Source: an uncultured Granulosicoccus sp. (GTDB lineage: Bacteria; Pseudomonadota; Gammaproteobacteria; Granulosicoccales; Granulosicoccaceae). From it: 64,000 nucleotides of DNA. Location of the stretch: NCBI GenBank assembly GCA_937924505.1, contig CALDSR010000004.1, positions 1 to 64,000 on the forward strand, given 5' to 3'. A program made the translations under genes and the position numbers. This document shows positions 1-64,000 of this stretch, piece after piece (position 1 is the stretch's first letter; the number at the start of each line of letters is the position of its first letter). The notes under the pieces are model-generated. The model ran no database searches. It saw only the letters and a program-made list of their open reading frames with translations, and was not told the DNA's origin.

Positions 1-49
1 CTGTTGCCGGGTCACTAAGGCTTGAGTCAATTTCTTTGCTGTCATTCAT
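1..49 (-). CDS. possible 5' end of a leftward gene, cut by the window edge
   Basis: Reading leftwards from an ATG at 49 there are 16 open codons to the window edge (MNDSKEIDSSLSDPAT) with no stop. A weak GGGA lies a few bases before the ATG. It points into the putative integrated element whose right end is marked by the tRNA fragment at 211-261. Several GTCAC words, including an 11-nt direct repeat at 89-108, lie between the two and would suit integrase arm sites. Nothing in the visible residues identifies the product, so this is only a candidate. Confidence 0.2.
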   Translation of the reverse strand, partial: MNDSKEIDSSLSDPAT

Positions 50-210
50 CGTCCCAAGTTAATAGGTGCTGGCTTTGGATGATCGCGTGAGTCACCACTG
101 AGTCACCAGATTAGGGCGTATTGTAAGGTATCCAAACGTAAGTTATAGGTAAAATAACCACTAGAAACAGTTGGTTAACGTGCGGTCACGAAATTCTGAG
201 TAATGGGATT

Positions 211-261
211 TTCTGACTTTTAATCAGGTGGTCGTAGGTTCGAATCCTACACGCCCCACCA
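211..261 (+). other. 3' half of tRNA-Lys(TTT): probable attachment-site remnant
   Basis: An intact anticodon arm is visible: stem TCTGA (212-216), loop CTTTTAA with anticodon TTT (219-221), stem TCAGG (224-228). It is followed by a complete T arm (GTAGG-TTCGAAT-CCTAC), the acceptor 3' strand ACGCCCC, the discriminator A and an encoded CCA ending at 261. The 5' half is absent: no GGGGCGT acceptor strand and no D arm lie in the 40 nt upstream where they should be. A tRNA cut just before the anticodon arm, with the 3' part preserved, is the usual trace left by a tyrosine-recombinase element at its distal att site. The element would lie to the left, outside the window. Confidence 0.7.
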
Positions 262-341
262 TTTCCCAATCCCAGCCATTCTGGCCAAATTCCTGAACCC
301 CTAGCCAGACAAGCATGTCAGCCTTCAGGCGGCCAAGTCGA

Positions 342-938
342 TTATCCGGGCGACTGTAATTTCGCCATCACCTCGACGTCGTTGCCGTAAAACGTCACGA
401 ACACCATTTCCCCAGAGCTTGCGAATTTTCCTGTTAGTGCGCTGATATTGACCTGATGGGTCACGAGAATTCGTACTCGCTTGTCACTGTTGATCCAATC
501 ACTGATCGTTGATCGCAGGCGGCTTGTTTGTGCGTTCGCCGTACTTCGATCCTGATAGAAGGAATTCAGCATTGATTCCTTTACAGGTTGACCGAAACCC
601 AGTAACTCTGCCGTTTCTGTACATCGACACCATTCGCTCGATAGAACACTTGCTTTCTCTATGCCGTTAGCTCGAAGGACATCGCCAATAAGTCTGGCCT
701 GTGCCCGCCCTTCGTTGGATAAATTGCGTTGCGTTGAACAATCATTGAGATCGAAGTCAAACGGGTCGCCTGTTCCAGGTGCCATGGCATGGCGCATTAG
801 AATAACAGCGTCACCTGATTTTAACGATTGCCATACATCGGCATCTGGCTTCTTAGTGATGTCGCTTGCGTGAGCCTCGGCATGACAGAGTGAACTTATC
901 ATGGCGATAGTAAGTATAAAAAATTTCAGTTTTTTCAT
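342..938 (-). CDS. secreted histidine phosphatase (phosphoglycerate-mutase-like)
   Basis: The 198-residue protein starts with a Sec signal peptide (MKKLKFFILTIAMISSLCHA), so it acts in the periplasm or outside. The catalytic RH motif is at about residues 48-50 (LMRHAMAPGT). Family landmarks follow: EGRAQA, the SSEWCRCTETAELLG segment carrying the second arginine, and the C-terminal catalytic His in LVTHQVNISALTG near residue 160. The RHA version of the motif is typical of small periplasmic members such as the SixA/Ais-like group; the substrate cannot be told. It is a single gene, divergent from glgC across 92 bp, and its 3' end faces the tRNA remnant. Confidence 0.85.
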   Translation of the reverse strand: MKKLKFFILTIAMISSLCHAEAHASDITKKPDADVWQSLKSGDAVILMRHAMAPGTGDPFDFDLNDCSTQRNLSNEGRAQARLIGDVLRANGIEKASVLSSEWCRCTETAELLGFGQPVKESMLNSFYQDRSTANAQTSRLRSTISDWINSDKRVRILVTHQVNISALTGKFASSGEMVFVTFYGNDVEVMAKLQSPG

Positions 939-1030
939 TTACGTGTTATTGCCCAAGGTGTCGGCGTTGCACTGAAAATGTGCATGACGTTTATGTGTTA
1001 GTTTTTCAAAATCCATTTGAAAACTGTTAA

Positions 1031-2260
1031 ATGTCGATGTCATACGAAGCTTGCCAGGACACTGTATGTATCTTGCTCGCGGGAGGTCAAGGTTCTCGCC
1101 TATTTCCTCTGACTGCGGACAGAGCCAAACCGAGTGTCCCTTTTGGCGGCGCATACCGCATCATAGACTTTACGTTGAGCAATTGTCTGCACTCGGGGTT
1201 TCGTCGCGTATTGGTGCTGACGCAATACAAGTCGCATTCATTGCAGAAGCACTTGCGTGATGCCTGGTCCATATTCAGTCCGGAAATGGGAGAGTACATT
1301 ACAACGGTTCCACCGCAAATGCGCACTGGCGATTCCTGGTACAGCGGTACGGCGGATGCGATCTATCAAAACAGTTTTTTATTGGAGCGAATCGGCGCCA
1401 AACGGGTAATGATTTTGTCTGGCGATCATATTTACCGTATGGATTATGCGGCCATGCTCCAACAACATGAAGAACTGGACGCAGATCTCACAGTCGCGTG
1501 TATGCAAGTGCCCGTATCTGATGCGCGATCGTTTGGTGTCATGACAATTGATTCGTCAAACAAGGTTGTTCGCTTCGTGGAAAAACCGACAGTTCCGGAT
1601 CCGATGCCAGGCAATAAAAATTCGGCACTCGCATCTATGGGGATATATATCTTCAATCATGATGTGTTGGTCGAGCAGTTGTCACGTGATCATTCAGATG
1701 AAACATCAACCCATGATTTTGGAAATGATCTGATACCTCGTCTTATTGATACGCATCATGTTTGTGGTTATCAATTTGGTCGACAAAAGGGCCGTGTGAC
1801 CCAGGACCGATATTGGCGCGACGTCGGTACGATCGATTCCTATTTCGATGCGAACATGGATCTTCTCTCACCATCACCTCCGTTGAATCTGTATCAGAAA
1901 TCATGGCCAATTCGAACATACCAGGGTCAGCATCCACCGGCCAGAGTAGTGCCAGCGGCTGATATCAGCTATGGCGATATTCAGAATTCAATACTTGGCG
2001 GCGGAAGCATGGTAATCAGCGCGAAGGTTGTCAATTCGATTTTGTCTGCCAATGTGCGGGTCCATGAAAATGCGCAGCTAGACTCAAGCATTATATTTGA
2101 TGGCGTGGATGTCGGTGCTGGTGCGAAATTGCGACGCTGTATTGTTGATAAGGATGTTCGTATTCCGGCGGGTATGGAAATAGGTTATGACCACGAAACG
2201 GATTCAAAAACATTCAAAGTAACCGACAATGGGATTGTCGTGGTGCCAAAGGATTTTTAG
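1031..2260 (+). CDS. glgC: glucose-1-phosphate adenylyltransferase (ADP-glucose pyrophosphorylase)
   Basis: The enzyme makes ADP-glucose from ATP and glucose 1-phosphate, the committed step of bacterial glycogen synthesis. The N-terminal nucleotidyltransferase signature is clear (LAGGQGSRLFPLT, then RAKPSVPFGG) and SGDHIYRMDY lies near residue 140. After about residue 300 a left-handed beta-helix domain runs to the end, including GGGSMVISAKVVNS and VRVHENAQL. At 409 residues it is slightly shorter than Escherichia coli GlgC. The start is one of two close ATGs (1031 or 1037); neither has a good Shine-Dalgarno sequence. No other glg gene lies beside it, but a decayed copy of its C-terminal part lies at 12486-12783. 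Confidence 0.93.
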   Translation: MSMSYEACQDTVCILLAGGQGSRLFPLTADRAKPSVPFGGAYRIIDFTLSNCLHSGFRRVLVLTQYKSHSLQKHLRDAWSIFSPEMGEYITTVPPQMRTGDSWYSGTADAIYQNSFLLERIGAKRVMILSGDHIYRMDYAAMLQQHEELDADLTVACMQVPVSDARSFGVMTIDSSNKVVRFVEKPTVPDPMPGNKNSALASMGIYIFNHDVLVEQLSRDHSDETSTHDFGNDLIPRLIDTHHVCGYQFGRQKGRVTQDRYWRDVGTIDSYFDANMDLLSPSPPLNLYQKSWPIRTYQGQHPPARVVPAADISYGDIQNSILGGGSMVISAKVVNSILSANVRVHENAQLDSSIIFDGVDVGAGAKLRRCIVDKDVRIPAGMEIGYDHETDSKTFKVTDNGIVVVPKDF

Positions 2261-2571
2261 TTTTTATGAGGCAACGGTGAGCGCAACGGTAGAAGGCGGC
2301 CCGCTATTAACGCAGTCGCGGCGGTTACATTCGTACAATGTGACCCGTTGGTAGGTCAGATTTGAGACTCAATAGCGATGTCAATAGGTGTTTTTGCAAG
2401 TAGTTGGCAGCGGTATTGCTGATGAAACGCCGTGAGTGTTGTTTTGTCTCATTGCAGTTTGATAGTGATTGGTAGTTGATGCTCCCATTACTTGATATTT
2501 CTCTGCTAGTCAAAATAACGCGCATCAGGGCGCTCTAACCAACACCAACGACACAACCCGTTTTTTTAGAT
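2261..2571. other. 311-bp intergenic stretch, no gene seen
   Basis: This lies between glgC and the beta-helix lipoprotein gene. A 66-codon minus-strand frame at 2325-2525 has no family features and no ribosome site. I see no clear terminator, promoter pair or repeat. It presumably holds the glgC transcript end and the promoter of the next gene. Confidence 0.4.
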
Positions 2572-3738
2572 ATGAGATTTTGTCAACGCCATTTTTTTAC
2601 AAGTATTCTTGTAGTTGCACTATGCGGTTTGCTATATGCATGCTCAGAAGGCTCAGGTCACGAAGTATCAAGCAGTGGCGTATCAAGCAGTCAAGTTTCA
2701 AGCGGTCAAGTGTCGCCGGATGCGTCACTGTCGCTCGCTGCGGCTGTCGGTATATGCAATTCCTACGATCAATCCAGTCTTTACAGGCCTCGTCTGAACA
2801 CGCAAATAGTCAATCCGCAATCGGACTGGATTGGCATTATAGAAAATGCCGCCCCTGACACTGAGGTATTGCTCGAAGACGGTAACTACCACCTTGACCA
2901 ATATGTCTTGCAAGTCCGAAGTGGAGTAACCGTACGAAGTTTGAGTGGTGATCGGTCGCGGGTTCGTATTCATGGCGTGGGTTACCAGGTACCCTCGGAA
3001 GGAATAATGATTGTCGGCAACGATGTCACCATCGCAGACATATCCATAAGTGAATTCCGGGATCATGGTGTCGTCATGAATCCAAGCATAGGCGGGCAAC
3101 ACGGTTTGCAGTTATATAACCTGGATATAAAGGATATCGGCACTCAACATATCAAGGTGAATCCACCCGGTGCGCGTGAGGGATTGATCGCCTGCTCATC
3201 AATCGGGTATAGCGAAGGCGCAGCCCTGGGGGACTACAATGGCGCCATCGATATGCATGCAACAATAGACTGGACTATCAGAGATAACTATATTTACAAC
3301 ATTAACGGAGATGGCAGTGGTTGTCTTCTGGATCGAGACTGTGGTCAGTACATCAGTGGGCCGGCTATTCTTGTCTGGAATGGTGCGGTAGGCACAGAGA
3401 TTATTGGCAACACGATAGTTGATAGTTTCCGAAACATCGCATTCGGTCTGGGCACCTCTCACGTGGGAGGCAGTATTTCGTACAACACAATTTATCAGTC
3501 TGAACCGGGGGATGCTGGAATAGAGTTGTTTGGAGCTAGTGACACACTTGTCGAGTTCAATACTGTCAAGTTGGCGGGAAGCTACCCAGGTGCGATTGAA
3601 TTCAGGCAGTCTGACAACATCACCATTGCCAATAACTGGCTCTCAGTAGCGCCCTGGGACCGTGGAGGTAATCAGAATATTCTTTTGTCTGAAAACAATA
3701 CAAGAGTTTCTGAGTCACCCGCGCTTGAGTCATTTTAA
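2572..3738 (+). CDS. outer-surface lipoprotein with right-handed parallel beta-helix
   Basis: The 388-residue protein has a lipoprotein signal with lipobox LLYAC (Cys near residue 24) and then a Ser/Gln-rich spacer containing short repeats (SSSGVSSSQVSSGQVS). From about residue 70 on it has the periodic Asn/Asp/Ile pattern of pectate-lyase-type parallel beta-helices (for example IIGNTIVDSFRNIAFG, ISYNTIYQSEPGDAGIELFG, IEFRQSDNITIANNW). Such proteins bind or cleave polysaccharides, or act as surface scaffolds; no catalytic set can be assigned here. The lipid anchor suggests a location on the outer membrane. The start ATG is 2572 and no strong ribosome site is visible. Confidence 0.75.
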   Translation: MRFCQRHFFTSILVVALCGLLYACSEGSGHEVSSSGVSSSQVSSGQVSPDASLSLAAAVGICNSYDQSSLYRPRLNTQIVNPQSDWIGIIENAAPDTEVLLEDGNYHLDQYVLQVRSGVTVRSLSGDRSRVRIHGVGYQVPSEGIMIVGNDVTIADISISEFRDHGVVMNPSIGGQHGLQLYNLDIKDIGTQHIKVNPPGAREGLIACSSIGYSEGAALGDYNGAIDMHATIDWTIRDNYIYNINGDGSGCLLDRDCGQYISGPAILVWNGAVGTEIIGNTIVDSFRNIAFGLGTSHVGGSISYNTIYQSEPGDAGIELFGASDTLVEFNTVKLAGSYPGAIEFRQSDNITIANNWLSVAPWDRGGNQNILLSENNTRVSESPALESF

Positions 3739-3773
3739 CGCTACCCGGGGCAGCGACATCACGTAGGGCGTAA

Positions 3774-4040
3774 TTGTCCTTTGAAGCCGCCAGGGACAGC
3801 TCATTGGATCACCAGATCGTGGAGCGGCGCCATGGCCCGTTTGAAGTGGGCCTGTCAGGCTCGACCGATGGCCTTGCCGTAGCCCGGGGCTTGCGAATCG
3901 AGAAGCCCGGATTCCCGATGTCCATGATTTCCTTCTCAGGGCATCTCAATCAAGCCCCGGATCTGTCAAACTTGGCCTTCCGGTTTTGGCTGGGTGGCCC
4001 CTATTCGCCAGCAGCACCCAGTCCTGAAGAGAGCAGTTGA
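3774..4040 (+). CDS. small uncertain reading frame coupled to the ABC-like gene
   Basis: This is an 88-codon frame with a TTG start and no recognised domain. Its TGA overlaps the ATG of the following gene (TGATG at 4038-4042), the usual geometry of translational coupling, which is the main reason to list it. Against it, there is no ATG start, no ribosome site, and the codons end in G or C far more often than those of its neighbours, as in a fragment of foreign or decayed DNA. If it is not a gene, 3739-4039 is simply a GC-rich leader. Confidence 0.25.
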   Translation: MSFEAARDSSLDHQIVERRHGPFEVGLSGSTDGLAVARGLRIEKPGFPMSMISFSGHLNQAPDLSNLAFRFWLGGPYSPAAPSPEESS

Positions 4041-7000
4041 TGGAAAAGAGTCTTTTTAAGTTCATCTGGAAATACTCGAAGAAAGAACAGATCATTCAAT
4101 TGTTGATCACCCTTTTGACCTTTCCAGTTTTGTTTGCAACTCTTGAACTGCCCAAGCGCATCATTAACGACGCGATCGGGGGGACCGGCGAAAATATTGT
4201 TTTTCTGGGAATCGAGTTTACGCAAATTCAATTTCTGATGGTTCTTTGTACCGGCTTTTTCCTGGCTGTCGTGACAAATCTGGTGTTCAAGATGCGGCTG
4301 AACACCATGAAAGGCGTGCTGGCTGAGCGCTTGCTGCGTCGATTTCGCTATCAGCTATTGACTCGCATACTGCGATTTCCGCGTTCGTATTTTCAAAATA
4401 CAAGCCAGGGTGAGCTGGTCTCGATGGTGACCTCGGAAGCGGAACCTATGGGTGGGCTTATGGGGGATATTTTATCTCTGCCTGTTCTTTTGACAGGTCA
4501 GATGCTGACCATATTGATCTTCCTTTTCGCTCAGAGCTTCTGGTTTGGAATGGCTGCTGTTGCATTGATTCCATTGCAGGCATGGCTTATTCCCAAGCTG
4601 CAGCATCAAATCAATCTTCTCAACAAGGATCGGACACAACAAGTTCGCAAGCTAGCAGCTGATATCGGTGAGACTGCAGCCGCGGTGAGTGATATCCGTA
4701 TCAACGGCGGTATGCGATACCGCATGTCGATGTTTTCCAAGCGCCTTGGAAAACTTTATGACATTCGCTTTGAGATTTATCAGAGAACTTTTTTCATGAA
4801 ATTTCTGAATAATCTCATCAATCAGCTGACTCCATTTTTTTTCTATGCGGTAGGTGGCTATCTGGCCATCACTGGGCACATTTCCGTTGGCGCTTTGGTG
4901 GCAGCACTGGCGGCTTATAAGGATATGTCTTCACCGTGGAAAGAACTGTTGGCATTCTACAATCAGATTCAGGATATGTCCCTGCGATGGAATGTGGTAA
5001 CAGAACGTTTTGCACCTAAGCCGTTGGTGGCGGATCACTTGTTTGAAGGCACACCTGCGAAAGTCGAAAGCTTGCGCGGTGATATTGAAATCAAGGATGT
5101 GACTGTTCGTGATGCAGAAGGTATTGCCGTGTTGGAAGACATTAATCTGAAAATACCGCAGGGTGCTCGTGTTGCCGTCAAGGCAAGTAATGAAGCCACT
5201 AGCCAGGCTTTCGCTGACCTCCTTACACGGGAGGTCATTCCAAGGCGTGGTTCGGTCAGGATTGCGGGTCATGAATTGAACACCTTGCATCAAGTGACCC
5301 TGGCTAACAGTATCGGTTATGCCCATTCCAATCCGCAGATTCTGCAGGGCACACTTGGCGATAACCTTCTGATGCCCTTCAAAAATCAACCCATCGAGAG
5401 CGTGGACAGTCGCTCTGGTGACAGCAGCTATCGGCTCAAAGCCGAACAATCAGGCAATAGCGTCGATCCATTCAATGTAAATTGGGTTGACCCTGTTATC
5501 GCAGGACTGGACTCTTCAGAAGCAATACAGGATTGGTGGTTTAATCTGGTTGAGGCGATGGGAATCGATGATTTCATGGTACGTCGTGCGCTGCGTTCAC
5601 GCCATGATGCGGATGATCATCGGGAACTGGCTGATGCGATTGTACGATTGCGACCCGAGATTGCAGAACGTCTTGCCGAGGCGGGTCTCGATGACATTGT
5701 TCATGGCTTTCATCCTGACAAGTTTAACCCGGTGTCACTATTAGGAAGTAACTTGCTGTACGCCTTACCCACCAGCAAGATGTCGCAACTGTCCTTGTCC
5801 AAAGACAAAAATTTTGTTCGAATATTACGTGAGCAGGGGATCGCAGATGAGCTGATGCAAATGTCGGCAACCTTGATCGAGAGTTTGACTTCAACCTTTG
5901 GTGACGATGGTACCAATCACCCATTGTTCAGGCGCTTGAATCTTGATGAAGAGCTCTATCAACGCCTCGGTGCTATTGCCAAAGAGCGACGTGCCGGTGG
6001 TGATGCAAGACTACCCGCAGAAGACTATGCACTCATGTTGACTGTTCCTTTTGCTTTTTCGTCTGAACAAATCGGCCCTGCATTTGATGACATATTCAAA
6101 CAACGGTTGCTGGAAATTCGTAAGAAGAGTGCTTTGAAAATGGTAGAGGCATTTAATAACCTTTTCGAAACAATCGACCCAAGAAAATACTACTCCGTAC
6201 TGACACTCATGGGTAACGCTATATTCGGGCAGATCTCACGCGTTGCGGGTGCGCGTGAAGCCCTGATCGAGGATATTATCGTTGATGTACTGAGTAAGCA
6301 CGGATTGCGGCGATTAGCTGCGCAAACCATTCTCGATTTGGATACCTCATTGGGCGGCGCTAATCTCCCTGCCATTTTCAGGGAGCGGGTAGCCTTTAGC
6401 CGAGCTGGCATCAAGAAGCCTGATATTCTGATTTTTGAGAATTCCCTGGCCAGTCATGATACCGAGTCGCGTGAGCGCATCGGTAAACGTATCAGCAGAT
6501 TGATGCCTGATACAACCATCATATTTATTGAACGCACGATTACAAACCCTGAAAATTTCGATCTGTTTGTTGAGATAGTCGGTGGTCGGATTGATGGCAG
6601 TGTTCAGCAAGATAAAGGGTTGAATATGGATGCTCGCCGGGACCTCAACCGAAAAATTGAGGCGATAACCAAAACCGATTTGTTTGGCCAATTTGACCGC
6701 AAGCAGCAGCGTCTGTTGGCATTTGGCGCGCAATGGTTTGACGCTAAGGCAGGGCAAAAGATATTTACTGCGGATGAGGAAGCAGATGCAGCCTATTTGT
6801 GTGTTACTGGTTCGGCTGGCCTGTATTGGCCAGAGACTAATGGACAAACACAGCTGGTCTCAGAAATTTTGCCAGGGCGATTGATAGGAGATCTCTCGGT
6901 TATCCTTAAACAACGGCGCACACTTGATCTTGTAACCAAGGAAGACTGCATGTTTCTACGTATCGGTGCTTCTGAATTGATGGCGGTTATCGAAAACGAT

Positions 7001-7138
7001 GGTATGGCCGCATCGACTTTGATGCGAACAATTGCTGACAATTTGTCAGGTGCGGTGAATTCCTTGCATACCCTGCGCAAGTATGCATCTGAACGCGGGG
7101 TAGATTTCTCGGAGCTTGATAAAGCTAAAGAGAAGTAG
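4040..7138 (+). CDS. ABC-exporter-like protein with degenerate ATPase and cyclic-nucleotide-binding domain
   Basis: The 1,032-residue inner-membrane protein starts with an ABC exporter type membrane domain (about residues 1-330). The nucleotide-binding domain from about residue 345 has lost its catalytic motifs. The Walker A position reads KASNEATSQAF, with no GKS/GKT. The signature position reads LGGANLPAIFRERVAFSRA. Walker B reads ILIFENSLAS, with E-N where D-E is expected. The H-loop position (IIFIERTI) lacks His. About 300 mainly helical residues are inserted between the Q-loop (NPQILQGTLGDNL) and the signature. The C-terminus (about 880-1010) is a Crp-type cyclic-nucleotide-binding beta-roll ending near GRLIGDLSVI. 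ATG 4040 follows GAAGAGAG. A signal-sensing or scaffold role without ATP hydrolysis is an inference. Confidence 0.8.
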   Translation: MEKSLFKFIWKYSKKEQIIQLLITLLTFPVLFATLELPKRIINDAIGGTGENIVFLGIEFTQIQFLMVLCTGFFLAVVTNLVFKMRLNTMKGVLAERLLRRFRYQLLTRILRFPRSYFQNTSQGELVSMVTSEAEPMGGLMGDILSLPVLLTGQMLTILIFLFAQSFWFGMAAVALIPLQAWLIPKLQHQINLLNKDRTQQVRKLAADIGETAAAVSDIRINGGMRYRMSMFSKRLGKLYDIRFEIYQRTFFMKFLNNLINQLTPFFFYAVGGYLAITGHISVGALVAALAAYKDMSSPWKELLAFYNQIQDMSLRWNVVTERFAPKPLVADHLFEGTPAKVESLRGDIEIKDVTVRDAEGIAVLEDINLKIPQGARVAVKASNEATSQAFADLLTREVIPRRGSVRIAGHELNTLHQVTLANSIGYAHSNPQILQGTLGDNLLMPFKNQPIESVDSRSGDSSYRLKAEQSGNSVDPFNVNWVDPVIAGLDSSEAIQDWWFNLVEAMGIDDFMVRRALRSRHDADDHRELADAIVRLRPEIAERLAEAGLDDIVHGFHPDKFNPVSLLGSNLLYALPTSKMSQLSLSKDKNFVRILREQGIADELMQMSATLIESLTSTFGDDGTNHPLFRRLNLDEELYQRLGAIAKERRAGGDARLPAEDYALMLTVPFAFSSEQIGPAFDDIFKQRLLEIRKKSALKMVEAFNNLFETIDPRKYYSVLTLMGNAIFGQISRVAGAREALIEDIIVDVLSKHGLRRLAAQTILDLDTSLGGANLPAIFRERVAFSRAGIKKPDILIFENSLASHDTESRERIGKRISRLMPDTTIIFIERTITNPENFDLFVEIVGGRIDGSVQQDKGLNMDARRDLNRKIEAITKTDLFGQFDRKQQRLLAFGAQWFDAKAGQKIFTADEEADAAYLCVTGSAGLYWPETNGQTQLVSEILPGRLIGDLSVILKQRRTLDLVTKEDCMFLRIGASELMAVIENDGMAASTLMRTIADNLSGAVNSLHTLRKYASERGVDFSELDKAKEK

Positions 7139-7143
7139 AGGCC

Positions 7144-7163
7144 GTGGCGATCTCCACTTTTTT
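7144..7163 (+). terminator. weak hairpin plus T-run between convergent genes
   Basis: GTGG and CCAC (7144-7147 and 7154-7157) enclose a 6-nt loop and are followed by six T, directly after the ABC-like gene. The stem is only 4 bp, so the call is tentative. Confidence 0.3.
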
Positions 7164-7172
7164 ATCTTGCTA

Positions 7173-8576
7173 TCAGATTGGTTCACCTGATGATGCACGT
7201 CGATGTTCCCTGACCAGCAAAATGCCAATAATTAACCAACATAAAACAAGGAACACGTTGAAGGCAAAGAAACTTGACGTTGACAGTGACAGCATCTGCA
7301 CGCCAATCAACACAGTTATTGCTGCAAGACCATCGCCGAGGCGAACGTATAGCGTGTCAATAGCCGGTTTGCCACGGAATTTCATCGCGGAACTCACCGG
7401 CAGCCACAGCACGTGGCGTGAAGTATTGTTTAGTGAATAGTCTGTTGCGTTCTCGGCAATTTTCATCATTTTGACCACGGCCAACACGGGCAGTAGTGCC
7501 ATCACTGTGTAGGACGTCAGGGCGATAACAGGCAGAATCAACAGGATTGCCGCAAAGCCTCCGTACTTCAACAACCTTGAAGCAACAAAGGCCTGCAGGA
7601 GCAACGCTATGATATTTACCCAGAAATAAAAATTGCCATAAAAAGCTGTTGTGCCATCACGAACAAACTTGAGTATGGAGTCGTCACCCGTGATGCCTTG
7701 CTGTTGCGCATTGTTCGCCAGTGATTCCTGAATGACCCCAAACAGCAGATTCTCACCATTCGTGTTTACCCAGTTGGTTAGTAGAGTCACCAGTGCTGCC
7801 AACAACAGGAACTTGCTGAGCAGTACAAGTTTGGCGCCACCCCAAATGCTGGGTTTCTCGGCAGCGTCCTCGTCTGGTGGATTTTTCGAATCAGCCTCTG
7901 CATGTATCGCTTCACGCTGCGCAACGACTCGAACAATGACTATGGACGCAAGTAATGGAACGATGGCGACTAACAGTAGTGCCTCGGTAGGAATCAACCC
8001 CGAGCCCACCAGTTGATTGACGGCCCATGAACCGAAGGCTGCGCCAGAGGTCGCGCCAATTGCGATAAAGGGCAACATCCTTTTCCCACGCTCATTGGTA
8101 TAGATGTCAGCGGCGAAGGTCCAGAACTGAGCTACGACGAATACGCTGAACATCCCGACCCACAAGTAATAGACGACACCCATGAGTGCCAGCCCGCCGA
8201 AGAACAGATTCGGCTGCAGCGCCCAGAAAATAACCATATTTGATATGCAAAATAAGGTGGCACGGGTAAATAACGTAACCCGATCCCATTTTGCGGCTAG
8301 TTGCGCGTACCAGCCGACAACAAAAAGCAGAATAATGCTCTGCAGGAAGCTGGAATAGGCCTTGACCTCCATCTTCGAAAGGCCCTGGACGTCTGATATG
8401 GCGATCCAGCCTTCGCGTAAGGGTTTGATGAAGTAGTAAGCCAACAAGATGAGAAACACGTTGGCAAAAAGGAGAACAGCGGTAGTCCCCTCACCCTGCT
8501 TGACTTCAGTAAAGAGGCTGAGAAATTTCTCGTTAGCTGAAAGCCGAGATGTACTGCTGGTCGAAGGTTCAGACAT
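7173..8576 (-). CDS. ATP/ADP translocase-like (NTP/NDP exchange) membrane carrier
   Basis: The 467-residue polytopic membrane protein has about 12 hydrophobic segments. Its N-terminal part (LLFANVFLILLAYYFIKPLR, then SFLQSIILLFVVGWYAQLA) resembles the Tlc/Npt nucleotide-transporter branch of the MFS superfamily, as do FWTFAADIYTNERGKRMLPF and GATSGAAFGSW. A hydrophilic loop (about residues 215-245) splits the two halves. Tlc proteins of intracellular bacteria exchange ATP for ADP; homologues in free-living bacteria are mostly uncharacterised, so the substrate is not certain. It converges on the ABC-like gene with a gap of 34 bp. The C-terminus is short and basic (VREHRRASSGEPI). Confidence 0.72.
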   Translation of the reverse strand: MSEPSTSSTSRLSANEKFLSLFTEVKQGEGTTAVLLFANVFLILLAYYFIKPLREGWIAISDVQGLSKMEVKAYSSFLQSIILLFVVGWYAQLAAKWDRVTLFTRATLFCISNMVIFWALQPNLFFGGLALMGVVYYLWVGMFSVFVVAQFWTFAADIYTNERGKRMLPFIAIGATSGAAFGSWAVNQLVGSGLIPTEALLLVAIVPLLASIVIVRVVAQREAIHAEADSKNPPDEDAAEKPSIWGGAKLVLLSKFLLLAALVTLLTNWVNTNGENLLFGVIQESLANNAQQQGITGDDSILKFVRDGTTAFYGNFYFWVNIIALLLQAFVASRLLKYGGFAAILLILPVIALTSYTVMALLPVLAVVKMMKIAENATDYSLNNTSRHVLWLPVSSAMKFRGKPAIDTLYVRLGDGLAAITVLIGVQMLSLSTSSFFAFNVFLVLCWLIIGILLVREHRRASSGEPI

Positions 8577-8897
8577 ATCGCTCCGAAATTAGCCGGCGTA
8601 CGATGTCAGTCTGACACCCCACCTTCAAGTAAATCAATTAATTAGCACCTACATTATAACCATAGCAGACAGCGCCGATAGGCATGAGCTAGCGCCTCTG
8701 TTTGGTTATTGTGGCGTCTTGCGCGTGCTATTTGATGTCATGAGAGGCTTCCGGTTAACATGACAGAAGCACTCGCGAAGTGCTGAACGGAGCAAGAGCT
8801 AATGATAAGCCACGCTGACACTACCTCGAAAAGAAGCGAAAGCGGATGATTAGCCACGCTTGACCCTGGCTCGATAATTGGAAATGTGGGAGTAATT
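8577..8897. promoter_or_regulatory. divergent promoter region with direct and inverted repeats
   Basis: This region separates the translocase-like gene (leftward) from the kinase/Omp85 fusion gene (rightward) and must carry both promoters. It holds a perfect inverted repeat AGCACT-CGCGA-AGTGCT at 8768-8784. It also holds two imperfect copies of a 31-nt unit at 8799-8829 and 8843-8873, sharing GCCACGCT and ending in CTCGA with a period of 44 bp. No -35/-10 pair stands out. Confidence 0.45.
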
Positions 8898-11489
8898 GTG
8901 GTTACATCTGTTACTGAACTTGAGGGTTGCAAGAAACCTTTCGGCGCTCTGCGGAAAACCTGGAACCCGCGAAGCCTGTTGATTGGTCTGATCGCTCTGC
9001 TGTGTGCCAGCGGCCCCTTGCTCGCCGCTGAAACCCGCACGATTGTCGCCGACCCCACCCTGAGTGCCGGGCCTGTACACCGCTTGCTCCTGGGTGCCGA
9101 CTACCGCGATCTTTGGGCAACCCCCATTGAGATCGAAGTCCTGGACCTCAGTCGTGAGGCTGGTGGACTGACACCGTTATTTCGAGTTGGTGGCGCGCAA
9201 ACCTTTGGCCTGGCCTTCAAAGGCGCTGACGGCAAGAGCTACACGTTTCGTAGCCTCGTGAAGGAGCAAGCGCAAAACCTGCACGAATCTTTGCGGGACT
9301 ATGCAATTGGCGATATTTTTCAAGATCAACAGGCCTCGTTGCATCCTGCAGCAACCAGTATGGTTCCTCCTTTGGCGGAAGCGGCAGGCGTTTTTTACAA
9401 CACACCTCGGCTGGTCATGTTGCCAGATGTTCCGGCGCTTGGAGAGTTCCGCGAGCTCTATGCGAACCGGGTAGGGACGATAGAAGAATTTCCCACCCCG
9501 GCATCTGACGAATACGCCGGCTATTACGGCGCCACCGAAATTATCAAATCATTCGATATCGTGTCGCAATGGCTTGCCAGTCCCGATGTCAGAATCGACG
9601 CCCACGCGCTGCTGCGACTTCGCCTGTTTGATTTCTATCTCGGCGATTGGGATCGACACGCCAATAACCATCGCTGGGCCAAAATGCCCGGTAAATCCGA
9701 GTGGCAGCCGATACCGGAAGACCGAGACCAGGCCTTTGTAGATTTTCAAGGTTTTTTACTCTGGTTGATCCGACCGTTTGAACCGCGGCTACTTCGTTTC
9801 CAGGAAAACTACCCGAACAGTTTCGGACTAACCACACAAGGTTGGCCGATTCACCGTTGGTTTTTGGCGGAACTCGACCGAAGCGACTGGATCGAGATGG
9901 CGAACGAGCTGTCCAGCCGAATTACGGACGATGTGATTGATGAGGCAGTGAGTCTTATGCCAGAGGAATACAAAGCGTTGAGTGCTGCAAAACTTGCTCG
10001 CGTACTGAAGGCTCGGCGCGACAAACTACCGGAGATCGCTGAGCGCATCTATCGCTATATGTCCACCGAAGTTGATGTTCAGGCTACCGATAAGAACGAG
10101 CTCGTCCAACTGCGCAATCTTGGCAACGGACAGCTTGAAGTAATCGTTGCTCTGGATAACGGAGAGGCTCCGTATTTCAAGCGCGAGTTGAGTTCCGGGG
10201 ATACGAAGTCAGTCAGAGTTTATTTGGGAGGCGGTCAAAACACTGTTGTGTGTCACGATCTGAATCGTAGTCCGATCCACATAGATGTAATTGGCAGCCG
10301 TGCTAATGATGTTTTCCAAGGTTGTGAGAAGGCGAGTCTGCGTTTTACTGAAACTGCAGAGATCGAGAAACGCAAGACAGAGGTACGTATCTCACCGGAT
10401 CCGGTGGGTAAAATTGGTCTGCCTAGTCTCAATGTACCACCTGAATCCGAGCGACCGCGTGACTGGGGCTCCGCGATCGTGCCAAATTACATTGGCCGCG
10501 CCAGCTCGGAAGAGGGTTTGGTTTTGGGTGGCGGTTTCACACTGACCAAGTTTGCCTTTGGCAAGAACCCGTTTAGCCAAAGCCACACGTTTACCGGGGG
10601 AGTGTCTGTGACACGTGGCGAAGTGGAAGCCGGGTACGCCGGTGTGTATCAGCCATGGAATCCGAAACTTCAGTATTCACTCGATGCCAGCGTATCCACG
10701 ATTACGCAAGCCGAGTTCTTTGGTTTTGGCAACGATACTTCGGATGATGGTGACAGTGACCTTTTTGAAACTGACCAGACGCGCGCCACGATAACGCCCA
10801 GCGTTAACTACGTCGTGACGCCAGCGCTTCAATTGTTTTCCGGAATCAGGCTTAACTACAATTCTTTGGATGATGACGAAGATACCTTGCTTACTGATCT
10901 TGCACCGCTTGGGGTTGGCGAATTCGGTTGGCTCGGCGTTTTTGCCGGGTTCGATTTCGATACTCGGGATCGCACGGTTTTAAGTAGTTCTGGCATGCAC
11001 TTTCGCGTTGAAGGTAGTCATTCTCCCTCGGTCTGGGATGCAGAAGGCTCCTTTACCTCTTTTGAAGGAGAATTGGCGGGATTCTATGATCTCGGAGCGC
11101 GTTCTTTGCTGGCCTTACGAGTGGGTGGCCGACATGTTTCAGGAGCATTTCCGTTCCAGGAAGCGGCCTACATCGGGGGTAGTGAAAACGTGCGCGGTCT
11201 AGATACGGACCGTTTCGCTGGTGATGCATCGATATTTGGCAACCTGGAGTTAAGGCACACATTGGGTGAGGCTTCCGCTTATGTGGCAAGGGCTGAATAT
11301 GGTGTGTTTGCATTCGCCGATGTCGGGCGCGTTTTTCTGGAAGAAGAAGACGATGAGGATGACTTGCATCCATCAGGTGGTGCAGGCTTCTCGATTTCAG
11401 CGCTTGATCGCAGCTTTCTGTTGTCCTTGGCCATTGCGCGCAGCGAGGAACGAACCTCGACTGTGTTTAATGCTGGCTTCAGTTTCTAA
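8898..11489 (+). CDS. Omp85-type outer-membrane barrel with N-terminal atypical-kinase-like domain
   Basis: The protein has about 863 residues with a Sec signal peptide whose hydrophobic core ends at about residue 45 (GPLLAAETR). Residues of about 60-400 are soluble and carry FDFYLGDWDRHANNHRW near 245 and PIPEDRDQAF near 270. The DRHxxN pattern followed by an acidic segment resembles the catalytic and metal-binding loops of HipA, FAM20/CotH and PI3K-type kinases. From about 535 to the end is a surface-antigen/Omp85 barrel, with the hallmark GGSENVRGLDTDRFAGD near 760-776 and a C-terminal Phe (NAGFSF). The GTG start at 8898 is preferred because GGGAG precedes it by 5 nt; an in-frame GTG at 8886 is possible. 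The kinase fold is inferred from short motifs; the barrel call is firm. Confidence 0.78.
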   Translation: MVTSVTELEGCKKPFGALRKTWNPRSLLIGLIALLCASGPLLAAETRTIVADPTLSAGPVHRLLLGADYRDLWATPIEIEVLDLSREAGGLTPLFRVGGAQTFGLAFKGADGKSYTFRSLVKEQAQNLHESLRDYAIGDIFQDQQASLHPAATSMVPPLAEAAGVFYNTPRLVMLPDVPALGEFRELYANRVGTIEEFPTPASDEYAGYYGATEIIKSFDIVSQWLASPDVRIDAHALLRLRLFDFYLGDWDRHANNHRWAKMPGKSEWQPIPEDRDQAFVDFQGFLLWLIRPFEPRLLRFQENYPNSFGLTTQGWPIHRWFLAELDRSDWIEMANELSSRITDDVIDEAVSLMPEEYKALSAAKLARVLKARRDKLPEIAERIYRYMSTEVDVQATDKNELVQLRNLGNGQLEVIVALDNGEAPYFKRELSSGDTKSVRVYLGGGQNTVVCHDLNRSPIHIDVIGSRANDVFQGCEKASLRFTETAEIEKRKTEVRISPDPVGKIGLPSLNVPPESERPRDWGSAIVPNYIGRASSEEGLVLGGGFTLTKFAFGKNPFSQSHTFTGGVSVTRGEVEAGYAGVYQPWNPKLQYSLDASVSTITQAEFFGFGNDTSDDGDSDLFETDQTRATITPSVNYVVTPALQLFSGIRLNYNSLDDDEDTLLTDLAPLGVGEFGWLGVFAGFDFDTRDRTVLSSSGMHFRVEGSHSPSVWDAEGSFTSFEGELAGFYDLGARSLLALRVGGRHVSGAFPFQEAAYIGGSENVRGLDTDRFAGDASIFGNLELRHTLGEASAYVARAEYGVFAFADVGRVFLEEEDDEDDLHPSGGAGFSISALDRSFLLSLAIARSEERTSTVFNAGFSF

Positions 11490-11490
11490 G

Positions 11491-11520
11491 GTCGGAGCAT
11501 ATAAAGTCGGAGCATATAAA
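11491..11520 (+). repeat. two tandem copies of a 15-bp unit
   Basis: GTCGGAGCATATAAA occurs twice in a row immediately after the stop codon of the Omp85 fusion gene, in the short gap before the convergent PAP2 gene. It looks like a recent slippage duplication; no function is apparent. Confidence 0.85.
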
Positions 11521-11528
11521 GTTTTCGT

Positions 11529-12308
11529 TTAGAACAAGTGGTGCAGTCTTAACATGAAGCCTTGTCTGCTAGTTTCTACAGTAATGGGCGGGACCGCGGA
11601 TCGACCTTCGCTTATGATTGATTTATAAAACGTCTTCACCATGAAATTGCTCAGCGCTGCCGAAAACAGAACATCAACCGGATGATGTTCGTTCGCCTCG
11701 ACACGTGCCCAGGCTACGGCAGCGGCGCTGGCTCGCGTGCCTATCTTGATGGTGTTACGCAGCCAGGGTTTTTCAATGTTTAAATTCAAATTTTGATCAA
11801 TCAAAAGCGCGGAAGAGAAGGCACTGCTGGAATGCCCGGACGGAAAGCTTCTGTCATCTCTATCATTCGGACGATCACGTTTGAATGTCCGCTTGCCGAT
11901 TTCAACGATACCTTCTACGGTACCAAAGGCAAGCGCATTCGCTGCGATGCGGCGTGTCATAAATCCAGTTGCGGCCGCGGGTTTTGGCGCAAAAACGCTG
12001 GACACAGCCATGCCAACGACCAAGGTGTTTCTTACGTCGTCGCTAAAGTCGCTGGCACTATCCTGACTACCAAAGACCGGTGTGTTGTCGGAGGCCCAAT
12101 CAGAAATATTATCGTCCGACCCGGTTGTAAGAATGACAGCCGCGGCAGTCAAAGGTATCCAGGTTCCAGGTTCCCGGGCGGATTCTTTAGCGACCTCAAC
12201 AACGCTCTCCATTGACGGCAGCGTAGCTCCGAACTGCGCGCAACCGCTTGTCATGCTCAGGCAGATTGCCGCGCTCACCCAAACCGCTGGTAACGCCAAT
12301 CGTTTCAT
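11529..12308 (-). CDS. PAP2-family phosphatase lipoprotein
   Basis: The 259-residue protein has a lipoprotein signal (lipobox MTSGC, Cys near 23). All three phosphatidic-acid-phosphatase type 2 motifs are present: KRTFKRDRPN (KX6RP), SFPSGHSS (PSGH) and ARVEANEHHPVDV (catalytic His plus Asp). It probably removes phosphate from a lipid or other envelope phosphoester on the periplasmic side. Unlike the usual six-helix PAP2 enzymes the hydrophobic segments are short, and it is tethered through its lipid. It is convergent with the Omp85 fusion gene. Confidence 0.85.
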   Translation of the reverse strand: MKRLALPAVWVSAAICLSMTSGCAQFGATLPSMESVVEVAKESAREPGTWIPLTAAAVILTTGSDDNISDWASDNTPVFGSQDSASDFSDDVRNTLVVGMAVSSVFAPKPAAATGFMTRRIAANALAFGTVEGIVEIGKRTFKRDRPNDRDDRSFPSGHSSSAFSSALLIDQNLNLNIEKPWLRNTIKIGTRASAAAVAWARVEANEHHPVDVLFSAALSNFMVKTFYKSIISEGRSAVPPITVETSRQGFMLRLHHLF

Positions 12309-12485
12309 AAATCACCGCTGCCAGTGCTTTCAAAGGTGGTAGACCTGCATTGGAGCGACATATCAAGTTTTACTGGTTTCATTATTCTTTATGGCTTCTC
12401 AGAAAAAGCCTTGGATAAAATTCGGTTCAGGAAAATTTCCCATAGCTTGATTTTGCGCTGATTCAATTCTTTTGAAGGTGGGCAA

Positions 12486-12783
12486 GTGACAGAATTTTCT
12501 CATAACTGGCATCCATCGGCGAGAGTGATGCTGGCTACTGAATTGTCATTGAGGGTTATTTGGCAATTTTTACTCGCCAGCAGAAGCATGATGATCAGTG
12601 CAACGCTTGTCAATTCGAATGTGTTTGCCAATGTTTGGATCCATGAGAATGTGCCAGTGGGTTCGAACATCATTTTGGCAATGTGGCAAAAGGGACCGTC
12701 ACGAATTATAGAGGCTGGTTGCTTGATATAAATGTTCAAAGTCGCAGACAATGGTATTGTCGTACTACCCATGATTTTTTTAG
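12486..12783 (+). pseudogene. decayed C-terminal fragment of a second glgC copy
   Basis: The frame aligns to the intact glgC at 1031-2260 from its residue 300 or so onward. HPSARVM matches HPPARVV, SMMISATLVNS matches SMVISAKVVNS, and ANVWIHENV matches ANVRVHENA. At DNA level TTCAAAGTCGCAGACAATGG matches the glgC end (codons for FKVTDNG). Between these blocks about 60 bp of the glgC beta-helix region are missing and the frame breaks; the stop region is shifted. No nucleotidyltransferase domain remains. It is a relic of a duplicated or replaced glgC. Confidence 0.8.
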
Positions 12784-12814
12784 TTTATTTATTCTCTACC
12801 CGCTATATTCCAGT

Positions 12815-13480
12815 GTGAGCAAAATATCTTTTACGCAGCGCGCGCTAGGCCCAGGCTTGTTGGGTCTGCTTGGATTGATCCTGTTTCTGTTCTGGCGTTT
12901 CCCGCCGGCTGATTGGTTACCTGTTGACAGATTCGGCGCATGGCTCGATGACGCTGGCTATAAAGGTATGCTAGTTTTTGTTCTCGTTGGTATAGCCGCT
13001 ACGTCCGTTGGTTTGCCGCGACAGTTGCTCGCTTTTGTTGGAGGTTTTTCCTACGGTATCGTCGGTGGTGTTCCACTGTCCTTACTGTCCGCAATTATTG
13101 GCTGTCTTGCAACGGTTCTGTTTTCGAGGAGATTTTTACAGACATTCATTACCCATCGTTATCCGCGCTTCATTGCTGCGCTGGATAAACTATTGGCAAA
13201 AGATGCGTTTCTTAAAATACTGATATTGCGCCTACAACCGTTCGGAACCAATCTGATTACAAACGTCTGTGCAGGTTTTACTCAACTTGGATTACGAACA
13301 TTTCTCACCGCTTCTTTGATTGGTTATGTTCCGCAGATGTTGGTGTTCGCGCTGATGGGGTCGGGTGTTCGAGTGGCATCTGGCGCCCGCATGGGTGTAA
13401 GTATCCTTCTCTTGTTGATATCAGTGGCGCTTGGGTTTTATCTCTATCGTCGCCACCGGGACTCCTTGCCCAGGATTTGA
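12815..13480 (+). CDS. TVP38/TMEM64 (VTT-domain) inner-membrane protein
   Basis: About 221 residues with five or six hydrophobic segments. The SNARE-associated/VTT core is visible as LAFVGGFSYGIVGGVPLSLL, then a short amphipathic stretch, then LRLQPFGTNLITNVCAGFT and LIGYVPQMLVFALMGSG. This family includes lipid scramblase-like DedA relatives; the bacterial role is mostly unknown. The upstream boundary is unclear: the frame runs back into the glgC relic. GTG 12815 is the first plausible start beyond the relic, and ATG 12968 would cut into the first hydrophobic segment. No good ribosome site supports either. Confidence 0.75.
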   Translation: MSKISFTQRALGPGLLGLLGLILFLFWRFPPADWLPVDRFGAWLDDAGYKGMLVFVLVGIAATSVGLPRQLLAFVGGFSYGIVGGVPLSLLSAIIGCLATVLFSRRFLQTFITHRYPRFIAALDKLLAKDAFLKILILRLQPFGTNLITNVCAGFTQLGLRTFLTASLIGYVPQMLVFALMGSGVRVASGARMGVSILLLLISVALGFYLYRRHRDSLPRI

Positions 13481-13659
13481 GAAAGCGGGTGACTGTGGAG
13501 ATTTATTGCGTTTCCGGCGCGAGCTCTTGACTATGTGACTTCAGGTTACGCTGGGTTGACGACAACGGATTTACTGCCTTTAATCATTTTGTAGCGCGCT
13601 TATTTTTGAGCTCGTTACATCCTCCTCCAAGTGGTACTTGAAAGCAGTGACGCTTCTAC

Positions 13660-13682
13660 GGGCCAGGGACGGCCTTTTTTTT
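13660..13682 (+). terminator. short GC hairpin followed by eight T
   Basis: GGCC-AGGGAC-GGCC (13661-13674) is followed by T at 13675-13682, in the 277-bp gap before the surface-protein locus. It would close transcription from the left flank. The stem is short, and it lies 180 bp beyond the last stop codon. Confidence 0.4.
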
Positions 13683-13757
13683 CGTAAAATCAGGTTTGTT
13701 CCCGGCGCGCTAATTGCTGAGCGAGGTGTCGTTCTGAACTTTGTCTGAGCTCGGCTC

Positions 13758-16700
13758 ATGCCTGTCTTCGGTATTTACTGTCGATCAACAGTTAATGCAT
13801 TCCTCCTGCCAGTGGCTCGAGATGCGGTTCATACCCTCAAGCGGTGGCTTGTTGGCGTCCTTTGTTTCTGCTGTGTGCTGACTGCCGAGGCTGCAGACGA
13901 GGTATTCGTCTATTCAACCGTTAATGTCATCCGCGGTATCAATATTGATATGGGTGTCGATTGGGAACTAACAACGACGCCACTGTCTCCGACGGCCAAT
14001 GCCTTGGCATTGAACGCCGAGGCGGGTTTCGTTTATTACGGTGACAATACGAGTGTTTACCGCTGGGATCCCGCTCTGGGCAACGGGCCGGCGTCGCACA
14101 GTTTGATGAATGATTTCTCCTTTGGCCCTGTAACAGCACCGATTCGCAACTTGAATAGTACCGCTGGCGCCTTCCAGAACGGCACCTATTTTGTCGGATC
14201 GGAGGATGAAAGGGGCAATGCGGAAGAGGTCTGGGCACTGAATCTGTCCTTTGACGGCAGTAATGTCGTTTCGGCACAGCCTCTGAACCTCCTGGCAGCC
14301 TGTAACTGTACGGCCGTCCAATTAGGCGGATTTGGTGATATGGCGGCCCTCACCGAAGGCGGATTAACGGTTTTATACGGTGCAACCACCGATATATCGG
14401 GCAATGGCAGCGGGATTTTTGCGGGTCGCTGGCGTTTCACTCCGGCAACCGGCGCATTTACGTTGCTGCAGGCTGGCGCTGGCGGTCAGATGAGTGGTAG
14501 TTTGTCGAACAGATTGTACTCAAATGTGGGTAGATCGATACGTGAAGTGGATATTACAACCGGAGTCATCAGCAATACGTCCCTTTTTACCGCTACTGGG
14601 ACCTTATTTGACTTTACTGGCGGCTTCAGCATGGATTTTGGAGACGCACCTGATAGTTATGGGGCCGCCTTTCATCGTGTACCGCTACAAAACCCAAGCG
14701 CTTATATAGGTAATCTCGGACCGGATAATGAGCCGGGTTCACTGAATACCCTGACGGGAAGCTTGGATGGCGATGGTGACGATGCCACGGGCCTTGATGA
14801 TGAAGATGCGGTCAATAATTTGGCGCCCATCGATGCCGGTTTGGGGCAATACAGCGTAACGCTCGATTGTTCCGCCGGGACTGGAGTGGCGGCCTGGCTG
14901 GATCTGAATATCAACGGTGTCTTTGATGGAAATGAACGAAACAGTAACCACCCGGTGAGCTGTGAATCTGGTCAGGTCACGCTTCAATGGCTCGGAATTG
15001 GTGCTGCCGAAGCCGGTGACAGTTATCTGCGTATACGTGCATCTGACAATATTGCATCCATTTCGACAGCGACCGGAATTTCATCGAACGGGGAGGTTGA
15101 GGATCACCCGGTCACAATCTTGAACGAGGTTGCCACCCCAGGCACTTGTCTGGCCGGGCAAACCAGTCATATTTATACCCAGAGCGATTTGCCAAGGCGG
15201 ATTGGTCCTAATCGAGGCACGGTCACCGTATCGACAATCACTGTGCCTGATTCGTTTACCGTTTCGGATGTCAATGTTATTGGTGTTGAGGGGACGTATA
15301 ACCGCATGAGAGATTTGACATTCGACATACGCCACTCGGGTGTCACACAGCGTTTGTACGGACCGCGATGTAACTTTGAGGATGACTTCTTTATCAGTTT
15401 TGACGATAGTGCTAGCGGAACACCACCGTGTGCGCCAAACGATGGTGGAACTTACCCTCCGGTTGAATCCTTGTCGGTTTACAATGGTGTAAATTCAGCA
15501 GGGCAGTGGGAGCTACGAGTCACCGATCTGGCCAATGGTCGCCGTGGCGTATTCGAAAACTGGTCACTGGAGCTGTGTTCAAGTGGCGCGCCTACAGCGA
15601 ATCCGGATGCGCATCTGGGTAAGATCGCCAGTGTTGTTGATCGAGAAGTAACGATGTCGTTTCGCTCGGTAAATACAGGCGATAACGACTTGTCAGGTAT
15701 TCAGATAGTCGATGATCTGGATGTGGTTTTTGGCGCTGGAAACTACACGATAAGCTCACCACCTTCGCTAACGACAACGCAAACTGGTTTCACCGTTAAC
15801 ACAGCGTTTGACGGTACAGCATCAAACAATACATTGCTGGCAACTTCTGGTGTTCTCGCACCCGGCGAACAAATTGATTTGCAATTCACCGTACTGGTTG
15901 ACGTGATCGCAGCAACTGCCACTCCGGGTGACTACTCAAACCAGGCAACACTCTCAGCGATTGCTGTGAATGGTGATATCGTAAATGATTTGTCTGGCAA
16001 CTCGCTTGATCTGTCAACTGATACTGATATCGCAACAACGTTTTCAGTCGATCGATCAGCGACCCTGTCAGGGTTCGTATTTGAGGATACCGGGCTCGAC
16101 ATTTCAAGCGCTCACGATGGTGTTTTTCAAGCAGGTGAAGCCGGCATAGCAAGCCGCGTCGTGGAAGTGTTTGATCCAAGCGGCGTCAGTATCGGTGTTG
16201 CTCAAACGGATGCTTCAGGCCAATGGCAAATGAACATCGGTGACGCTTTCTTGAATCAGGCGCTATCTGTTCGTGTTCAGACTGGTGCTGATTACCAAGT
16301 GATCAGTGAAGCGGCTCTTTACGCCAATGGCGATATCACTGACGGGGAGCTTGTCGTTAGCCTGGCTGCAGGTGAGTCTGTGATTGACGTGAATGCGGGC
16401 TTGATCGATAAAGCGGAGTTCACGGCGAATCAATCAAGTGCCGTATCCGCAGGAAACTCTGTGCAGTACGCGCATGTGTTTCGCTCGCCGAGTTTTGCCG
16501 AGCTGTCCTTCACGCTGTCCAGTAATGTCAATCCTGTGACACCAGCGTGGACAAATACACTGTTTCGGGATAACAACTGTAATGGCGTGCGAGGCGCAAA
16601 CGATACAGAGCTTGTGGCGGCGGTAACCGTGGTTCCGGGTGAAGATGTGTGTGTTCTACTGGATGTGTTTGTCCCAATTAATGCAGTAGCGGGTGCCAGC

Positions 16701-17138
16701 AGTAACGTCATTATCTCGGCCGATTTGCAGTTTGCCGATGATGCCGATACGGGACACGGCATCACTGATCAACTTGACAACAATGACGTGACTACTGCGT
16801 TATCAGCCCCATCCGGACGCCTCGTTTTGGATAAAACGGTGCGAAATCTGACGCTTGGGGAAGCCGCCGGCACCAGTAACAGCGGTTTGCCAGGCCATAC
16901 GCTGGAATACATCATTAGTTATCGCAACACAGGGCCTGGACAAATTACGGATCTTGAAGTCAATGATGCGCTGCCGGCCTTCACTACGGCGGTGGGTGGT
17001 TCCGTCGTCTGCGGTACAACGCCAGCCAACCTGGTTTGCACCCCTGCAATTGCCGGTGAAGCGCTCAATTGGACGTTTACCGGCTCCCTGTTGGCCGGAG
17101 AAACCGGCTCTGTCAGCTACCAGGTGCTGATCGACTAA
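13758..17138 (+). CDS. secreted multidomain protein: propeller-like head, GEVED, P-domain, DUF11 modules
   Basis: 1,126 residues. A hydrophobic signal core (WLVGVLCFCCVLTAEA) lies unusually far in (about 30-46), so a GTG start near 13815 is possible. Modules in order: a propeller-like region (about 47-295); a linker with DFGDAPDSYG; a GEVED domain (about 350-450, DLNINGVFDGNERN and NGEVEDHPV); a proprotein-convertase P-like domain (about 480-615, ending GRRGVFENWSLELCSS); a DUF11-like module (615-760); an SdrD/Cna-type module (770-860, TLSGFVFEDTGLD); and two further DUF11-like modules to the end. There is no membrane anchor; the stop follows the last DUF11 strand (GSVSYQVLID). It is the first gene of the surface locus. 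Role inferred: matrix or adhesin component. Confidence 0.75.
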   Translation: MPVFGIYCRSTVNAFLLPVARDAVHTLKRWLVGVLCFCCVLTAEAADEVFVYSTVNVIRGINIDMGVDWELTTTPLSPTANALALNAEAGFVYYGDNTSVYRWDPALGNGPASHSLMNDFSFGPVTAPIRNLNSTAGAFQNGTYFVGSEDERGNAEEVWALNLSFDGSNVVSAQPLNLLAACNCTAVQLGGFGDMAALTEGGLTVLYGATTDISGNGSGIFAGRWRFTPATGAFTLLQAGAGGQMSGSLSNRLYSNVGRSIREVDITTGVISNTSLFTATGTLFDFTGGFSMDFGDAPDSYGAAFHRVPLQNPSAYIGNLGPDNEPGSLNTLTGSLDGDGDDATGLDDEDAVNNLAPIDAGLGQYSVTLDCSAGTGVAAWLDLNINGVFDGNERNSNHPVSCESGQVTLQWLGIGAAEAGDSYLRIRASDNIASISTATGISSNGEVEDHPVTILNEVATPGTCLAGQTSHIYTQSDLPRRIGPNRGTVTVSTITVPDSFTVSDVNVIGVEGTYNRMRDLTFDIRHSGVTQRLYGPRCNFEDDFFISFDDSASGTPPCAPNDGGTYPPVESLSVYNGVNSAGQWELRVTDLANGRRGVFENWSLELCSSGAPTANPDAHLGKIASVVDREVTMSFRSVNTGDNDLSGIQIVDDLDVVFGAGNYTISSPPSLTTTQTGFTVNTAFDGTASNNTLLATSGVLAPGEQIDLQFTVLVDVIAATATPGDYSNQATLSAIAVNGDIVNDLSGNSLDLSTDTDIATTFSVDRSATLSGFVFEDTGLDISSAHDGVFQAGEAGIASRVVEVFDPSGVSIGVAQTDASGQWQMNIGDAFLNQALSVRVQTGADYQVISEAALYANGDITDGELVVSLAAGESVIDVNAGLIDKAEFTANQSSAVSAGNSVQYAHVFRSPSFAELSFTLSSNVNPVTPAWTNTLFRDNNCNGVRGANDTELVAAVTVVPGEDVCVLLDVFVPINAVAGASSNVIISADLQFADDADTGHGITDQLDNNDVTTALSAPSGRLVLDKTVRNLTLGEAAGTSNSGLPGHTLEYIISYRNTGPGQITDLEVNDALPAFTTAVGGSVVCGTTPANLVCTPAIAGEALNWTFTGSLLAGETGSVSYQVLID

Positions 17139-17193
17139 TCCCAACTCCCTGTTAACAAGCAGATTTAACAAGCAGTCTGTGGCGTTACATCAG

Positions 17194-17377
17194 CCAAGGC
17201 TGAGTGTGTACGCACCTTGGTGCTCCTACCAAAGGTTAGATGAGGTTATCTGCCTCCTGAAGTGTTAGCCAAATAACATATTCCTCGAAACCGTTAACTG
17301 CCTCACGTTTCTTCGTCCTCGTTTTGTCGATTCGGGCTTACTCCCTGCAATAAAGCGGGTAACCGATCACAGGTTAC
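17194..17377 (+). promoter_or_regulatory. two inverted repeats in the leader of the small DUF11 gene
   Basis: CCAAGG/CCTTGG (17194-17199 and 17215-17220) and GTAACC/GGTTAC (17359-17364 and 17372-17377) are perfect 6-bp arms with 15- and 7-nt loops. Neither is followed by a T-run. They may be operator-like sites or mRNA hairpins upstream of 17414. A direct repeat TAACAAGCAG lies nearby at about 17150-17175. Confidence 0.35.
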
Positions 17378-17413
17378 TTCTTTGTTATTACATGTTAGAT
17401 ACAGGAGAGTGGA

Positions 17414-17902
17414 ATGAAATTCTCACCGGTTGTTACTTTTTTTACAGTGTTTTTACTATTTGCCGGTATCGCTTATGCGAAAGGCCCCGTTACCGGTGAA
17501 ATCAAGGTATTCGTCGTATCGACTGACGATACCGGAAATGAGATTGTCACTGAGGCCGAGGAGACTGAGCCGGGCCAAGTCATGGAATTTCGCATTGTCT
17601 TTACCAATAACGGTGAGGAAAATGTGCGTGGCGTGCAAGTAGTGGATCCGATTCCGCAGAACACGCTTTTTCTCTCTGATTCGCATCAGGCGGATGTCCC
17701 TGCATCGTTTGAAGTCAGCATTGACGGCGGGGAGTCGTTTGAGCTCGAACCTGTTACGCGCATCGAAACACAGGCGGATGGGTCTCAAAAGGAAGTTGTC
17801 ATACCTCCTTCTCAATACACCCATGTTCGATGGCTTGCCAAGGAAGAGCTCATATCAAACGGTGGTCAGCATAGCTTTGCCTACCGCGTAACCGTGAACT
17901 GA
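17414..17902 (+). CDS. small secreted single-DUF11-domain protein
   Basis: 162 residues with a clear Sec signal (FFTVFLLFAGIAYAKG, cleavage near 22). One DUF11-type beta-sandwich fills the rest (EPGQVMEFRIVFTNNGEENV, then GVQVVDPIPQNTLF). AGGAGAG lies 4-5 nt before ATG, the best ribosome site of the locus, so it is probably well expressed. It ends right at the last strand (HSFAYRVTVN). Because it is a lone module of the kind repeated in its large neighbours, it could be a subunit that adds to them or a cap; this is inference. Confidence 0.8.
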   Translation: MKFSPVVTFFTVFLLFAGIAYAKGPVTGEIKVFVVSTDDTGNEIVTEAEETEPGQVMEFRIVFTNNGEENVRGVQVVDPIPQNTLFLSDSHQADVPASFEVSIDGGESFELEPVTRIETQADGSQKEVVIPPSQYTHVRWLAKEELISNGGQHSFAYRVTVN

Positions 17903-18029
17903 TAGCTGACGCACTGGTTCATCACACTTAATAAAAATCAAGACGGTTACGCGCCTGTCTGAGCTGCCTTACAGCAGTCATGACTTGTTACGGCTTTGTT
18001 CGGATCGTCTCACCAATTGAGAGAATTAT

Positions 18030-21000
18030 ATGAATAGGAAACGCTTTAAAGCGAATCCTCTGGTGCAGTCCTGCGCCGCATTAATGATGATGGGAAGCAT
18101 TGCTTTCACCACATCATCTGTGTGGGCAGTGACACAAGCCGGAGAGGAAATAAAAAACCTGGCGACAGTAACGTATGAAGATGCCGCTGGTAATGTATTT
18201 TCAGCACAATCGAATGAAGCGATTGTCGTTGTTGCACAAGTATATTCCGCTACCTTGGGTGTTGACGTTGATGTCAATGCAGCTGCAGGAACCACGGTCT
18301 ACTTACCGTATATTCTGACCAATACAGGTAATGGAACAGATACCTTTGACCTGAACGCGGTCAATGGAACATTCGGTGATATTTCTTCCCCTAATATCAC
18401 GATCTTTAACGATGTCAACGGTAATGGTGAGCCGGATCCAGGTCCTGGTGAGCCTGCCATTACCGAGGTTACTCTTGCTCAAGGCGATTTCGCAAACCTC
18501 GTTGTCGCTGTCGTCGTGCCTCCCGGTGCGTCAGCTGGCCAGACACTTGGCGTTACGTTGACAGCAGAAGCTCGGGAAGGCGGTACTGCTGCAGTTCAAA
18601 ATTCTGTTACCGACCTGAGTGCTGGTGGCGGACGAGATACCCTTGACGGTACAAATCAATCGTTGATCACGGTAACCAACGACGCCGTAATTGATATCAG
18701 CAAAAGCGCTGTCCATGATCCCGCTAATAATCAGATTAGCTACACATTGACAGTGCAGAATAATGGTGGTCAGGCTGCAAGAAACGTCGTGATTTTTGAC
18801 GGATTGCCTGAAAACACAACACTGGTGACGTCTGGTGTATCTGGTCTGATCGGACCTGCTGATACGCTTGATACCGCAGGTATATTGTCAGAAGCGGTTG
18901 TAAACGTAGATTTGAACGCTGATGGCGACTTAACTGACGTCGATGAAGTGGGTTTGGGTTTGGACCTGAACAATAATGGCGTTTCAACCGATACGGGTGT
19001 TCAAGGTATTTATGCCATTGATGCAGAACTTCCTGCCGGAAACACGGTTACCGTGACGTTCACAGTCAGTTATCTGCCAGCAGACTTCAATGGCGGGGAC
19101 CCGATAGACAACCAGGCGTACATCTCAGCTGATACTGATAGCGATGTAGGCGCGGACATATTGGTTTCGTCAAACACGACGACAACACTGGTTGATGCAG
19201 ACTTTGGTGTCGAAATTACCGATACCGGTATTAACGGCGCTCCTGGTGTCAACGATGGTGGTGATGATGACAATGCGAATAACCGTGATCAATTGGTTGA
19301 TCAGGCGGCTGCCGGTGGTGTAGCAGTATTTACTGCCATAGTGACCAATACCGGAAATTCGAACGATACGTTTGAATTGTCAATCTCGCCAACTGATAAC
19401 AACTTTCCCGCAGGCACCGTTTTCACATTCTTTGATCAAAGTGGTGTGGTACAACTGACTGCAACCAACGGCTCAGGAATTGATACTGGATCTCTGGCGC
19501 CAAATGAGTCAAGGACTATCGTTGTTACCGCAACGCTTCCAGCGACAGCAGCGGGTGATCCTCCTGCGCCAGCGACTGAGTACCAGGCAACTGTAGTTGC
19601 GGTATCAGCCAATGATCCAAATGTTGACCCAGCTTCCAGTGAAGTAGATATCAGCCTGACAACGATAATTGTTGCTGAGGCGGATTTACACAATAGCGCG
19701 AACGGAGTTATTGGCACCGATGAAGATCCACTAGGTGCAGCCCCTTATGCGGCTATTACAACATTCGCTGGTCAGCCAGGTACTACTGTCACTATCCCTT
19801 TGTACATTGATAACGAAAGTGGCGGATCAGATTCTTTCGTACTTGATGCCGGTTCATCGTTTGCTGCCAATACCCTGGGTAGCTTGCCGCCGGGGTGGAC
19901 AGTTGAATTTTTTATCGGTAACGGTTCAGGTACCGCTACAGGATCGCCGGTAACATCAACCACGACAATTCCAGGTGGCGTTGTTGACTTTGAAATCATC
20001 GCTGTTGTGAGTGTTCCAGCTGATGCAACACAGGCTGTCAACAACTTTGTTTTCGATAATGACGGTGATGGTACTCCTGACACGCTTGATAATAATATTG
20101 TCGCTGGTAATCCTGATGGTGATGGCGACGGCGATTACCCGATATTTTTCCAGATTACGTCCCTGAATACTGGCGCAACTGATATCAAGCTCGATGCCAT
20201 TGACGTGAATGACTCACGAACCTTGTCGCTGATAACACCAAGCAGCAACAATGTTGATCCTGGTAATAGCGTTGTCTACACACATTTGTTGACTAACGAC
20301 GGCAACGTCACCGAATCTGTCGAAATTACCGGTGCCAATAGTCAGGCAGGCTGGAATAATTCGATCTCAATCGATACCAATGGTGATGGCGTAGCTGATA
20401 CGGTACTCACTAATCTTGCCGTTGGCGCCATCACTGTCCAACAAAACAACGGTGTCGATGTGGTTGTTAATGTCACTGATGTTGACAACAATGGCATCGT
20501 TGAAATTGAGTTGTTGCCCAGCTTCAGTATCCCACTAACAGCGACAGTATTCTCGCCTGCCAATGCGCCAATAAATCAGACTGATTTATTTACCATTACG
20601 GCAAGCAATATTGATCCGGCAGGGCCCTCAGTGATCGTGGTTGACCAGACTACTATTGTCAATGGCCAGGTCGAGATAACCAAATCAGTTGCAATAGACT
20701 TTGATTGTATTGGTGGGGCAGATACACCCTTCCTCGCAGTGCAAACTGCGACAGTCGAGCCAGGTCAATGTGCGATTTGGCAGGTTGTTGCTGAAAACTC
20801 AGGGTCTGTTGATGCACTGAACGTCATCATTACAGATTCGGTAACAGAATTCAGCGACTATGAGCCGGGTTCATTGATGTACTGCCTCGGAGATGCATGT
20901 GCGCCGGGTCCAGTCACTGACGCGGCTGATACTGATGCTGGTACCGTTACCGGTTCGTCAGTTGTGTTTTACATCGGTGATGGTATTAACCCGGGCGCTG

Positions 21001-21065
21001 GTGAAGGCGGACTTCTGATCTCTGGTCAGAAAGCCACTACACAGTTCAAGGTACGAGTACAGTAA
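18030..21065 (+). CDS. secreted DUF11-type repeat protein, paralogue of 27857-30469
   Basis: 1,011 residues; signal peptide to about residue 34 (SIAFTTSSVWAVTQ). Right after it comes a module shared with the genes at 21122 and 27857 (AGEEIKNLATVTYEDAAGN). Several beta-sandwich modules follow, each announced by an NTGN motif (LTNTGNGTDTFDL, VTNTGNSNDTFELSI, LTNDGNVTESVEITG) and interspersed with Asp-rich, possibly Ca-binding stretches (NDVNGNGEPDPGPGEP, NDGGDDDNANNRDQ). The last domain (about 885-1011) contains four Cys (DFDCIGG, PGQCAIW, MYCLGDACAPG) and ends in TTQFKVRVQ. GAGAGA precedes the ATG. No anchor is present. Confidence 0.78.
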   Translation: MNRKRFKANPLVQSCAALMMMGSIAFTTSSVWAVTQAGEEIKNLATVTYEDAAGNVFSAQSNEAIVVVAQVYSATLGVDVDVNAAAGTTVYLPYILTNTGNGTDTFDLNAVNGTFGDISSPNITIFNDVNGNGEPDPGPGEPAITEVTLAQGDFANLVVAVVVPPGASAGQTLGVTLTAEAREGGTAAVQNSVTDLSAGGGRDTLDGTNQSLITVTNDAVIDISKSAVHDPANNQISYTLTVQNNGGQAARNVVIFDGLPENTTLVTSGVSGLIGPADTLDTAGILSEAVVNVDLNADGDLTDVDEVGLGLDLNNNGVSTDTGVQGIYAIDAELPAGNTVTVTFTVSYLPADFNGGDPIDNQAYISADTDSDVGADILVSSNTTTTLVDADFGVEITDTGINGAPGVNDGGDDDNANNRDQLVDQAAAGGVAVFTAIVTNTGNSNDTFELSISPTDNNFPAGTVFTFFDQSGVVQLTATNGSGIDTGSLAPNESRTIVVTATLPATAAGDPPAPATEYQATVVAVSANDPNVDPASSEVDISLTTIIVAEADLHNSANGVIGTDEDPLGAAPYAAITTFAGQPGTTVTIPLYIDNESGGSDSFVLDAGSSFAANTLGSLPPGWTVEFFIGNGSGTATGSPVTSTTTIPGGVVDFEIIAVVSVPADATQAVNNFVFDNDGDGTPDTLDNNIVAGNPDGDGDGDYPIFFQITSLNTGATDIKLDAIDVNDSRTLSLITPSSNNVDPGNSVVYTHLLTNDGNVTESVEITGANSQAGWNNSISIDTNGDGVADTVLTNLAVGAITVQQNNGVDVVVNVTDVDNNGIVEIELLPSFSIPLTATVFSPANAPINQTDLFTITASNIDPAGPSVIVVDQTTIVNGQVEITKSVAIDFDCIGGADTPFLAVQTATVEPGQCAIWQVVAENSGSVDALNVIITDSVTEFSDYEPGSLMYCLGDACAPGPVTDAADTDAGTVTGSSVVFYIGDGINPGAGEGGLLISGQKATTQFKVRVQ

Positions 21066-21076
21066 AAATGGATGAC

Positions 21077-21105
21077 AGGCGCCTTCGCACACAGTGAAGG
21101 CGCCT
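21077..21105 (+). terminator. 10-bp perfect hairpin between two surface-protein genes
   Basis: AGGCGCCTTC and GAAGGCGCCT pair perfectly around a 9-nt loop, 12 nt after the stop of the upstream gene, followed by TTATTC. It is a strong hairpin with a poor T-run; it may attenuate rather than stop transcription into the 21122 gene, whose start is only 17 nt further. Confidence 0.7.
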
Positions 21106-21121
21106 TATTCCTGTGATTATT

Positions 21122-24100
21122 ATGCATCTCGAACGCTCAAGATGTGTATTGTTCTTCTTGCTCTGGTGGATATCCACCAGCATGACATTCGCAGCCACAA
21201 CTGCGGGATCTGAAATACTCAATACTGCCGTACTGATCTATATAGACAGCAGCAGCGGCGAAACAGTTGAAGTTGAGTCGAATACTTCGCGGCTTCTTGT
21301 GTCTGAAGTCAGGCGCTTCGAGTTCAATGCTTCCCAATCTGCCAGTAGTCGACCGGGTGAGACCGTTCATTTTGCCCATTTTCTGCGAAACACCGGCAAC
21401 GTTGAGGATCGCTACACGCTCTTGACCGAAAACGGTATAGCTGATAATCGAGATTTACAGAATCTACAGTTGGTAATAGATACCAACGGGAATGGGCTTG
21501 CAGACTCTGACGAGCCTTCGATTACTGAGCCCGTATTGTTGCTTCCAGACGAAACGCTGGGCATTGTTGTCAGTGGTGTCGTCCCGGATGATGTCGTCGC
21601 TACCGATACGATTGAAATACAGATACACGCTCAATCTCAGGATTCAGCGCTTGCAACACAGACCAATCGTGACGATATAACTATTGCCGCAACGGCTTCA
21701 TTGGCCGTTGATCTTTCCCTGTCGACGAGTTGTGAGGTGGATTTACCGCCAGGCGAACGTGTTGATGTCACCGTTAGTGCCGTAAATTCTGCACCGGTTT
21801 TGCCTGATTCCAACGAATATCTTGTCGATGGTGATATCCGTCAAGGTGTATTGCTTGAACTGTCGATTCCCTCAGAGATGCAACTGATCCGGGATCCGTT
21901 TCTCGACATTGAGGCATTTCAGGCTATTGCCCTGGTACAAGAGGCTACCAGTGGCGACAACTGGATGCGTTACGAGCAGTGGCAAGGGACATCCACGTTG
22001 AATCGCGTCGCGTTGTTGATTCCTGCTGAGTCACTTGATACCAATGAGCTGAATGAATTCAGCTTTGGTCTGACGAGTATCGACCTGCCAGCTGGACAAA
22101 CACGATTTGATCTCATTGCAGGTATCGATGAAGATAATGATGGTGACTTGGATAGTACGTCGGCCTCAGCTTGTGTCAGTTATTTTGTTGGAGCCGCGGC
22201 AACTGGGACCGAAATCCGTTTCATCGAAACAAATCTGAATTTGCAGCGAAGCAACCAGACACCGAATTTTGTCAATGACAACGATTTCATCGACGCTCCG
22301 GTCTACCATCTGACAAACTCCTTGTCAGAGACGCCGCAAGTCACGTCAGACGATGCTTTCAATTTGTCTTCTCGACGTGCCGTTTATGTCGAATTGAATG
22401 GCAATGTCAGCTCCGAGCTCGTGTTGAGTTCCGAGGCAGGCGTGCGTCATGTCTCCGTTGATGTATCTTCGGCAGAGACGAGAGACTTTGTAAAGTTGTT
22501 GCTGCGTGAAACAGCCCTGGGTAGCAATCGTTTTCGTAGTGTGAAACCACTGTATCTGGAAGAGGGTGCGGTTGCTGATGGAAGCTGGTGTCCTTTCGAT
22601 GCCAATGCCGCTCTGGATTTGCCGATCGACTTTACAGATACCTCGGAAACTTGCGTACTCGGAAGTCAGCGTGGTGACGTTCTTGCGGTGTCTTTCGTCG
22701 ATCCTGCGTTGAATACCGACACCTTTGATACGGCATTGGTGGATCCGTCCGGCCGGGTTTTTGATTCAATAACTCTTACCGGAATAACGGATGCGCTCGT
22801 ATCTGTATTCGATGGTAACTCTCTGGCTATTGACCCAATCAGTGGCAGTCCCATCGAAATGATGACTGATACTGATGGACGTTTTGATCTGCCGAGACTA
22901 TCCCCTGGTGCATCCTACAGCTTCCAGGTGTCACCGCCAGAGAGTCATGCCTTTCCGTCGTTGGTGTCGCCCGATCGTTTCACCAACGACAATGTTGTGG
23001 CGGCATCCTACGGCGCGGAAGGCTATCAGTCTACCGAGTCTGGCTTGTTCGCTGTTTTCGCGAACGAACCTCCACCTCTTATCGACATACCTGTTGACCC
23101 TGCTAATCGGGAGACTTTGATTGCAGCAGTGAAAACTGCATCAAGTCAATCAGTGGAAGTGGGAGACATTGTCAGTTACACCGTTGCGGTGACGAATCAA
23201 AGTACGGGCGACATGAGTGAATTGTCCGTACTTGACATTCCCCCCTATGGATTTCGCTATATCCCTGGCTCCACCAGTGCCAACGGAGTCGTGGTGCAGG
23301 ATCCGGAGCGGGTATCCATTGCTGACAACCTTGTTACGTCAGACGGTGCGGCCTTGCGATTTTTATTCGATGAACTAAGCGCCGGTGAGACCGTTGAAGT
23401 TGTCTATCGCTTGCAGGCAACTGCCGCAGCGATGGAGGGTGATGGAGTCAACACTGCTATAGCGAGTGCACAAACGATCAGTGGATTTGAATTGGTGGCA
23501 GCACCGAGTCGTGCTGATGTTGATGTTAGAACGCGCGGCATATTTTCGGACGATGCCATTCTTTTTGGCAAGGTCTACGTAGATGCAGACTGTGACCATT
23601 TACAAGATCACGCGGAATGGCCAATTGCCGGCGTAAAACTCTACTTGCAGGATGGCACCTTTGTCGTCACGGATGAGGATGGTCAATACAGTCTTTATGG
23701 CTTGAGGCCCGGCTTGCATGTAATCAAGGTTGATCCCATCACATTACCGGATGGTCTGTATCTTAAACCGATAGACAATCGCAATGTCGCTGACGCCGAT
23801 AGTCGATTCGTCGACTTGGTTGCAGGGGATATGCACCGGGCGGACTTTGCTGGATTTTGCCCGTCGGAGAACGTCGAGCAAGTTTATGAGGAGCTCAGAA
23901 AACGAAACGAAAGTCTTCGAGGCTCATGGGTGCTTGAGGAAGCTACGCTGTTTGACCCGGACGGTGCCTCTCGCCAACTCAGTGATGCTCAACGGGCAGG
24001 TGCTGATGGCGATCTTTCCAGCGGGTTTGTTACTGACCCGCAGCTACGACGTATTCGTGAAAGCAAAAAGTTAGATGAAGATGATGAACCCTTGCAAGAC

Positions 24101-27100
24101 GCGGCAGGTAAATCTGGCGTGAATTTGTCCGATGCTGCGAGTGAACTGGATATAGACCCCAACTTGGCGTTAAGTGGTCTGCGATCGACTGACACGACGG
24201 AGGGTGTCGCAAGGGATCCACCTGGCACTGTAGATAAAATCGCCACTGTTGGCGTTGACGGTCGTCCGAAAATGGGTGACCCGAAAGAAATTGCCGCAGA
24301 CATCACTGCTGAGCAAGCCAAAAATGGAACGTTTCTCTGGCCGTTCGATGAGTTCAGTACGGATGGGCGTTTTATGGCGGTTGTGCGCTCGGGAATTGAT
24401 CCGATTTTATATGTGGATGATGTTGCGGTGCCTGATACTCAGATCGGTGAGCGTATAGTCAACCGACGCGAGAAGGCGCAAGTTGTCGCATGGTATGGCA
24501 TCAAGCTTAAACCAGGCAGCAATAAGGTGGAAATTCGCGGTAAGGACAGTTTCGGTAACGAACGCGTGCTTGCCACAAGTAATTTCAAGCGACCGGCGGC
24601 GGGTGTCAGGCTGATCATGCGAACCCGTGTCGATACGATACCGGCTGATGGTGGTCGGTCTGTCGTGCCGATAGACATTGTGATCAACGATGCGAATGGC
24701 TATCCAGCAAACGGTGTTTACTTTGTCAGCCTTGGGACGACAGCAGGTGAGTTTGTCGAACCAGATCTTCAATTGAGTGAACCGGGCACACAGGTCCGCA
24801 TAGAGAATGGTCGTGGCAAGATTCACATTAGAAGTTCGGACTTGACTGGTCCGATGCGTATCTCTGCGCGTGCGGGCAATATGGAGTCATCATTGAACAT
24901 ATTGCAGATCGCCTCAGCGAGGCCATTGGTTGGTGCTGGCTTTGTCAGTATAGGCGGGCGGTACACCCGCGTGCGCACTGGTGATGATACCCGACACGAT
25001 ATCGAGGCGGGGTTTGAGGGTCATGCCCGGGCGGCACTATTTCTTAAAGGCCGGGTGCGGCGTGACTTGACCATGACCCTGTCCTACGATTCTGACAAGG
25101 ATGAAGATACTCGTTTGCTGCGCGACATTAATACTAACGAGTACTACGTGACAGCGGGAGATTCCTCACTTAAAGGGTATGAGGCGCAAAGTCGCAGCAA
25201 ATTGTATTTCAAACTTGAACGAGATCGGCATAGCATTTTGTGGGGTGACTATCTGACTGATCATCAGAGTGACTCACACGATCTGGCGCGTGTACAACGT
25301 ACGCTTACCGGGTTCAACGGTATCTATGACGATAGACGCGACCGTATTCAAATCTTTGCCGCTCGTCAATCAGATGTTCGGACCAGCGAAGAAATTCCTG
25401 GCAACGGTACCGCAATGCTGTTCAGTCTGTCCGGCGCGCCGATTGTCGCCAACAGCGAGGTTATCGAGCTGTTGGTGCGCGATGAGGACAATCCTGGCCT
25501 CGTTATCGAAATTGACCGTTTGAGACGAGGTGTTGACTATGAGATTGACTCTCTCACTGGCCTGTTACGTTTCAGCTCAGTGATTCCGAGTGTCGATGCC
25601 GAATTTAATCCGGTATCCATTCGCGTCAGTTATGACCGTACAACCGATGCAGATAGTCATATCGTTGCGGGACTACGTTGGACGCGAACTTTCAATGAGT
25701 ATATTCGGGCTGGCGTCAGTTTGACAGACGATCAGAATCCGCTTTCCGGTTACCAATTGGGCGGTGTTCACGTCACGGCAAAGCCCACGCAGAACACTGA
25801 TGTTCGCTTGTCTGTTGCTGGGCAAAAAACCAATATTGATGGTCGAGAGGGTCATGCAGAGCGTCTCGAGATCGAACATTTCTGGCGTGGTCGTCGCGAT
25901 CATCGAAGCAGCATGAGTTGGGCGCGCAGTGATGAACAATTTACCAATAACGATGCTGGCATTTCATCTGGGCGAGAAGAATGGCGTCTGGAGCACCAGC
26001 AACCAATTGGCAGTACCACATCACTCAAGGCAACCGCTATTCACAGCGCTTCCACCTCCGACCAACAAAGCATTGGTAATGCATCTCTTGGACTGATCAG
26101 GCGCCTTAATCAGTGGTCGCTAAATGCTGGAACTCGATTCATTTGGAGTGAGGATCCCACAGGAAGGGAATCTTTTCACACGTTGTTTGCTGGTGCGGAG
26201 AGACGATTTATTTTGAAAAACGGCAAACCGCTGAGCTTAAGTGCCGAGTACGAACGAGATGTTGTTGACGCCAATCGCTTTCGGTTAACACTCGGCTCAC
26301 GAGTGCAGGCACATGATCACGTATCGCTTTACGCAAACTATGAATTTGAACGTGGCATTAGTCGCCAGTCACTTGCGGGGGCGGGTAGTGGTAGCCGCAG
26401 ACTTGTTGTGGGTGTTGAGTCGGATGTTTTGCCAGCGACTGAAATTTACAGCGAATACAGGATGCGAAGTGCGTTCTCCAGTTCCAATATAGAAGCCGCA
26501 ACTGGTGTGCGTGGTCGTTATGAAATTGTTCCCGGCCTGAACTTCAGTCCTTCTTTCGAATACATTGACGTACTGGATGGGGAAACCAACTCAGATTCCA
26601 TCGCCCTGTCACTCGGTCTTAGTGATACGCGCAACCCGAATCGCAAGCTCACCGGTCAAGCAGAGGTGCGCGATACTGATTCGAATCGATTCTACGGATT
26701 TCGTGCAACACTCGCGCAGCGTCTGAATATTGACTGGACAACGCTGGTGCGTGAAGAATTTACCAGACAGACACCTGAAATTGGTGAGTTCACCTCGCGC
26801 CACCGTTTCACGCTTGGCCTGGCTCGTCGGCCAAAGCTCGACAATCAACATCACGGTTTGTATTACGCCAGCTGGACAGAGAACTATGGGCCGGAGGACG
26901 GACAGGATTCTCGGGCTTATATCCTTTCCACGCATCAAAATCGTACCGTCAATGAAAAGGTAACTGTCAGTGGTCGCTTGGGCGCCAAATGGCAAACAAC
27001 ACGCTTTGGCACAGGTGACATCAATTCCGAATTGGCACTACTTGATTTGCGCACAACGATTGATCTCGCTCGACGTTGGGAGATTGATCTTCGCGGCGGG

Positions 27101-27313
27101 GTGTTGAGTATTGGCGATGGTGGTGGACAACGGTACTCGATTGGTGCCGGGTTTTCATGGATTGTTGATCGAAACGTTCGGCTCGGGTTTACCTACAACC
27201 TGAAGGGCTTCAGGGAAGAGGATCTCGACGAGCAAGGCTTTAACGCTGAGGGCCTTCATATAGGCCTTGATCTTAAATTTGACGAGGATTGGTTTCAATG
27301 GCTATCCGACTAA
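21122..27313 (+). CDS. very large DUF11/SdrD-like protein with C-terminal outer-membrane beta-barrel
   Basis: 2,063 residues from ATG 21122; a GTG at 21113 is in frame but lies closer to the terminator. Signal peptide to about 24 (LLWWISTSMTFA), then the shared module (AGSEILNTAVLIYIDSSSGE) and an NTGN domain. Further modules: a DUF11 domain at about 665-790 (GDIVSYTVAVTNQSTGD); an SdrD/carboxypeptidase-regulatory-like module at about 808-890 (LFGKVYVDADCDHLQDHAEW); an acidic linker; and Ig-like modules at about 1080-1265. From about 1270 to the end, alternating strands rich in Arg, Tyr and Trp form a barrel (for example LFLKGRVRRDLTMTLSYDSD, LYFKLERDRHSILWGDYL). No TonB box or plug is evident. 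A surface anchor or exporter for its DUF11 neighbours is an inference. The stop overlaps the next gene. Confidence 0.78.
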   Translation: MHLERSRCVLFFLLWWISTSMTFAATTAGSEILNTAVLIYIDSSSGETVEVESNTSRLLVSEVRRFEFNASQSASSRPGETVHFAHFLRNTGNVEDRYTLLTENGIADNRDLQNLQLVIDTNGNGLADSDEPSITEPVLLLPDETLGIVVSGVVPDDVVATDTIEIQIHAQSQDSALATQTNRDDITIAATASLAVDLSLSTSCEVDLPPGERVDVTVSAVNSAPVLPDSNEYLVDGDIRQGVLLELSIPSEMQLIRDPFLDIEAFQAIALVQEATSGDNWMRYEQWQGTSTLNRVALLIPAESLDTNELNEFSFGLTSIDLPAGQTRFDLIAGIDEDNDGDLDSTSASACVSYFVGAAATGTEIRFIETNLNLQRSNQTPNFVNDNDFIDAPVYHLTNSLSETPQVTSDDAFNLSSRRAVYVELNGNVSSELVLSSEAGVRHVSVDVSSAETRDFVKLLLRETALGSNRFRSVKPLYLEEGAVADGSWCPFDANAALDLPIDFTDTSETCVLGSQRGDVLAVSFVDPALNTDTFDTALVDPSGRVFDSITLTGITDALVSVFDGNSLAIDPISGSPIEMMTDTDGRFDLPRLSPGASYSFQVSPPESHAFPSLVSPDRFTNDNVVAASYGAEGYQSTESGLFAVFANEPPPLIDIPVDPANRETLIAAVKTASSQSVEVGDIVSYTVAVTNQSTGDMSELSVLDIPPYGFRYIPGSTSANGVVVQDPERVSIADNLVTSDGAALRFLFDELSAGETVEVVYRLQATAAAMEGDGVNTAIASAQTISGFELVAAPSRADVDVRTRGIFSDDAILFGKVYVDADCDHLQDHAEWPIAGVKLYLQDGTFVVTDEDGQYSLYGLRPGLHVIKVDPITLPDGLYLKPIDNRNVADADSRFVDLVAGDMHRADFAGFCPSENVEQVYEELRKRNESLRGSWVLEEATLFDPDGASRQLSDAQRAGADGDLSSGFVTDPQLRRIRESKKLDEDDEPLQDAAGKSGVNLSDAASELDIDPNLALSGLRSTDTTEGVARDPPGTVDKIATVGVDGRPKMGDPKEIAADITAEQAKNGTFLWPFDEFSTDGRFMAVVRSGIDPILYVDDVAVPDTQIGERIVNRREKAQVVAWYGIKLKPGSNKVEIRGKDSFGNERVLATSNFKRPAAGVRLIMRTRVDTIPADGGRSVVPIDIVINDANGYPANGVYFVSLGTTAGEFVEPDLQLSEPGTQVRIENGRGKIHIRSSDLTGPMRISARAGNMESSLNILQIASARPLVGAGFVSIGGRYTRVRTGDDTRHDIEAGFEGHARAALFLKGRVRRDLTMTLSYDSDKDEDTRLLRDINTNEYYVTAGDSSLKGYEAQSRSKLYFKLERDRHSILWGDYLTDHQSDSHDLARVQRTLTGFNGIYDDRRDRIQIFAARQSDVRTSEEIPGNGTAMLFSLSGAPIVANSEVIELLVRDEDNPGLVIEIDRLRRGVDYEIDSLTGLLRFSSVIPSVDAEFNPVSIRVSYDRTTDADSHIVAGLRWTRTFNEYIRAGVSLTDDQNPLSGYQLGGVHVTAKPTQNTDVRLSVAGQKTNIDGREGHAERLEIEHFWRGRRDHRSSMSWARSDEQFTNNDAGISSGREEWRLEHQQPIGSTTSLKATAIHSASTSDQQSIGNASLGLIRRLNQWSLNAGTRFIWSEDPTGRESFHTLFAGAERRFILKNGKPLSLSAEYERDVVDANRFRLTLGSRVQAHDHVSLYANYEFERGISRQSLAGAGSGSRRLVVGVESDVLPATEIYSEYRMRSAFSSSNIEAATGVRGRYEIVPGLNFSPSFEYIDVLDGETNSDSIALSLGLSDTRNPNRKLTGQAEVRDTDSNRFYGFRATLAQRLNIDWTTLVREEFTRQTPEIGEFTSRHRFTLGLARRPKLDNQHHGLYYASWTENYGPEDGQDSRAYILSTHQNRTVNEKVTVSGRLGAKWQTTRFGTGDINSELALLDLRTTIDLARRWEIDLRGGVLSIGDGGGQRYSIGAGFSWIVDRNVRLGFTYNLKGFREEDLDEQGFNAEGLHIGLDLKFDEDWFQWLSD

Positions 27314-27852
27314 AAGAGCGGGTGCGCCTGGTTCTTATGACCCTTGCGCTTTTGCCTGTGGTTAACGCGTGTGTCAGCACTGAAGAGCTCTATGCACAAT
27401 ACGACTTACATTCGTGTGAGGTGGATCTTCCAGAACCCCGAATACAACAGGCGACTCTTGCTTTCAGTCAACAGCTGTGGAATCCAGCTGTGTATTTTGA
27501 CTACGATGATCATGAACTGGATGAAGAAGGTTATGAGCTTCTGGAAGTCACCGCCGCCATCATGAATCAGCGCGAGGAGCTTAATGTGGGTTTGCAAGGT
27601 TTTGCTGATCGAATTGGCGGCATCAGTTACAACATTCGTTTGTCGGGCAAGCGAGTCGACACCGTGATGCGATTTTTGACCGAACGTGGCATAGCGCCTT
27701 CGCGCATCGTTGCACAACCGTTGGGCGAAGGCTTGCCGCAGTTCGGCTCGAACGATGCTGAGGCAAGAGCGACGAACAGACGGGTCGAGTTGGTATTGCT
27801 CGACGCTAAAGGACGTCCGATAAGTCCATTGTTCGAGTTTTCGGATTTGTAG
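27298..27852 (+). CDS. OmpA-domain (probable lipoprotein) partner of the barrel protein
   Basis: 184 residues from ATG 27298, which lies 16 nt inside the preceding gene: strong translational coupling. N-terminal basic and hydrophobic signal ending VVNAC, a lipobox with an unusual Asn at -2. The OmpA/MotB peptidoglycan-binding domain fills residues of about 65-175: AVYFDYDDHELDEEGYELL, LQGFADRIGGISYNIRLSGK, then ARATNRRVELVLL with the Arg pair that binds diaminopimelate. It probably ties the barrel protein to the cell wall, as Pal or OmpA-type proteins do. An upstream in-frame TTG (27289) is less likely. Confidence 0.85.
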   Translation: MAIRLKERVRLVLMTLALLPVVNACVSTEELYAQYDLHSCEVDLPEPRIQQATLAFSQQLWNPAVYFDYDDHELDEEGYELLEVTAAIMNQREELNVGLQGFADRIGGISYNIRLSGKRVDTVMRFLTERGIAPSRIVAQPLGEGLPQFGSNDAEARATNRRVELVLLDAKGRPISPLFEFSDL

Positions 27853-27856
27853 ATTC

Positions 27857-30469
27857 ATGCGAGTCTTTTTCATTATATTGGCGTTGTTCCTCACAGGTGT
27901 TACTTATGCAGTGACCCCGGCGGGTACGCTGATTCGCAACCAGGCGACTGCCAGTTATACCGATTCACAGGGGCGCCGAGTCACGGTGCAATCAAATCTT
28001 GTTGAAACATTGGTTGAGCAAGTTGCCGGGCTTGAGCTGACCAACGATCAGCAGTTGCGTGGCGATGCAGGCAGCTCGGTGTTGATTTCACACCGATTAG
28101 TAAATACGGGTAATGGCAGTGATACTTACTCGCTACAATTGCAGAATACTGGCGGCAATATAAATCTATCTGGCCTTGAAATCTTTGCTGATGGTAATGG
28201 TGATGGCATTCCCGACTCATCGGTACCGATAACAACGACACCTGTAATCGCGGCTGACCAGGATTACTTTATCGTACTGTCCGGCGACATACCGGCATCG
28301 GCTAACGATGGAGACTCGGCTGCTATAACAGTGACTGCAAGCAGTACCTTTAATACAGCTATCAGCGTGCAGAATAATGATCTGGTTACATCTGGTGTCG
28401 GTGCCTCGATTCAAGTGACCAAGTCCATGTCGTCCAATCAGGGGCGTTCACCAAGCTCCCCCTACACAGTGACACTACGTTATGAAAATACAGGAAGTCA
28501 GAGTGCCGGTAATGTCACCCTGATCGATGCTTTACCCACGGGGATGACTTACCTGCCGGGAAGTGGTCGATGGAGTGAATCATCTGTTGCGCTGAGCGAT
28601 ACCGATCCACTTGATACGCATTCTGGACAGTCAGGAAATATTCGCTATTGCGCTTACGATGCCAGTTGCATTGGTTTGAGTGAGGCAACCATTGATGTCG
28701 ATGTCAGTAGTAACAATCAGGTAACCGCGGTTATCGATTTCGTTCCTCCCGGAGGTATTGGCACTCTGTCTTTTGATGTGTCGATCGATAGTGGACTTGC
28801 TAGTGGTTTTATTATCAATGAGGCCGAATTCGAATACGACATTGCTATAAACACAGTTCCACGTGAGTTTACAAATACGGTGGCTTTTGAAGTGCTTCCA
28901 GTCTCTGGTGTTGTTGCCAACGGATCCAATACGAGCCCGATCAATGGCCTCAGCGAACCTGTGAGTATTTTCAGTGCAGCACAAGGTGGGAAGGTTCGCT
29001 TTGACAATTACATCTGGAATACAGGCAATGCGCCTGATACGTTCAATATTGAAGTCGATGGCGTGGGTTCCAGTTTCCCACCGGGTACCTTGTGGCGACT
29101 ATTGAGAAGCGACGGCGCCACGTTGATGCAAGACACTAACGGTGATGGGTCTATAGATACGGGGCCTATTGCCGCTGCTAATTTTGCGTTAGTGGTTCTA
29201 GAACTGGAACTGCCGAGTGACGTATCGGGTAACAATAACGGTATTGGGTTTGACGTGACGAAGACGGCAAGATCAATAACGGACAGCACGGTGTTTGACA
29301 CAGTGACCGATCATCTTGATGAGATTGTTGCCAATCAGGTCGACATTACCAATCAGGCACCTGCGGGTTCTGCTGACGCGCTTGGTGCCGGGCCTGGGCC
29401 GGAAACAAATCCCGTTAGTGTTGTGTCGCCTGATAGAAATGGACAAGCCTTGTTTGATCTGTATATTCGCCATCAAGGTATCGAACCAGACAGCTATGGC
29501 CTGACCGCTTATTCAACAGCGGGAGGTAATCCACTGCCAGCCGGTTGGCAAGTCCGTTTTCTGAATCCAGGTGATAGTCAGCCGAGAAGCGTCACACGCT
29601 TGTTGGCTTCTGGGGAGTCGCAACATGTGATCGCGGAGGTCACGGTTCCTGAAGCTTTGACCGTCGGGACGAGTAGTATCTTTTTCAGCGTAGTCTCTCA
29701 ATCTGGAGGCGCAAGCGATATCAAGCATGATGGCCTGACTGTCAATGCTGTCAGGGCCTTGCGGATCGAACCGAGCCTGACTGCCACGATCGTACCGGGC
29801 AGCACGACGGTCTATCAACATCGGCTGATCAACGAAGGTAATGTCAATTTGACCGACATACAGCTTGCCACCAGCGAGAGCCGACCAGGTTGGCTAAGTG
29901 CGATCTTTGCCGATACCGATGGCGACGGTGCACTAAGCGCAGCTGATCAGATATTCACCACGCCGTGGACGCTCGCACCAGGGGAAAACATGAGCTTCTT
30001 CGTGCGTGTCTCGGCACCCGTTGACGCTGTCAATCTGCAGCGCAACAGCACCAGCATAGAGGCTCAATGGAACGGCAATTCAGAATCCATCCAGATTGTT
30101 GATCTAACCACTGTCTCGACAACAAACGTGACTATTCTTAAAGAGCAGGCAGTTGATATGGGTTGTGATGGTGCTCCCGATACCGGAAGTGACTTCGCGG
30201 CAAGTGAGATTTCGGTCGAGCCCGGTAACAACTGTGTCGTGTATCGATTGACGGCACTTAACCGCGGTCGAGAACCTTCATTCAATGTAAAGATTCATGA
30301 CTCGACGCCTCCGTTTACCGTTTACCGAGCGCCGGCCACTTGTTCGCGAACACCTTGCTGGATCGAAGAGCCGGTCAATGATGACACGGGGGCAATCAAC
30401 GCCGAGACTGACCAATTGTTGCCGGGTGATTCGTTTTTTCTGGAATTCTCGGTCCGTCTTCCAAAATGA
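27857..30469 (+). CDS. secreted DUF11-type repeat protein, paralogue of 18030-21065
   Basis: 870 residues; starts 4 nt after the OmpA gene, so it is in the same operon. Signal peptide of about 18 residues (FIILALFLTGVTYA), then the shared module (AGTLIRNQATASYTDSQGR). NTGN modules follow (VNTGNGSDTYSLQ, WNTGNAPDTFNIEV, INEGNVNLTDIQL), with Asp-rich loops (ADGNGDGIPDSS). The last domain carries four or five Cys (DMGCDGAPDTG, PGNNCVVYRL, TCSRTPCW) matching the end of the 18030 protein. It stops at the final strand (FFLEFSVRLPK). No anchor. Together with 18030 and 21122 it forms a family of surface subunits. Confidence 0.78.
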   Translation: MRVFFIILALFLTGVTYAVTPAGTLIRNQATASYTDSQGRRVTVQSNLVETLVEQVAGLELTNDQQLRGDAGSSVLISHRLVNTGNGSDTYSLQLQNTGGNINLSGLEIFADGNGDGIPDSSVPITTTPVIAADQDYFIVLSGDIPASANDGDSAAITVTASSTFNTAISVQNNDLVTSGVGASIQVTKSMSSNQGRSPSSPYTVTLRYENTGSQSAGNVTLIDALPTGMTYLPGSGRWSESSVALSDTDPLDTHSGQSGNIRYCAYDASCIGLSEATIDVDVSSNNQVTAVIDFVPPGGIGTLSFDVSIDSGLASGFIINEAEFEYDIAINTVPREFTNTVAFEVLPVSGVVANGSNTSPINGLSEPVSIFSAAQGGKVRFDNYIWNTGNAPDTFNIEVDGVGSSFPPGTLWRLLRSDGATLMQDTNGDGSIDTGPIAAANFALVVLELELPSDVSGNNNGIGFDVTKTARSITDSTVFDTVTDHLDEIVANQVDITNQAPAGSADALGAGPGPETNPVSVVSPDRNGQALFDLYIRHQGIEPDSYGLTAYSTAGGNPLPAGWQVRFLNPGDSQPRSVTRLLASGESQHVIAEVTVPEALTVGTSSIFFSVVSQSGGASDIKHDGLTVNAVRALRIEPSLTATIVPGSTTVYQHRLINEGNVNLTDIQLATSESRPGWLSAIFADTDGDGALSAADQIFTTPWTLAPGENMSFFVRVSAPVDAVNLQRNSTSIEAQWNGNSESIQIVDLTTVSTTNVTILKEQAVDMGCDGAPDTGSDFAASEISVEPGNNCVVYRLTALNRGREPSFNVKIHDSTPPFTVYRAPATCSRTPCWIEEPVNDDTGAINAETDQLLPGDSFFLEFSVRLPK

Positions 30470-30494
30470 ACGTCAGCCAACTGAACGCTGACGT
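30470..30494 (+). terminator. 8-bp perfect hairpin directly after a stop codon
   Basis: ACGTCAGC (30470-30477) and GCTGACGT (30487-30494) flank a 9-nt loop, starting at the base after the TGA of the upstream gene. There is no clean T-run (CAAATTTG follows). It may be a terminator or an mRNA 3' protecting hairpin closing the 21122-30469 operon. Confidence 0.5.
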
Positions 30495-30565
30495 CAAATT
30501 TGCGTCTGTCTTTCAAAAAATTGACGGGGTTTGCCCAATATTCATGGTGATTCCCTGCTGTTCAG

Positions 30566-30581
30566 TGTGATCTGAATCACT
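30566..30581 (+). promoter_or_regulatory. CRP/Vfr-like palindromic operator
   Basis: TGTGATCTGAATCACT matches the CRP consensus TGTGA-N6-TCACA in 9 of 10 half-site bases. It lies in the 351-bp gap before the giant gene, about 255 bp upstream of its ATG. The rest of the gap (30582-30820) shows a small GCCGC-AGA-GCGGC hairpin near 30680 and no recognised RNA element. Cyclic-AMP control of the adhesin is plausible but inferred. Confidence 0.5.
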
Positions 30582-30820
30582 GTTTAACCTGTTATTTAGT
30601 TGAGCACGTTAATTGCTCATTGTCCATCTAACATGCCGCCAGCAGCGTCTGGTGTGTCCATAGTAAAAGTTGTCCACAGCCGCAGAGCGGCGTTGGATAG
30701 CACGATGGAACTGTGAATGATGATCACCTCGTCAATGATGGCTTGCACCGTATTACCCCTACCACGTAACGGTGTTAGATCTTTTAACCCGGAAGGGGCG
30801 TCACTCGCGCCAGCTCGATC

Positions 30821-33800
30821 ATGAGCGGCTCGCAATCGATGGGCCTGTCGACAGTGGCACGCTTTTATTGCTTGACTGGAAGCAGGCATCTGACGCTTGT
30901 CTTGGCCAGTGCGCTAGCCTCGGCTGCACACGCTGACCTGCTAATCACCGAAACACTGGATGCGTCAACCCTGGCGAATGAAGTCATGGATACCAGTAAT
31001 GGTGACCTGATAATCGACTCTGAGTCGTTGACCGGTTTTGCAGGTCAGGCTGGAACGTTTACCAACGGCCTTAGCGTTCCCGGATTTCTGGATTTCGAAA
31101 ATGGCATCATCATGAGCTCCGGTAGTGTTGCTGCTGTTGCGGGGCCTAATTTGGGTGATGGAACCAGCACGGCGCTTCCGAACGGGATTGAAAATGATCC
31201 CGATTTTGACTTATTGACTGACTCAGCCAATGGTACCGATGATGCCATTTTTATCGAAATAGATTTCATACCCAACGGCGATACACTGACGGGCACTTTC
31301 GTATTTGCATCAGAAGAATATAACGAGTATGCACCACCGGATGGTGCTTTTAGTAACAACAACCAGTTCTACGATGTCATGGCCTTTTTCGTCAATGGGG
31401 TCAATTATTCACTGACGGCAGATGGTGATGATGTATCGATCAACTCAGTTAACAAGACGCTCAATGCTGCTGACTTCGTAGACAACGATTTTGGTGATTT
31501 CAATCCAGCGCCTACACCCTTCAATATTGAACCAGATGGCTTTACTCGTCGCTTGTCATGGACAGCTCCTGTCAATCCCGGGGTTGTCAATACCTTGAAA
31601 TTTGGGGTTGCCGATGGTGGTGACGCTGCGTTTGATTCGTGGTTATTGATTGATCGGGATTCATTCAAAGTACTGAGCAACCCGGTGGATGTAGACCTTG
31701 CAGTCTCCATCAGTGGTACCGGCGGCGAGATTGCTTCAGGCACACCCCTGGTCATCACAACAAATGTCGAAAACTCAGGGGCCAATGCCACTGAGCGAGA
31801 AATCACGGTGGTGCATACTTTACCAGCAGACGTCACGATCAATGGTGGAATTGCGGCTTCGGTGGCTGAATCTGGTGTAAATGCTGCGGAGTGGGTTTGT
31901 GTATCAACGGCGGAGGTCCCGCAAACGGTCGAATGTCGCAGCACGACACCCATCGGCATTACTGGCGGTAATTCGACCTCGGTATTCAATTTCTCCACTG
32001 ACCCGATCGATGTTGCGCTGGTTGGTAATTCACTCTTGAATACTGCTGATGTGTTGACGACAGACATCGATACTGGATCGGGCAACAATTCATTCTCAAG
32101 CTCGACACTGGTTGTCGCGACCGATTCGACGCCTCCAGCGGTCTCCATAAATGACGTGCCGCCTGTCACGGCTGGTATTGCGCCTTATACCGTCATACTG
32201 ACGTTCGATGAAGTTGTTACAGGACTTGATTTGGCTGATGTGGTGGTCGGCAATGGTGCGGCGAGTGAACTCTCTATCTTAAGCCCGATTGAAGCATCTG
32301 TTGTTATTGCTCCAGACGCGACAGGCGATGTCACAATCGATGTGCCGAGCGGGGCAGTACAGGACGCCTCTGGTAACGATAGTGCTGCGTCGGCAACGGC
32401 AATCACGATCTTTGACCCAACATCGCCTGTGTTATCGATAAACGATGCTCCCGGCGTTATAGCGAATACTGATCCGTTTGACGTGACGTTTTCATTCAGT
32501 GCGCCAGTCACGGGCTTTGCTCTGAATGATATCAGCGTTAGCAATGGTGTTCCGTCAAACTTTACAATGATCGACGCATCAACATGGAGCGCGACGATCT
32601 CTCCGGATACGACTAATGATGTTGTCGTATCGGTGGCTGCCGCTGCTGCACAATCAAGCAGCAACGGTGTTGACAGTAGTAGTGATAGTGTCACGGTAAT
32701 AGTAAATTCGAGTTCACCGACGGGTGTTCTGAGCGGCGCACCCGCTCTTGTCAGTTCTTTGGCGAGCTATCCGATAACCCTCACCTGGAGTGAGGATGTC
32801 ACCGATATGCAGGCCAGTGATATCAATGTCACGAATGGTGTGATTTCTTCGTTCTCTCCGGATACCCCGCTGGTCGCTGGCAATGTCTACACATTTGACG
32901 TGACGCCTGCGGGTGACGGGGAAGTCATCGTGTTGATACCCGAAGCATCGGTCGTTGATGTTGCGAGTAATGGCAATTCGCTCGTTTCGGTTACAACGAT
33001 TGTGGATACCTTGCCACCGGTATTGACGATCAGTGCGGTTGCGGGTGATGACTACATTAATGCCAGCGAAGATGATGCACCGGTCATAGTAAACGGTACC
33101 AGTACTGGTTTGCAAAATGGTGCCAGTATTGACGTTAACGTTGGTGGTGTCTTGTATGTTGCTACCGTCAGCGACAATTCGTGGAGCATCAGTATTCCTG
33201 CGACTAGTGTGCAGGCACTCAATGCCAGTGAGATCATAACTGCCGATGCGGTCGATGCGGCGGGAAATCCGGCAAGCCAGTCAACGCGTTCAATTGCCTA
33301 CGATGCGGTTGCACCTTCACAGCCGAGTGTCGATACGTCGCTGATCAGTAATGTCTTGCCGGTACTGACCGGTAGTGCCAACACCGCGACCGGAGATACC
33401 CTGACTGTGTTGGTCAATGGCATTCTGTACACCGCTGGCGACGGAAATCTGGTTGATGATCTGGCCGGTGGCTGGATACTGACCATTCCGCCTGGAAACG
33501 ATCTGTCGGATGGCAATTACAGCATTGTCGTGACACTCACCGATAGCGCGGGCAACACGAGCGTTGACACCAGTAACAACGAACTGACAATTGATACGAC
33601 ACCACCTGCGGCCCCTTCGGTCCCTGTCGACCTGTTGGCAGCCAGCGATTCAGGTACCTTGGATAATGACAACATAACCAATGTCGCAGCGGCGACTTTC
33701 TCGGTACCAGCGGGTTCGGCAACTTCAGGCGCGGTTGTCACGCTATACAGCAATCTGCTTGCAATCGGTACCACGACAGCATTGGCCGATGGCAGCTTCT

Positions 33801-36800
33801 CGCTTTCGGCGGCAACACTTGTCGAAGGGACTGAGAATATAAGCTGGACAACTTCCGATGCTGCTGGCAACGAAAGTGCGAATTCGCCCCCCTTGTCGGT
33901 AACTCTTGATACCAGTGTGCCGGCACCGATAATCAATGCGCCACAAACGGCTGACAATGTAATCAATGCTGTTGAAGCCAATCCATTTTCTGTTTCCGGT
34001 ACATCGGAAGCTGGCAGTGTCATTAGCATATCCATAAGCGACGGTAGCAACCCTGCCGTTACCGCCTCGGTATCAACCGATGGAGCGGGTAACTGGAGTG
34101 TCGGTGGACTTGATCTGACGGGTCTGGACGATGGCTTTCTGTTGATTGATGCGACCGCTGCTGATGTAGCAGGAAACTCCGGGGCGAGCACTTCGAGTAA
34201 TACCTCGCTGAATACTTCTTCTCCTGTTCTCGTGTTGAATGCCATTGCTCTTGATAACGCGTTGAACGCTACGGAGATGACGCAGGATCTAGTTATTTCG
34301 GGCACATCTACAGATTTACCCGATGATGGGGTCGTTACGGTTACTATCGACGCTGATACCTATCTTGCTACGGTGTTTTCTGGTTTGTGGCAAGTCACTA
34401 TCCCAGCTACTGATGTGACTACATTCATAGATGGCGAAGTCATCTCGGCTGATGCCATTAATGATGCTGGAAATTCTGCCAACACGGTAAGCATAGCCTT
34501 GACGGTTGATGCGATAGCGCCTGTTGTTGCCATCAATCCAGCGGTGCTTGCCACAAGCAGCAACGAGTCCAACTTTCAAGTCTCGGGAGCATGTGCTGTC
34601 GGTGATGAGCTTGTCTCCGTATCCATTGCTGGGGCCACACCGTTAACACAGGATGTGAGTTGCGCATCTGGTGGCTCATGGACAGCGACCTTTGATATCA
34701 GTGCAATCGCTGATGGGATAGATGTGATCGTCGTTGATGCAACACAGGCTGATGCTGTGGGCAATGCTGGTGCTGCGGCTACAGTCACGGCTAATAAAGA
34801 TACCGGAATGCCATCAATCAGCGTTTCAACCGTGGCGATTGATGACGTGATCAATATTGATGAGGCGGCTGTTGATCTCGTTATCGTGGGCATTACTGTT
34901 GATATCGAGGATGGGCAGCTTGTGACGGTCTCCATCGATGGGGCAGATTACACGACGACCGTCGTATCGAATTCATGGTCTGTTGTGGTTCCGGTTTCGG
35001 CGGTCTCAGCGTTCGAAATAGATGAAGATATTACTGCCAATGTATCCACACTTGCTGGCCTGGCAGCGCCTGAAGCAGTGCGCAGTATTGATATAGATAC
35101 CATCGCGCCGTCGCTGCCCACGGTTGCTACCTTGATAAGCAATGATACAACTCCGACTTTGACCGGCACGGCAGTTGTCGAAGCGGGCGACAAATTGATA
35201 GTGACAGTCAACGGGATTGACTATGAAGCAGGTGTGGGAGCGCTTGTGGTGTCCGGGACTGATTGGACTTTGCCTGTTCCATCACCAAATGCTCTTACGG
35301 ACAATACTTATGATGTCGCGGTTTCGCTTACAGATGCCGCAGGAAACGAAACGGTTGAGCCGGGTTTGTCTGCTTTGACCGTCGACACTACAGCCCCTGC
35401 AGCACCACCTGTCGCAGTAGACTTGATAGCCGCTGATGACAGTGGCAGTAGTTCAGTAGACGACATCACTAATGTATCTGCACCAACGTTTGTAGTTGAT
35501 GATGGAACGCTGAATCCCGGCGACTTGGTAACCGTATTCGCTGATGCGGATGAAGTTGGCACCACCGTAGTAAACCCTGCTGGCGGTTTTAGCTTGGTCA
35601 GTGCCACCTTGCTCGACGGTAACTTCAGTATAAGTTACACACTGGCTGATGCATTGGGCAACGTCAGTAGCTCTTCGCCTGCCTTACCTGTTGTTATCGA
35701 TACTGTTGCGAGTGCACCTTCGATTGATCCCGACATCGCGGACGATGACATTATAAATGCCTCGGAGATGAATAATGTTCTGATAAGTGGTATCACCGAA
35801 GCCAATGCAACGGTCACTATTGTCTTTACTGACTCTGCATCAAACACCGAGAGCGTGGTTACGACTGCTGAAGCGAGTGGAATCTACACGCTCAACGCGA
35901 CCCCGGCAGATATCAGCGCTTTGACCGCGGGTAGTATTGAGGTGTCGGTCAGCGTCGATGATATCGCTGGAAACGTTTCTACTTCAACTGCGGTATCTGT
36001 TCAATTGGATCCGGACGCGCCTTCCCCTGCAACAGTTGATACGCTCCTAAGCAACAGTGGTACTCCGACTGTGACTGGTAGCGTTTTTCTGGGGGCGGGT
36101 GAGTCAATCATTGTGACACTCAACTCGCAGAGCTATTCTGAAGGTGTTGATCTTGTCGTAACTGGCGATACATGGTCGCTAATTGTTCCAGCTGTTGATT
36201 CCTTGAATGAAGACACATACGACGTTCTGGTCGAGGTAACTGATATCGCTGGCAATGTGTCGTCTGATATATCAATAGATGAGTTGACTATCGACTTGAC
36301 GGCTCCTGCAGATCCCGGTATCGCTTTGGACCTGCTTGCATCGAGTGATACCGGTGACAGTGACACCGATAACCTGACTGGCTTGAATACCATTGACGTA
36401 GCGGTACCTGCCGGCACTGCGACATCAGGCGATACTGCGACGATCCATCTCGATGGAGTGCCGGTTGGCACAGTAACAGTGGCGTCGGATGGTGGATTCG
36501 GTACGTCGTTGACTGGATTGGTCGATGGCAACAATACGATCAACTACACGTTGGTAGATGCAGCAGGAAATGTCAGTGCATCATCACCAGATCTTGTAGT
36601 GATTGTTGACGTTGACATTACAGCGCCAACCCTGACACTTCCAGTTGCTGTCGATAATCAAATCAACAGTACAGAAGCGGTGATGGTCGATCTTGCTGGA
36701 ACCGCTGAGCCTGACAGTGTCGTGACTGTGACTATCGATGATGGTGATTCATCACCGCTTGTACTGACTGTAACTTCCGATAGCAATGGTGACTGGACCC

Positions 36801-39800
36801 TGGATAATATCGATGTGACTCCACTTGCTGAGGGGACATTGGGCATTGTCGTCAGTGCCGAAGACGGTGCCGGCAATAGTGCCAGCGCGACGCCAGCCAA
36901 TATCGAACTTGATATTTCCGCGCCATCGTTGGCCGTGAATGCTGTCGCTGGAAATGACGAAATCAATATTGCAGAGTCATTGCTTGATCAAACAATATCT
37001 GGCACCAGCCAGGATCTGGTGGATGGTTCAACGGTTACCGTTGATGTCAATGGTCAAAGCTACACGGGCATTGTGAGTTCAAACAGCTGGAGTGTTGTCG
37101 TTCCAGCTGCTGATGTTCAAGTCTTTGATCCGATCGAAGAAATAACGGTCAATGCCAGTGACAGTGCTGGCAATGCTGCTACACCTGTTGCTTTTATTGT
37201 TACAACGGTATTGTCTGCACCATCACTCGCTGTTGATTCAATAGCGGGGGATGATGTCATCAACGCCGCTGAGGCACTGTTGGATCAAACAATATCCGGA
37301 ACAAGCACGGATCTCGACGATGGTCAGGTCGTGACCGTAAACGTCAATGGGATTGACTATACGTCAGCGGTGACCGCAACTACCTGGAGTGTGCTCGTAC
37401 CGACTACTGATGTGCAGGCGTTCGGGTCTGTCGAGACAGTCACTGTCACAGCTAGTGATACAGCTGGTAACGCCGCGACTCCAGCGACAGTCGATGTGCT
37501 AACCGATACAGCTGCACCAATATTGGTATTGGATGCGATCACAGGTGACGATCGCATCAATGCTGCGGAAGCGGCGTCTGATATCACGGTATCGGGAACA
37601 TCAGAAGGCCTTCTTGACGACGAGACGGTTCTGGTGTCTCTCAATGGCCTCGATTACATCGCGACAGTGAACAGTGATGCCTGGAGCCTGACTATACCCG
37701 CATCTGATGTCGCCGCACTCACGGACGGCAATCAGGTAACCGCGAACGCAACAGATGCAGCTGGCAATGACGCACTGCCGGTTTCACAAACGCTGATCAT
37801 CGATACCATCGTGCCGGTCGCATCAATCAATCAACCCTCACTGGCGAGCGCAGCGAATTCAAGCAATTATCAGGTCAGCGGCGCTTGTACGATTGACGAT
37901 GGATCACTCGATGTCAGCATTACTGGAGCTACACCTGCCTCTCAAAATGTTGCCTGTGCGTCCGATGGCAGCTGGACAGCTACGTTTAATATAAACGGAG
38001 TTGTTGACGGGCTGGATACCGTTGTGGTTAACGCGAGTCAGATCGATGCCGTCGGAAATGTTGGTATAGCCCCGACGGTGACTGCCAATAAAGATACCTC
38101 ATCCCCCTCGATCAGCATTGCAACGATCGCTAGCGATGATGTGATCAACCTGTCAGAGTCTGGTACGCAACTGGTGATCAGTGGTACGACATCGAATATC
38201 AGCAACGGCCAACAGGTATCTGTTAGTGTCGCTGGAGTAGCTTATACGAATGCAGTGAACAATAATCAATGGCTGGTGTTGGTGCCCGCCAGTGAAATTC
38301 TGACGTTCGGTGCTTCAGAGACAATCACCGCTGATGTCTTGACGGCCTCGGGTTTGGCAGCTGATAGCGCTACACGCGATATCAGTATTGACTTGGTTGC
38401 ACCAGCAACGCCGACGGTGGCAACCCTTGTTACGTCGTTGGAACGACCCACGATAACGGGTACGGCGACCTTGTCTGCCAGTGATAGCTTGACGGTTGTG
38501 ATTGACACCGTGCCGTATGTGATCGACGACGGTAACTTGAGTGTTGATGGTCTTGGTGGTTGGAGTCTGACGATCCCTGCAGGCAGTGAATTGTCTGATG
38601 GTGTGTACGATGTGCAAGTAACTGCGACCGACAGTGCAGGTAATGCGAGTTCAATAGCGGGTACGGACGCACTGACGGTTGATACGACCGCACCGGATGC
38701 ACCGGTGGCACCATTGGATCTGGCGGCATCAAGTGACAGTGGTGCAAGCGATACCGATGACGTTACGAACGATAGCGCGCCGTTACTTGAGTTAGTGTCC
38801 AGCAGTGCAGCTCCAGGTACGACCGTCAGGATTTTTGCCAGCGCGATTGAAATCGCGACCACGACCTTGGACGGCAGTGGCGGATTCAATGTGAACAGCA
38901 GTGTGCTGAGCGATGGGGTACATTCGATCAGCTATCGGTTCGAAGACGCACTCGGAAATATGAGCGCCTCATCGCCGGCCCTGGCAGTGACGATCGACAC
39001 GGTTGCGACAGTTCCGGTGATCACAACACCAATTATGAGTGACGGGCTTATCTCGTCAGCAGAAGAATCAAGTGTGCTGATTGAAGGTTTGACGGAGGTC
39101 GATGCCGAGCTCGAGATCCAGATCAGTGATACGAGTGCGGGAACTGTCAGCACGACAGTGACTTCCACCAGTGGTGGAAGCTGGAGCACTGGCGCGAATT
39201 TGCTTGATATCAGTACGTTGATAGAAGGTAGCTTGCAAGTCGTTGCGACAGTCACGGACCTTGCCGGCAATACGGCCACGAGTGTGGCGGAGTCAGTGAT
39301 CTATGACCCGATAGCGCCGACCGAGCCAACGGTAGTCGCCCAGACAACAAACTCAACGACGCCAACCTTGGGCGGTACGGTGACGCTCAACCCGGGAGAT
39401 TCATTCACCGTGACAGTGGCGGGTACCGAATACAGTGAAGGGACAAACCTGACTCAGGATGGAATGAACTGGATATTGGTGATCCCGGCGGGATCACCCT
39501 TGGTCGAAGGTGACTATGAGGTCGTGGTTACGGTGACAGATGAGGCAGGTAACTCGACCAGCGATACCGTGATGAATGAGTTGGTCGTGGATCTGACTGC
39601 GCCACAGGATCCGAGCACAGCACTGGATCTGATCGCCGCAAGCGATACCGGTGCGAGTGATACGGACAATCTGACGAACCTGATGACAATCGATGTGGCC
39701 CTGGCGGCGGGAAGTGCCGAGGCAGGGGTAACGGTTGACGTGTTTGTCGATGGTGCACCGGCTGCGACAACGACAGCAAATGCGGACGGTAGCGTGAGTG

Positions 39801-42800
39801 TGACCTTGACAGGGTTGGTTGATGGGACACCGAGTATCACATACACCCTGATGGATGAAGCAGGCAATGTCAGTGCTGAATCACCGTCGCTGGATGTGAC
39901 GATTGACGCTGATATAGCGGCACCAACAATTGACACACCCATTGCGATCAACGATATCGCTAACTCGAATGAAGCGGGAGCAGTGACGCTCGCGGGTACA
40001 GCTGAACCGAACAGTAACGTGACAATTATCATTAGTGATACTGCTGCAATGATTCTGACTCTGTTGGCGACCTCAGATGCCAACGGTGACTGGGTGGTCG
40101 CAGATGTCGATTTGACAAGCTTGCTTGATGGTGACTTGTCGATTGATGTTGCGGCTGGTGACGATGCTGGAAACACGGCCTCCTCAGCTACCGTGTCAGT
40201 GAATCTCGATACGGATCCACCGACGTTGACGTTGGCGACGGTGTCTGATGACAATGTCATCAATGCCGCCGAATCTTTGCTCGATCAAACAATTTCAGGC
40301 ACGAGTACCGGGCTTGTCGATGGTGCGACGATAACCGTCAACGTCAATGATGTTGACTATTTCGCAACGGTATTGAGTGGTGTCTGGAGTGTGTTGCTGC
40401 CATCCGCTGATGTTCAGGCCTTTGATTCCGTGGAGACAATTACCGTTACCGCAAATGACGCTGCTGGAAATTCGGCTACGCCCGCGACTGCTGATGTCGC
40501 GGTTGATCTGGCAGTGCCGGTGCTGGTACTTGACGTAATCGCTAGTGACAATCGACTGAATGCAATTGAAGCCCAGACGGATGTTCTCGTTAGCGGGAGT
40601 AGCACTGGTCTGAATGATGGTGCCAGTGTCGCTGTTGCAGTCGATGGCGCAGTTTACGAAGCATTGGTGACCGGAAATGTCTGGTCTATCACAGTACCAT
40701 CAGCAATCGCAGCTGGACTGCCAGCCAGTACCGTGATTACAGCTGATGCGAGCGACAGCGCTGGCAATAGTGCCAATCAAATTGAGGCAACATTGGTGGT
40801 TGATCTTGCCGCACCCGTTGTTTCAATCGACCCCCTGCAGCTTGCAACCGCCGCTAACCAGAACAGCTTTCAAGTCGGAGGCAGTTGTACGGCTGGTAAT
40901 GGCGTGGTGCAAGCCGCAATAACTGACGCATCACCAACGACCCAGACAGTCGCTTGTGCTGCTAACGGGTCATGGCTTGCGACATTCGATATTGCTACTG
41001 TCGCAGACGGTGTGGATACGGTCGCTGTAACCGTCAGTCAGACTGATGTTGCGGGTAATGTCGGGGCAGCAGGGCCGATCACGGCGAGCAAGGATACCTC
41101 CATAGCTGCTATCAGCATTGCAACTGTGTCTGGCGATGACACCATCAATCAGTCTGAAGCTGGAAGCTTTGTTGTTTTGGAAGGTACAACCGGCGGGATC
41201 GAGAACGGTCAGCTTGTCACAGTAAATGTCGCAGGGTTCACCTTCACCAATAGCGTGAATAACAATCAATGGCTGGTGCTGTTACCGCCCAGTATTGTTC
41301 TGACATTTGGGCCTTCAGAACAGGTCACCGCTGATGTTGCGACGCTAGCCGGGCTGAACGCACAGACGGCGGCACGAACAATTACGATTGACCTGACTCC
41401 GCCTGATGTGCCCGCTGTCATGACACTCGTCACCAATGTGACGACGCCGATAATCACGGGTACTGCAAATACCAGCAATGGAGAAACTCTTGAGGTTCGC
41501 ATAGACGGAACTCTCTACACACCGGGCGACGGCAACCTTGTTGATCATGGTGATGGCACCTGGACACTGGCCATACCGGCTGATATGCCATTGAACGAGG
41601 GCGTATTTGCCGTTGAGGTGACATTGATTGACGCTGCGGGAAATCCGATCGTCGAATCAGGAGCCGGTGCTCTGACTATTGATACAACAGTCCCTGATGC
41701 ACCATCGGTGGCTCCTGATCTTGTAGCTGCAGATGATAGCGGTACAAGCGACAGTGACGATATTACCAATGTGTCGAATGCAAGGTTTTCAGTAGCAGCC
41801 GGTGAAGCCTTGCCAAACACCGATGTGGAATTGCTCGCCGATGGTGTCGTTGTTGGTACCGGTCGTGTCAATGCCGATGGAAGTTTTGTAGTCGAGTCTT
41901 CAGGCCTTTCCGATGGAACCATTGATATCACTTATCGCTACATCGACGAATCGGGAAATATGGGTTTGCCATCAACTGCGCTAAGCGTTGTCATCGATAC
42001 TGCCACCGATGTGCCGCTTATTGATGAGCCAATCATGTCTGACAATGTGATCAACGTAGCTGAAAGTAGCGTTACTGTCGTCTCGGGCGTTAGTGAGGCA
42101 AATGCAAGTCTGGTTCTGACCTTGGAAGATGCTGTCTCCGGGAGTGTTGTGAGCACGCCTTTTACAGCCGATAGCAGCGGTAACTTCACTAGTGTTCCGA
42201 TTGATGCTTCATCGCTAGAAGAAGGGGCTATTGATATTTTTCTTGAAGCGACGGATATAGCCGGCAATGTCGCCAGTGCAATTCCTGTATCGGTCAGCCT
42301 GCAAACGACAGGACCTGAATTACCGATAGTCGCGGCGCTGGTGACAAACAATCCATTGCCGACCATTACTGGAACGGCGCCGATCAGTGTTGGTAGCACA
42401 CTTGAAATCGTACTTGACGATCTGGTCTATAGCTTGTCAGACGGAACACTTGTTGACACCGGATCGGGTGGTTGGTCCTTGACGGTTGATGGCAACTCTC
42501 CTCTTGTCGATGGGGTCTATGATCTGAGTGTGACAGCGACTGATGCGGCTGGTAATACCTCAGTCGATACGACGGTTAATGAATTGACAGTCGATACGGT
42601 TGCACCAGCAATCCCGACAGTCACGCCGTTGCTTGCCAACACCATGACACCGGTTCTAAGCGGAACAGCGGTGCTCGGCAACACTGAACGATTGACGGTT
42701 GAGATTAACGGGATAACGTATGGAGCCTTTGATGAAGCAGCCATTGCAGTTGATGAATTGGGGTTCTGGTTTGTGGCTATCGATGCTGAAGCGCCATTAC

Positions 42801-45800
42801 CGCACGATATTCATGAAGTGGTAGCTCGCGTCTCGGATGCGGCCGGTAATGTCAGTACTGATACATCGGTATTCGAAGTAGAAGTAGATCTGATTGCGCC
42901 TTCTTTGACGCTTGCTGCGATCGATGATGACGATGTCATCGGTGTTGCCGAGACTTTATCGCCGCTGACATTAAGCGGTACTACGGATGCGGCAGATGGC
43001 AGACCGATCACTCTGGATATTGACAGTGACTTGTTCAGTTCAGTCGCTACTTCGGGTAGCTGGTCGATCACGTTGACTCCAGCGGAGCTGACATCCCTTG
43101 CTGATACGGTGGTTATATCGGCAACTGTTGCGGACCTGGCCGGGAATGTATCCATTGCTGCAACACGTACTCTCAGCATCGATCGTGCTGCTCCTGCCTT
43201 GACAATCGATCCTCTCCCTGCGATCACTGCCTTGTCAGTGCCTGCGGTTGATATAACCGGTAGTTGTGAAACTGGTGTGCCCGTTGACATCAGTGTGACG
43301 TCTGCGACGCCTGTTTCTCAATCCGTAGGCTGTGTAGATGGACATTTCATAGCGACGTTTGATCTTTCAGCGATAGCGGATGGTCCAGAAGCTATTGAGA
43401 TTACTGCAGCGCAATTGGACATTGCAGGTAACCCGGCAAGTGGGAGCTTGTCTGGTGACAAGGATACTGTAGCGCCTTCAGTGACTATTGCCAATCTCAG
43501 TCATGGTAGTGATGCGCTTATTAACAATTCAGAAGCGCTCAGTTTCAATGTTACTGGTGGAACGTCTGCGGATGCTCTCATCGGCGATACGATTACCTTG
43601 ATTGTCAGTGATGGCGTGTCAACAGTTGAAGCGACGACTGCGGTCGAATCGTCAGGCACCTGGGAGGTGGCTGCACTGGATATTTCATCCTTGATTGATG
43701 GCCCGATCACGTTTACAGCGACTGTCACTGATACGGCTGGTAATGTATCTTTACCCGATGTTAGTGGTTCGGTGCTCCGAACTGTTTTGCCACAGATCAC
43801 CATTGAGTTGATGTCTCCTGTTTGGGAGAACATGTTGACGCTTGGTGGCGTGTCTGGATTGCCGGACGGAATGGGGGCGCCCGTTACGATAACGGATGCT
43901 GATGGCAATGCCCTCTGCGCTCCGTTTGCCGAGTTCGGTTTCTGGAATTGCGTGTTACCAGAAGCCGTTCCGGATGGTGATCATGATTTCGTTGCCAGTG
44001 TAACTGATCAGTTCGGTAACACGGGTAGCGCGAACCTGTCGGTCACGATTGATTCAAATATCGATACCGATGCGGATACGATTCCAGATTCCATCGAAGG
44101 TACCAACGATACCGATAGTGATGGTGTTCCTGACAACGTTGATCTTGATTCTGACAACGATGGCATTCCGGACAGCATCGAAGGTAGTAGTGATCCTGAT
44201 GGTGATTCCTTACCCTCATTCCGCGATCCGGATTCGGATGGTGATGGTTTTCCTGACAACGCTGAAGCGGGGGTTGATCCTTCGAACCCACAGGATACCG
44301 ATGGCGACTCCATAGCGGACTTCATCGATCTTGACAGTGATAACGATGGCTTGCCTGATGCCGAAGAAGGCACCGGCGATGCTGACGGCGATGGCATTAT
44401 CGACGTATTGGATAACGACGACAACACTGATGATACTCCCGATAACCAAACGGGTTCGGATGATGTTGATTCAGATGGCGATGGTATTGCTGATACGAAT
44501 GAAGGCAATGGTGACAGTGATGATGATGGTATCGCTGATTTCCTTGATACCGACTCTGATAATGATGGTTTACCAGATAGCCTGGAAGGTGAACTGGATT
44601 CGGACAATGATGGAATACCTGATTTTCAGGACCGTGATTCGGACAACGACACGATTAGTGACGCGCTAGAAGGAACCGAAGATACTGATGGTGACAGCCT
44701 GCCGAACTACATTGATGTCGATAGTGATGGCGACGGAATCGATGACATTGTCGAGGCGACACTGGATTCCGATGCAGATGGTACGCCCAACCTGCTTGAT
44801 CTTGATAGCGACAACGACAGAATTCCTGACGCAATCGAAACTGATAATGATAGTGATGGTGATGGAGTCTATGACGCCATTGATCTTGACAGCGATAATG
44901 ACGGGCTACCTGACGCTTTTGAAAGTGTACGAAGTGGCGTTACCCCACACGGCCTGGATACTGGCTTAGCCAGTCGTTCGGGGCTGGTTCTTGATGACGA
45001 TGCCGGTGCGCGTCAGTCCCGTTTGTTCGATGATGATGTGCCAGAAATTGCGATCGATGTTGATGGTGATTCCGTGCCGGACTATCTGGATCTGGACAGC
45101 GACAACGATTCCATACCTGACACCATCGAGGCGGGTGCCTTGGATGCAGATCTGGATGGTCGCATCGATAGCTTCATCGATCGGAATCAAAACGGATGGA
45201 ATGATGCAACAGAGCAGATGCCATTGGATGCTGCTGACACTGACAATGATGGGCTGCGGGATTTCCGTGATCTCGACTCGGATCAGGATGGTCTGCCGGA
45301 TCTATTCGAAGTCGAAGGTAATGATGTTGACCGCAACGGCCTTGTTGATGCCTTCATCGATGCCAATAACGATGGGCTTGACGATGCGGTCGCCGTATTC
45401 CAGGCAATGCTTGTCGATAGTGATAGTGACGGTATCTATAACTTTCGTGAAATCGATAGCGACAACGATGGTCGAAACGATCTCGTGGAAGCAGGCGGTA
45501 ATGATGCTGACGGTGACGGTATCGTTGATACGTTGAAAGACAGTGACGGTGACGGTGTGCCGGACTCGGTTGATGTTGATGTGACCGGTGGAAGTGATGC
45601 CGACAACGATGGTATCGATGATCTTGCCGATGCTGATTTGGTTGCCGGTGAGGATCGGGATTTCGATGGAATTGTCGATGCTCGCGATCCGGATGCGAAT
45701 GGCGATGGGTTTGCCGATGCAGCGGTGCCGACCTTGGGCACATCCTTGCCAGATAGTGATGGTGATCAGGTTCCTGATTTCCAACAAGCAACCGATGCAA

Positions 45801-47383
45801 GACCGGTTCGAACTGGCGCAACGGGTAATGGGTTTGGCTGTTCGATTGGCAACGGTACTGGCAGCTCAACCGATTCTGGGTTGATGTTGTTGTTAATTGC
45901 AGCGTTCGCCGCTATGTGTAGCTCTGTCAGGCGTAGGCGGCGAATCACTCGATCACGACTCGTTCGGACGGCAATGCTTGCTGCTTTGGTGTTCAGTGTT
46001 TCCGCGTGCGGAACATTGTCGAGAGTTTTGCCCGGAGATCGGGGTAATCAATCAAATGATGTGTCGGCTAATCAACAGCTGCAGCGTGCTGAGAGAGAAC
46101 AGATACAGCGTGAGAAAGCCGGGATAAAGGCTGAAATAACACAAAGAAATCAAAGTAAACGTCGCTTTTATGCAGGGCTTGGCATCGGTGTTTCGATACT
46201 GGATCCCATCACTGAGGATACGGGTTTCACGCTCGAAAGCGGCAGTAGTACCGCCGCTCATTTGCATCTTGGTTTTGACTACTCACCGCGTATTACGTTG
46301 GAATTGAATGCCGGTTCGCTGGGCTCGGCAAGTCTCGAGCCAACGTCCACAATTGACTATAGCGTGGTCGCTGGTAGTGCACTGTTCTATTTTGGCGAAG
46401 CCAACGAGTCGCTGTCAGGTCGTGAGAACATACATGCATACGGTCGCGTGGGTCTCGGTATCTTGAGTACCAGCGGTTCCGGCGTTGCTATCGAACAAGT
46501 CAATGGTGCTCAACTTCTCGTTGGACTTGGCGTCGAGTACGGTTTTTCAAACGGTCTGGCGGCACGCGGCGAGTTAATTTCTTACGATAGCGATGCGCGA
46601 GCTGTTCAACTGGGATTGATCTACCGCTTCAAGCGATCTCAGAACGACACCAGTGCGACTGATATATCTCGCCGTGTTCAAACGCCAACGCAAACCCGTA
46701 CGTCAAAGCAAACAGGAAAATCCAACGAAGCGCCAACGCGAGAGATAAGGCGTAATCCAGAGCCGATGAAAAAGGTGGAACCAGTCGATAAAGCGCTGCA
46801 ACGATCGACCCCGACTGTTCCATTGGCGAAGCCTCAACCCAAGCCTGCAGCCAAAAGACAGGAAGCTCCTGCGCAAACCGCCAAGGTGATTCCTCAGACG
46901 AGCTCCAAGCCCAGGAAGACTGTGCCTGATGTAAACACGGACTCGGACGGTGATGGTGTCAGCGATAAACAGGACGCTTGTGACAATACACTTCGCGGAG
47001 CGTCAGTCGATGCATTTGGCTGTGCCGTGGCACATGGTTACATCGAGGGGCTTGAATTCAAAGCCAATACAGACGTGTTCAAGCCAGGTGCAACACGTGT
47101 GCTTGATCGTATTGTCGCCGAGATGAAAGCATCGCCACGCTCCCGCATCACTATCAGCGTACACACCGACGATAGCTTCCCGAAGAATCAGGCCAAGCAG
47201 ATCACCACCAAACAGGTGATAAAAATTGTGAAGTACCTCGCAAAAGAAGGTATATCAACGAAACGTATCGTGGCCAGATCCTATGGGGGCACGAAACCAT
47301 TGGTAGCTAACATTACCGATGCGAACCGATCACGAAATAGACGTGTGGAAATCACAAACCTTGCCGATAGTGTGAACAGATAA
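30821..47383 (+). CDS. giant Ig-repeat/TSP3 adhesin fused in frame to an OmpA-type lipoprotein
   Basis: 5,520 residues without a stop. Signal peptide (VLASALASAAHA), then a choice-of-anchor-L-like head (about 45-290; FVFASEEYNEYAPPDGAF). A DUF11-like module comes next, then about 40 Ig-like modules of about 100 residues (430-4390; DAAGN and DTTAP motifs at the junctions). The Asp-rich TSP3 stalk spans about 4410-4985 (DSDNDGIPDSIEG type). A sorting-type tail follows: GCSIG at Cys5007, a hydrophobic LMLLLIAAFAAM and RRRRR. The frame then runs straight into a second signal with lipobox FSVSAC (Cys5063), a helical linker, an eight-strand-type barrel, a TSP3 hinge and an OmpA domain (about 5390-5515) ending RSRNRRVEITNL. 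No good ribosome site at ATG 30821; ATG 30839 is an alternative. An internal start at ATG 45914 or 45974 could release the OmpA part. Confidence 0.8.
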   Translation: MSGSQSMGLSTVARFYCLTGSRHLTLVLASALASAAHADLLITETLDASTLANEVMDTSNGDLIIDSESLTGFAGQAGTFTNGLSVPGFLDFENGIIMSSGSVAAVAGPNLGDGTSTALPNGIENDPDFDLLTDSANGTDDAIFIEIDFIPNGDTLTGTFVFASEEYNEYAPPDGAFSNNNQFYDVMAFFVNGVNYSLTADGDDVSINSVNKTLNAADFVDNDFGDFNPAPTPFNIEPDGFTRRLSWTAPVNPGVVNTLKFGVADGGDAAFDSWLLIDRDSFKVLSNPVDVDLAVSISGTGGEIASGTPLVITTNVENSGANATEREITVVHTLPADVTINGGIAASVAESGVNAAEWVCVSTAEVPQTVECRSTTPIGITGGNSTSVFNFSTDPIDVALVGNSLLNTADVLTTDIDTGSGNNSFSSSTLVVATDSTPPAVSINDVPPVTAGIAPYTVILTFDEVVTGLDLADVVVGNGAASELSILSPIEASVVIAPDATGDVTIDVPSGAVQDASGNDSAASATAITIFDPTSPVLSINDAPGVIANTDPFDVTFSFSAPVTGFALNDISVSNGVPSNFTMIDASTWSATISPDTTNDVVVSVAAAAAQSSSNGVDSSSDSVTVIVNSSSPTGVLSGAPALVSSLASYPITLTWSEDVTDMQASDINVTNGVISSFSPDTPLVAGNVYTFDVTPAGDGEVIVLIPEASVVDVASNGNSLVSVTTIVDTLPPVLTISAVAGDDYINASEDDAPVIVNGTSTGLQNGASIDVNVGGVLYVATVSDNSWSISIPATSVQALNASEIITADAVDAAGNPASQSTRSIAYDAVAPSQPSVDTSLISNVLPVLTGSANTATGDTLTVLVNGILYTAGDGNLVDDLAGGWILTIPPGNDLSDGNYSIVVTLTDSAGNTSVDTSNNELTIDTTPPAAPSVPVDLLAASDSGTLDNDNITNVAAATFSVPAGSATSGAVVTLYSNLLAIGTTTALADGSFSLSAATLVEGTENISWTTSDAAGNESANSPPLSVTLDTSVPAPIINAPQTADNVINAVEANPFSVSGTSEAGSVISISISDGSNPAVTASVSTDGAGNWSVGGLDLTGLDDGFLLIDATAADVAGNSGASTSSNTSLNTSSPVLVLNAIALDNALNATEMTQDLVISGTSTDLPDDGVVTVTIDADTYLATVFSGLWQVTIPATDVTTFIDGEVISADAINDAGNSANTVSIALTVDAIAPVVAINPAVLATSSNESNFQVSGACAVGDELVSVSIAGATPLTQDVSCASGGSWTATFDISAIADGIDVIVVDATQADAVGNAGAAATVTANKDTGMPSISVSTVAIDDVINIDEAAVDLVIVGITVDIEDGQLVTVSIDGADYTTTVVSNSWSVVVPVSAVSAFEIDEDITANVSTLAGLAAPEAVRSIDIDTIAPSLPTVATLISNDTTPTLTGTAVVEAGDKLIVTVNGIDYEAGVGALVVSGTDWTLPVPSPNALTDNTYDVAVSLTDAAGNETVEPGLSALTVDTTAPAAPPVAVDLIAADDSGSSSVDDITNVSAPTFVVDDGTLNPGDLVTVFADADEVGTTVVNPAGGFSLVSATLLDGNFSISYTLADALGNVSSSSPALPVVIDTVASAPSIDPDIADDDIINASEMNNVLISGITEANATVTIVFTDSASNTESVVTTAEASGIYTLNATPADISALTAGSIEVSVSVDDIAGNVSTSTAVSVQLDPDAPSPATVDTLLSNSGTPTVTGSVFLGAGESIIVTLNSQSYSEGVDLVVTGDTWSLIVPAVDSLNEDTYDVLVEVTDIAGNVSSDISIDELTIDLTAPADPGIALDLLASSDTGDSDTDNLTGLNTIDVAVPAGTATSGDTATIHLDGVPVGTVTVASDGGFGTSLTGLVDGNNTINYTLVDAAGNVSASSPDLVVIVDVDITAPTLTLPVAVDNQINSTEAVMVDLAGTAEPDSVVTVTIDDGDSSPLVLTVTSDSNGDWTLDNIDVTPLAEGTLGIVVSAEDGAGNSASATPANIELDISAPSLAVNAVAGNDEINIAESLLDQTISGTSQDLVDGSTVTVDVNGQSYTGIVSSNSWSVVVPAADVQVFDPIEEITVNASDSAGNAATPVAFIVTTVLSAPSLAVDSIAGDDVINAAEALLDQTISGTSTDLDDGQVVTVNVNGIDYTSAVTATTWSVLVPTTDVQAFGSVETVTVTASDTAGNAATPATVDVLTDTAAPILVLDAITGDDRINAAEAASDITVSGTSEGLLDDETVLVSLNGLDYIATVNSDAWSLTIPASDVAALTDGNQVTANATDAAGNDALPVSQTLIIDTIVPVASINQPSLASAANSSNYQVSGACTIDDGSLDVSITGATPASQNVACASDGSWTATFNINGVVDGLDTVVVNASQIDAVGNVGIAPTVTANKDTSSPSISIATIASDDVINLSESGTQLVISGTTSNISNGQQVSVSVAGVAYTNAVNNNQWLVLVPASEILTFGASETITADVLTASGLAADSATRDISIDLVAPATPTVATLVTSLERPTITGTATLSASDSLTVVIDTVPYVIDDGNLSVDGLGGWSLTIPAGSELSDGVYDVQVTATDSAGNASSIAGTDALTVDTTAPDAPVAPLDLAASSDSGASDTDDVTNDSAPLLELVSSSAAPGTTVRIFASAIEIATTTLDGSGGFNVNSSVLSDGVHSISYRFEDALGNMSASSPALAVTIDTVATVPVITTPIMSDGLISSAEESSVLIEGLTEVDAELEIQISDTSAGTVSTTVTSTSGGSWSTGANLLDISTLIEGSLQVVATVTDLAGNTATSVAESVIYDPIAPTEPTVVAQTTNSTTPTLGGTVTLNPGDSFTVTVAGTEYSEGTNLTQDGMNWILVIPAGSPLVEGDYEVVVTVTDEAGNSTSDTVMNELVVDLTAPQDPSTALDLIAASDTGASDTDNLTNLMTIDVALAAGSAEAGVTVDVFVDGAPAATTTANADGSVSVTLTGLVDGTPSITYTLMDEAGNVSAESPSLDVTIDADIAAPTIDTPIAINDIANSNEAGAVTLAGTAEPNSNVTIIISDTAAMILTLLATSDANGDWVVADVDLTSLLDGDLSIDVAAGDDAGNTASSATVSVNLDTDPPTLTLATVSDDNVINAAESLLDQTISGTSTGLVDGATITVNVNDVDYFATVLSGVWSVLLPSADVQAFDSVETITVTANDAAGNSATPATADVAVDLAVPVLVLDVIASDNRLNAIEAQTDVLVSGSSTGLNDGASVAVAVDGAVYEALVTGNVWSITVPSAIAAGLPASTVITADASDSAGNSANQIEATLVVDLAAPVVSIDPLQLATAANQNSFQVGGSCTAGNGVVQAAITDASPTTQTVACAANGSWLATFDIATVADGVDTVAVTVSQTDVAGNVGAAGPITASKDTSIAAISIATVSGDDTINQSEAGSFVVLEGTTGGIENGQLVTVNVAGFTFTNSVNNNQWLVLLPPSIVLTFGPSEQVTADVATLAGLNAQTAARTITIDLTPPDVPAVMTLVTNVTTPIITGTANTSNGETLEVRIDGTLYTPGDGNLVDHGDGTWTLAIPADMPLNEGVFAVEVTLIDAAGNPIVESGAGALTIDTTVPDAPSVAPDLVAADDSGTSDSDDITNVSNARFSVAAGEALPNTDVELLADGVVVGTGRVNADGSFVVESSGLSDGTIDITYRYIDESGNMGLPSTALSVVIDTATDVPLIDEPIMSDNVINVAESSVTVVSGVSEANASLVLTLEDAVSGSVVSTPFTADSSGNFTSVPIDASSLEEGAIDIFLEATDIAGNVASAIPVSVSLQTTGPELPIVAALVTNNPLPTITGTAPISVGSTLEIVLDDLVYSLSDGTLVDTGSGGWSLTVDGNSPLVDGVYDLSVTATDAAGNTSVDTTVNELTVDTVAPAIPTVTPLLANTMTPVLSGTAVLGNTERLTVEINGITYGAFDEAAIAVDELGFWFVAIDAEAPLPHDIHEVVARVSDAAGNVSTDTSVFEVEVDLIAPSLTLAAIDDDDVIGVAETLSPLTLSGTTDAADGRPITLDIDSDLFSSVATSGSWSITLTPAELTSLADTVVISATVADLAGNVSIAATRTLSIDRAAPALTIDPLPAITALSVPAVDITGSCETGVPVDISVTSATPVSQSVGCVDGHFIATFDLSAIADGPEAIEITAAQLDIAGNPASGSLSGDKDTVAPSVTIANLSHGSDALINNSEALSFNVTGGTSADALIGDTITLIVSDGVSTVEATTAVESSGTWEVAALDISSLIDGPITFTATVTDTAGNVSLPDVSGSVLRTVLPQITIELMSPVWENMLTLGGVSGLPDGMGAPVTITDADGNALCAPFAEFGFWNCVLPEAVPDGDHDFVASVTDQFGNTGSANLSVTIDSNIDTDADTIPDSIEGTNDTDSDGVPDNVDLDSDNDGIPDSIEGSSDPDGDSLPSFRDPDSDGDGFPDNAEAGVDPSNPQDTDGDSIADFIDLDSDNDGLPDAEEGTGDADGDGIIDVLDNDDNTDDTPDNQTGSDDVDSDGDGIADTNEGNGDSDDDGIADFLDTDSDNDGLPDSLEGELDSDNDGIPDFQDRDSDNDTISDALEGTEDTDGDSLPNYIDVDSDGDGIDDIVEATLDSDADGTPNLLDLDSDNDRIPDAIETDNDSDGDGVYDAIDLDSDNDGLPDAFESVRSGVTPHGLDTGLASRSGLVLDDDAGARQSRLFDDDVPEIAIDVDGDSVPDYLDLDSDNDSIPDTIEAGALDADLDGRIDSFIDRNQNGWNDATEQMPLDAADTDNDGLRDFRDLDSDQDGLPDLFEVEGNDVDRNGLVDAFIDANNDGLDDAVAVFQAMLVDSDSDGIYNFREIDSDNDGRNDLVEAGGNDADGDGIVDTLKDSDGDGVPDSVDVDVTGGSDADNDGIDDLADADLVAGEDRDFDGIVDARDPDANGDGFADAAVPTLGTSLPDSDGDQVPDFQQATDARPVRTGATGNGFGCSIGNGTGSSTDSGLMLLLIAAFAAMCSSVRRRRRITRSRLVRTAMLAALVFSVSACGTLSRVLPGDRGNQSNDVSANQQLQRAEREQIQREKAGIKAEITQRNQSKRRFYAGLGIGVSILDPITEDTGFTLESGSSTAAHLHLGFDYSPRITLELNAGSLGSASLEPTSTIDYSVVAGSALFYFGEANESLSGRENIHAYGRVGLGILSTSGSGVAIEQVNGAQLLVGLGVEYGFSNGLAARGELISYDSDARAVQLGLIYRFKRSQNDTSATDISRRVQTPTQTRTSKQTGKSNEAPTREIRRNPEPMKKVEPVDKALQRSTPTVPLAKPQPKPAAKRQEAPAQTAKVIPQTSSKPRKTVPDVNTDSDGDGVSDKQDACDNTLRGASVDAFGCAVAHGYIEGLEFKANTDVFKPGATRVLDRIVAEMKASPRSRITISVHTDDSFPKNQAKQITTKQVIKIVKYLAKEGISTKRIVARSYGGTKPLVANITDANRSRNRRVEITNLADSVNR
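34531..43200 (+). repeat. higher-order repeat of about 3,000 bp inside the giant gene
   Basis: The Ig-like modules fall into recurring types in the same order. A Cys-containing type (VSGACAVGD, VSGACTIDD, VGGSCTAGN, ITGSCETGV) starts near 34531, 37825, 40828 and 43200. Between the second and third copies the DNA lines up at an offset of exactly 3,000 nt over at least 37261-39060. For example GATCAAACAAT recurs at 37283 and 40283, and AATCAATGGCTGGTG at about 38264 and 41264. The first unit is longer by one extra module; the last is shorter. This indicates duplication of a ten-module block in frame. Confidence 0.8.
44050..45785 (+). repeat. GAT-rich TSP3 repeat array
   Basis: Dense GAT/GAC codons encode tandem motifs of the form D-x-D-x-D-G-x-x-D, as in thrombospondin type 3 repeats, which bind calcium and stiffen in its presence. 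A second array is at about 51547-52560 in the GEVED protein, and single copies occur in each OmpA protein. The bias also creates long meaningless antisense frames. Confidence 0.85.
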
Positions 47384-47436
47384 ACGAAATCTTGAATCGA
47401 CGTCCGAACTACTCAGGGTGTCACTGGGGCTCTGAA

Positions 47437-49335
47437 ATGGCATCTAAGCAACTAGTAAGAAAAAAGAATCTATCTAAACCGATCCGGATCGCATTGACGG
47501 TACTGATGGTGTCGTCTGGCATCGGTTGTGCGACTGTATCTGATCTGGCTTTAACCGAGCAATTTGCTCTTACACCTAATACAGAAGATTTTCGTTCACG
47601 ACTGTATGCGGGCGTGTCCGTTGGCAGCTCACAGGTAGATCCGGACACATCCGGCACCCGATTTAATGTTGAATCAGATTCTGACTCGGGCACTCAGCTA
47701 CGTATCGGTTACGATCATCACAACAGATTTGCCTTCGAGTTGGACACATCAGTGCTTGGTTCGGCTGAATTAGAAGAAGCCGGTACCAGTGTCAAGTATG
47801 CTGCCGCATCGGTTAGTGCCTTGTTCTATGGTATCAATGGTGTGCAGAATCGTTCAAGGCGCGAAGGTTTTAGTGCGTTTGGGCGTCTTGGCGCTGCAGC
47901 ATTAAGTCGCTCGTCGGAGGTGCAGCCACTCGAGAGCAGTAGTACGGTACCGGTATTGGGCCTGGGCGCTGAGTATGGGTTTGCTAGTGGGCTTGGTTTA
48001 CGCGCTGAAGTTACCCGTTTTGACAGTGATGTATCCTATGTTGGTATTGGCGCTGTATATCGATTTAACCAGTCACCTCGCACCATTCGCAATTCTTTGG
48101 CCGAGGCCTTCCAACCGTTGTTAAGCAAGAAGAAGACAACCGTTGCCAGCAACGGGCGTATTTTACATCGTGGTGCAGGTAGCATACGTTCTGCATCAAG
48201 CTCATACCCACGCTCCGAGACTCGGCATTCTGAGCCGACACTCGGTGCTGCTATGCCGAAGCGACAAGTTACGGGTACTCGTATTCAAACTGTTCAACCG
48301 TCAGCGTGGACTACCTCAGTTAGTCGTCATGATCGAGACGGAGATGGCATTCGTGACAGCAAGGATAACTGTCCTGATACTGCACCGGCAGTCTCGGTGG
48401 ATGATATCGGTTGTGGGCTTTTCGATACGGTACTTGACGACGTTATTTTTAAAAGCAACTCTTCGTGGTTAACACCACGTGCCCGCCGCCAATTGGACTC
48501 TTTGGCTGAAACTCTGTTGGCCTTTCCTGAAGCGCGTGTAGAGATTCGTGCGCATACGGATTCTAACGGACCGGCTGATACGAATCTGGCGTTGTCTTCT
48601 CGGCGCGCCGAAACCGTAGTCCAGTACTTGCAGAGTCGTGGTATCAATGAATTGCAGTTGAGAGCCCGTGGTTTAGGGGAGTCGCAACCGCGAGATTCAA
48701 ACGGCGACAGTGAGGGCCGCAAAAGAAACCGACGTGTTGATGTTGTCACATTGGCTAATCTGGACGATGCAGCAATTCGCACCGGAACACGAACGATTGA
48801 AAAGCAATCGGTTGCCGCCGCGGTCGCCGTAATGCAAACACCCAGGCGATCACAGGCGGGCGCTGAACCTGGTATCGCCGCTGCGAAACCGGTTGAGAAA
48901 AAGCCCACTGGCTTAGCCGAAGTTGTAGTTTTCCCAGCGGTCAAAGGCTTGCCGGTCGAACCGTTGCCCAAGCCAGGACACGTGCCAGGCTTGACCATCA
49001 CCGGTGTTGTTGAAAATGTGACTTTCGAAACAGGATCTGCCAACCTGACCGATTCTGCGGAAGTCGCGCTGGTGCGGGTTGAGCAGGAGCTCAAGGCAAA
49101 CCCAACCGTGCGCATTGCGGTTATGGCTCACACTGATGATCAGGGGGATGCCGAGGACAACAAACTTCTGTCCGTCCAACGTGCGGAGGCAGTCGTGGCT
49201 CGATTGGTCAGCCGTGGAGTCGAGCAATCGCGCCTCAAGGCTGAGGGTTATGGTGAGTTGTTGCCACTGGTTCAAAACGTCACCGCTGCAGACCGCACGC
49301 GAAATCGCCGGGTAGAAATTAGGGTTCTTCGTTAG
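47437..49335 (+). CDS. lipoprotein with barrel domain and two OmpA domains
   Basis: 632 residues from ATG 47437, chosen because it gives a proper lipoprotein signal (KKNLSKPIRIALTVL, lipobox SGIGC); the frame is open upstream to a TTG at 47392. A small barrel region (about 45-210) begins FRSRLYAGVSVGSSQVDPDT. A TSP3 hinge (DRDGDGIRDSKDNCPDT) and an OmpA domain follow (about 330-440; VEIRAHTDSNGPADTNLALS, KRNRRVDVVTL). A second OmpA domain lies at about 520-632 (IAVMAHTDDQGDAEDNKLLS, TRNRRVEIRVLR). It is a paralogue of the OmpA half of the giant protein and of the next gene; the second OmpA domain is the extra feature. It starts 53 nt after the giant gene, so probably the same transcript. Confidence 0.85.
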   Translation: MASKQLVRKKNLSKPIRIALTVLMVSSGIGCATVSDLALTEQFALTPNTEDFRSRLYAGVSVGSSQVDPDTSGTRFNVESDSDSGTQLRIGYDHHNRFAFELDTSVLGSAELEEAGTSVKYAAASVSALFYGINGVQNRSRREGFSAFGRLGAAALSRSSEVQPLESSSTVPVLGLGAEYGFASGLGLRAEVTRFDSDVSYVGIGAVYRFNQSPRTIRNSLAEAFQPLLSKKKTTVASNGRILHRGAGSIRSASSSYPRSETRHSEPTLGAAMPKRQVTGTRIQTVQPSAWTTSVSRHDRDGDGIRDSKDNCPDTAPAVSVDDIGCGLFDTVLDDVIFKSNSSWLTPRARRQLDSLAETLLAFPEARVEIRAHTDSNGPADTNLALSSRRAETVVQYLQSRGINELQLRARGLGESQPRDSNGDSEGRKRNRRVDVVTLANLDDAAIRTGTRTIEKQSVAAAVAVMQTPRRSQAGAEPGIAAAKPVEKKPTGLAEVVVFPAVKGLPVEPLPKPGHVPGLTITGVVENVTFETGSANLTDSAEVALVRVEQELKANPTVRIAVMAHTDDQGDAEDNKLLSVQRAEAVVARLVSRGVEQSRLKAEGYGELLPLVQNVTAADRTRNRRVEIRVLR

Positions 49336-49432
49336 ACGGATTCGTCGCTGGATACACGTAGCCATATGATTTATGTTGCGTGATTGTGACGATCAAGCAA
49401 GCCTTGTGTCGTCTTGACCACCGGCATAGCTT

Positions 49433-49458
49433 GCCATCGAATCAATTGATTCGATGGC
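49433..49458. promoter_or_regulatory. 26-bp perfect palindrome
   Basis: GCCATCGAATCAA followed by its exact reverse complement, without a spacer, in the 242-bp gap between the two OmpA paralogues. It is AT-rich at the centre and has no T-run after it. It is either a dimeric-regulator operator or a bidirectional hairpin terminator. Confidence 0.6.
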
Positions 49459-49577
49459 GAATTAACTTATGTCTACATTATTCTTTGTTGATTTCTTCAA
49501 CAATTGCCTACAATCCGTATAGTCCGGTGTGCCTCGCACGCTGAGTTACTGACAATGATCAAAGACGGTCAGAGCAA

Positions 49578-50795
49578 ATGAGAAAGTACGGAATGAAAGT
49601 GGATCTTAATGTTGAAGGTGGCGTTACAAGCGAGCGCGGCGAAGGCTTGTCAGGAAATCCCGGTGCCGCTAGCGCAAGCGCTGGTCGCTGGATTCGGCAT
49701 GCTGCACTCATTCCCCTTGGTCTGTCGCTGACCGCTTGTGGCGTGCTCGGTGGTGGTGGTCGCGAAGACTATGACGGCCGAGTTTACGTTGGAGCTGGAG
49801 CCCTGATCAGTGAGGTTGATCCGGATACCGATAATGTCCCCGGTGTTTCAGTAGCGGATTCTTCGAGTGCTGGTGGTTCACTGGCAATAGGCTACGACTT
49901 CAGTCCAAGGTTCAGTATCGAAGGGCATATTGCCGACTTGGGCGAGGCGGATCTGTCACCTGAAGGCTCGATCGATTATCAGGTGGGTGGAATAAGCGCG
50001 ATTGTTTATGGTCTGGCAAGTGAAGAACGCCGCGCGCGACGCGAGGGCTTCTCCGTGTTTGGACGTTTGGGCGTCGGCGCCCTGGAAAATGATGCGGAGG
50101 TGGTGGAGTTCGAACGCTTGAATGATGTTCATTTACTCGCCGGTGTGGGTCTCGAATACGGGTTTGAAATGGGCTTGGGTGTCAGGGCCGAGCTGGTTGC
50201 ACACGACACGGATGCGCAATATGGGCAGCTCGGACTGGTGTATCGCTTTGGTGGATCGAGTCGCGGCCAAAGTGCGCCGGTGAGCAGGTCAGTCGAGCCG
50301 GTAGAGCCTGATGTATCTACCAGAGCTGTTCCAGTTCCGGCGCCGTCGAATTCGCGCATAAACATTGACACCGATGGCGATGGAGTGACTGACGCGATTG
50401 ATCAATGTCGGGATACCGCAGAAGGATATCCGGTAGACAGCACGGGCTGCGATGCTTTCGGTGGCGTCGTTGAAGGCGTGAGTTTCAATTCGAGTTCAGA
50501 TACGCTGACAGCAGATGCGCAATCGGTACTTGACGGTGTGGCTGAAACGCTTGGCCAATACCCTGATGTCGTGGTCAGCATCGAAGCCCATACGGATAAT
50601 CAAGGTGGTGCTGCAGGTAATCTTGAATTGTCCAAACAACGTGCCCTTTCGGTTGCGCGTTATCTGGTCAGCAAGGGTGTTTCCGGAGCGCAACTGAAGC
50701 CTCAGGCATTCGGCGAATCACGACCACGCGTCAGTAACGCAACTGCAGCAGGCCGCGCGCAAAATCGACGCGTAGAAATTAATATCGTCAAGTAG
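49578..50795 (+). CDS. OmpA-family lipoprotein with N-terminal barrel domain
   Basis: 405 residues. The lipobox LSLTACG lies near residue 54, after a long polar N-terminus; a later start is likely but no in-frame ATG lies close to the hydrophobic core, so ATG 49578 is kept. The barrel-like region is about 65-235 (DYDGRVYVGAGALISEVDPD, AIGYDFSPRFSIEGHI). A TSP3 hinge (DTDGDGVTDAIDQCRDT) and an OmpA domain (about 295-403; VSIEAHTDNQGGAAGNLELS, AQNRRVEINIVK) follow. Same architecture as the C-terminal part of the giant protein and as the upstream gene. It should link outer membrane and peptidoglycan. Confidence 0.87.
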   Translation: MRKYGMKVDLNVEGGVTSERGEGLSGNPGAASASAGRWIRHAALIPLGLSLTACGVLGGGGREDYDGRVYVGAGALISEVDPDTDNVPGVSVADSSSAGGSLAIGYDFSPRFSIEGHIADLGEADLSPEGSIDYQVGGISAIVYGLASEERRARREGFSVFGRLGVGALENDAEVVEFERLNDVHLLAGVGLEYGFEMGLGVRAELVAHDTDAQYGQLGLVYRFGGSSRGQSAPVSRSVEPVEPDVSTRAVPVPAPSNSRINIDTDGDGVTDAIDQCRDTAEGYPVDSTGCDAFGGVVEGVSFNSSSDTLTADAQSVLDGVAETLGQYPDVVVSIEAHTDNQGGAAGNLELSKQRALSVARYLVSKGVSGAQLKPQAFGESRPRVSNATAAGRAQNRRVEINIVK

Positions 50796-50979
50796 GTCAT
50801 GGTCCTGTTAAAAATTGTGGAGTCGGTCAATATAGTGAGTCAGGCTAGTTACGAAGGGTAGATGGGCTGATTGCGATACTATAAGATATCAGTGTCAAAA
50901 CCCGGTCACTGTTGTGATGGCAGTCGCCGGGGTAGCTCCGCGCTCTGAGTTAGCGCATAAATCGGAAAGCCTTAAGGAT

Positions 50980-52824
50980 ATGTTCAAACGTCATCCGTTA
51001 TCTGTATTGATTCCCGCGCTGATGATCACGGCCGGTCCCGTCCTGGCAGTAGATACTGGCGATGCGCCGTCAAGCTATGGTTTGGCCAGCCACGAAGTGA
51101 TTGCCAACGGGCCTTTTCTCGGAACCATTGGTCCCGATGACAATGACCCGGTTGCAACGATCGCCGCTGACGGTGACGATCTGGCCAATGGTGATGACGA
51201 GGACGGAATTTCGACGTTTCCTGTGCTCATCCAAAACTCGAAGGCGTATTCGCTGACGGTAGTCGCGACTAATCCGAGCGCTACAGACGCCAGTTACACA
51301 GCCTGGATAGACTTTGATGGAAATGGTCACTTCGAGGCGGACGAGGCATCCACACCAATGGTTATTCCTGCCGGTACCGGCGCTGATGACAACCTCCTTC
51401 TGTGGCCATCACTCGATGGCATTTCCACCGATTTTGTTGGTATCTCTTACGTGCGTGTGCGAATCACCACGGATGCCTTGGGTAATGATCAGGCGGCAGG
51501 TGCGGCCTCTGACGGAGAAGTCGAAGACTACGCGGTAGAATTTATTGCTGATACCGACGGCGATTTAATCCCGGATCAAGACGATCCAGATGATGACAAC
51601 GATGGCATCCCGGATACGGTTGACGGTGTTGGTGTTGATACCGATGGCGATGGTATCGACAATCTTCTGGATACGGACTCAGACGGTGACGGTATCTCCG
51701 ACTTTGAAGAAGCTGGTCCGAATCCGCAAGCGCCTGTAGACACGGATAATGATGGTACGCCTGACTTCATGGACACTGATTCCAATGACGATGGCACGCC
51801 TGATTCGGGTTCTGCTGATGATGCTGATGGTGATGGACTCGCTGATGCGGTAGAAGGCGCAGGTGACGCCGATGGCGATGGAATCCTGAATATTCAGGAT
51901 ATTGACAGTGACAACGATACGATTCCGGATGCAGTTGAAGCGGTCGATGCTCAAAACCCTGTTGATACCGATGCTGACGGTATTCCGGATTTTCTCGACC
52001 TCGACAGTGACAACGACGGCATCCCTGATTTATACGAAGCGAGTGCCGGTGATATCGATACAGCCTCCCTTGACGCCGATGGAGACGGTCGTGTTGACAG
52101 CGGATCGGTTTTCGGTTCAAACGGTCTGGTAGACGCCGTCGAGACGGCTGCAGATTCCGGCATTCTCGTTTTCCAGTTGGTTGATACTGACAGTGATGGA
52201 TCACCCGATTACGTTGATATTGACAGCGACAATGATGGCTTGAACGATACCGTCGAATCCGGTGGGTCAGATGCCGATGGCAACGGCGTTGTTGACGCAT
52301 TGGTGGACACGGATAGTGATGGTATTGATGACAACGTGGATGCGTCGATTACCGGTGGAGCCGATGCTGACGCGGACGGGATTGATGATGCCTTCGATAG
52401 TGACTTCGTCCTGACAGCCGATGCCGACAATGACGGTATCGTCGATGCCAGTGATATCGATGCCAATGGCGACGGCATCGTTGACGATAGTAATGCGATT
52501 GCCAATGGCACCTTGCTTGATGACGATAATGACGGCGTTCCGGACTTCCAGGACACAGATGACTCCAGCACACCTCTCACACCTATCGCTCCTGGCGACA
52601 CCGATGATGAGGGCCCAACAGCTGGTCCAACAGTGCCCGATGTCCCTCGCGTAGAAACTGGCCTTGATGGTATTGCTGGCTGTTCAATCACCGCAGGCAA
52701 TGCCCGTGGGTTTGATCCAGTGCTGCTTTTACTTGTGCTCTCCGCACTTGGCGTCCTCGTGAGAGGGCGTCATGTCAGCGGACGGCGGCAAGCCATTCGC
52801 GTGCAACCCACAAAAAAAATGTGA
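50980..52824 (+). CDS. secreted GEVED/TSP3 protein with Gly-Cys C-terminal sorting-type tail
   Basis: 614 residues from ATG 50980, chosen because FKRHPLSVLIPALMITAGPV then forms a normal Sec signal; the frame is open back to about 50914. A GEVED domain follows (about 25-190; DTGDAPSSYGLA, YTAWIDFDGNGHF, SDGEVEDYAVEF). A TSP3 array fills about 190-527. The tail has GCSI at Cys568, a hydrophobic stretch (PVLLLLVLSALGVLV) and a basic end (RGRHVSGRR). This layout resembles MYXO-CTERM/JDVT-CTERM-type sorting signals and matches the tail inside the giant protein. The product is likely processed and placed on the surface beside it. Confidence 0.8.
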   Translation: MFKRHPLSVLIPALMITAGPVLAVDTGDAPSSYGLASHEVIANGPFLGTIGPDDNDPVATIAADGDDLANGDDEDGISTFPVLIQNSKAYSLTVVATNPSATDASYTAWIDFDGNGHFEADEASTPMVIPAGTGADDNLLLWPSLDGISTDFVGISYVRVRITTDALGNDQAAGAASDGEVEDYAVEFIADTDGDLIPDQDDPDDDNDGIPDTVDGVGVDTDGDGIDNLLDTDSDGDGISDFEEAGPNPQAPVDTDNDGTPDFMDTDSNDDGTPDSGSADDADGDGLADAVEGAGDADGDGILNIQDIDSDNDTIPDAVEAVDAQNPVDTDADGIPDFLDLDSDNDGIPDLYEASAGDIDTASLDADGDGRVDSGSVFGSNGLVDAVETAADSGILVFQLVDTDSDGSPDYVDIDSDNDGLNDTVESGGSDADGNGVVDALVDTDSDGIDDNVDASITGGADADADGIDDAFDSDFVLTADADNDGIVDASDIDANGDGIVDDSNAIANGTLLDDDNDGVPDFQDTDDSSTPLTPIAPGDTDDEGPTAGPTVPDVPRVETGLDGIAGCSITAGNARGFDPVLLLLVLSALGVLVRGRHVSGRRQAIRVQPTKKM

Positions 52825-53172
52825 ATTTATAGCCATATACTGTCAGGTCTCGAAATTACAGCGAAGGCCTGAATTGGCTGTTGTAGGCCCTACAAAAAAG
52901 TGTGATTCGAAGCTCAGAGGTCTCCTAGGGTATTGATCTTCATAGAAGTCCTTGGCCGGTAAAATGTAGTAAATCAGTAGCTAAACTACACAATCACGCC
53001 GAACCAACTTCAAGTCACTGATTTGCACCAATTTATGAGATGAAAGTCCGTTTTAAGTGACGCAGCGCTAGCGTATAGTTTCGGTCCTCGAAGCCGCTAT
53101 CAGTACAAATATGTAGCTATTTAAGTGGCTTACTACATTTAGCGCTGTTTATCTTATAAATTGGAGTTTCTA
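52825..53172 (+). promoter_or_regulatory. pckA upstream region with inverted repeats
   Basis: 348 bp without a gene. TTGTAGG-C-CCTACAA (52881-52895) is a perfect 7-bp inverted repeat. AAATGTAGTAA (52962-52972) recurs inverted as TTACTACATTT (53130-53140). A possible -10 TATAGT lies at 53074-53079 without a convincing -35. GGAG at 53163-53166 is the pckA ribosome site. Confidence 0.4.
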
Positions 53173-54801
53173 ATGAATCAGACGGCTCGTGCCATCTCCC
53201 CAGTCCTTGATCTTTCAGAGATCGGAATTACCCATACGCACGAGGTTGTCTACAACCCGAGCTACGATCAACTCTACCTGGAAGAAACGCGTCCAGAGCT
53301 GGAGGGCCTGGAACGCGGCATCGTGACCAGCAGCGGTGCGATTGCTGTGGATACCGGTTCGTTTACAGGTCGGAGCCCCAAAGATAAGTATATCGTCAAG
53401 GATTCTTTGACCAAAGACTCGCTGTGGTGGGCAGATCAGGGCGCGAATGACAACAATCCAATCTCTAACGATGTGTGGAATGATCTGAAGGCACTCGTCA
53501 CCACACAACTAACCGGCAAGCGTCTTTTCGTCGTTGATGCTTACTGCGGCGCGAATGAGAATTCTCGCTTGCAGGTGCGGTTTGTCACTGAAGTTGCCTG
53601 GCAGGCCCATTTTGTCACGAACATGTTCATTCGACCGACCATTGATGAGTTGGCGACCTTTGAGCCGGATTTCATCGTTATGAACGCCGCTCGCGCCGTT
53701 AACGACAAGTGGCAAGAACATGGCCTGAACTCTGAAAATTTTGTCGCTTTCAATTTCACCGAAAAGATGCAGTTGATAGGTGGCTCCTGGTATGGCGGTG
53801 AGATGAAGAAAGGATTGTTCTCATACATGAACTTCCTGTTGCCAATGCAGGGTATAGCCTCGATGCATTGCTCTGCCAATGTGGGTGAACAAGGGGACAC
53901 AGCAGTATTTTTTGGTTTGTCCGGCACCGGTAAAACCACACTGTCAACTGACCCTAAGCGTCGCCTGATTGGTGATGATGAACATGGTTGGGACGACGAT
54001 GGTGTGTTCAATTTTGAAGGCGGCTGTTACGCGAAGACGATACGACTCTCTGCCGAAGCGGAGCCGGATATTTATGGTGCGATTCGCCGGGATGCGCTGC
54101 TGGAAAACGTGGTAGTTCGTGACGATGGCAGCGTCGACTATGACGATGGAAGCAAGACTGAAAATACTCGAGTGTCATACCCGATCAATCACATCGATAA
54201 TATCGCCAAGCCTGTGTCGAAAGCAGGCCATGCTAACAAGGTTATCTTTTTGACCGCGGATGCATTCGGTGTATTGCCCGCTGTTTCCTTGCTGACGCCG
54301 GAACAGACTCGGTACCATTTTCTGTCTGGTTTCACTGCAAAGCTTGCTGGTACAGAGTTGGGTATCACCAGCCCGCAGCCGACCTTCTCCGCTTGCTTCG
54401 GCAAGGCGTTCCTGAGCTTGCACCCTACGAAATACGCCGATGAATTGGCAAAGCGCATGGCCGCGTCAGGCGCGACTGCCTACCTTGTCAACACCGGTTG
54501 GAATGGCAGTGGGGAACGCATTTCTATCAAGGCTACTCGCGCCATAATTGACGCGATTTTTGATGGATCTATCGATACGGCGACTACAACGACGATTCCG
54601 ATGTTCAATCTGATTATCCCTGAGGCCTTGCCTGGCGTTGAGTCTCAGCTTCTTGATCCACGCAAGTCTTACGACAATGAGGGTCAGTGGGCGGCGGAGG
54701 CTGAAAAGCTGGCGCGGCTTTTCGTCGACAACTTCAATCAATATACGGATACCGATAGTGGACGTGGGTTGGTTTCCGCAGGGCCTGATCTTTCTTCCTG
54801 A
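53173..54801 (+). CDS. pckA: phosphoenolpyruvate carboxykinase (ATP)
   Basis: Gluconeogenic enzyme: oxaloacetate plus ATP gives PEP, CO2 and ADP. 542 residues from ATG 53173 (GGAG 6 nt upstream; the TTG at 53161 overlaps that site). Family motifs: [14 protein letters not shown] near 65, the kinase-1 loop [18 protein letters not shown] near 245, the metal-binding [31 protein letters not shown] and [16 protein letters not shown]. Length and motif order are normal. It is a single-gene unit with its own terminator. Confidence 0.96.
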
Positions 54802-54830
54802 ATCAGCGTTCTGTTAACCGACTGAACAAG

Positions 54831-54861
54831 GCCACGTGTGCGTCTGCCGCGTGGCTTTTTT
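54831..54861 (+). terminator. rho-independent terminator of pckA
   Basis: GCCACG (54831-54836) and CGTGGC (54850-54855) flank a 13-nt loop and are followed by six T, 30 nt after the pckA stop. Confidence 0.8.
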
Positions 54862-54943
54862 ATTGCCTGTGTGAAGCTTTAGTGAATATGCGGCGCGACT
54901 ACTGAATGTCGCAAAAAATCACGCAGCCGAGTCGTCGCAATGA

Positions 54944-56407
54944 TTAACGAGATTTGCGATTTTTGAGCGCCTTGATACTGGCCTGTATGCGCAACTCGTC
55001 CTGAGACGCTGTCGGAACCATTTGTAATGCAAGTTCAAACTGGCTTCTTGCTCGTTGCAGTTCATTGACCCCAGCGAAGTAGTGGGCCAGAGACTCATGG
55101 CTTGCAGCTGCATCGCCGAGCCTTTGCTGGATACTTGCTAGTTCTCGCCATGCCAGCGGGTGAGGATTAGCGGTATTGCGCAGATAGGATTTCGCCGTAT
55201 TCTGCGCGATACCGAAACGTCGTTTTCGAACCTGTTGTTGCAACTGCTTTTCAACAATTGAATAGCGGTCGGGGTAGAGTTCGGCCAAGTCATCCAATCG
55301 CGACTCATCGGCGCCGGTCCCTTTTGCATCCATGATTTCAGAGCGCAATAGTTCGACCATTGGGTGAGCACTTGCAAGCTTATCCAGCGGTTTCAGATAG
55401 GAATCGATGTTCGACAGGCGATTTGCGCGAAGGCTCAACAAGGCAAGAGCATAGCTACTTTCCACATCCGGGTTACGTCTGTGTTTCGACCGATACGTGC
55501 GAGTGAGCTGCCCCTCGTCAAGTGAGGTTAAAACAGCGAGCCTCGCCTTGAACAATTTGAAATCATCTTGTTGCACGCGACGCCGAACCGATTTGACATT
55601 GCTTGCCCGATCGGCGGCTTCTGCGATTCGGTTGTTGTCGAGCGGATGAGTACGCAGGTATTCAAGTTGGAGACTGGAGGTCGTGTTAAGGCTGTTCTTG
55701 CGGCGCAGAATGTCGAATGACTCCGCCATGGCGGAGGCGTCATACTGTGCGCTAGCGAGAATCTCGATGCCAATACGGTCAGCCTCGATTTCATTGCTAC
55801 GAGTAAAATTGATGGCTGATTGCCGAGTAGCAGCTAACCCGGCGGCCAACGCGGCCTGTCCTGCCTGCGGTGAGGCTTGTCCGATGAGGATGGCTGCCAA
55901 AACTGCGGCCGCCGTACTGACAGAGGATCGGGTGCCGGTTGCGAATGCGCGGGCATGATGTCGCTGAGTCACGTGGGCAACTTCATGCGCGACGACTGCT
56001 GCCAGCTGCTCCTCGTAGTCCATTGCCAGAACGAGTCCGGAATTGACCCCGACATAGCCGCCTGGAATGGCAAAGGCATTGATCTGGTCGTCGTCGATAA
56101 TGAAGAACGTAAATTCATTTTGTTCGGCTTTACCCGAGGCCAGGGCGAGTCGTGAACCGAGAGCATGGATGTACTCTGTGAGTTGCACATCGCTTACAAG
56201 TGGTAGTTGAGCCCTGATCTGACGCATGAAGTTGGCACCGAGCTGACGCTCTTGATTCGGTGACAGCGCGTTGTCCGCTGGCTCTCCCATGCTGGGCAGA
56301 TTTTGTTGAGCATGGGCAATAGGAGTTGTGCTGATCAGGCACGTAATCAGGGCAATCAGCAGACCCGTTGATACCGCCAAGGCGCGCATCTGTTCACCTA
56401 GTTTCAT
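54944..56407 (-). CDS. BepA-like periplasmic M48 metalloprotease with TPR tail
   Basis: 487 residues from the ATG at 56407, which has AAGG just upstream and gives a clean signal peptide (LIALITCLISTTPIAHA); the frame is open a further 53 codons. Zinc protease core: HEVAHVTQRHH near 139, third ligand in EIEADRIGIEI near 205. The Q-rich N-terminal segment and PGGYVGVNSGLVL are typical of the BepA/YfgC group. The second half is alpha-helical with TPR-like repeats (LAWRELASIQQRLGDAAASH). BepA helps mature LptD and degrades misassembled outer-membrane proteins, useful in a cell making so many of them; this link is inference. Confidence 0.88.
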   Translation of the reverse strand: MKLGEQMRALAVSTGLLIALITCLISTTPIAHAQQNLPSMGEPADNALSPNQERQLGANFMRQIRAQLPLVSDVQLTEYIHALGSRLALASGKAEQNEFTFFIIDDDQINAFAIPGGYVGVNSGLVLAMDYEEQLAAVVAHEVAHVTQRHHARAFATGTRSSVSTAAAVLAAILIGQASPQAGQAALAAGLAATRQSAINFTRSNEIEADRIGIEILASAQYDASAMAESFDILRRKNSLNTTSSLQLEYLRTHPLDNNRIAEAADRASNVKSVRRRVQQDDFKLFKARLAVLTSLDEGQLTRTYRSKHRRNPDVESSYALALLSLRANRLSNIDSYLKPLDKLASAHPMVELLRSEIMDAKGTGADESRLDDLAELYPDRYSIVEKQLQQQVRKRRFGIAQNTAKSYLRNTANPHPLAWRELASIQQRLGDAAASHESLAHYFAGVNELQRARSQFELALQMVPTASQDELRIQASIKALKNRKSR

Positions 56408-56919
56408 AGCCTTGTGTCTAGTGTTCTGGGTCGGCTTGCTGGTGCCATGATTCTGACGATACTCGTCGTAAAACACTGATGTCAGGAGGGTTTGTGGCAC
56501 GTTATCCGTCGATGAACCGAGGTTGGCTAATGCTCTGCTTGCTGGTAATTTGCGATTGGGTTGCATGATCCTCGTTTAGCAGCGCGGTTCATGCCAATTT
56601 ATCACGGCTGTCCTACAGACATGATCCAAGTTGGCAGGTTCCGCCAGTGACATCCCCGTAACACGCGCAAATAGTTATACTGCACAGTCGTTCCGGGGCT
56701 CGATACAATCAGGTCCTGCAGCTTTTCTCCGGTCGCGCGGCTGTCACCACACATGCTGCGATATCAAGGCGGTCCACCCACCACCGCCTGTCCGATCAGA
56801 GTGACTGTGATGCTGCTGACCACCTCAGAATAACGAAAATCGTGACATGCTTCTCAATGAGCTCTGCTGTGCTCATTGCGAAGTAGTCCCTGTATGAATT
56901 AGCTAATTGAGGAACCAAG
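56408..56919 (+). promoter_or_regulatory. 512-bp divergent region upstream of ilvI with possible leader and hairpin
   Basis: This region separates the divergent protease and ilv genes. On the + strand a 10-codon frame (GTG 56801, stop 56831-56833) encodes MTVMLLTTSE, with Val-Leu-Leu-Thr-Thr in a row. It is followed by a perfect 8-bp hairpin, CAATGAGC/GCTCATTG (56855-56862 and 56871-56878). The order suits attenuation by branched-chain amino-acid supply, but no T-run follows the hairpin. The rest of the region shows nothing recognisable. Confidence 0.35.
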
Positions 56920-58637
56920 GTGGAACTATCCGGTGGAGAGGTGCTGATCCAGGCACTGAAAGAAGAAAATGTCGAGTTCATATTCGGTTACCCAGGCGGG
57001 GCCGTACTGCATATCTATGACGCTCTCTATGAGCAAAACTCGGTCAAGCACATTCTGGTTCGCCATGAGCAAGGTGCGACGCATGCAGCCGATGGCTATG
57101 CCAGGGCGACAGGCAAACCAGGTGTTGTATTGGTGACATCGGGGCCTGGTGCGACCAATGCTGTGACCGGTATCGCAACGGCTTTTATGGATTCGATCCC
57201 GATGGTCGTCATTTCCGGGCAGGTGCAGAGTCGCTTTATTGGCAGCGATGCATTTCAGGAGGTGGATTGTGTCGGTATTACGCGCCCTTGTGTAAAGCAC
57301 AACTTTTTGGTCGAGTCACTGGAGAGCTTTGCGGAAACGATCAGGAAAGCTTTTCATGTGGCTACCACCGGACGGCCTGGCCCTGTTGTTGTTGACATAC
57401 CGAAAGATTTCACAACGCCGGGTGTGACGGTACCTTTCAATTACCCTAAAACGGTCAACATGCGTTCCTACAGTCCCGCTGAACAGGGGCACCCGGGACA
57501 AATCAGAAAAGCTGTCGATCTGATCCTGTCGGCAAAACGCCCGATGATCTACTCCGGCGGTGGCGTGGTGTTGGGGGATGCGGCCAAGCAGTTGACTGAC
57601 TTTACAGAATTGCTCGGCTACCCGATTACCCAAACCTTGATGGGGCTCGGTGCGTTTCCAGCTTCAAATAAACAAAATCTGGGCATGCTTGGTATGCATG
57701 GTACTTATGAAGCCAATATGGCCATGCATGACTGCGATGTGTTGATAGCGATAGGTGCTCGATTCGATGATCGAGTCACTGGTGAAACAAAGAGCTTCTG
57801 TCCAAGTGCAAAGATAGTCCATGTAGACGTTGACCCAGCCTCTATTTCAAAGAACGTAACCGTCGATGTGCCAATTGTCGGTAATGTGTCGCAGGTTCTC
57901 GATGCGATGATCAGCCTGATAAAAGAAACCGACAAGCGGGCAGATGCGGCCGATATCGCACAGTGGTGGAAGCAGATCAAAACGTGGCAGTCAAGTGATT
58001 GCCTCAAGTACGAATTAAGCGATACATTGATCAAGCCGCAAGCTGTTGTTGAATCGCTTTGGCGAGAAACCAAAGGCGATGCCTATATTACATCTGATGT
58101 TGGACAGCATCAGATGTGGGCTGCGCAGTTCTATGGGTTTGACAAGCCGCGTCGCTGGATAAATTCTGGAGGCTTGGGCACGATGGGTTTTGGCCTTCCA
58201 GCTGCGATGGGTGTCCAGTTGGCGTTTCCTGAAGAGACGGTGGCTTGTATTACCGGTGAAGCCAGTGTGCAAATGTGTATTCAGGAACTCTCTACGTGCT
58301 TGCAGTATGGCTTGCCGATCAAGCTGGTGAATTTGAACAATCGCTATATGGGGATGGTTCGCCAGTGGCAGGAATTCAGTTACGAAAAGCGTTACTCGCA
58401 CTCCTATATGGACGCACTCCCTGACTTTGTTGCATTGGCCGAAAGTTATGGGCACGTCGGTATGCGAATCGACAATCCAGCTGATGTCGATGCGGCGATG
58501 AAAGAGGCTTTTGCGATGAAGGATCGTCTGGTTTTTCTGGACTTCCAGACCGATCAATCAGAGAACGTTTATCCCATGATTGAGGCTGGTAAAGGTCATC
58601 ATGAAATGCGCCTGAACCCGGCACGGGAGCTTGCCTG

Positions 58638-58638
<1 letters not shown>
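56920..58638 (+). CDS. ilvI: acetolactate synthase, large (catalytic) subunit
   Basis: First common step of valine, leucine and isoleucine synthesis; ThDP- and FAD-dependent. 572 residues. The GTG start is supported by GAGGA 6 nt upstream. N-terminal ThDP domain FGYPGGAVLHIYDALY, catalytic Glu in RHEQGATHAADGYAR, central FAD-type domain, then INSGGLGTMGFGLPAAMG. The ThDP/Mg motif reads GEASVQMCIQELSTC instead of GDGS, a variant like that of other IlvI-type gammaproteobacterial enzymes; the Asn of the motif is in LNNRYMGMVRQWQEF. It overlaps ilvH by 1 nt. Confidence 0.95.
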
Positions 58639-60172
<1,534 letters not shown>

Positions 60173-60204
60173 TCAAGCCATAAAACAGGTATCCGCAACA
60201 GACA

Positions 60205-60975
60205 TTGGACATACAACGCGATAAACAGCAACGCTCGAGAGGCATCTATCTCCTGCCCAATCTGTTTACGACCAGTGCTCTGTTTGCGGGCTTCTATAGC
60301 GTTATTGCAGCGTTCAATGGTCACTTCGAAGCGGCAGCAATTTCCATATTGGTGGCAATGATTCTGGATGGCTTTGATGGTCGTGTTGCGCGAATGACCA
60401 ACACGACCACCGAGTTTGGGGCCGAGTACGACAGCATGGCTGACATGGTCTCCTTTGGCTTGGCTCCAGCGTTTCTGATGTACACATGGTCCTTGTCCAG
60501 TTTGACCGCTGCCGAGTTCGGTCAACTTGGTTGGGTCATAGCCTTTGTATTTACCGCTTGTTGTGGACTCCGACTTGCGCGCTTTAACGTAGCGGTCGGC
60601 ACTGCAGACAAACGGTTCTTTCAAGGGCTAGCCTGTCCGGCGGCAGCTGCGGTTACCGCGAGCTTCGTCTGGGTGATGGGTGATCTTGGCTATGCAGGGT
60701 CAGATGTCGTTGTACTGGTGGCGATCATCACGATTTCTACCGGCTTGCTTATGGTCAGCACATTCACCTACTACAGTTTCAAGGATCTCGGTAGCAACCG
60801 GCGTATTCCGTTTGCGATGCTGATCGGTTTGTTATCGCTGTTTGTTGTGACAGCGGTGGATCCGCCGAAAATGATCCTTATTGCATCCAGCTTGTATGCT
60901 ATCTCGGGCCCTGGTTATTGGTTGTTTCGCTGGTTCCGAAAACGTAATCGCCCACCCCGCAGTTCTGCTACCTGA
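60205..60975 (+). CDS. pssA: CDP-diacylglycerol-serine O-phosphatidyltransferase
   Basis: Makes phosphatidylserine, the precursor of phosphatidylethanolamine, in the inner membrane. 256 residues with several membrane segments. The CDP-alcohol phosphotransferase signature is complete: DGFDGRVARMTN followed by EFGAEYDSMADMVSFGLAP. The TTG at 60205 is the only usable start: an in-frame stop lies at 60181 and the next ATG is inside the conserved domain. It sits behind ilvC as in Pseudomonas and relatives. Confidence 0.93.
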   Translation: MDIQRDKQQRSRGIYLLPNLFTTSALFAGFYSVIAAFNGHFEAAAISILVAMILDGFDGRVARMTNTTTEFGAEYDSMADMVSFGLAPAFLMYTWSLSSLTAAEFGQLGWVIAFVFTACCGLRLARFNVAVGTADKRFFQGLACPAAAAVTASFVWVMGDLGYAGSDVVVLVAIITISTGLLMVSTFTYYSFKDLGSNRRIPFAMLIGLLSLFVVTAVDPPKMILIASSLYAISGPGYWLFRWFRKRNRPPRSSAT

Positions 60976-61631
60976 TGTCTTATACCCAGCGCCAGCAGCA
61001 GTTGTTGACGGCAATGGGGTTTGTGCCGTGGGAACTGCGAGAGCGTAGATCAGATTCAGTCTCGGAGGTTCTGGAGCATCCCGCCGCTGGTTCTTCGGAT
61101 AAGCAATCGGGTGAGCTGGCTGTTCAAGATTCGATTGAATCTGACACTACTCAAGACTCGGAGAGTGCTCCGGCATTTGCATCTCGCCCCTTGTGTTCAC
61201 TGACCAATGGATTCTCCATTGGTCACGCACAAGCGCCCTTGCTTGTCGTTGTTGAGACGCATGATGTGAACGTTCAAGCTCCTCTGAGCGGTGATTCCGC
61301 TCAACTGTTCGAGCAAATGATGCGCTCAATAGATGTTACTCGCGGGTCGGTGTGCCAATGCGCCGTGCCTGTTCACGCCAGAGAAGCAGAATCTGGTCAC
61401 GCGACAGTTTTGAGTCTGGTGTCGCCCGAACATGCCGCTGGCCTGCTGCTTTGTCATGAAATTGATGATAATGAGGCGGCATCGGCTCATGCCTTCTCGC
61501 TAGCGCTTGTCGGAAGAAATGCATTGCCCATGTGGCGAATTCCGCATCCGGATATTTTGCTGACTCATCCGTATAAAAAGCGTCAGGCCTGGCAGGCTTT
61601 GAAGGCTGTACGGCAAATTCTTCGGCCCTGA
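60975..61631 (+). CDS. probable DNA polymerase III psi (HolD-like) subunit
   Basis: 218 residues; ATG overlaps the pssA stop (TGATG). The N-terminus RQQQLLTAMGFVPWELRER resembles the clamp-loader-binding helix of HolD (QLxxLGIxxWxLR). A disordered acidic stretch (about 35-75) and an alpha/beta domain follow. The end has HPDILLTHPYKKRQAWQALK, comparable with the HolD C-terminus (ALTDLxANPxARAALW). The position just before rimI also matches the holD-rimI order of Escherichia coli. The middle is too divergent for certainty. Confidence 0.55.
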   Translation: MSYTQRQQQLLTAMGFVPWELRERRSDSVSEVLEHPAAGSSDKQSGELAVQDSIESDTTQDSESAPAFASRPLCSLTNGFSIGHAQAPLLVVVETHDVNVQAPLSGDSAQLFEQMMRSIDVTRGSVCQCAVPVHAREAESGHATVLSLVSPEHAAGLLLCHEIDDNEAASAHAFSLALVGRNALPMWRIPHPDILLTHPYKKRQAWQALKAVRQILRP

Positions 61632-61636
61632 TCTTG

Positions 61637-62128
61637 ATGGCTTCCCGTGTTTTAAAACCTCCTCACGAAAGTAACCCGTGGCGCGGTTTCATGCCAATGT
61701 GCGGCAGGGATATTGCGCTGGTCAGTGAGATGGAGCAACGCAATTATGAATTCCCCTGGAGCGCAGGAATATTTCGTGATTGCATCAAGGCTGGTTATAC
61801 ATGTCGGTTGATGTACCTTGGCGATCAACTGATTGGTTATGGTGTGCTGCAGACCGCTGCAGATGAGGCGCATATTCTGAACCTGTGTATCGACAAATCA
61901 GCGCAACGACAGGGCCATGCGCGGCATCTGCTCGGCCATCTTCTGGATCTGGCGCGGCTTGCGCCGGCGGATATCGTATTTCTCGAAGTTCGACCGTCGA
62001 ATCCGCGCGCGATATCGTTATATGAGCAAAATGGATTCAATGAGATCGGCCTTCGACCTGACTACTACGATTCTGCGACAGGGCGTGAGGATGCCGTCGT
62101 GATGGCGCGGAGCCTTACCTCGAATTAG
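61637..62128 (+). CDS. rimI: ribosomal protein bS18 N-alanine acetyltransferase
   Basis: GNAT acetyltransferase of 163 residues from ATG 61637 (TTG 61634 immediately precedes). Motifs: the RimI-type NYEFPWSAGIFRDCIKAGY, ILNLCIDKSAQRQGHARHLL with the acetyl-CoA loop Q-R-Q-G-H-A, LEVRPSNPRAISLYEQNGF and a late RPDYYDSATGREDAVVM. It acetylates the N-terminus of S18. It lies 5 nt after the HolD-like gene. Confidence 0.93.
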   Translation: MASRVLKPPHESNPWRGFMPMCGRDIALVSEMEQRNYEFPWSAGIFRDCIKAGYTCRLMYLGDQLIGYGVLQTAADEAHILNLCIDKSAQRQGHARHLLGHLLDLARLAPADIVFLEVRPSNPRAISLYEQNGFNEIGLRPDYYDSATGREDAVVMARSLTSN

Positions 62129-62197
62129 TTGGCGTATTTATGAGTCGTCCGGGTAAAAGGTTATACTGGCGGCTTCTAGTTACCCGCCTGCTTTCCC

Positions 62198-63784
62198 ATG
62201 GAACTCTCGGACGAAATAGCGCGTCGGCGCACATTCGCCATCATATCGCACCCCGATGCCGGCAAGACTACGCTGACTGAAAAGCTGCTGTTGTTCGGCG
62301 GTGCGATTCAGCTCGCGGGCACCGTCAAGGGTCGAAAGGCTGCTCGTCATGCAACCTCGGATTGGATGGCGATGGAGCAGGAGCGGGGTATTTCAGTCAC
62401 CTCGTCGGTCATGCAGTTTCCGTATAACGACATGATCGTCAATTTGCTGGACACGCCGGGGCACGAGGACTTCTCTGAAGACACCTATCGAACCTTGACT
62501 GCGGTGGATTCGGCTCTGATGGTGATCGATGTTGCCAAGGGTGTCGAGACACGTACAGAAAAATTGATGGATGTCTGTCGGCTGCGTGCCACACCCGTCA
62601 TGACTTTCATCAACAAGCTTGATCGTGAGGGACGGGACCCTATCGAATTGATGGACGAAGTAGAACGCATGCTCGACATACGCTGCGCGCCAGTTACCTG
62701 GCCTATAGGTATGGGCAAGCGGTTTAAAGGTGTCTACCATCTGCATACTGGCGCGGTACATTTCTACTCCCCCACGCATGGTGGCAAGATGCAGGAAGGC
62801 GAAGTAGTGCAGGGTATTGACAACCCAAAGCTTGATCAGATTCTGGGCGATATGGCCAATGAGCTGCGCGAAGAGCTCGAACTCGTTGAAGGGGCGTGCC
62901 ATGCCTTCGACAGAGAAGCCTATCTTCGCGGTGAACTGACGCCGGTGTACTTCGGCTCAGCCATCAATAATTTTGGTGTTGCCGAACTCTTGGATGACTT
63001 TGTCAAGTATGCACCTGAGCCACAGGCGCGTTTCACAGTCACGCGTGAAGTTCAGCCCACTGAAGCCAAGTTCAGTGGCTTTGCGTTCAAGATCCAGGCA
63101 AACATGGATCCGCAGCATCGCGATCGGGTAGCCTTTGTACGCATTTGTTCGGGGCAATATACGAAGGGTATGAAAGCGCATCATGTGCGCCTCGGCAAGG
63201 AAGTGCGCTTCAATGACGCCTTGACGTTCATGGCATCGGATCGTGGACATGTGGACGAGGCGTTCAGTGGTGACATCATCGGCTTGCACAACCATGGGAC
63301 CATTCGTATAGGCGATACCTTCACCGTCGGCGAAGAGCTTGCATTTACGGGTATCCCGAACTTTGCTCCGGAGTTGTTCAGGCGGGCGGTGCTAAAGGAC
63401 CCGCTAAAAATGAAAGCGCTGCAAAAAGGTCTAACCCAGCTTTGTGAAGAGGGAGCTACTCAACTTTTCAAACCTATCATCAGTAATGATCTTGTACTTG
63501 GTGCGGTAGGCGTTCTGCAGTTCGAGGTTGTTGCACAACGCCTTCGGGATGAATATAAAGTTGAATGTCAGTTTGAAGCGGTGGGGGTGCAGCAGGCGCG
63601 CTGGATTCGTTGTGAGGATGATAAGATGTTGAGTGACTTCAAACGCAAGCTTGATACAAATCTGTCGTATGATCATGCTGAAGAGCTTGTGTATTTGGCG
63701 CCAACCAGAATTAATCTACAAATGTCCCAGGAACGTTGGCCTGATGTTGAATTTCTGGCGACACGAGAGCAGGTTTTCAATTAG
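62198..63784 (+). CDS. prfC: peptide chain release factor 3
   Basis: GTPase that recycles RF1/RF2 from the ribosome after termination. 528 residues. G1 is [14 protein letters not shown], the switch region has [16 protein letters not shown]3 is [14 protein letters not shown], and G4 is [12 protein letters not shown]. The later domain-II and domain-III sequences ([33 protein letters not shown]) are typical. It lies 69 nt after rimI with no strong ribosome site, and may have its own promoter. Confidence 0.97.
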
Positions 63785-63848
63785 AGGCGAGCCAATATTC
63801 TGGCGATATTCGTGAGGCTACTTGCCACGCCAGGTTATCCAGTGAGCG

Positions 63849-63878
63849 TTGACCTTTTTTTACAAAGCTTGCTTTAGT
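63849..63878 (+). promoter_or_regulatory. possible sigma70-type promoter
   Basis: TTGACC (63849-63854) and TTTAGT (63873-63878), spaced by 18 nt, lie upstream of the last gene. The -35 is good, the -10 mediocre. Confidence 0.35.
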
Positions 63879-63926
63879 GTATCGAACTGTATTACCACCC
63901 TATCATTAATCAAAGAAGGAGATGTA

Positions 63927-64000
63927 ATGCGTAAAATTGCTTTGTTGTTGTCCTGCATCGGACTGTTTGTAGTTCAGCCGGCTCACGCTGAGTTGTTTGG
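63927..64000 (+). CDS. secreted protein, 5' end only
   Basis: The gene runs off the window. AAGGAG sits 5 nt before the ATG. The visible residues (MRKIALLLSCIGLFVVQPAH, then AELFG) are a textbook Sec signal with AHA-E cleavage, so the product is periplasmic or outer-membrane. Nothing more can be said. Confidence 0.8.
   Translation, partial: MRKIALLLSCIGLFVVQPAHAELF

Follow-up and report, generated by a model that had tools for sequence, protein, structure and literature searches.

A giant adhesin gene of Granulosicoccaceae that reads in frame into a barrel-OmpA lipoprotein and may encode a polyprotein from which a basic hairpin is excised

The window analysed here, a 64,000-nucleotide stretch from an uncultured Granulosicoccus sp. 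(GCA_937924505.1, contig CALDSR010000004.1, positions 1 to 64,000, forward strand), carries a single gene in which the sorting tail of a giant adhesin runs without a stop into a lipoprotein signal and a barrel-OmpA protein. The reading we favour, at a probability of roughly 70%, is that the product is a secreted polyprotein processed at two sites into an adhesin lipidated at its C-terminus and a barrel-OmpA lipoprotein, TraB-like in architecture, which work together as a surface pair. The initial annotation had offered either a true fusion that anchors the adhesin directly or two proteins overlapping inside one frame; a third possibility, a single precursor cleaved before and after a basic hairpin, fits better than either.

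The Gly-Cys motif at Cys5007, the helix and the Arg cluster that had been described as reading on without a stop were verified, residues and coordinates alike, in the translated ORF, which has zero internal stops. The Arg cluster (Arg5037-5041, 45929-45943) doubling as the n-region of a lipoprotein signal with Cys5063 was also correct as anatomy. The parts of the gene are:

30821..47383, + strand: 5520-aa precursor ORF, comprising adhesin, hairpin and OmpA lipoprotein (ORF list and translation)
30821..30934, + strand: secretory signal at the N-terminus, residues 1-38, with the cleavage site placed by eye (sequence)
31004..31666, + strand: choice-of-anchor L domain NF038133 (154.9 bits, cut-off 27)
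32414..44050 (approximate limits), + strand: rod of Ig-like repeats, with 18 Big_13 stretches plus Big_6 and Big_12 (profile matches)
44051..45778, + strand: Asp-rich stalk, residues 4411-4986, TSP3-like by eye (sequence)
45836..45943, + strand: internal sorting tag, with GFGC motif (Cys5007, 45839-45841), hydrophobic helix and RRRRR (MYXO-CTERM match)
45929..45967, + strand: basic loop RRRRRITRSRLVR, residues 5037-5049, both tag end and n-region of the second signal (sequence)
45968..46009, + strand: second signal, with h-region and lipobox VSAC, Cys5063 at 46007-46009 (sequence, lipobox scan)
45842..46006, + strand: hairpin predicted to be cut out, 55 aa and 5.8 kDa, residues 5008-5062 (from both putative cut sites)
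46160..46630, + strand: OmpA-type barrel of eight strands, residues 5114-5270 (PF13505 match, predicted structure)
47057..47341, + strand: OmpA peptidoglycan-binding domain PF00691 (profile match)

The part beyond the tag was matched above cut-off by both the PF13505 barrel (31.6 bits, cut-off 28.7) and PF00691 (47.3 bits, cut-off 27.2), in agreement with the earlier call of a barrel-OmpA protein behind the signal. A predicted model of moderate confidence (mean pLDDT 67, pTM 0.40) shows eight strands and, at its C-terminus, an OmpA-like fold, and OmpA entries head its PDB matches; barrel and PF00691 together identify this part as an OmpA-type outer-membrane protein. The predicted signal ahead of it has the charged n-region, h-region and lipobox Cys (VSAC at Cys5063) of a lipoprotein and putative LspA substrate. 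The mass of the OmpA fragment computed from the sequence is 49.4 kDa, close to the earlier estimate of about 50 kDa. The two genes immediately downstream are barrel-OmpA paralogues, as had been noted, and a tagged protein follows:

47392..49335 (likely start 47437 by eye), + strand: separate paralogous gene, barrel and two OmpA domains (profile matches)
49578..50795, + strand: separate paralogous gene, barrel and OmpA with its own lipobox (profile matches, lipobox scan)
50914..52824, + strand: GEVED protein with a JDVT-CTERM tag at its C-terminus (52678-52773; 37.6 bits, cut-off 27)

The paralogue at 49578..50795 is at most 62% identical from barrel to end, and at most 72% in the barrel, to the fused or split copies of relatives.

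In the proposed pathway, the N-terminal signal would direct the adhesin into the Sec pathway. The helix behind Cys5007 would then halt transfer, the Arg cluster staying on the cytoplasmic side (positive-inside), and the same basic loop, as n-region of the second signal, would let export of the barrel-OmpA domains resume. Cleavage after a lipidated Cys5007, by an MrtJ- or myxosortase-type sorting protease, would leave an adhesin of ~499 kDa with a lipid anchor at its C-terminus, a candidate for type II secretion. Cys5063 would be processed by Lgt and LspA (in relatives whose site is AxA, by signal peptidase I instead), the 49 kDa TraB-like barrel-OmpA lipoprotein would be released and the 55-residue hairpin discarded. 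The mature proteins would then form a surface pair, 1:1 and in the same place, with the barrel-OmpA part anchoring or displaying the adhesin.

Both cut signals are retained among the fused copies of this arrangement. The tag Cys is present in 46 of 49, and a lipobox follows the basic loop in 27 of 49, against a mean of 3.2 and a maximum of 11 in 1000 shuffles; 21 of the 22 copies lacking a lipobox have a loose AxA-type site, a figure that has no shuffled control. The loop is 2-41 aa long with a mean net charge of +5.2, a value on which the loop-finding script bears by demanding at least one K or R. The lipobox excess over shuffling, and two close homologues that keep the whole arrangement, show that it is more than chance.

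The junction is likewise open, with no stop, in the fused copies of many genomes. Six giant homologues were found (P0002-P0007; two close, four distant), all fused likewise, in a search restricted to proteins 0.55-1.75 times the query length, a limit because of which lone OmpA proteins could not show up. Two of them, P0002 and P0003 (74% and 57% identical), keep the whole arrangement and the same junction, and a one-contig genome of 7.78 Mb holds three fused copies. These contradict the suggestion that an assembly or sequencing error hides a stop, a reading that nothing was found to favour and whose chance is now negligible. We read 136 barrel copies in the window and in genomes of the Granulosicoccaceae, taken in part for their frame length and score and enriched for long frames; 50 of them are fused. 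The per-copy junction counts use 49, leaving out one (L072) separately shown to be fused.

Nor do relatives always have two genes, the other observation that might have undone the initial annotation: at the locus upstream of pckA, 12 genomes have the fused unit and 8 the split one, and the tree requires three changes between the two states (bootstrap 2-4), of which the well-supported branches alone force one. At 12 split loci, a Cys-tag gene stops 86-218 nt ahead of the next gene's barrel, and these relatives mark where each protein ends and begins. Located independently of the barrel, 29 places in eight genomes exceed the JDVT-CTERM cut-off: 18 lie at the C-terminus, with 0-18 aa remaining, and the other 11 are internal, every one of which continues in frame into this barrel, with one truncated by a contig end. 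Across 27 pairs from 8 groups picked by eye, pooled pS is 0.65 and pN/pS is 0.45 in the hairpin and 0.23 in the barrel, which indicates that the reading frame is preserved over long times. Because many related bacteria share the fused layout, it looks like design rather than accident.

The in-frame ATGs at 45914 (Met5032) and 45974 (Met5052) lie where the initial annotation had placed them, and the OmpA lipoprotein could also, or mainly, start at one of them within the tag helix or loop, the adhesin being the long product. The ATG at 45914 would yield a well-charged n-region, 35 of 49 fused copies have an ATG followed by K/R, and in most a start codon of some kind lies in frame close to the loop, accompanied by a Shine-Dalgarno-like match in 7 of 49. 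However, such a match is absent at both window ATGs, and matches are rarer at candidate junction starts (8/92) than at other in-frame starts of the same frames (426/2441). Three of 49 copies have no ATG, GTG or TTG that would leave K/R before the second h-region, and 14 of 49 no such ATG; moreover, a frame with no need of read-through should have accumulated stops at this synonymous divergence. Separately started proteins sharing one frame are thus not supported in general, and we give an internal start only a small chance.

The window's tag passes the MYXO-CTERM profile TIGR03901 marginally (20.3 bits, 20.2 in a second cut, curated cut-off 20) and, for a tag of this type, is not C-terminal, with 479 residues beyond the Arg cluster. 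It went unreported by JDVT-CTERM (NF033191) at E<=1, whereas the 11 internal tags in relatives exceed that cut-off; GlyGly-CTERM (TIGR03501) is absent from the five families reported at the window junction at E<=1. Scores fell short of the cut-off for midcut-by-XrtH NF033207 (13.3 bits, cut-off 45) and for the lipo-invert tail NF058595 (11.0-11.3 bits, cut-off 37), the latter above cut-off in none of eight related genomes. Over all hairpins, JDVT-CTERM matches 44 of 47 of the Cys type at E<=1, and TIGR03501 matches only 6 of 16 that lack Cys (best 5.4e-4).

The defining paper of the JDVT-CTERM/MrtJ system is reportedly Haft 2024. Of 48 genomes from the relatives' family, 44 carry the system's sorting protease, MrtJ, above cut-off, against 0 of 14 controls; below cut-off, MrtJ matches appear in 11 of the 14 controls and rhombosortase matches in as many as all 14. 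Two of the four family genomes with no MrtJ match (G034, G039) bear Cys-type hairpins (L117, L118, L128, L133), and genome incompleteness could be the reason. Outside the family, tag type goes with local protease content: in ten genomes, a set that leaves out two with split Cys tags (G112, G353), Cys-type hairpins occur in exactly two, both with MrtJ over cut-off, and the eight Cys-less genomes have none over cut-off, although G411 has an MrtJ-like match at 54.9 of 75 bits. The chance of this match is 1/45, calculated by hand from few, possibly related genomes. Rhombosortase is over cut-off in all ten. MrtJ lies 0.76-1.18 kb beyond a same-strand barrel match in 5 of 8 genomes, the two being neighbouring genes in the single case that was read; at L238, tag protein, barrel-OmpA and MrtJ follow one another.

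These observations bear on whether adhesin and barrel-OmpA part remain one covalent chain, in which the latter anchors the adhesin directly. The single continuous frame in many genomes fits such anchoring, and the OmpA part is an obvious wall anchor. An uncut hairpin, however, would span the inner membrane twice, yet the barrel must reach the outer membrane; that hairpins cross the inner membrane and barrels sit in the outer is established topology. Split relatives, moreover, end and start at the hairpin. Because the second cleavable signal is kept along with the tag Cys, and tag type follows the local protease, direct covalent anchoring is unlikely.

Still less probable is that the internal tag is an inert relic of a recent gene fusion, with the second signal alone in use. 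The alternation of fused and split states in the tree, the Cys-type hairpins of the two genomes lacking an MrtJ match and the description of MXAN_5598 as a possible two-gene fusion (PMC11980579) would agree with it, but the tag Cys is retained in diverged copies, nearly all Cys-type hairpins match JDVT-CTERM, and tags are Cys-less in the eight outside genomes without MrtJ over cut-off.

More broadly, and with somewhat less assurance than for the window gene, we lean towards a widespread bacterial class of secreted polyproteins in which one basic loop is both the tail of a sorting signal and an internal n-region, a sorting protease and a signal peptidase cut on either side, and a lipid-anchored giant adhesin and its barrel partner are made in equal amounts. 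The design would not depend on which enzyme does the sorting, its tags being of the MrtJ or the rhombosortase type, and would interconvert with two genes. If this is true, a single chain exported by Sec routinely supplies some bacteria with two envelope proteins, its membrane hairpin trimmed by two unrelated proteases, and myxosortase-like and rhombosortase cleavage at a site other than the C-terminus could be tested on a natural substrate. Each adhesin would be tied to an outer-membrane barrel partner, extending TraA/TraB-like pairing beyond myxobacteria, and implausible annotated single proteins of 5,000-12,000 aa ending in OmpA would be accounted for.

Several known systems share parts of this arrangement. 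The JDVT-CTERM/MrtJ system has the same Cys-bearing tag, helix and Arg cluster, and MrtJ is found in most related genomes, but as given in PMC11980579 its tag is normally the C-terminus, whereas that of the window gene is internal. Outside the family, hairpins that lack the Cys, L227 and L230 among them, resemble the GlyGly tags of the GlyGly-CTERM/rhombosortase system; the window tag is of the Cys type. In Bradyrhizobium, fbcH encodes a cytochrome b/c1 precursor whose internal signal peptide leads to two proteins. It is, like the window gene, a bacterial precursor with an internal signal peptide, but it belongs to a respiratory complex and has no sorting tag. An ArtA substrate whose tripartite structure is not C-terminal (known from a title cited in PMC11980579) and midcut-by-XrtH (by its name only) likewise have a tripartite signal away from the C-terminus that is thought to be cut there, by enzymes that differ from those proposed for the window gene. 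In Myxococcus xanthus, the MYXO-CTERM surface receptor TraA stands beside its OmpA-domain partner TraB, with ORFs that overlap by four bases and the same mutant phenotypes (PMC3325183). The pairing of a tagged surface protein with an OmpA-domain partner is shared, but there are two genes, and the window's OmpA part reaches 60.5 bits against a cut-off of 700 for TraB NF033763, making it TraB-like by architecture only. One precedent in print is M. xanthus MXAN_5598 (Guo, Haft, Wall 2025, PMC11980579), whose authors propose that its N-terminal part is processed and surface-anchored and call the case atypical. The passages of that paper on MXAN_5598 make no mention of a second signal shared with the Arg cluster, of a family of similar proteins or of such a design in Gammaproteobacteria. 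Like the window gene, MXAN_5598 is a single ORF with a large adhesin region, an internal MYXO-CTERM tag, an outer-membrane barrel and OmpA domains.

The adhesin tail, lipoprotein signal and OmpA protein that the initial annotation had read as running into one another do share one frame. Two tagged genes of the window are these:
30821-47383, + strand: giant precursor open reading frame, 5520 residues, stop-free
50914-52824: GEVED-domain protein, three genes downstream of the giant gene, tagged at its C-terminus with JDVT-CTERM (37.6 bits, cut-off 27)

The giant protein has an N-terminal secretory signal as judged by eye, a choice-of-anchor L domain found by profile search (154.9 bits), a rod of Ig-like repeats with 18 Big_13 stretches, and an Asp-rich stalk (residues 4411-4986) that is TSP3-like in appearance. 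The junction then reads GNGFGC (Cys5007), a hydrophobic helix, RRRRR and another hydrophobic segment, at whose end stands the lipobox VSAC (Cys5063); an OmpA-type barrel and a PF00691 domain follow. MYXO-CTERM scores 20.3 bits at this junction against a cut-off of 20. An AlphaFold2 model (8 sequences; mean pLDDT 67, pTM 0.40) shows eight strands, with a C-terminal domain that resembles OmpA, and OmpA entries are its top PDB rows. Promoter-like and terminator-like sites near the junction number 5 and 8 (shuffle means 4.2 and 5.8).

On its 3' side the giant gene is followed by two more barrel-OmpA genes, the GEVED protein gene and pckA, which encodes PEPCK. The GEVED protein is likely an ordinary substrate of the giant protein's sorting enzyme. 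The barrel protein at 47392-49335 has a tandem pair of OmpA domains and falls in a well-supported group of 14 unpaired barrels, several of which come from the pckA locus. Upstream of the giant gene, 13758-30469 is a surface-protein island of DUF11-repeat proteins, a 2066-aa protein among them; it also holds, at 27289-27852, a gene that by eye encodes an OmpA-like lipoprotein.

A sequencing error hiding a stop, which the initial annotation had raised against the fusion, is rejected because the open junction is found again in relatives. All six homologues of residues 4990-5520 (identity 74, 57, 33, 34, 36 and 22%) are fused, in a search that took proteins of 0.55-1.75 times the query length, so that lone OmpA proteins could not appear, and scored the 1055 candidates sharing the most words. 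Five of the six have a GC motif in the tag; P0007 has GGGGS instead. Of the nine loci that a genome scan gave, eight lie in MAGs bearing the name Granulosicoccaceae or Granulosicoccus, and the junction-barrel profile matches somewhere in 48/48 Granulosicoccaceae genomes, although lone barrels match it too. The window's PEPCK reaches 82% identity to those of the family, which places the window in or near this group.

Besides the window we read 108 regions, made up of the barrel hits listed for eight genomes (G001-G008) and 60 regions from 33 others, 40 picked for a long frame and 20 mostly for score. Among 136 distinct barrel copies, our script called 50 fused (tag and barrel in one frame), 17 split (barrel in the gene after the tag gene), 67 alone and 2 too close to an edge; since the regions were chosen in this way, fused and split counts do not estimate frequency. 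Inspection upheld all 50 fused calls, among them L072, which has a JDVT tag. Of the 17 split calls it upheld 15: 12 of these have a Cys tag and three lack it (L033, L038, L048). The split calls L037 and L152, made by regular expression, were rejected, the upstream frame being no tag protein. The single 7.78 Mb contig of G024 carries three copies in the fused and one in the split state. Among 369 Gammaproteobacteria genomes drawn evenly, to which the family contributes at least four, the profile has matches at 1e-25 in 29. Twenty regions outside the family were read: all 15 picked for frames of at least 987 aa are fused, and the other five are four split copies and L237, an unclear case.

The junction has a recurrent hairpin form. 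Across 49 fused copies (L072 left out; at least one K/R required in the loop), a basic loop of 2-41 residues with mean net charge +5.2 links the tag helix to the second hydrophobic stretch, and the tag Cys is present in 46. A lipobox, [LVIAM][ASTVIG][GAS]C, occurs in the second stretch of 27/49 (shuffled mean 3.2, maximum 11 in 1000 shuffles), and of the 22 copies lacking it, 21 show a loose site of AxA type, a count without shuffle control. In L030 the loop is RRRR alone, and the Arg cluster must therefore serve both the tag and the second signal. Hairpin codons change faster than those of the barrel (pN/pS 0.45 and 0.23; pooled pS 0.65 and 0.73; 27 pairs from 8 eye-picked groups), yet they remain open and in frame. 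Individual copies vary: in fused L043 (G003 C70) the hydrophobic segments are joined by KR, a loop that is very short and weakly basic, and there is no usable internal start codon; in L052 (G005 C70, 12049-aa frame) a run of TQGKL/TQGKP repeats separates tag Cys from helix, a spacing that is unusual in sorting tags; and the frame of fused L046 (G004 C37) ends ~215 aa past the tag, just behind the barrel, without an OmpA domain, through either a real truncation or a sequence error.

A genome-wide JDVT-CTERM search of G001-G008, blind to the barrel, passed the cut-off at 29 of 34 places, 18 C-terminal (at most 18 residues left) and 11 internal. All 11 internal tags read in frame into a barrel, one of them cut off by a contig end; none of 14 control genomes had the tag. 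Of 47 Cys-type hairpins, 44 have a JDVT-CTERM match at E≤1. Cys-less hairpins, for example L227, run in the order tag, RRRR, type I-like signal, barrel, and 6/16 match GlyGly-CTERM at E≤1. Three fused copies with Cys-less, Gly-rich tags (L137, L141, L145) lie in G028 and G026, which also have MrtJ, the JDVT-CTERM sorting protease, and Cys-tag copies. Membership in the "lipo-invert" family NF058595 was rejected, as its score is below cut-off in the window and above it in none of eight genomes; its weak alignment at 45881-46018 spans helix, Arg cluster and lipobox, 12/47 hairpins match at E≤1, and NF058595 may stand for a tail related to this one, which we take as a lead. Midcut-by-XrtH was likewise rejected on a window score under the cut-off. 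In the literature searched, with its scant coverage of subscription papers, the name "lipo-invert" was not found and "midcut" gave only papers unrelated by title.

Internal initiation could also yield the OmpA part. An in-frame ATG, GTG or TTG that leaves K/R ahead of the second hydrophobic region is present in all but 3 of the 49 fused copies, but an ATG so placed is missing from 14, and a usable junction start has a Shine-Dalgarno-like match in only seven. Matches of at least 4 bases accompany 8/92 candidate junction starts versus 426/2441 in-frame starts at other positions of these frames. With start codons missing in some copies and such matches rarer at the junction, an internal start is unlikely as the common route, and single copies, the window's included, may differ. 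The simplest account, to which we give a probability of about 0.72, is a polyprotein cut either side of the hairpin. The double cut would release a lipid-anchored adhesin of ~499 kDa and a barrel-OmpA lipoprotein of 49.4 kDa, which would act as a pair; we infer lipidation, cutting and surface pairing from sequence.

The candidate enzymes are widespread in the family. MrtJ exceeds its cut-off in 44/48 family genomes and 0/14 controls (11/14 match below it), and rhombosortase, the GlyGly-CTERM enzyme, in 47/48 and 0/14 (14/14 below). MrtJ over cut-off was not found in G031, G033, G034 and G039 among the 48 searched; G034 and G039 nevertheless have Cys-type hairpins, which speaks against a polyprotein unless their assemblies are incomplete. 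In the 10 outside-family genomes with the 15 fused copies, Cys-type hairpins occur in G123 and G259 only, the same two in which MrtJ passes the cut-off (the G411 match is below it), and rhombosortase is found in 10/10. In five of eight genomes (G001-G005), MrtJ is encoded 0.76-1.18 kb beyond a barrel hit and shares its strand. At the one such locus read, in G001, a barrel-OmpA gene and mrtJ are adjacent, and the frame before them is presumably porphobilinogen synthase; G002-G005 resemble it by hit positions. At L238 (G259 C79 1-3300), a JDVT-type tagged stalk protein, barrel-OmpA and MrtJ are encoded consecutively. This gene order and the nearness of mrtJ to barrel hits indicate that the barrel is part of the sorting system. 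GspD, the type II secretion secretin that the published MYXO-CTERM export model would need, is over cut-off in 17/19 genomes tried and 2/14 controls.

Both gene arrangements occur at one locus. On contigs that carry pckA, the adhesin-barrel unit lying upstream of it is fused in 12 genomes (G001, G002, G012, G026, G030, G034, G035, G036, G038, G039, G041, G042) and split in eight (G003, G004, G024, G025, G028, G044, G045, G046); the pckA-locus barrels L156, L157, L161, L163 and L164 have no preceding tag gene. A careful tree of 23 sequences (the copies of these 20 genomes, a fused copy from G021, a second G002 copy and the third OmpA of the window) implies 3 switches between fused and split (bootstrap range 2-4), of which well-supported branches alone force 1. 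For 138 barrels, a larger but quicker tree implies 5 switches when unpaired barrels are ignored (L072 carried the wrong label "alone"). Both trees are unrooted, so fusion and fission look alike in them. The single forced change, together with G034 and G039, slightly lowers our confidence in the polyprotein and in the broader reading that follows. With somewhat less assurance, we favour a widespread, enzyme-independent class of polyproteins whose loop is shared by sorting tag and second signal and which interconvert with two genes.

The closest precedent is MXAN_5598, an adhesin whose MYXO-CTERM is internal, with barrel and OmpA after it, and for which Guo, Haft and Wall propose N-terminal processing (PMC11980579); the window protein has adhesin, internal MYXO-CTERM, barrel and OmpA in common with it. 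Beyond MXAN_5598, no description of the hairpin design was found in the literature searched, in which subscription papers are sparsely covered. Relative to the accessible part of that account, what appears new is the second, shared signal, its conservation within and outside Granulosicoccaceae, the use of both sorting-tag kinds, the coexistence of fused and split states, and the matching of tag type to protease. By analogy, we propose that the window's adhesin and barrel-OmpA lipoprotein may form a pair comparable to TraA/TraB.
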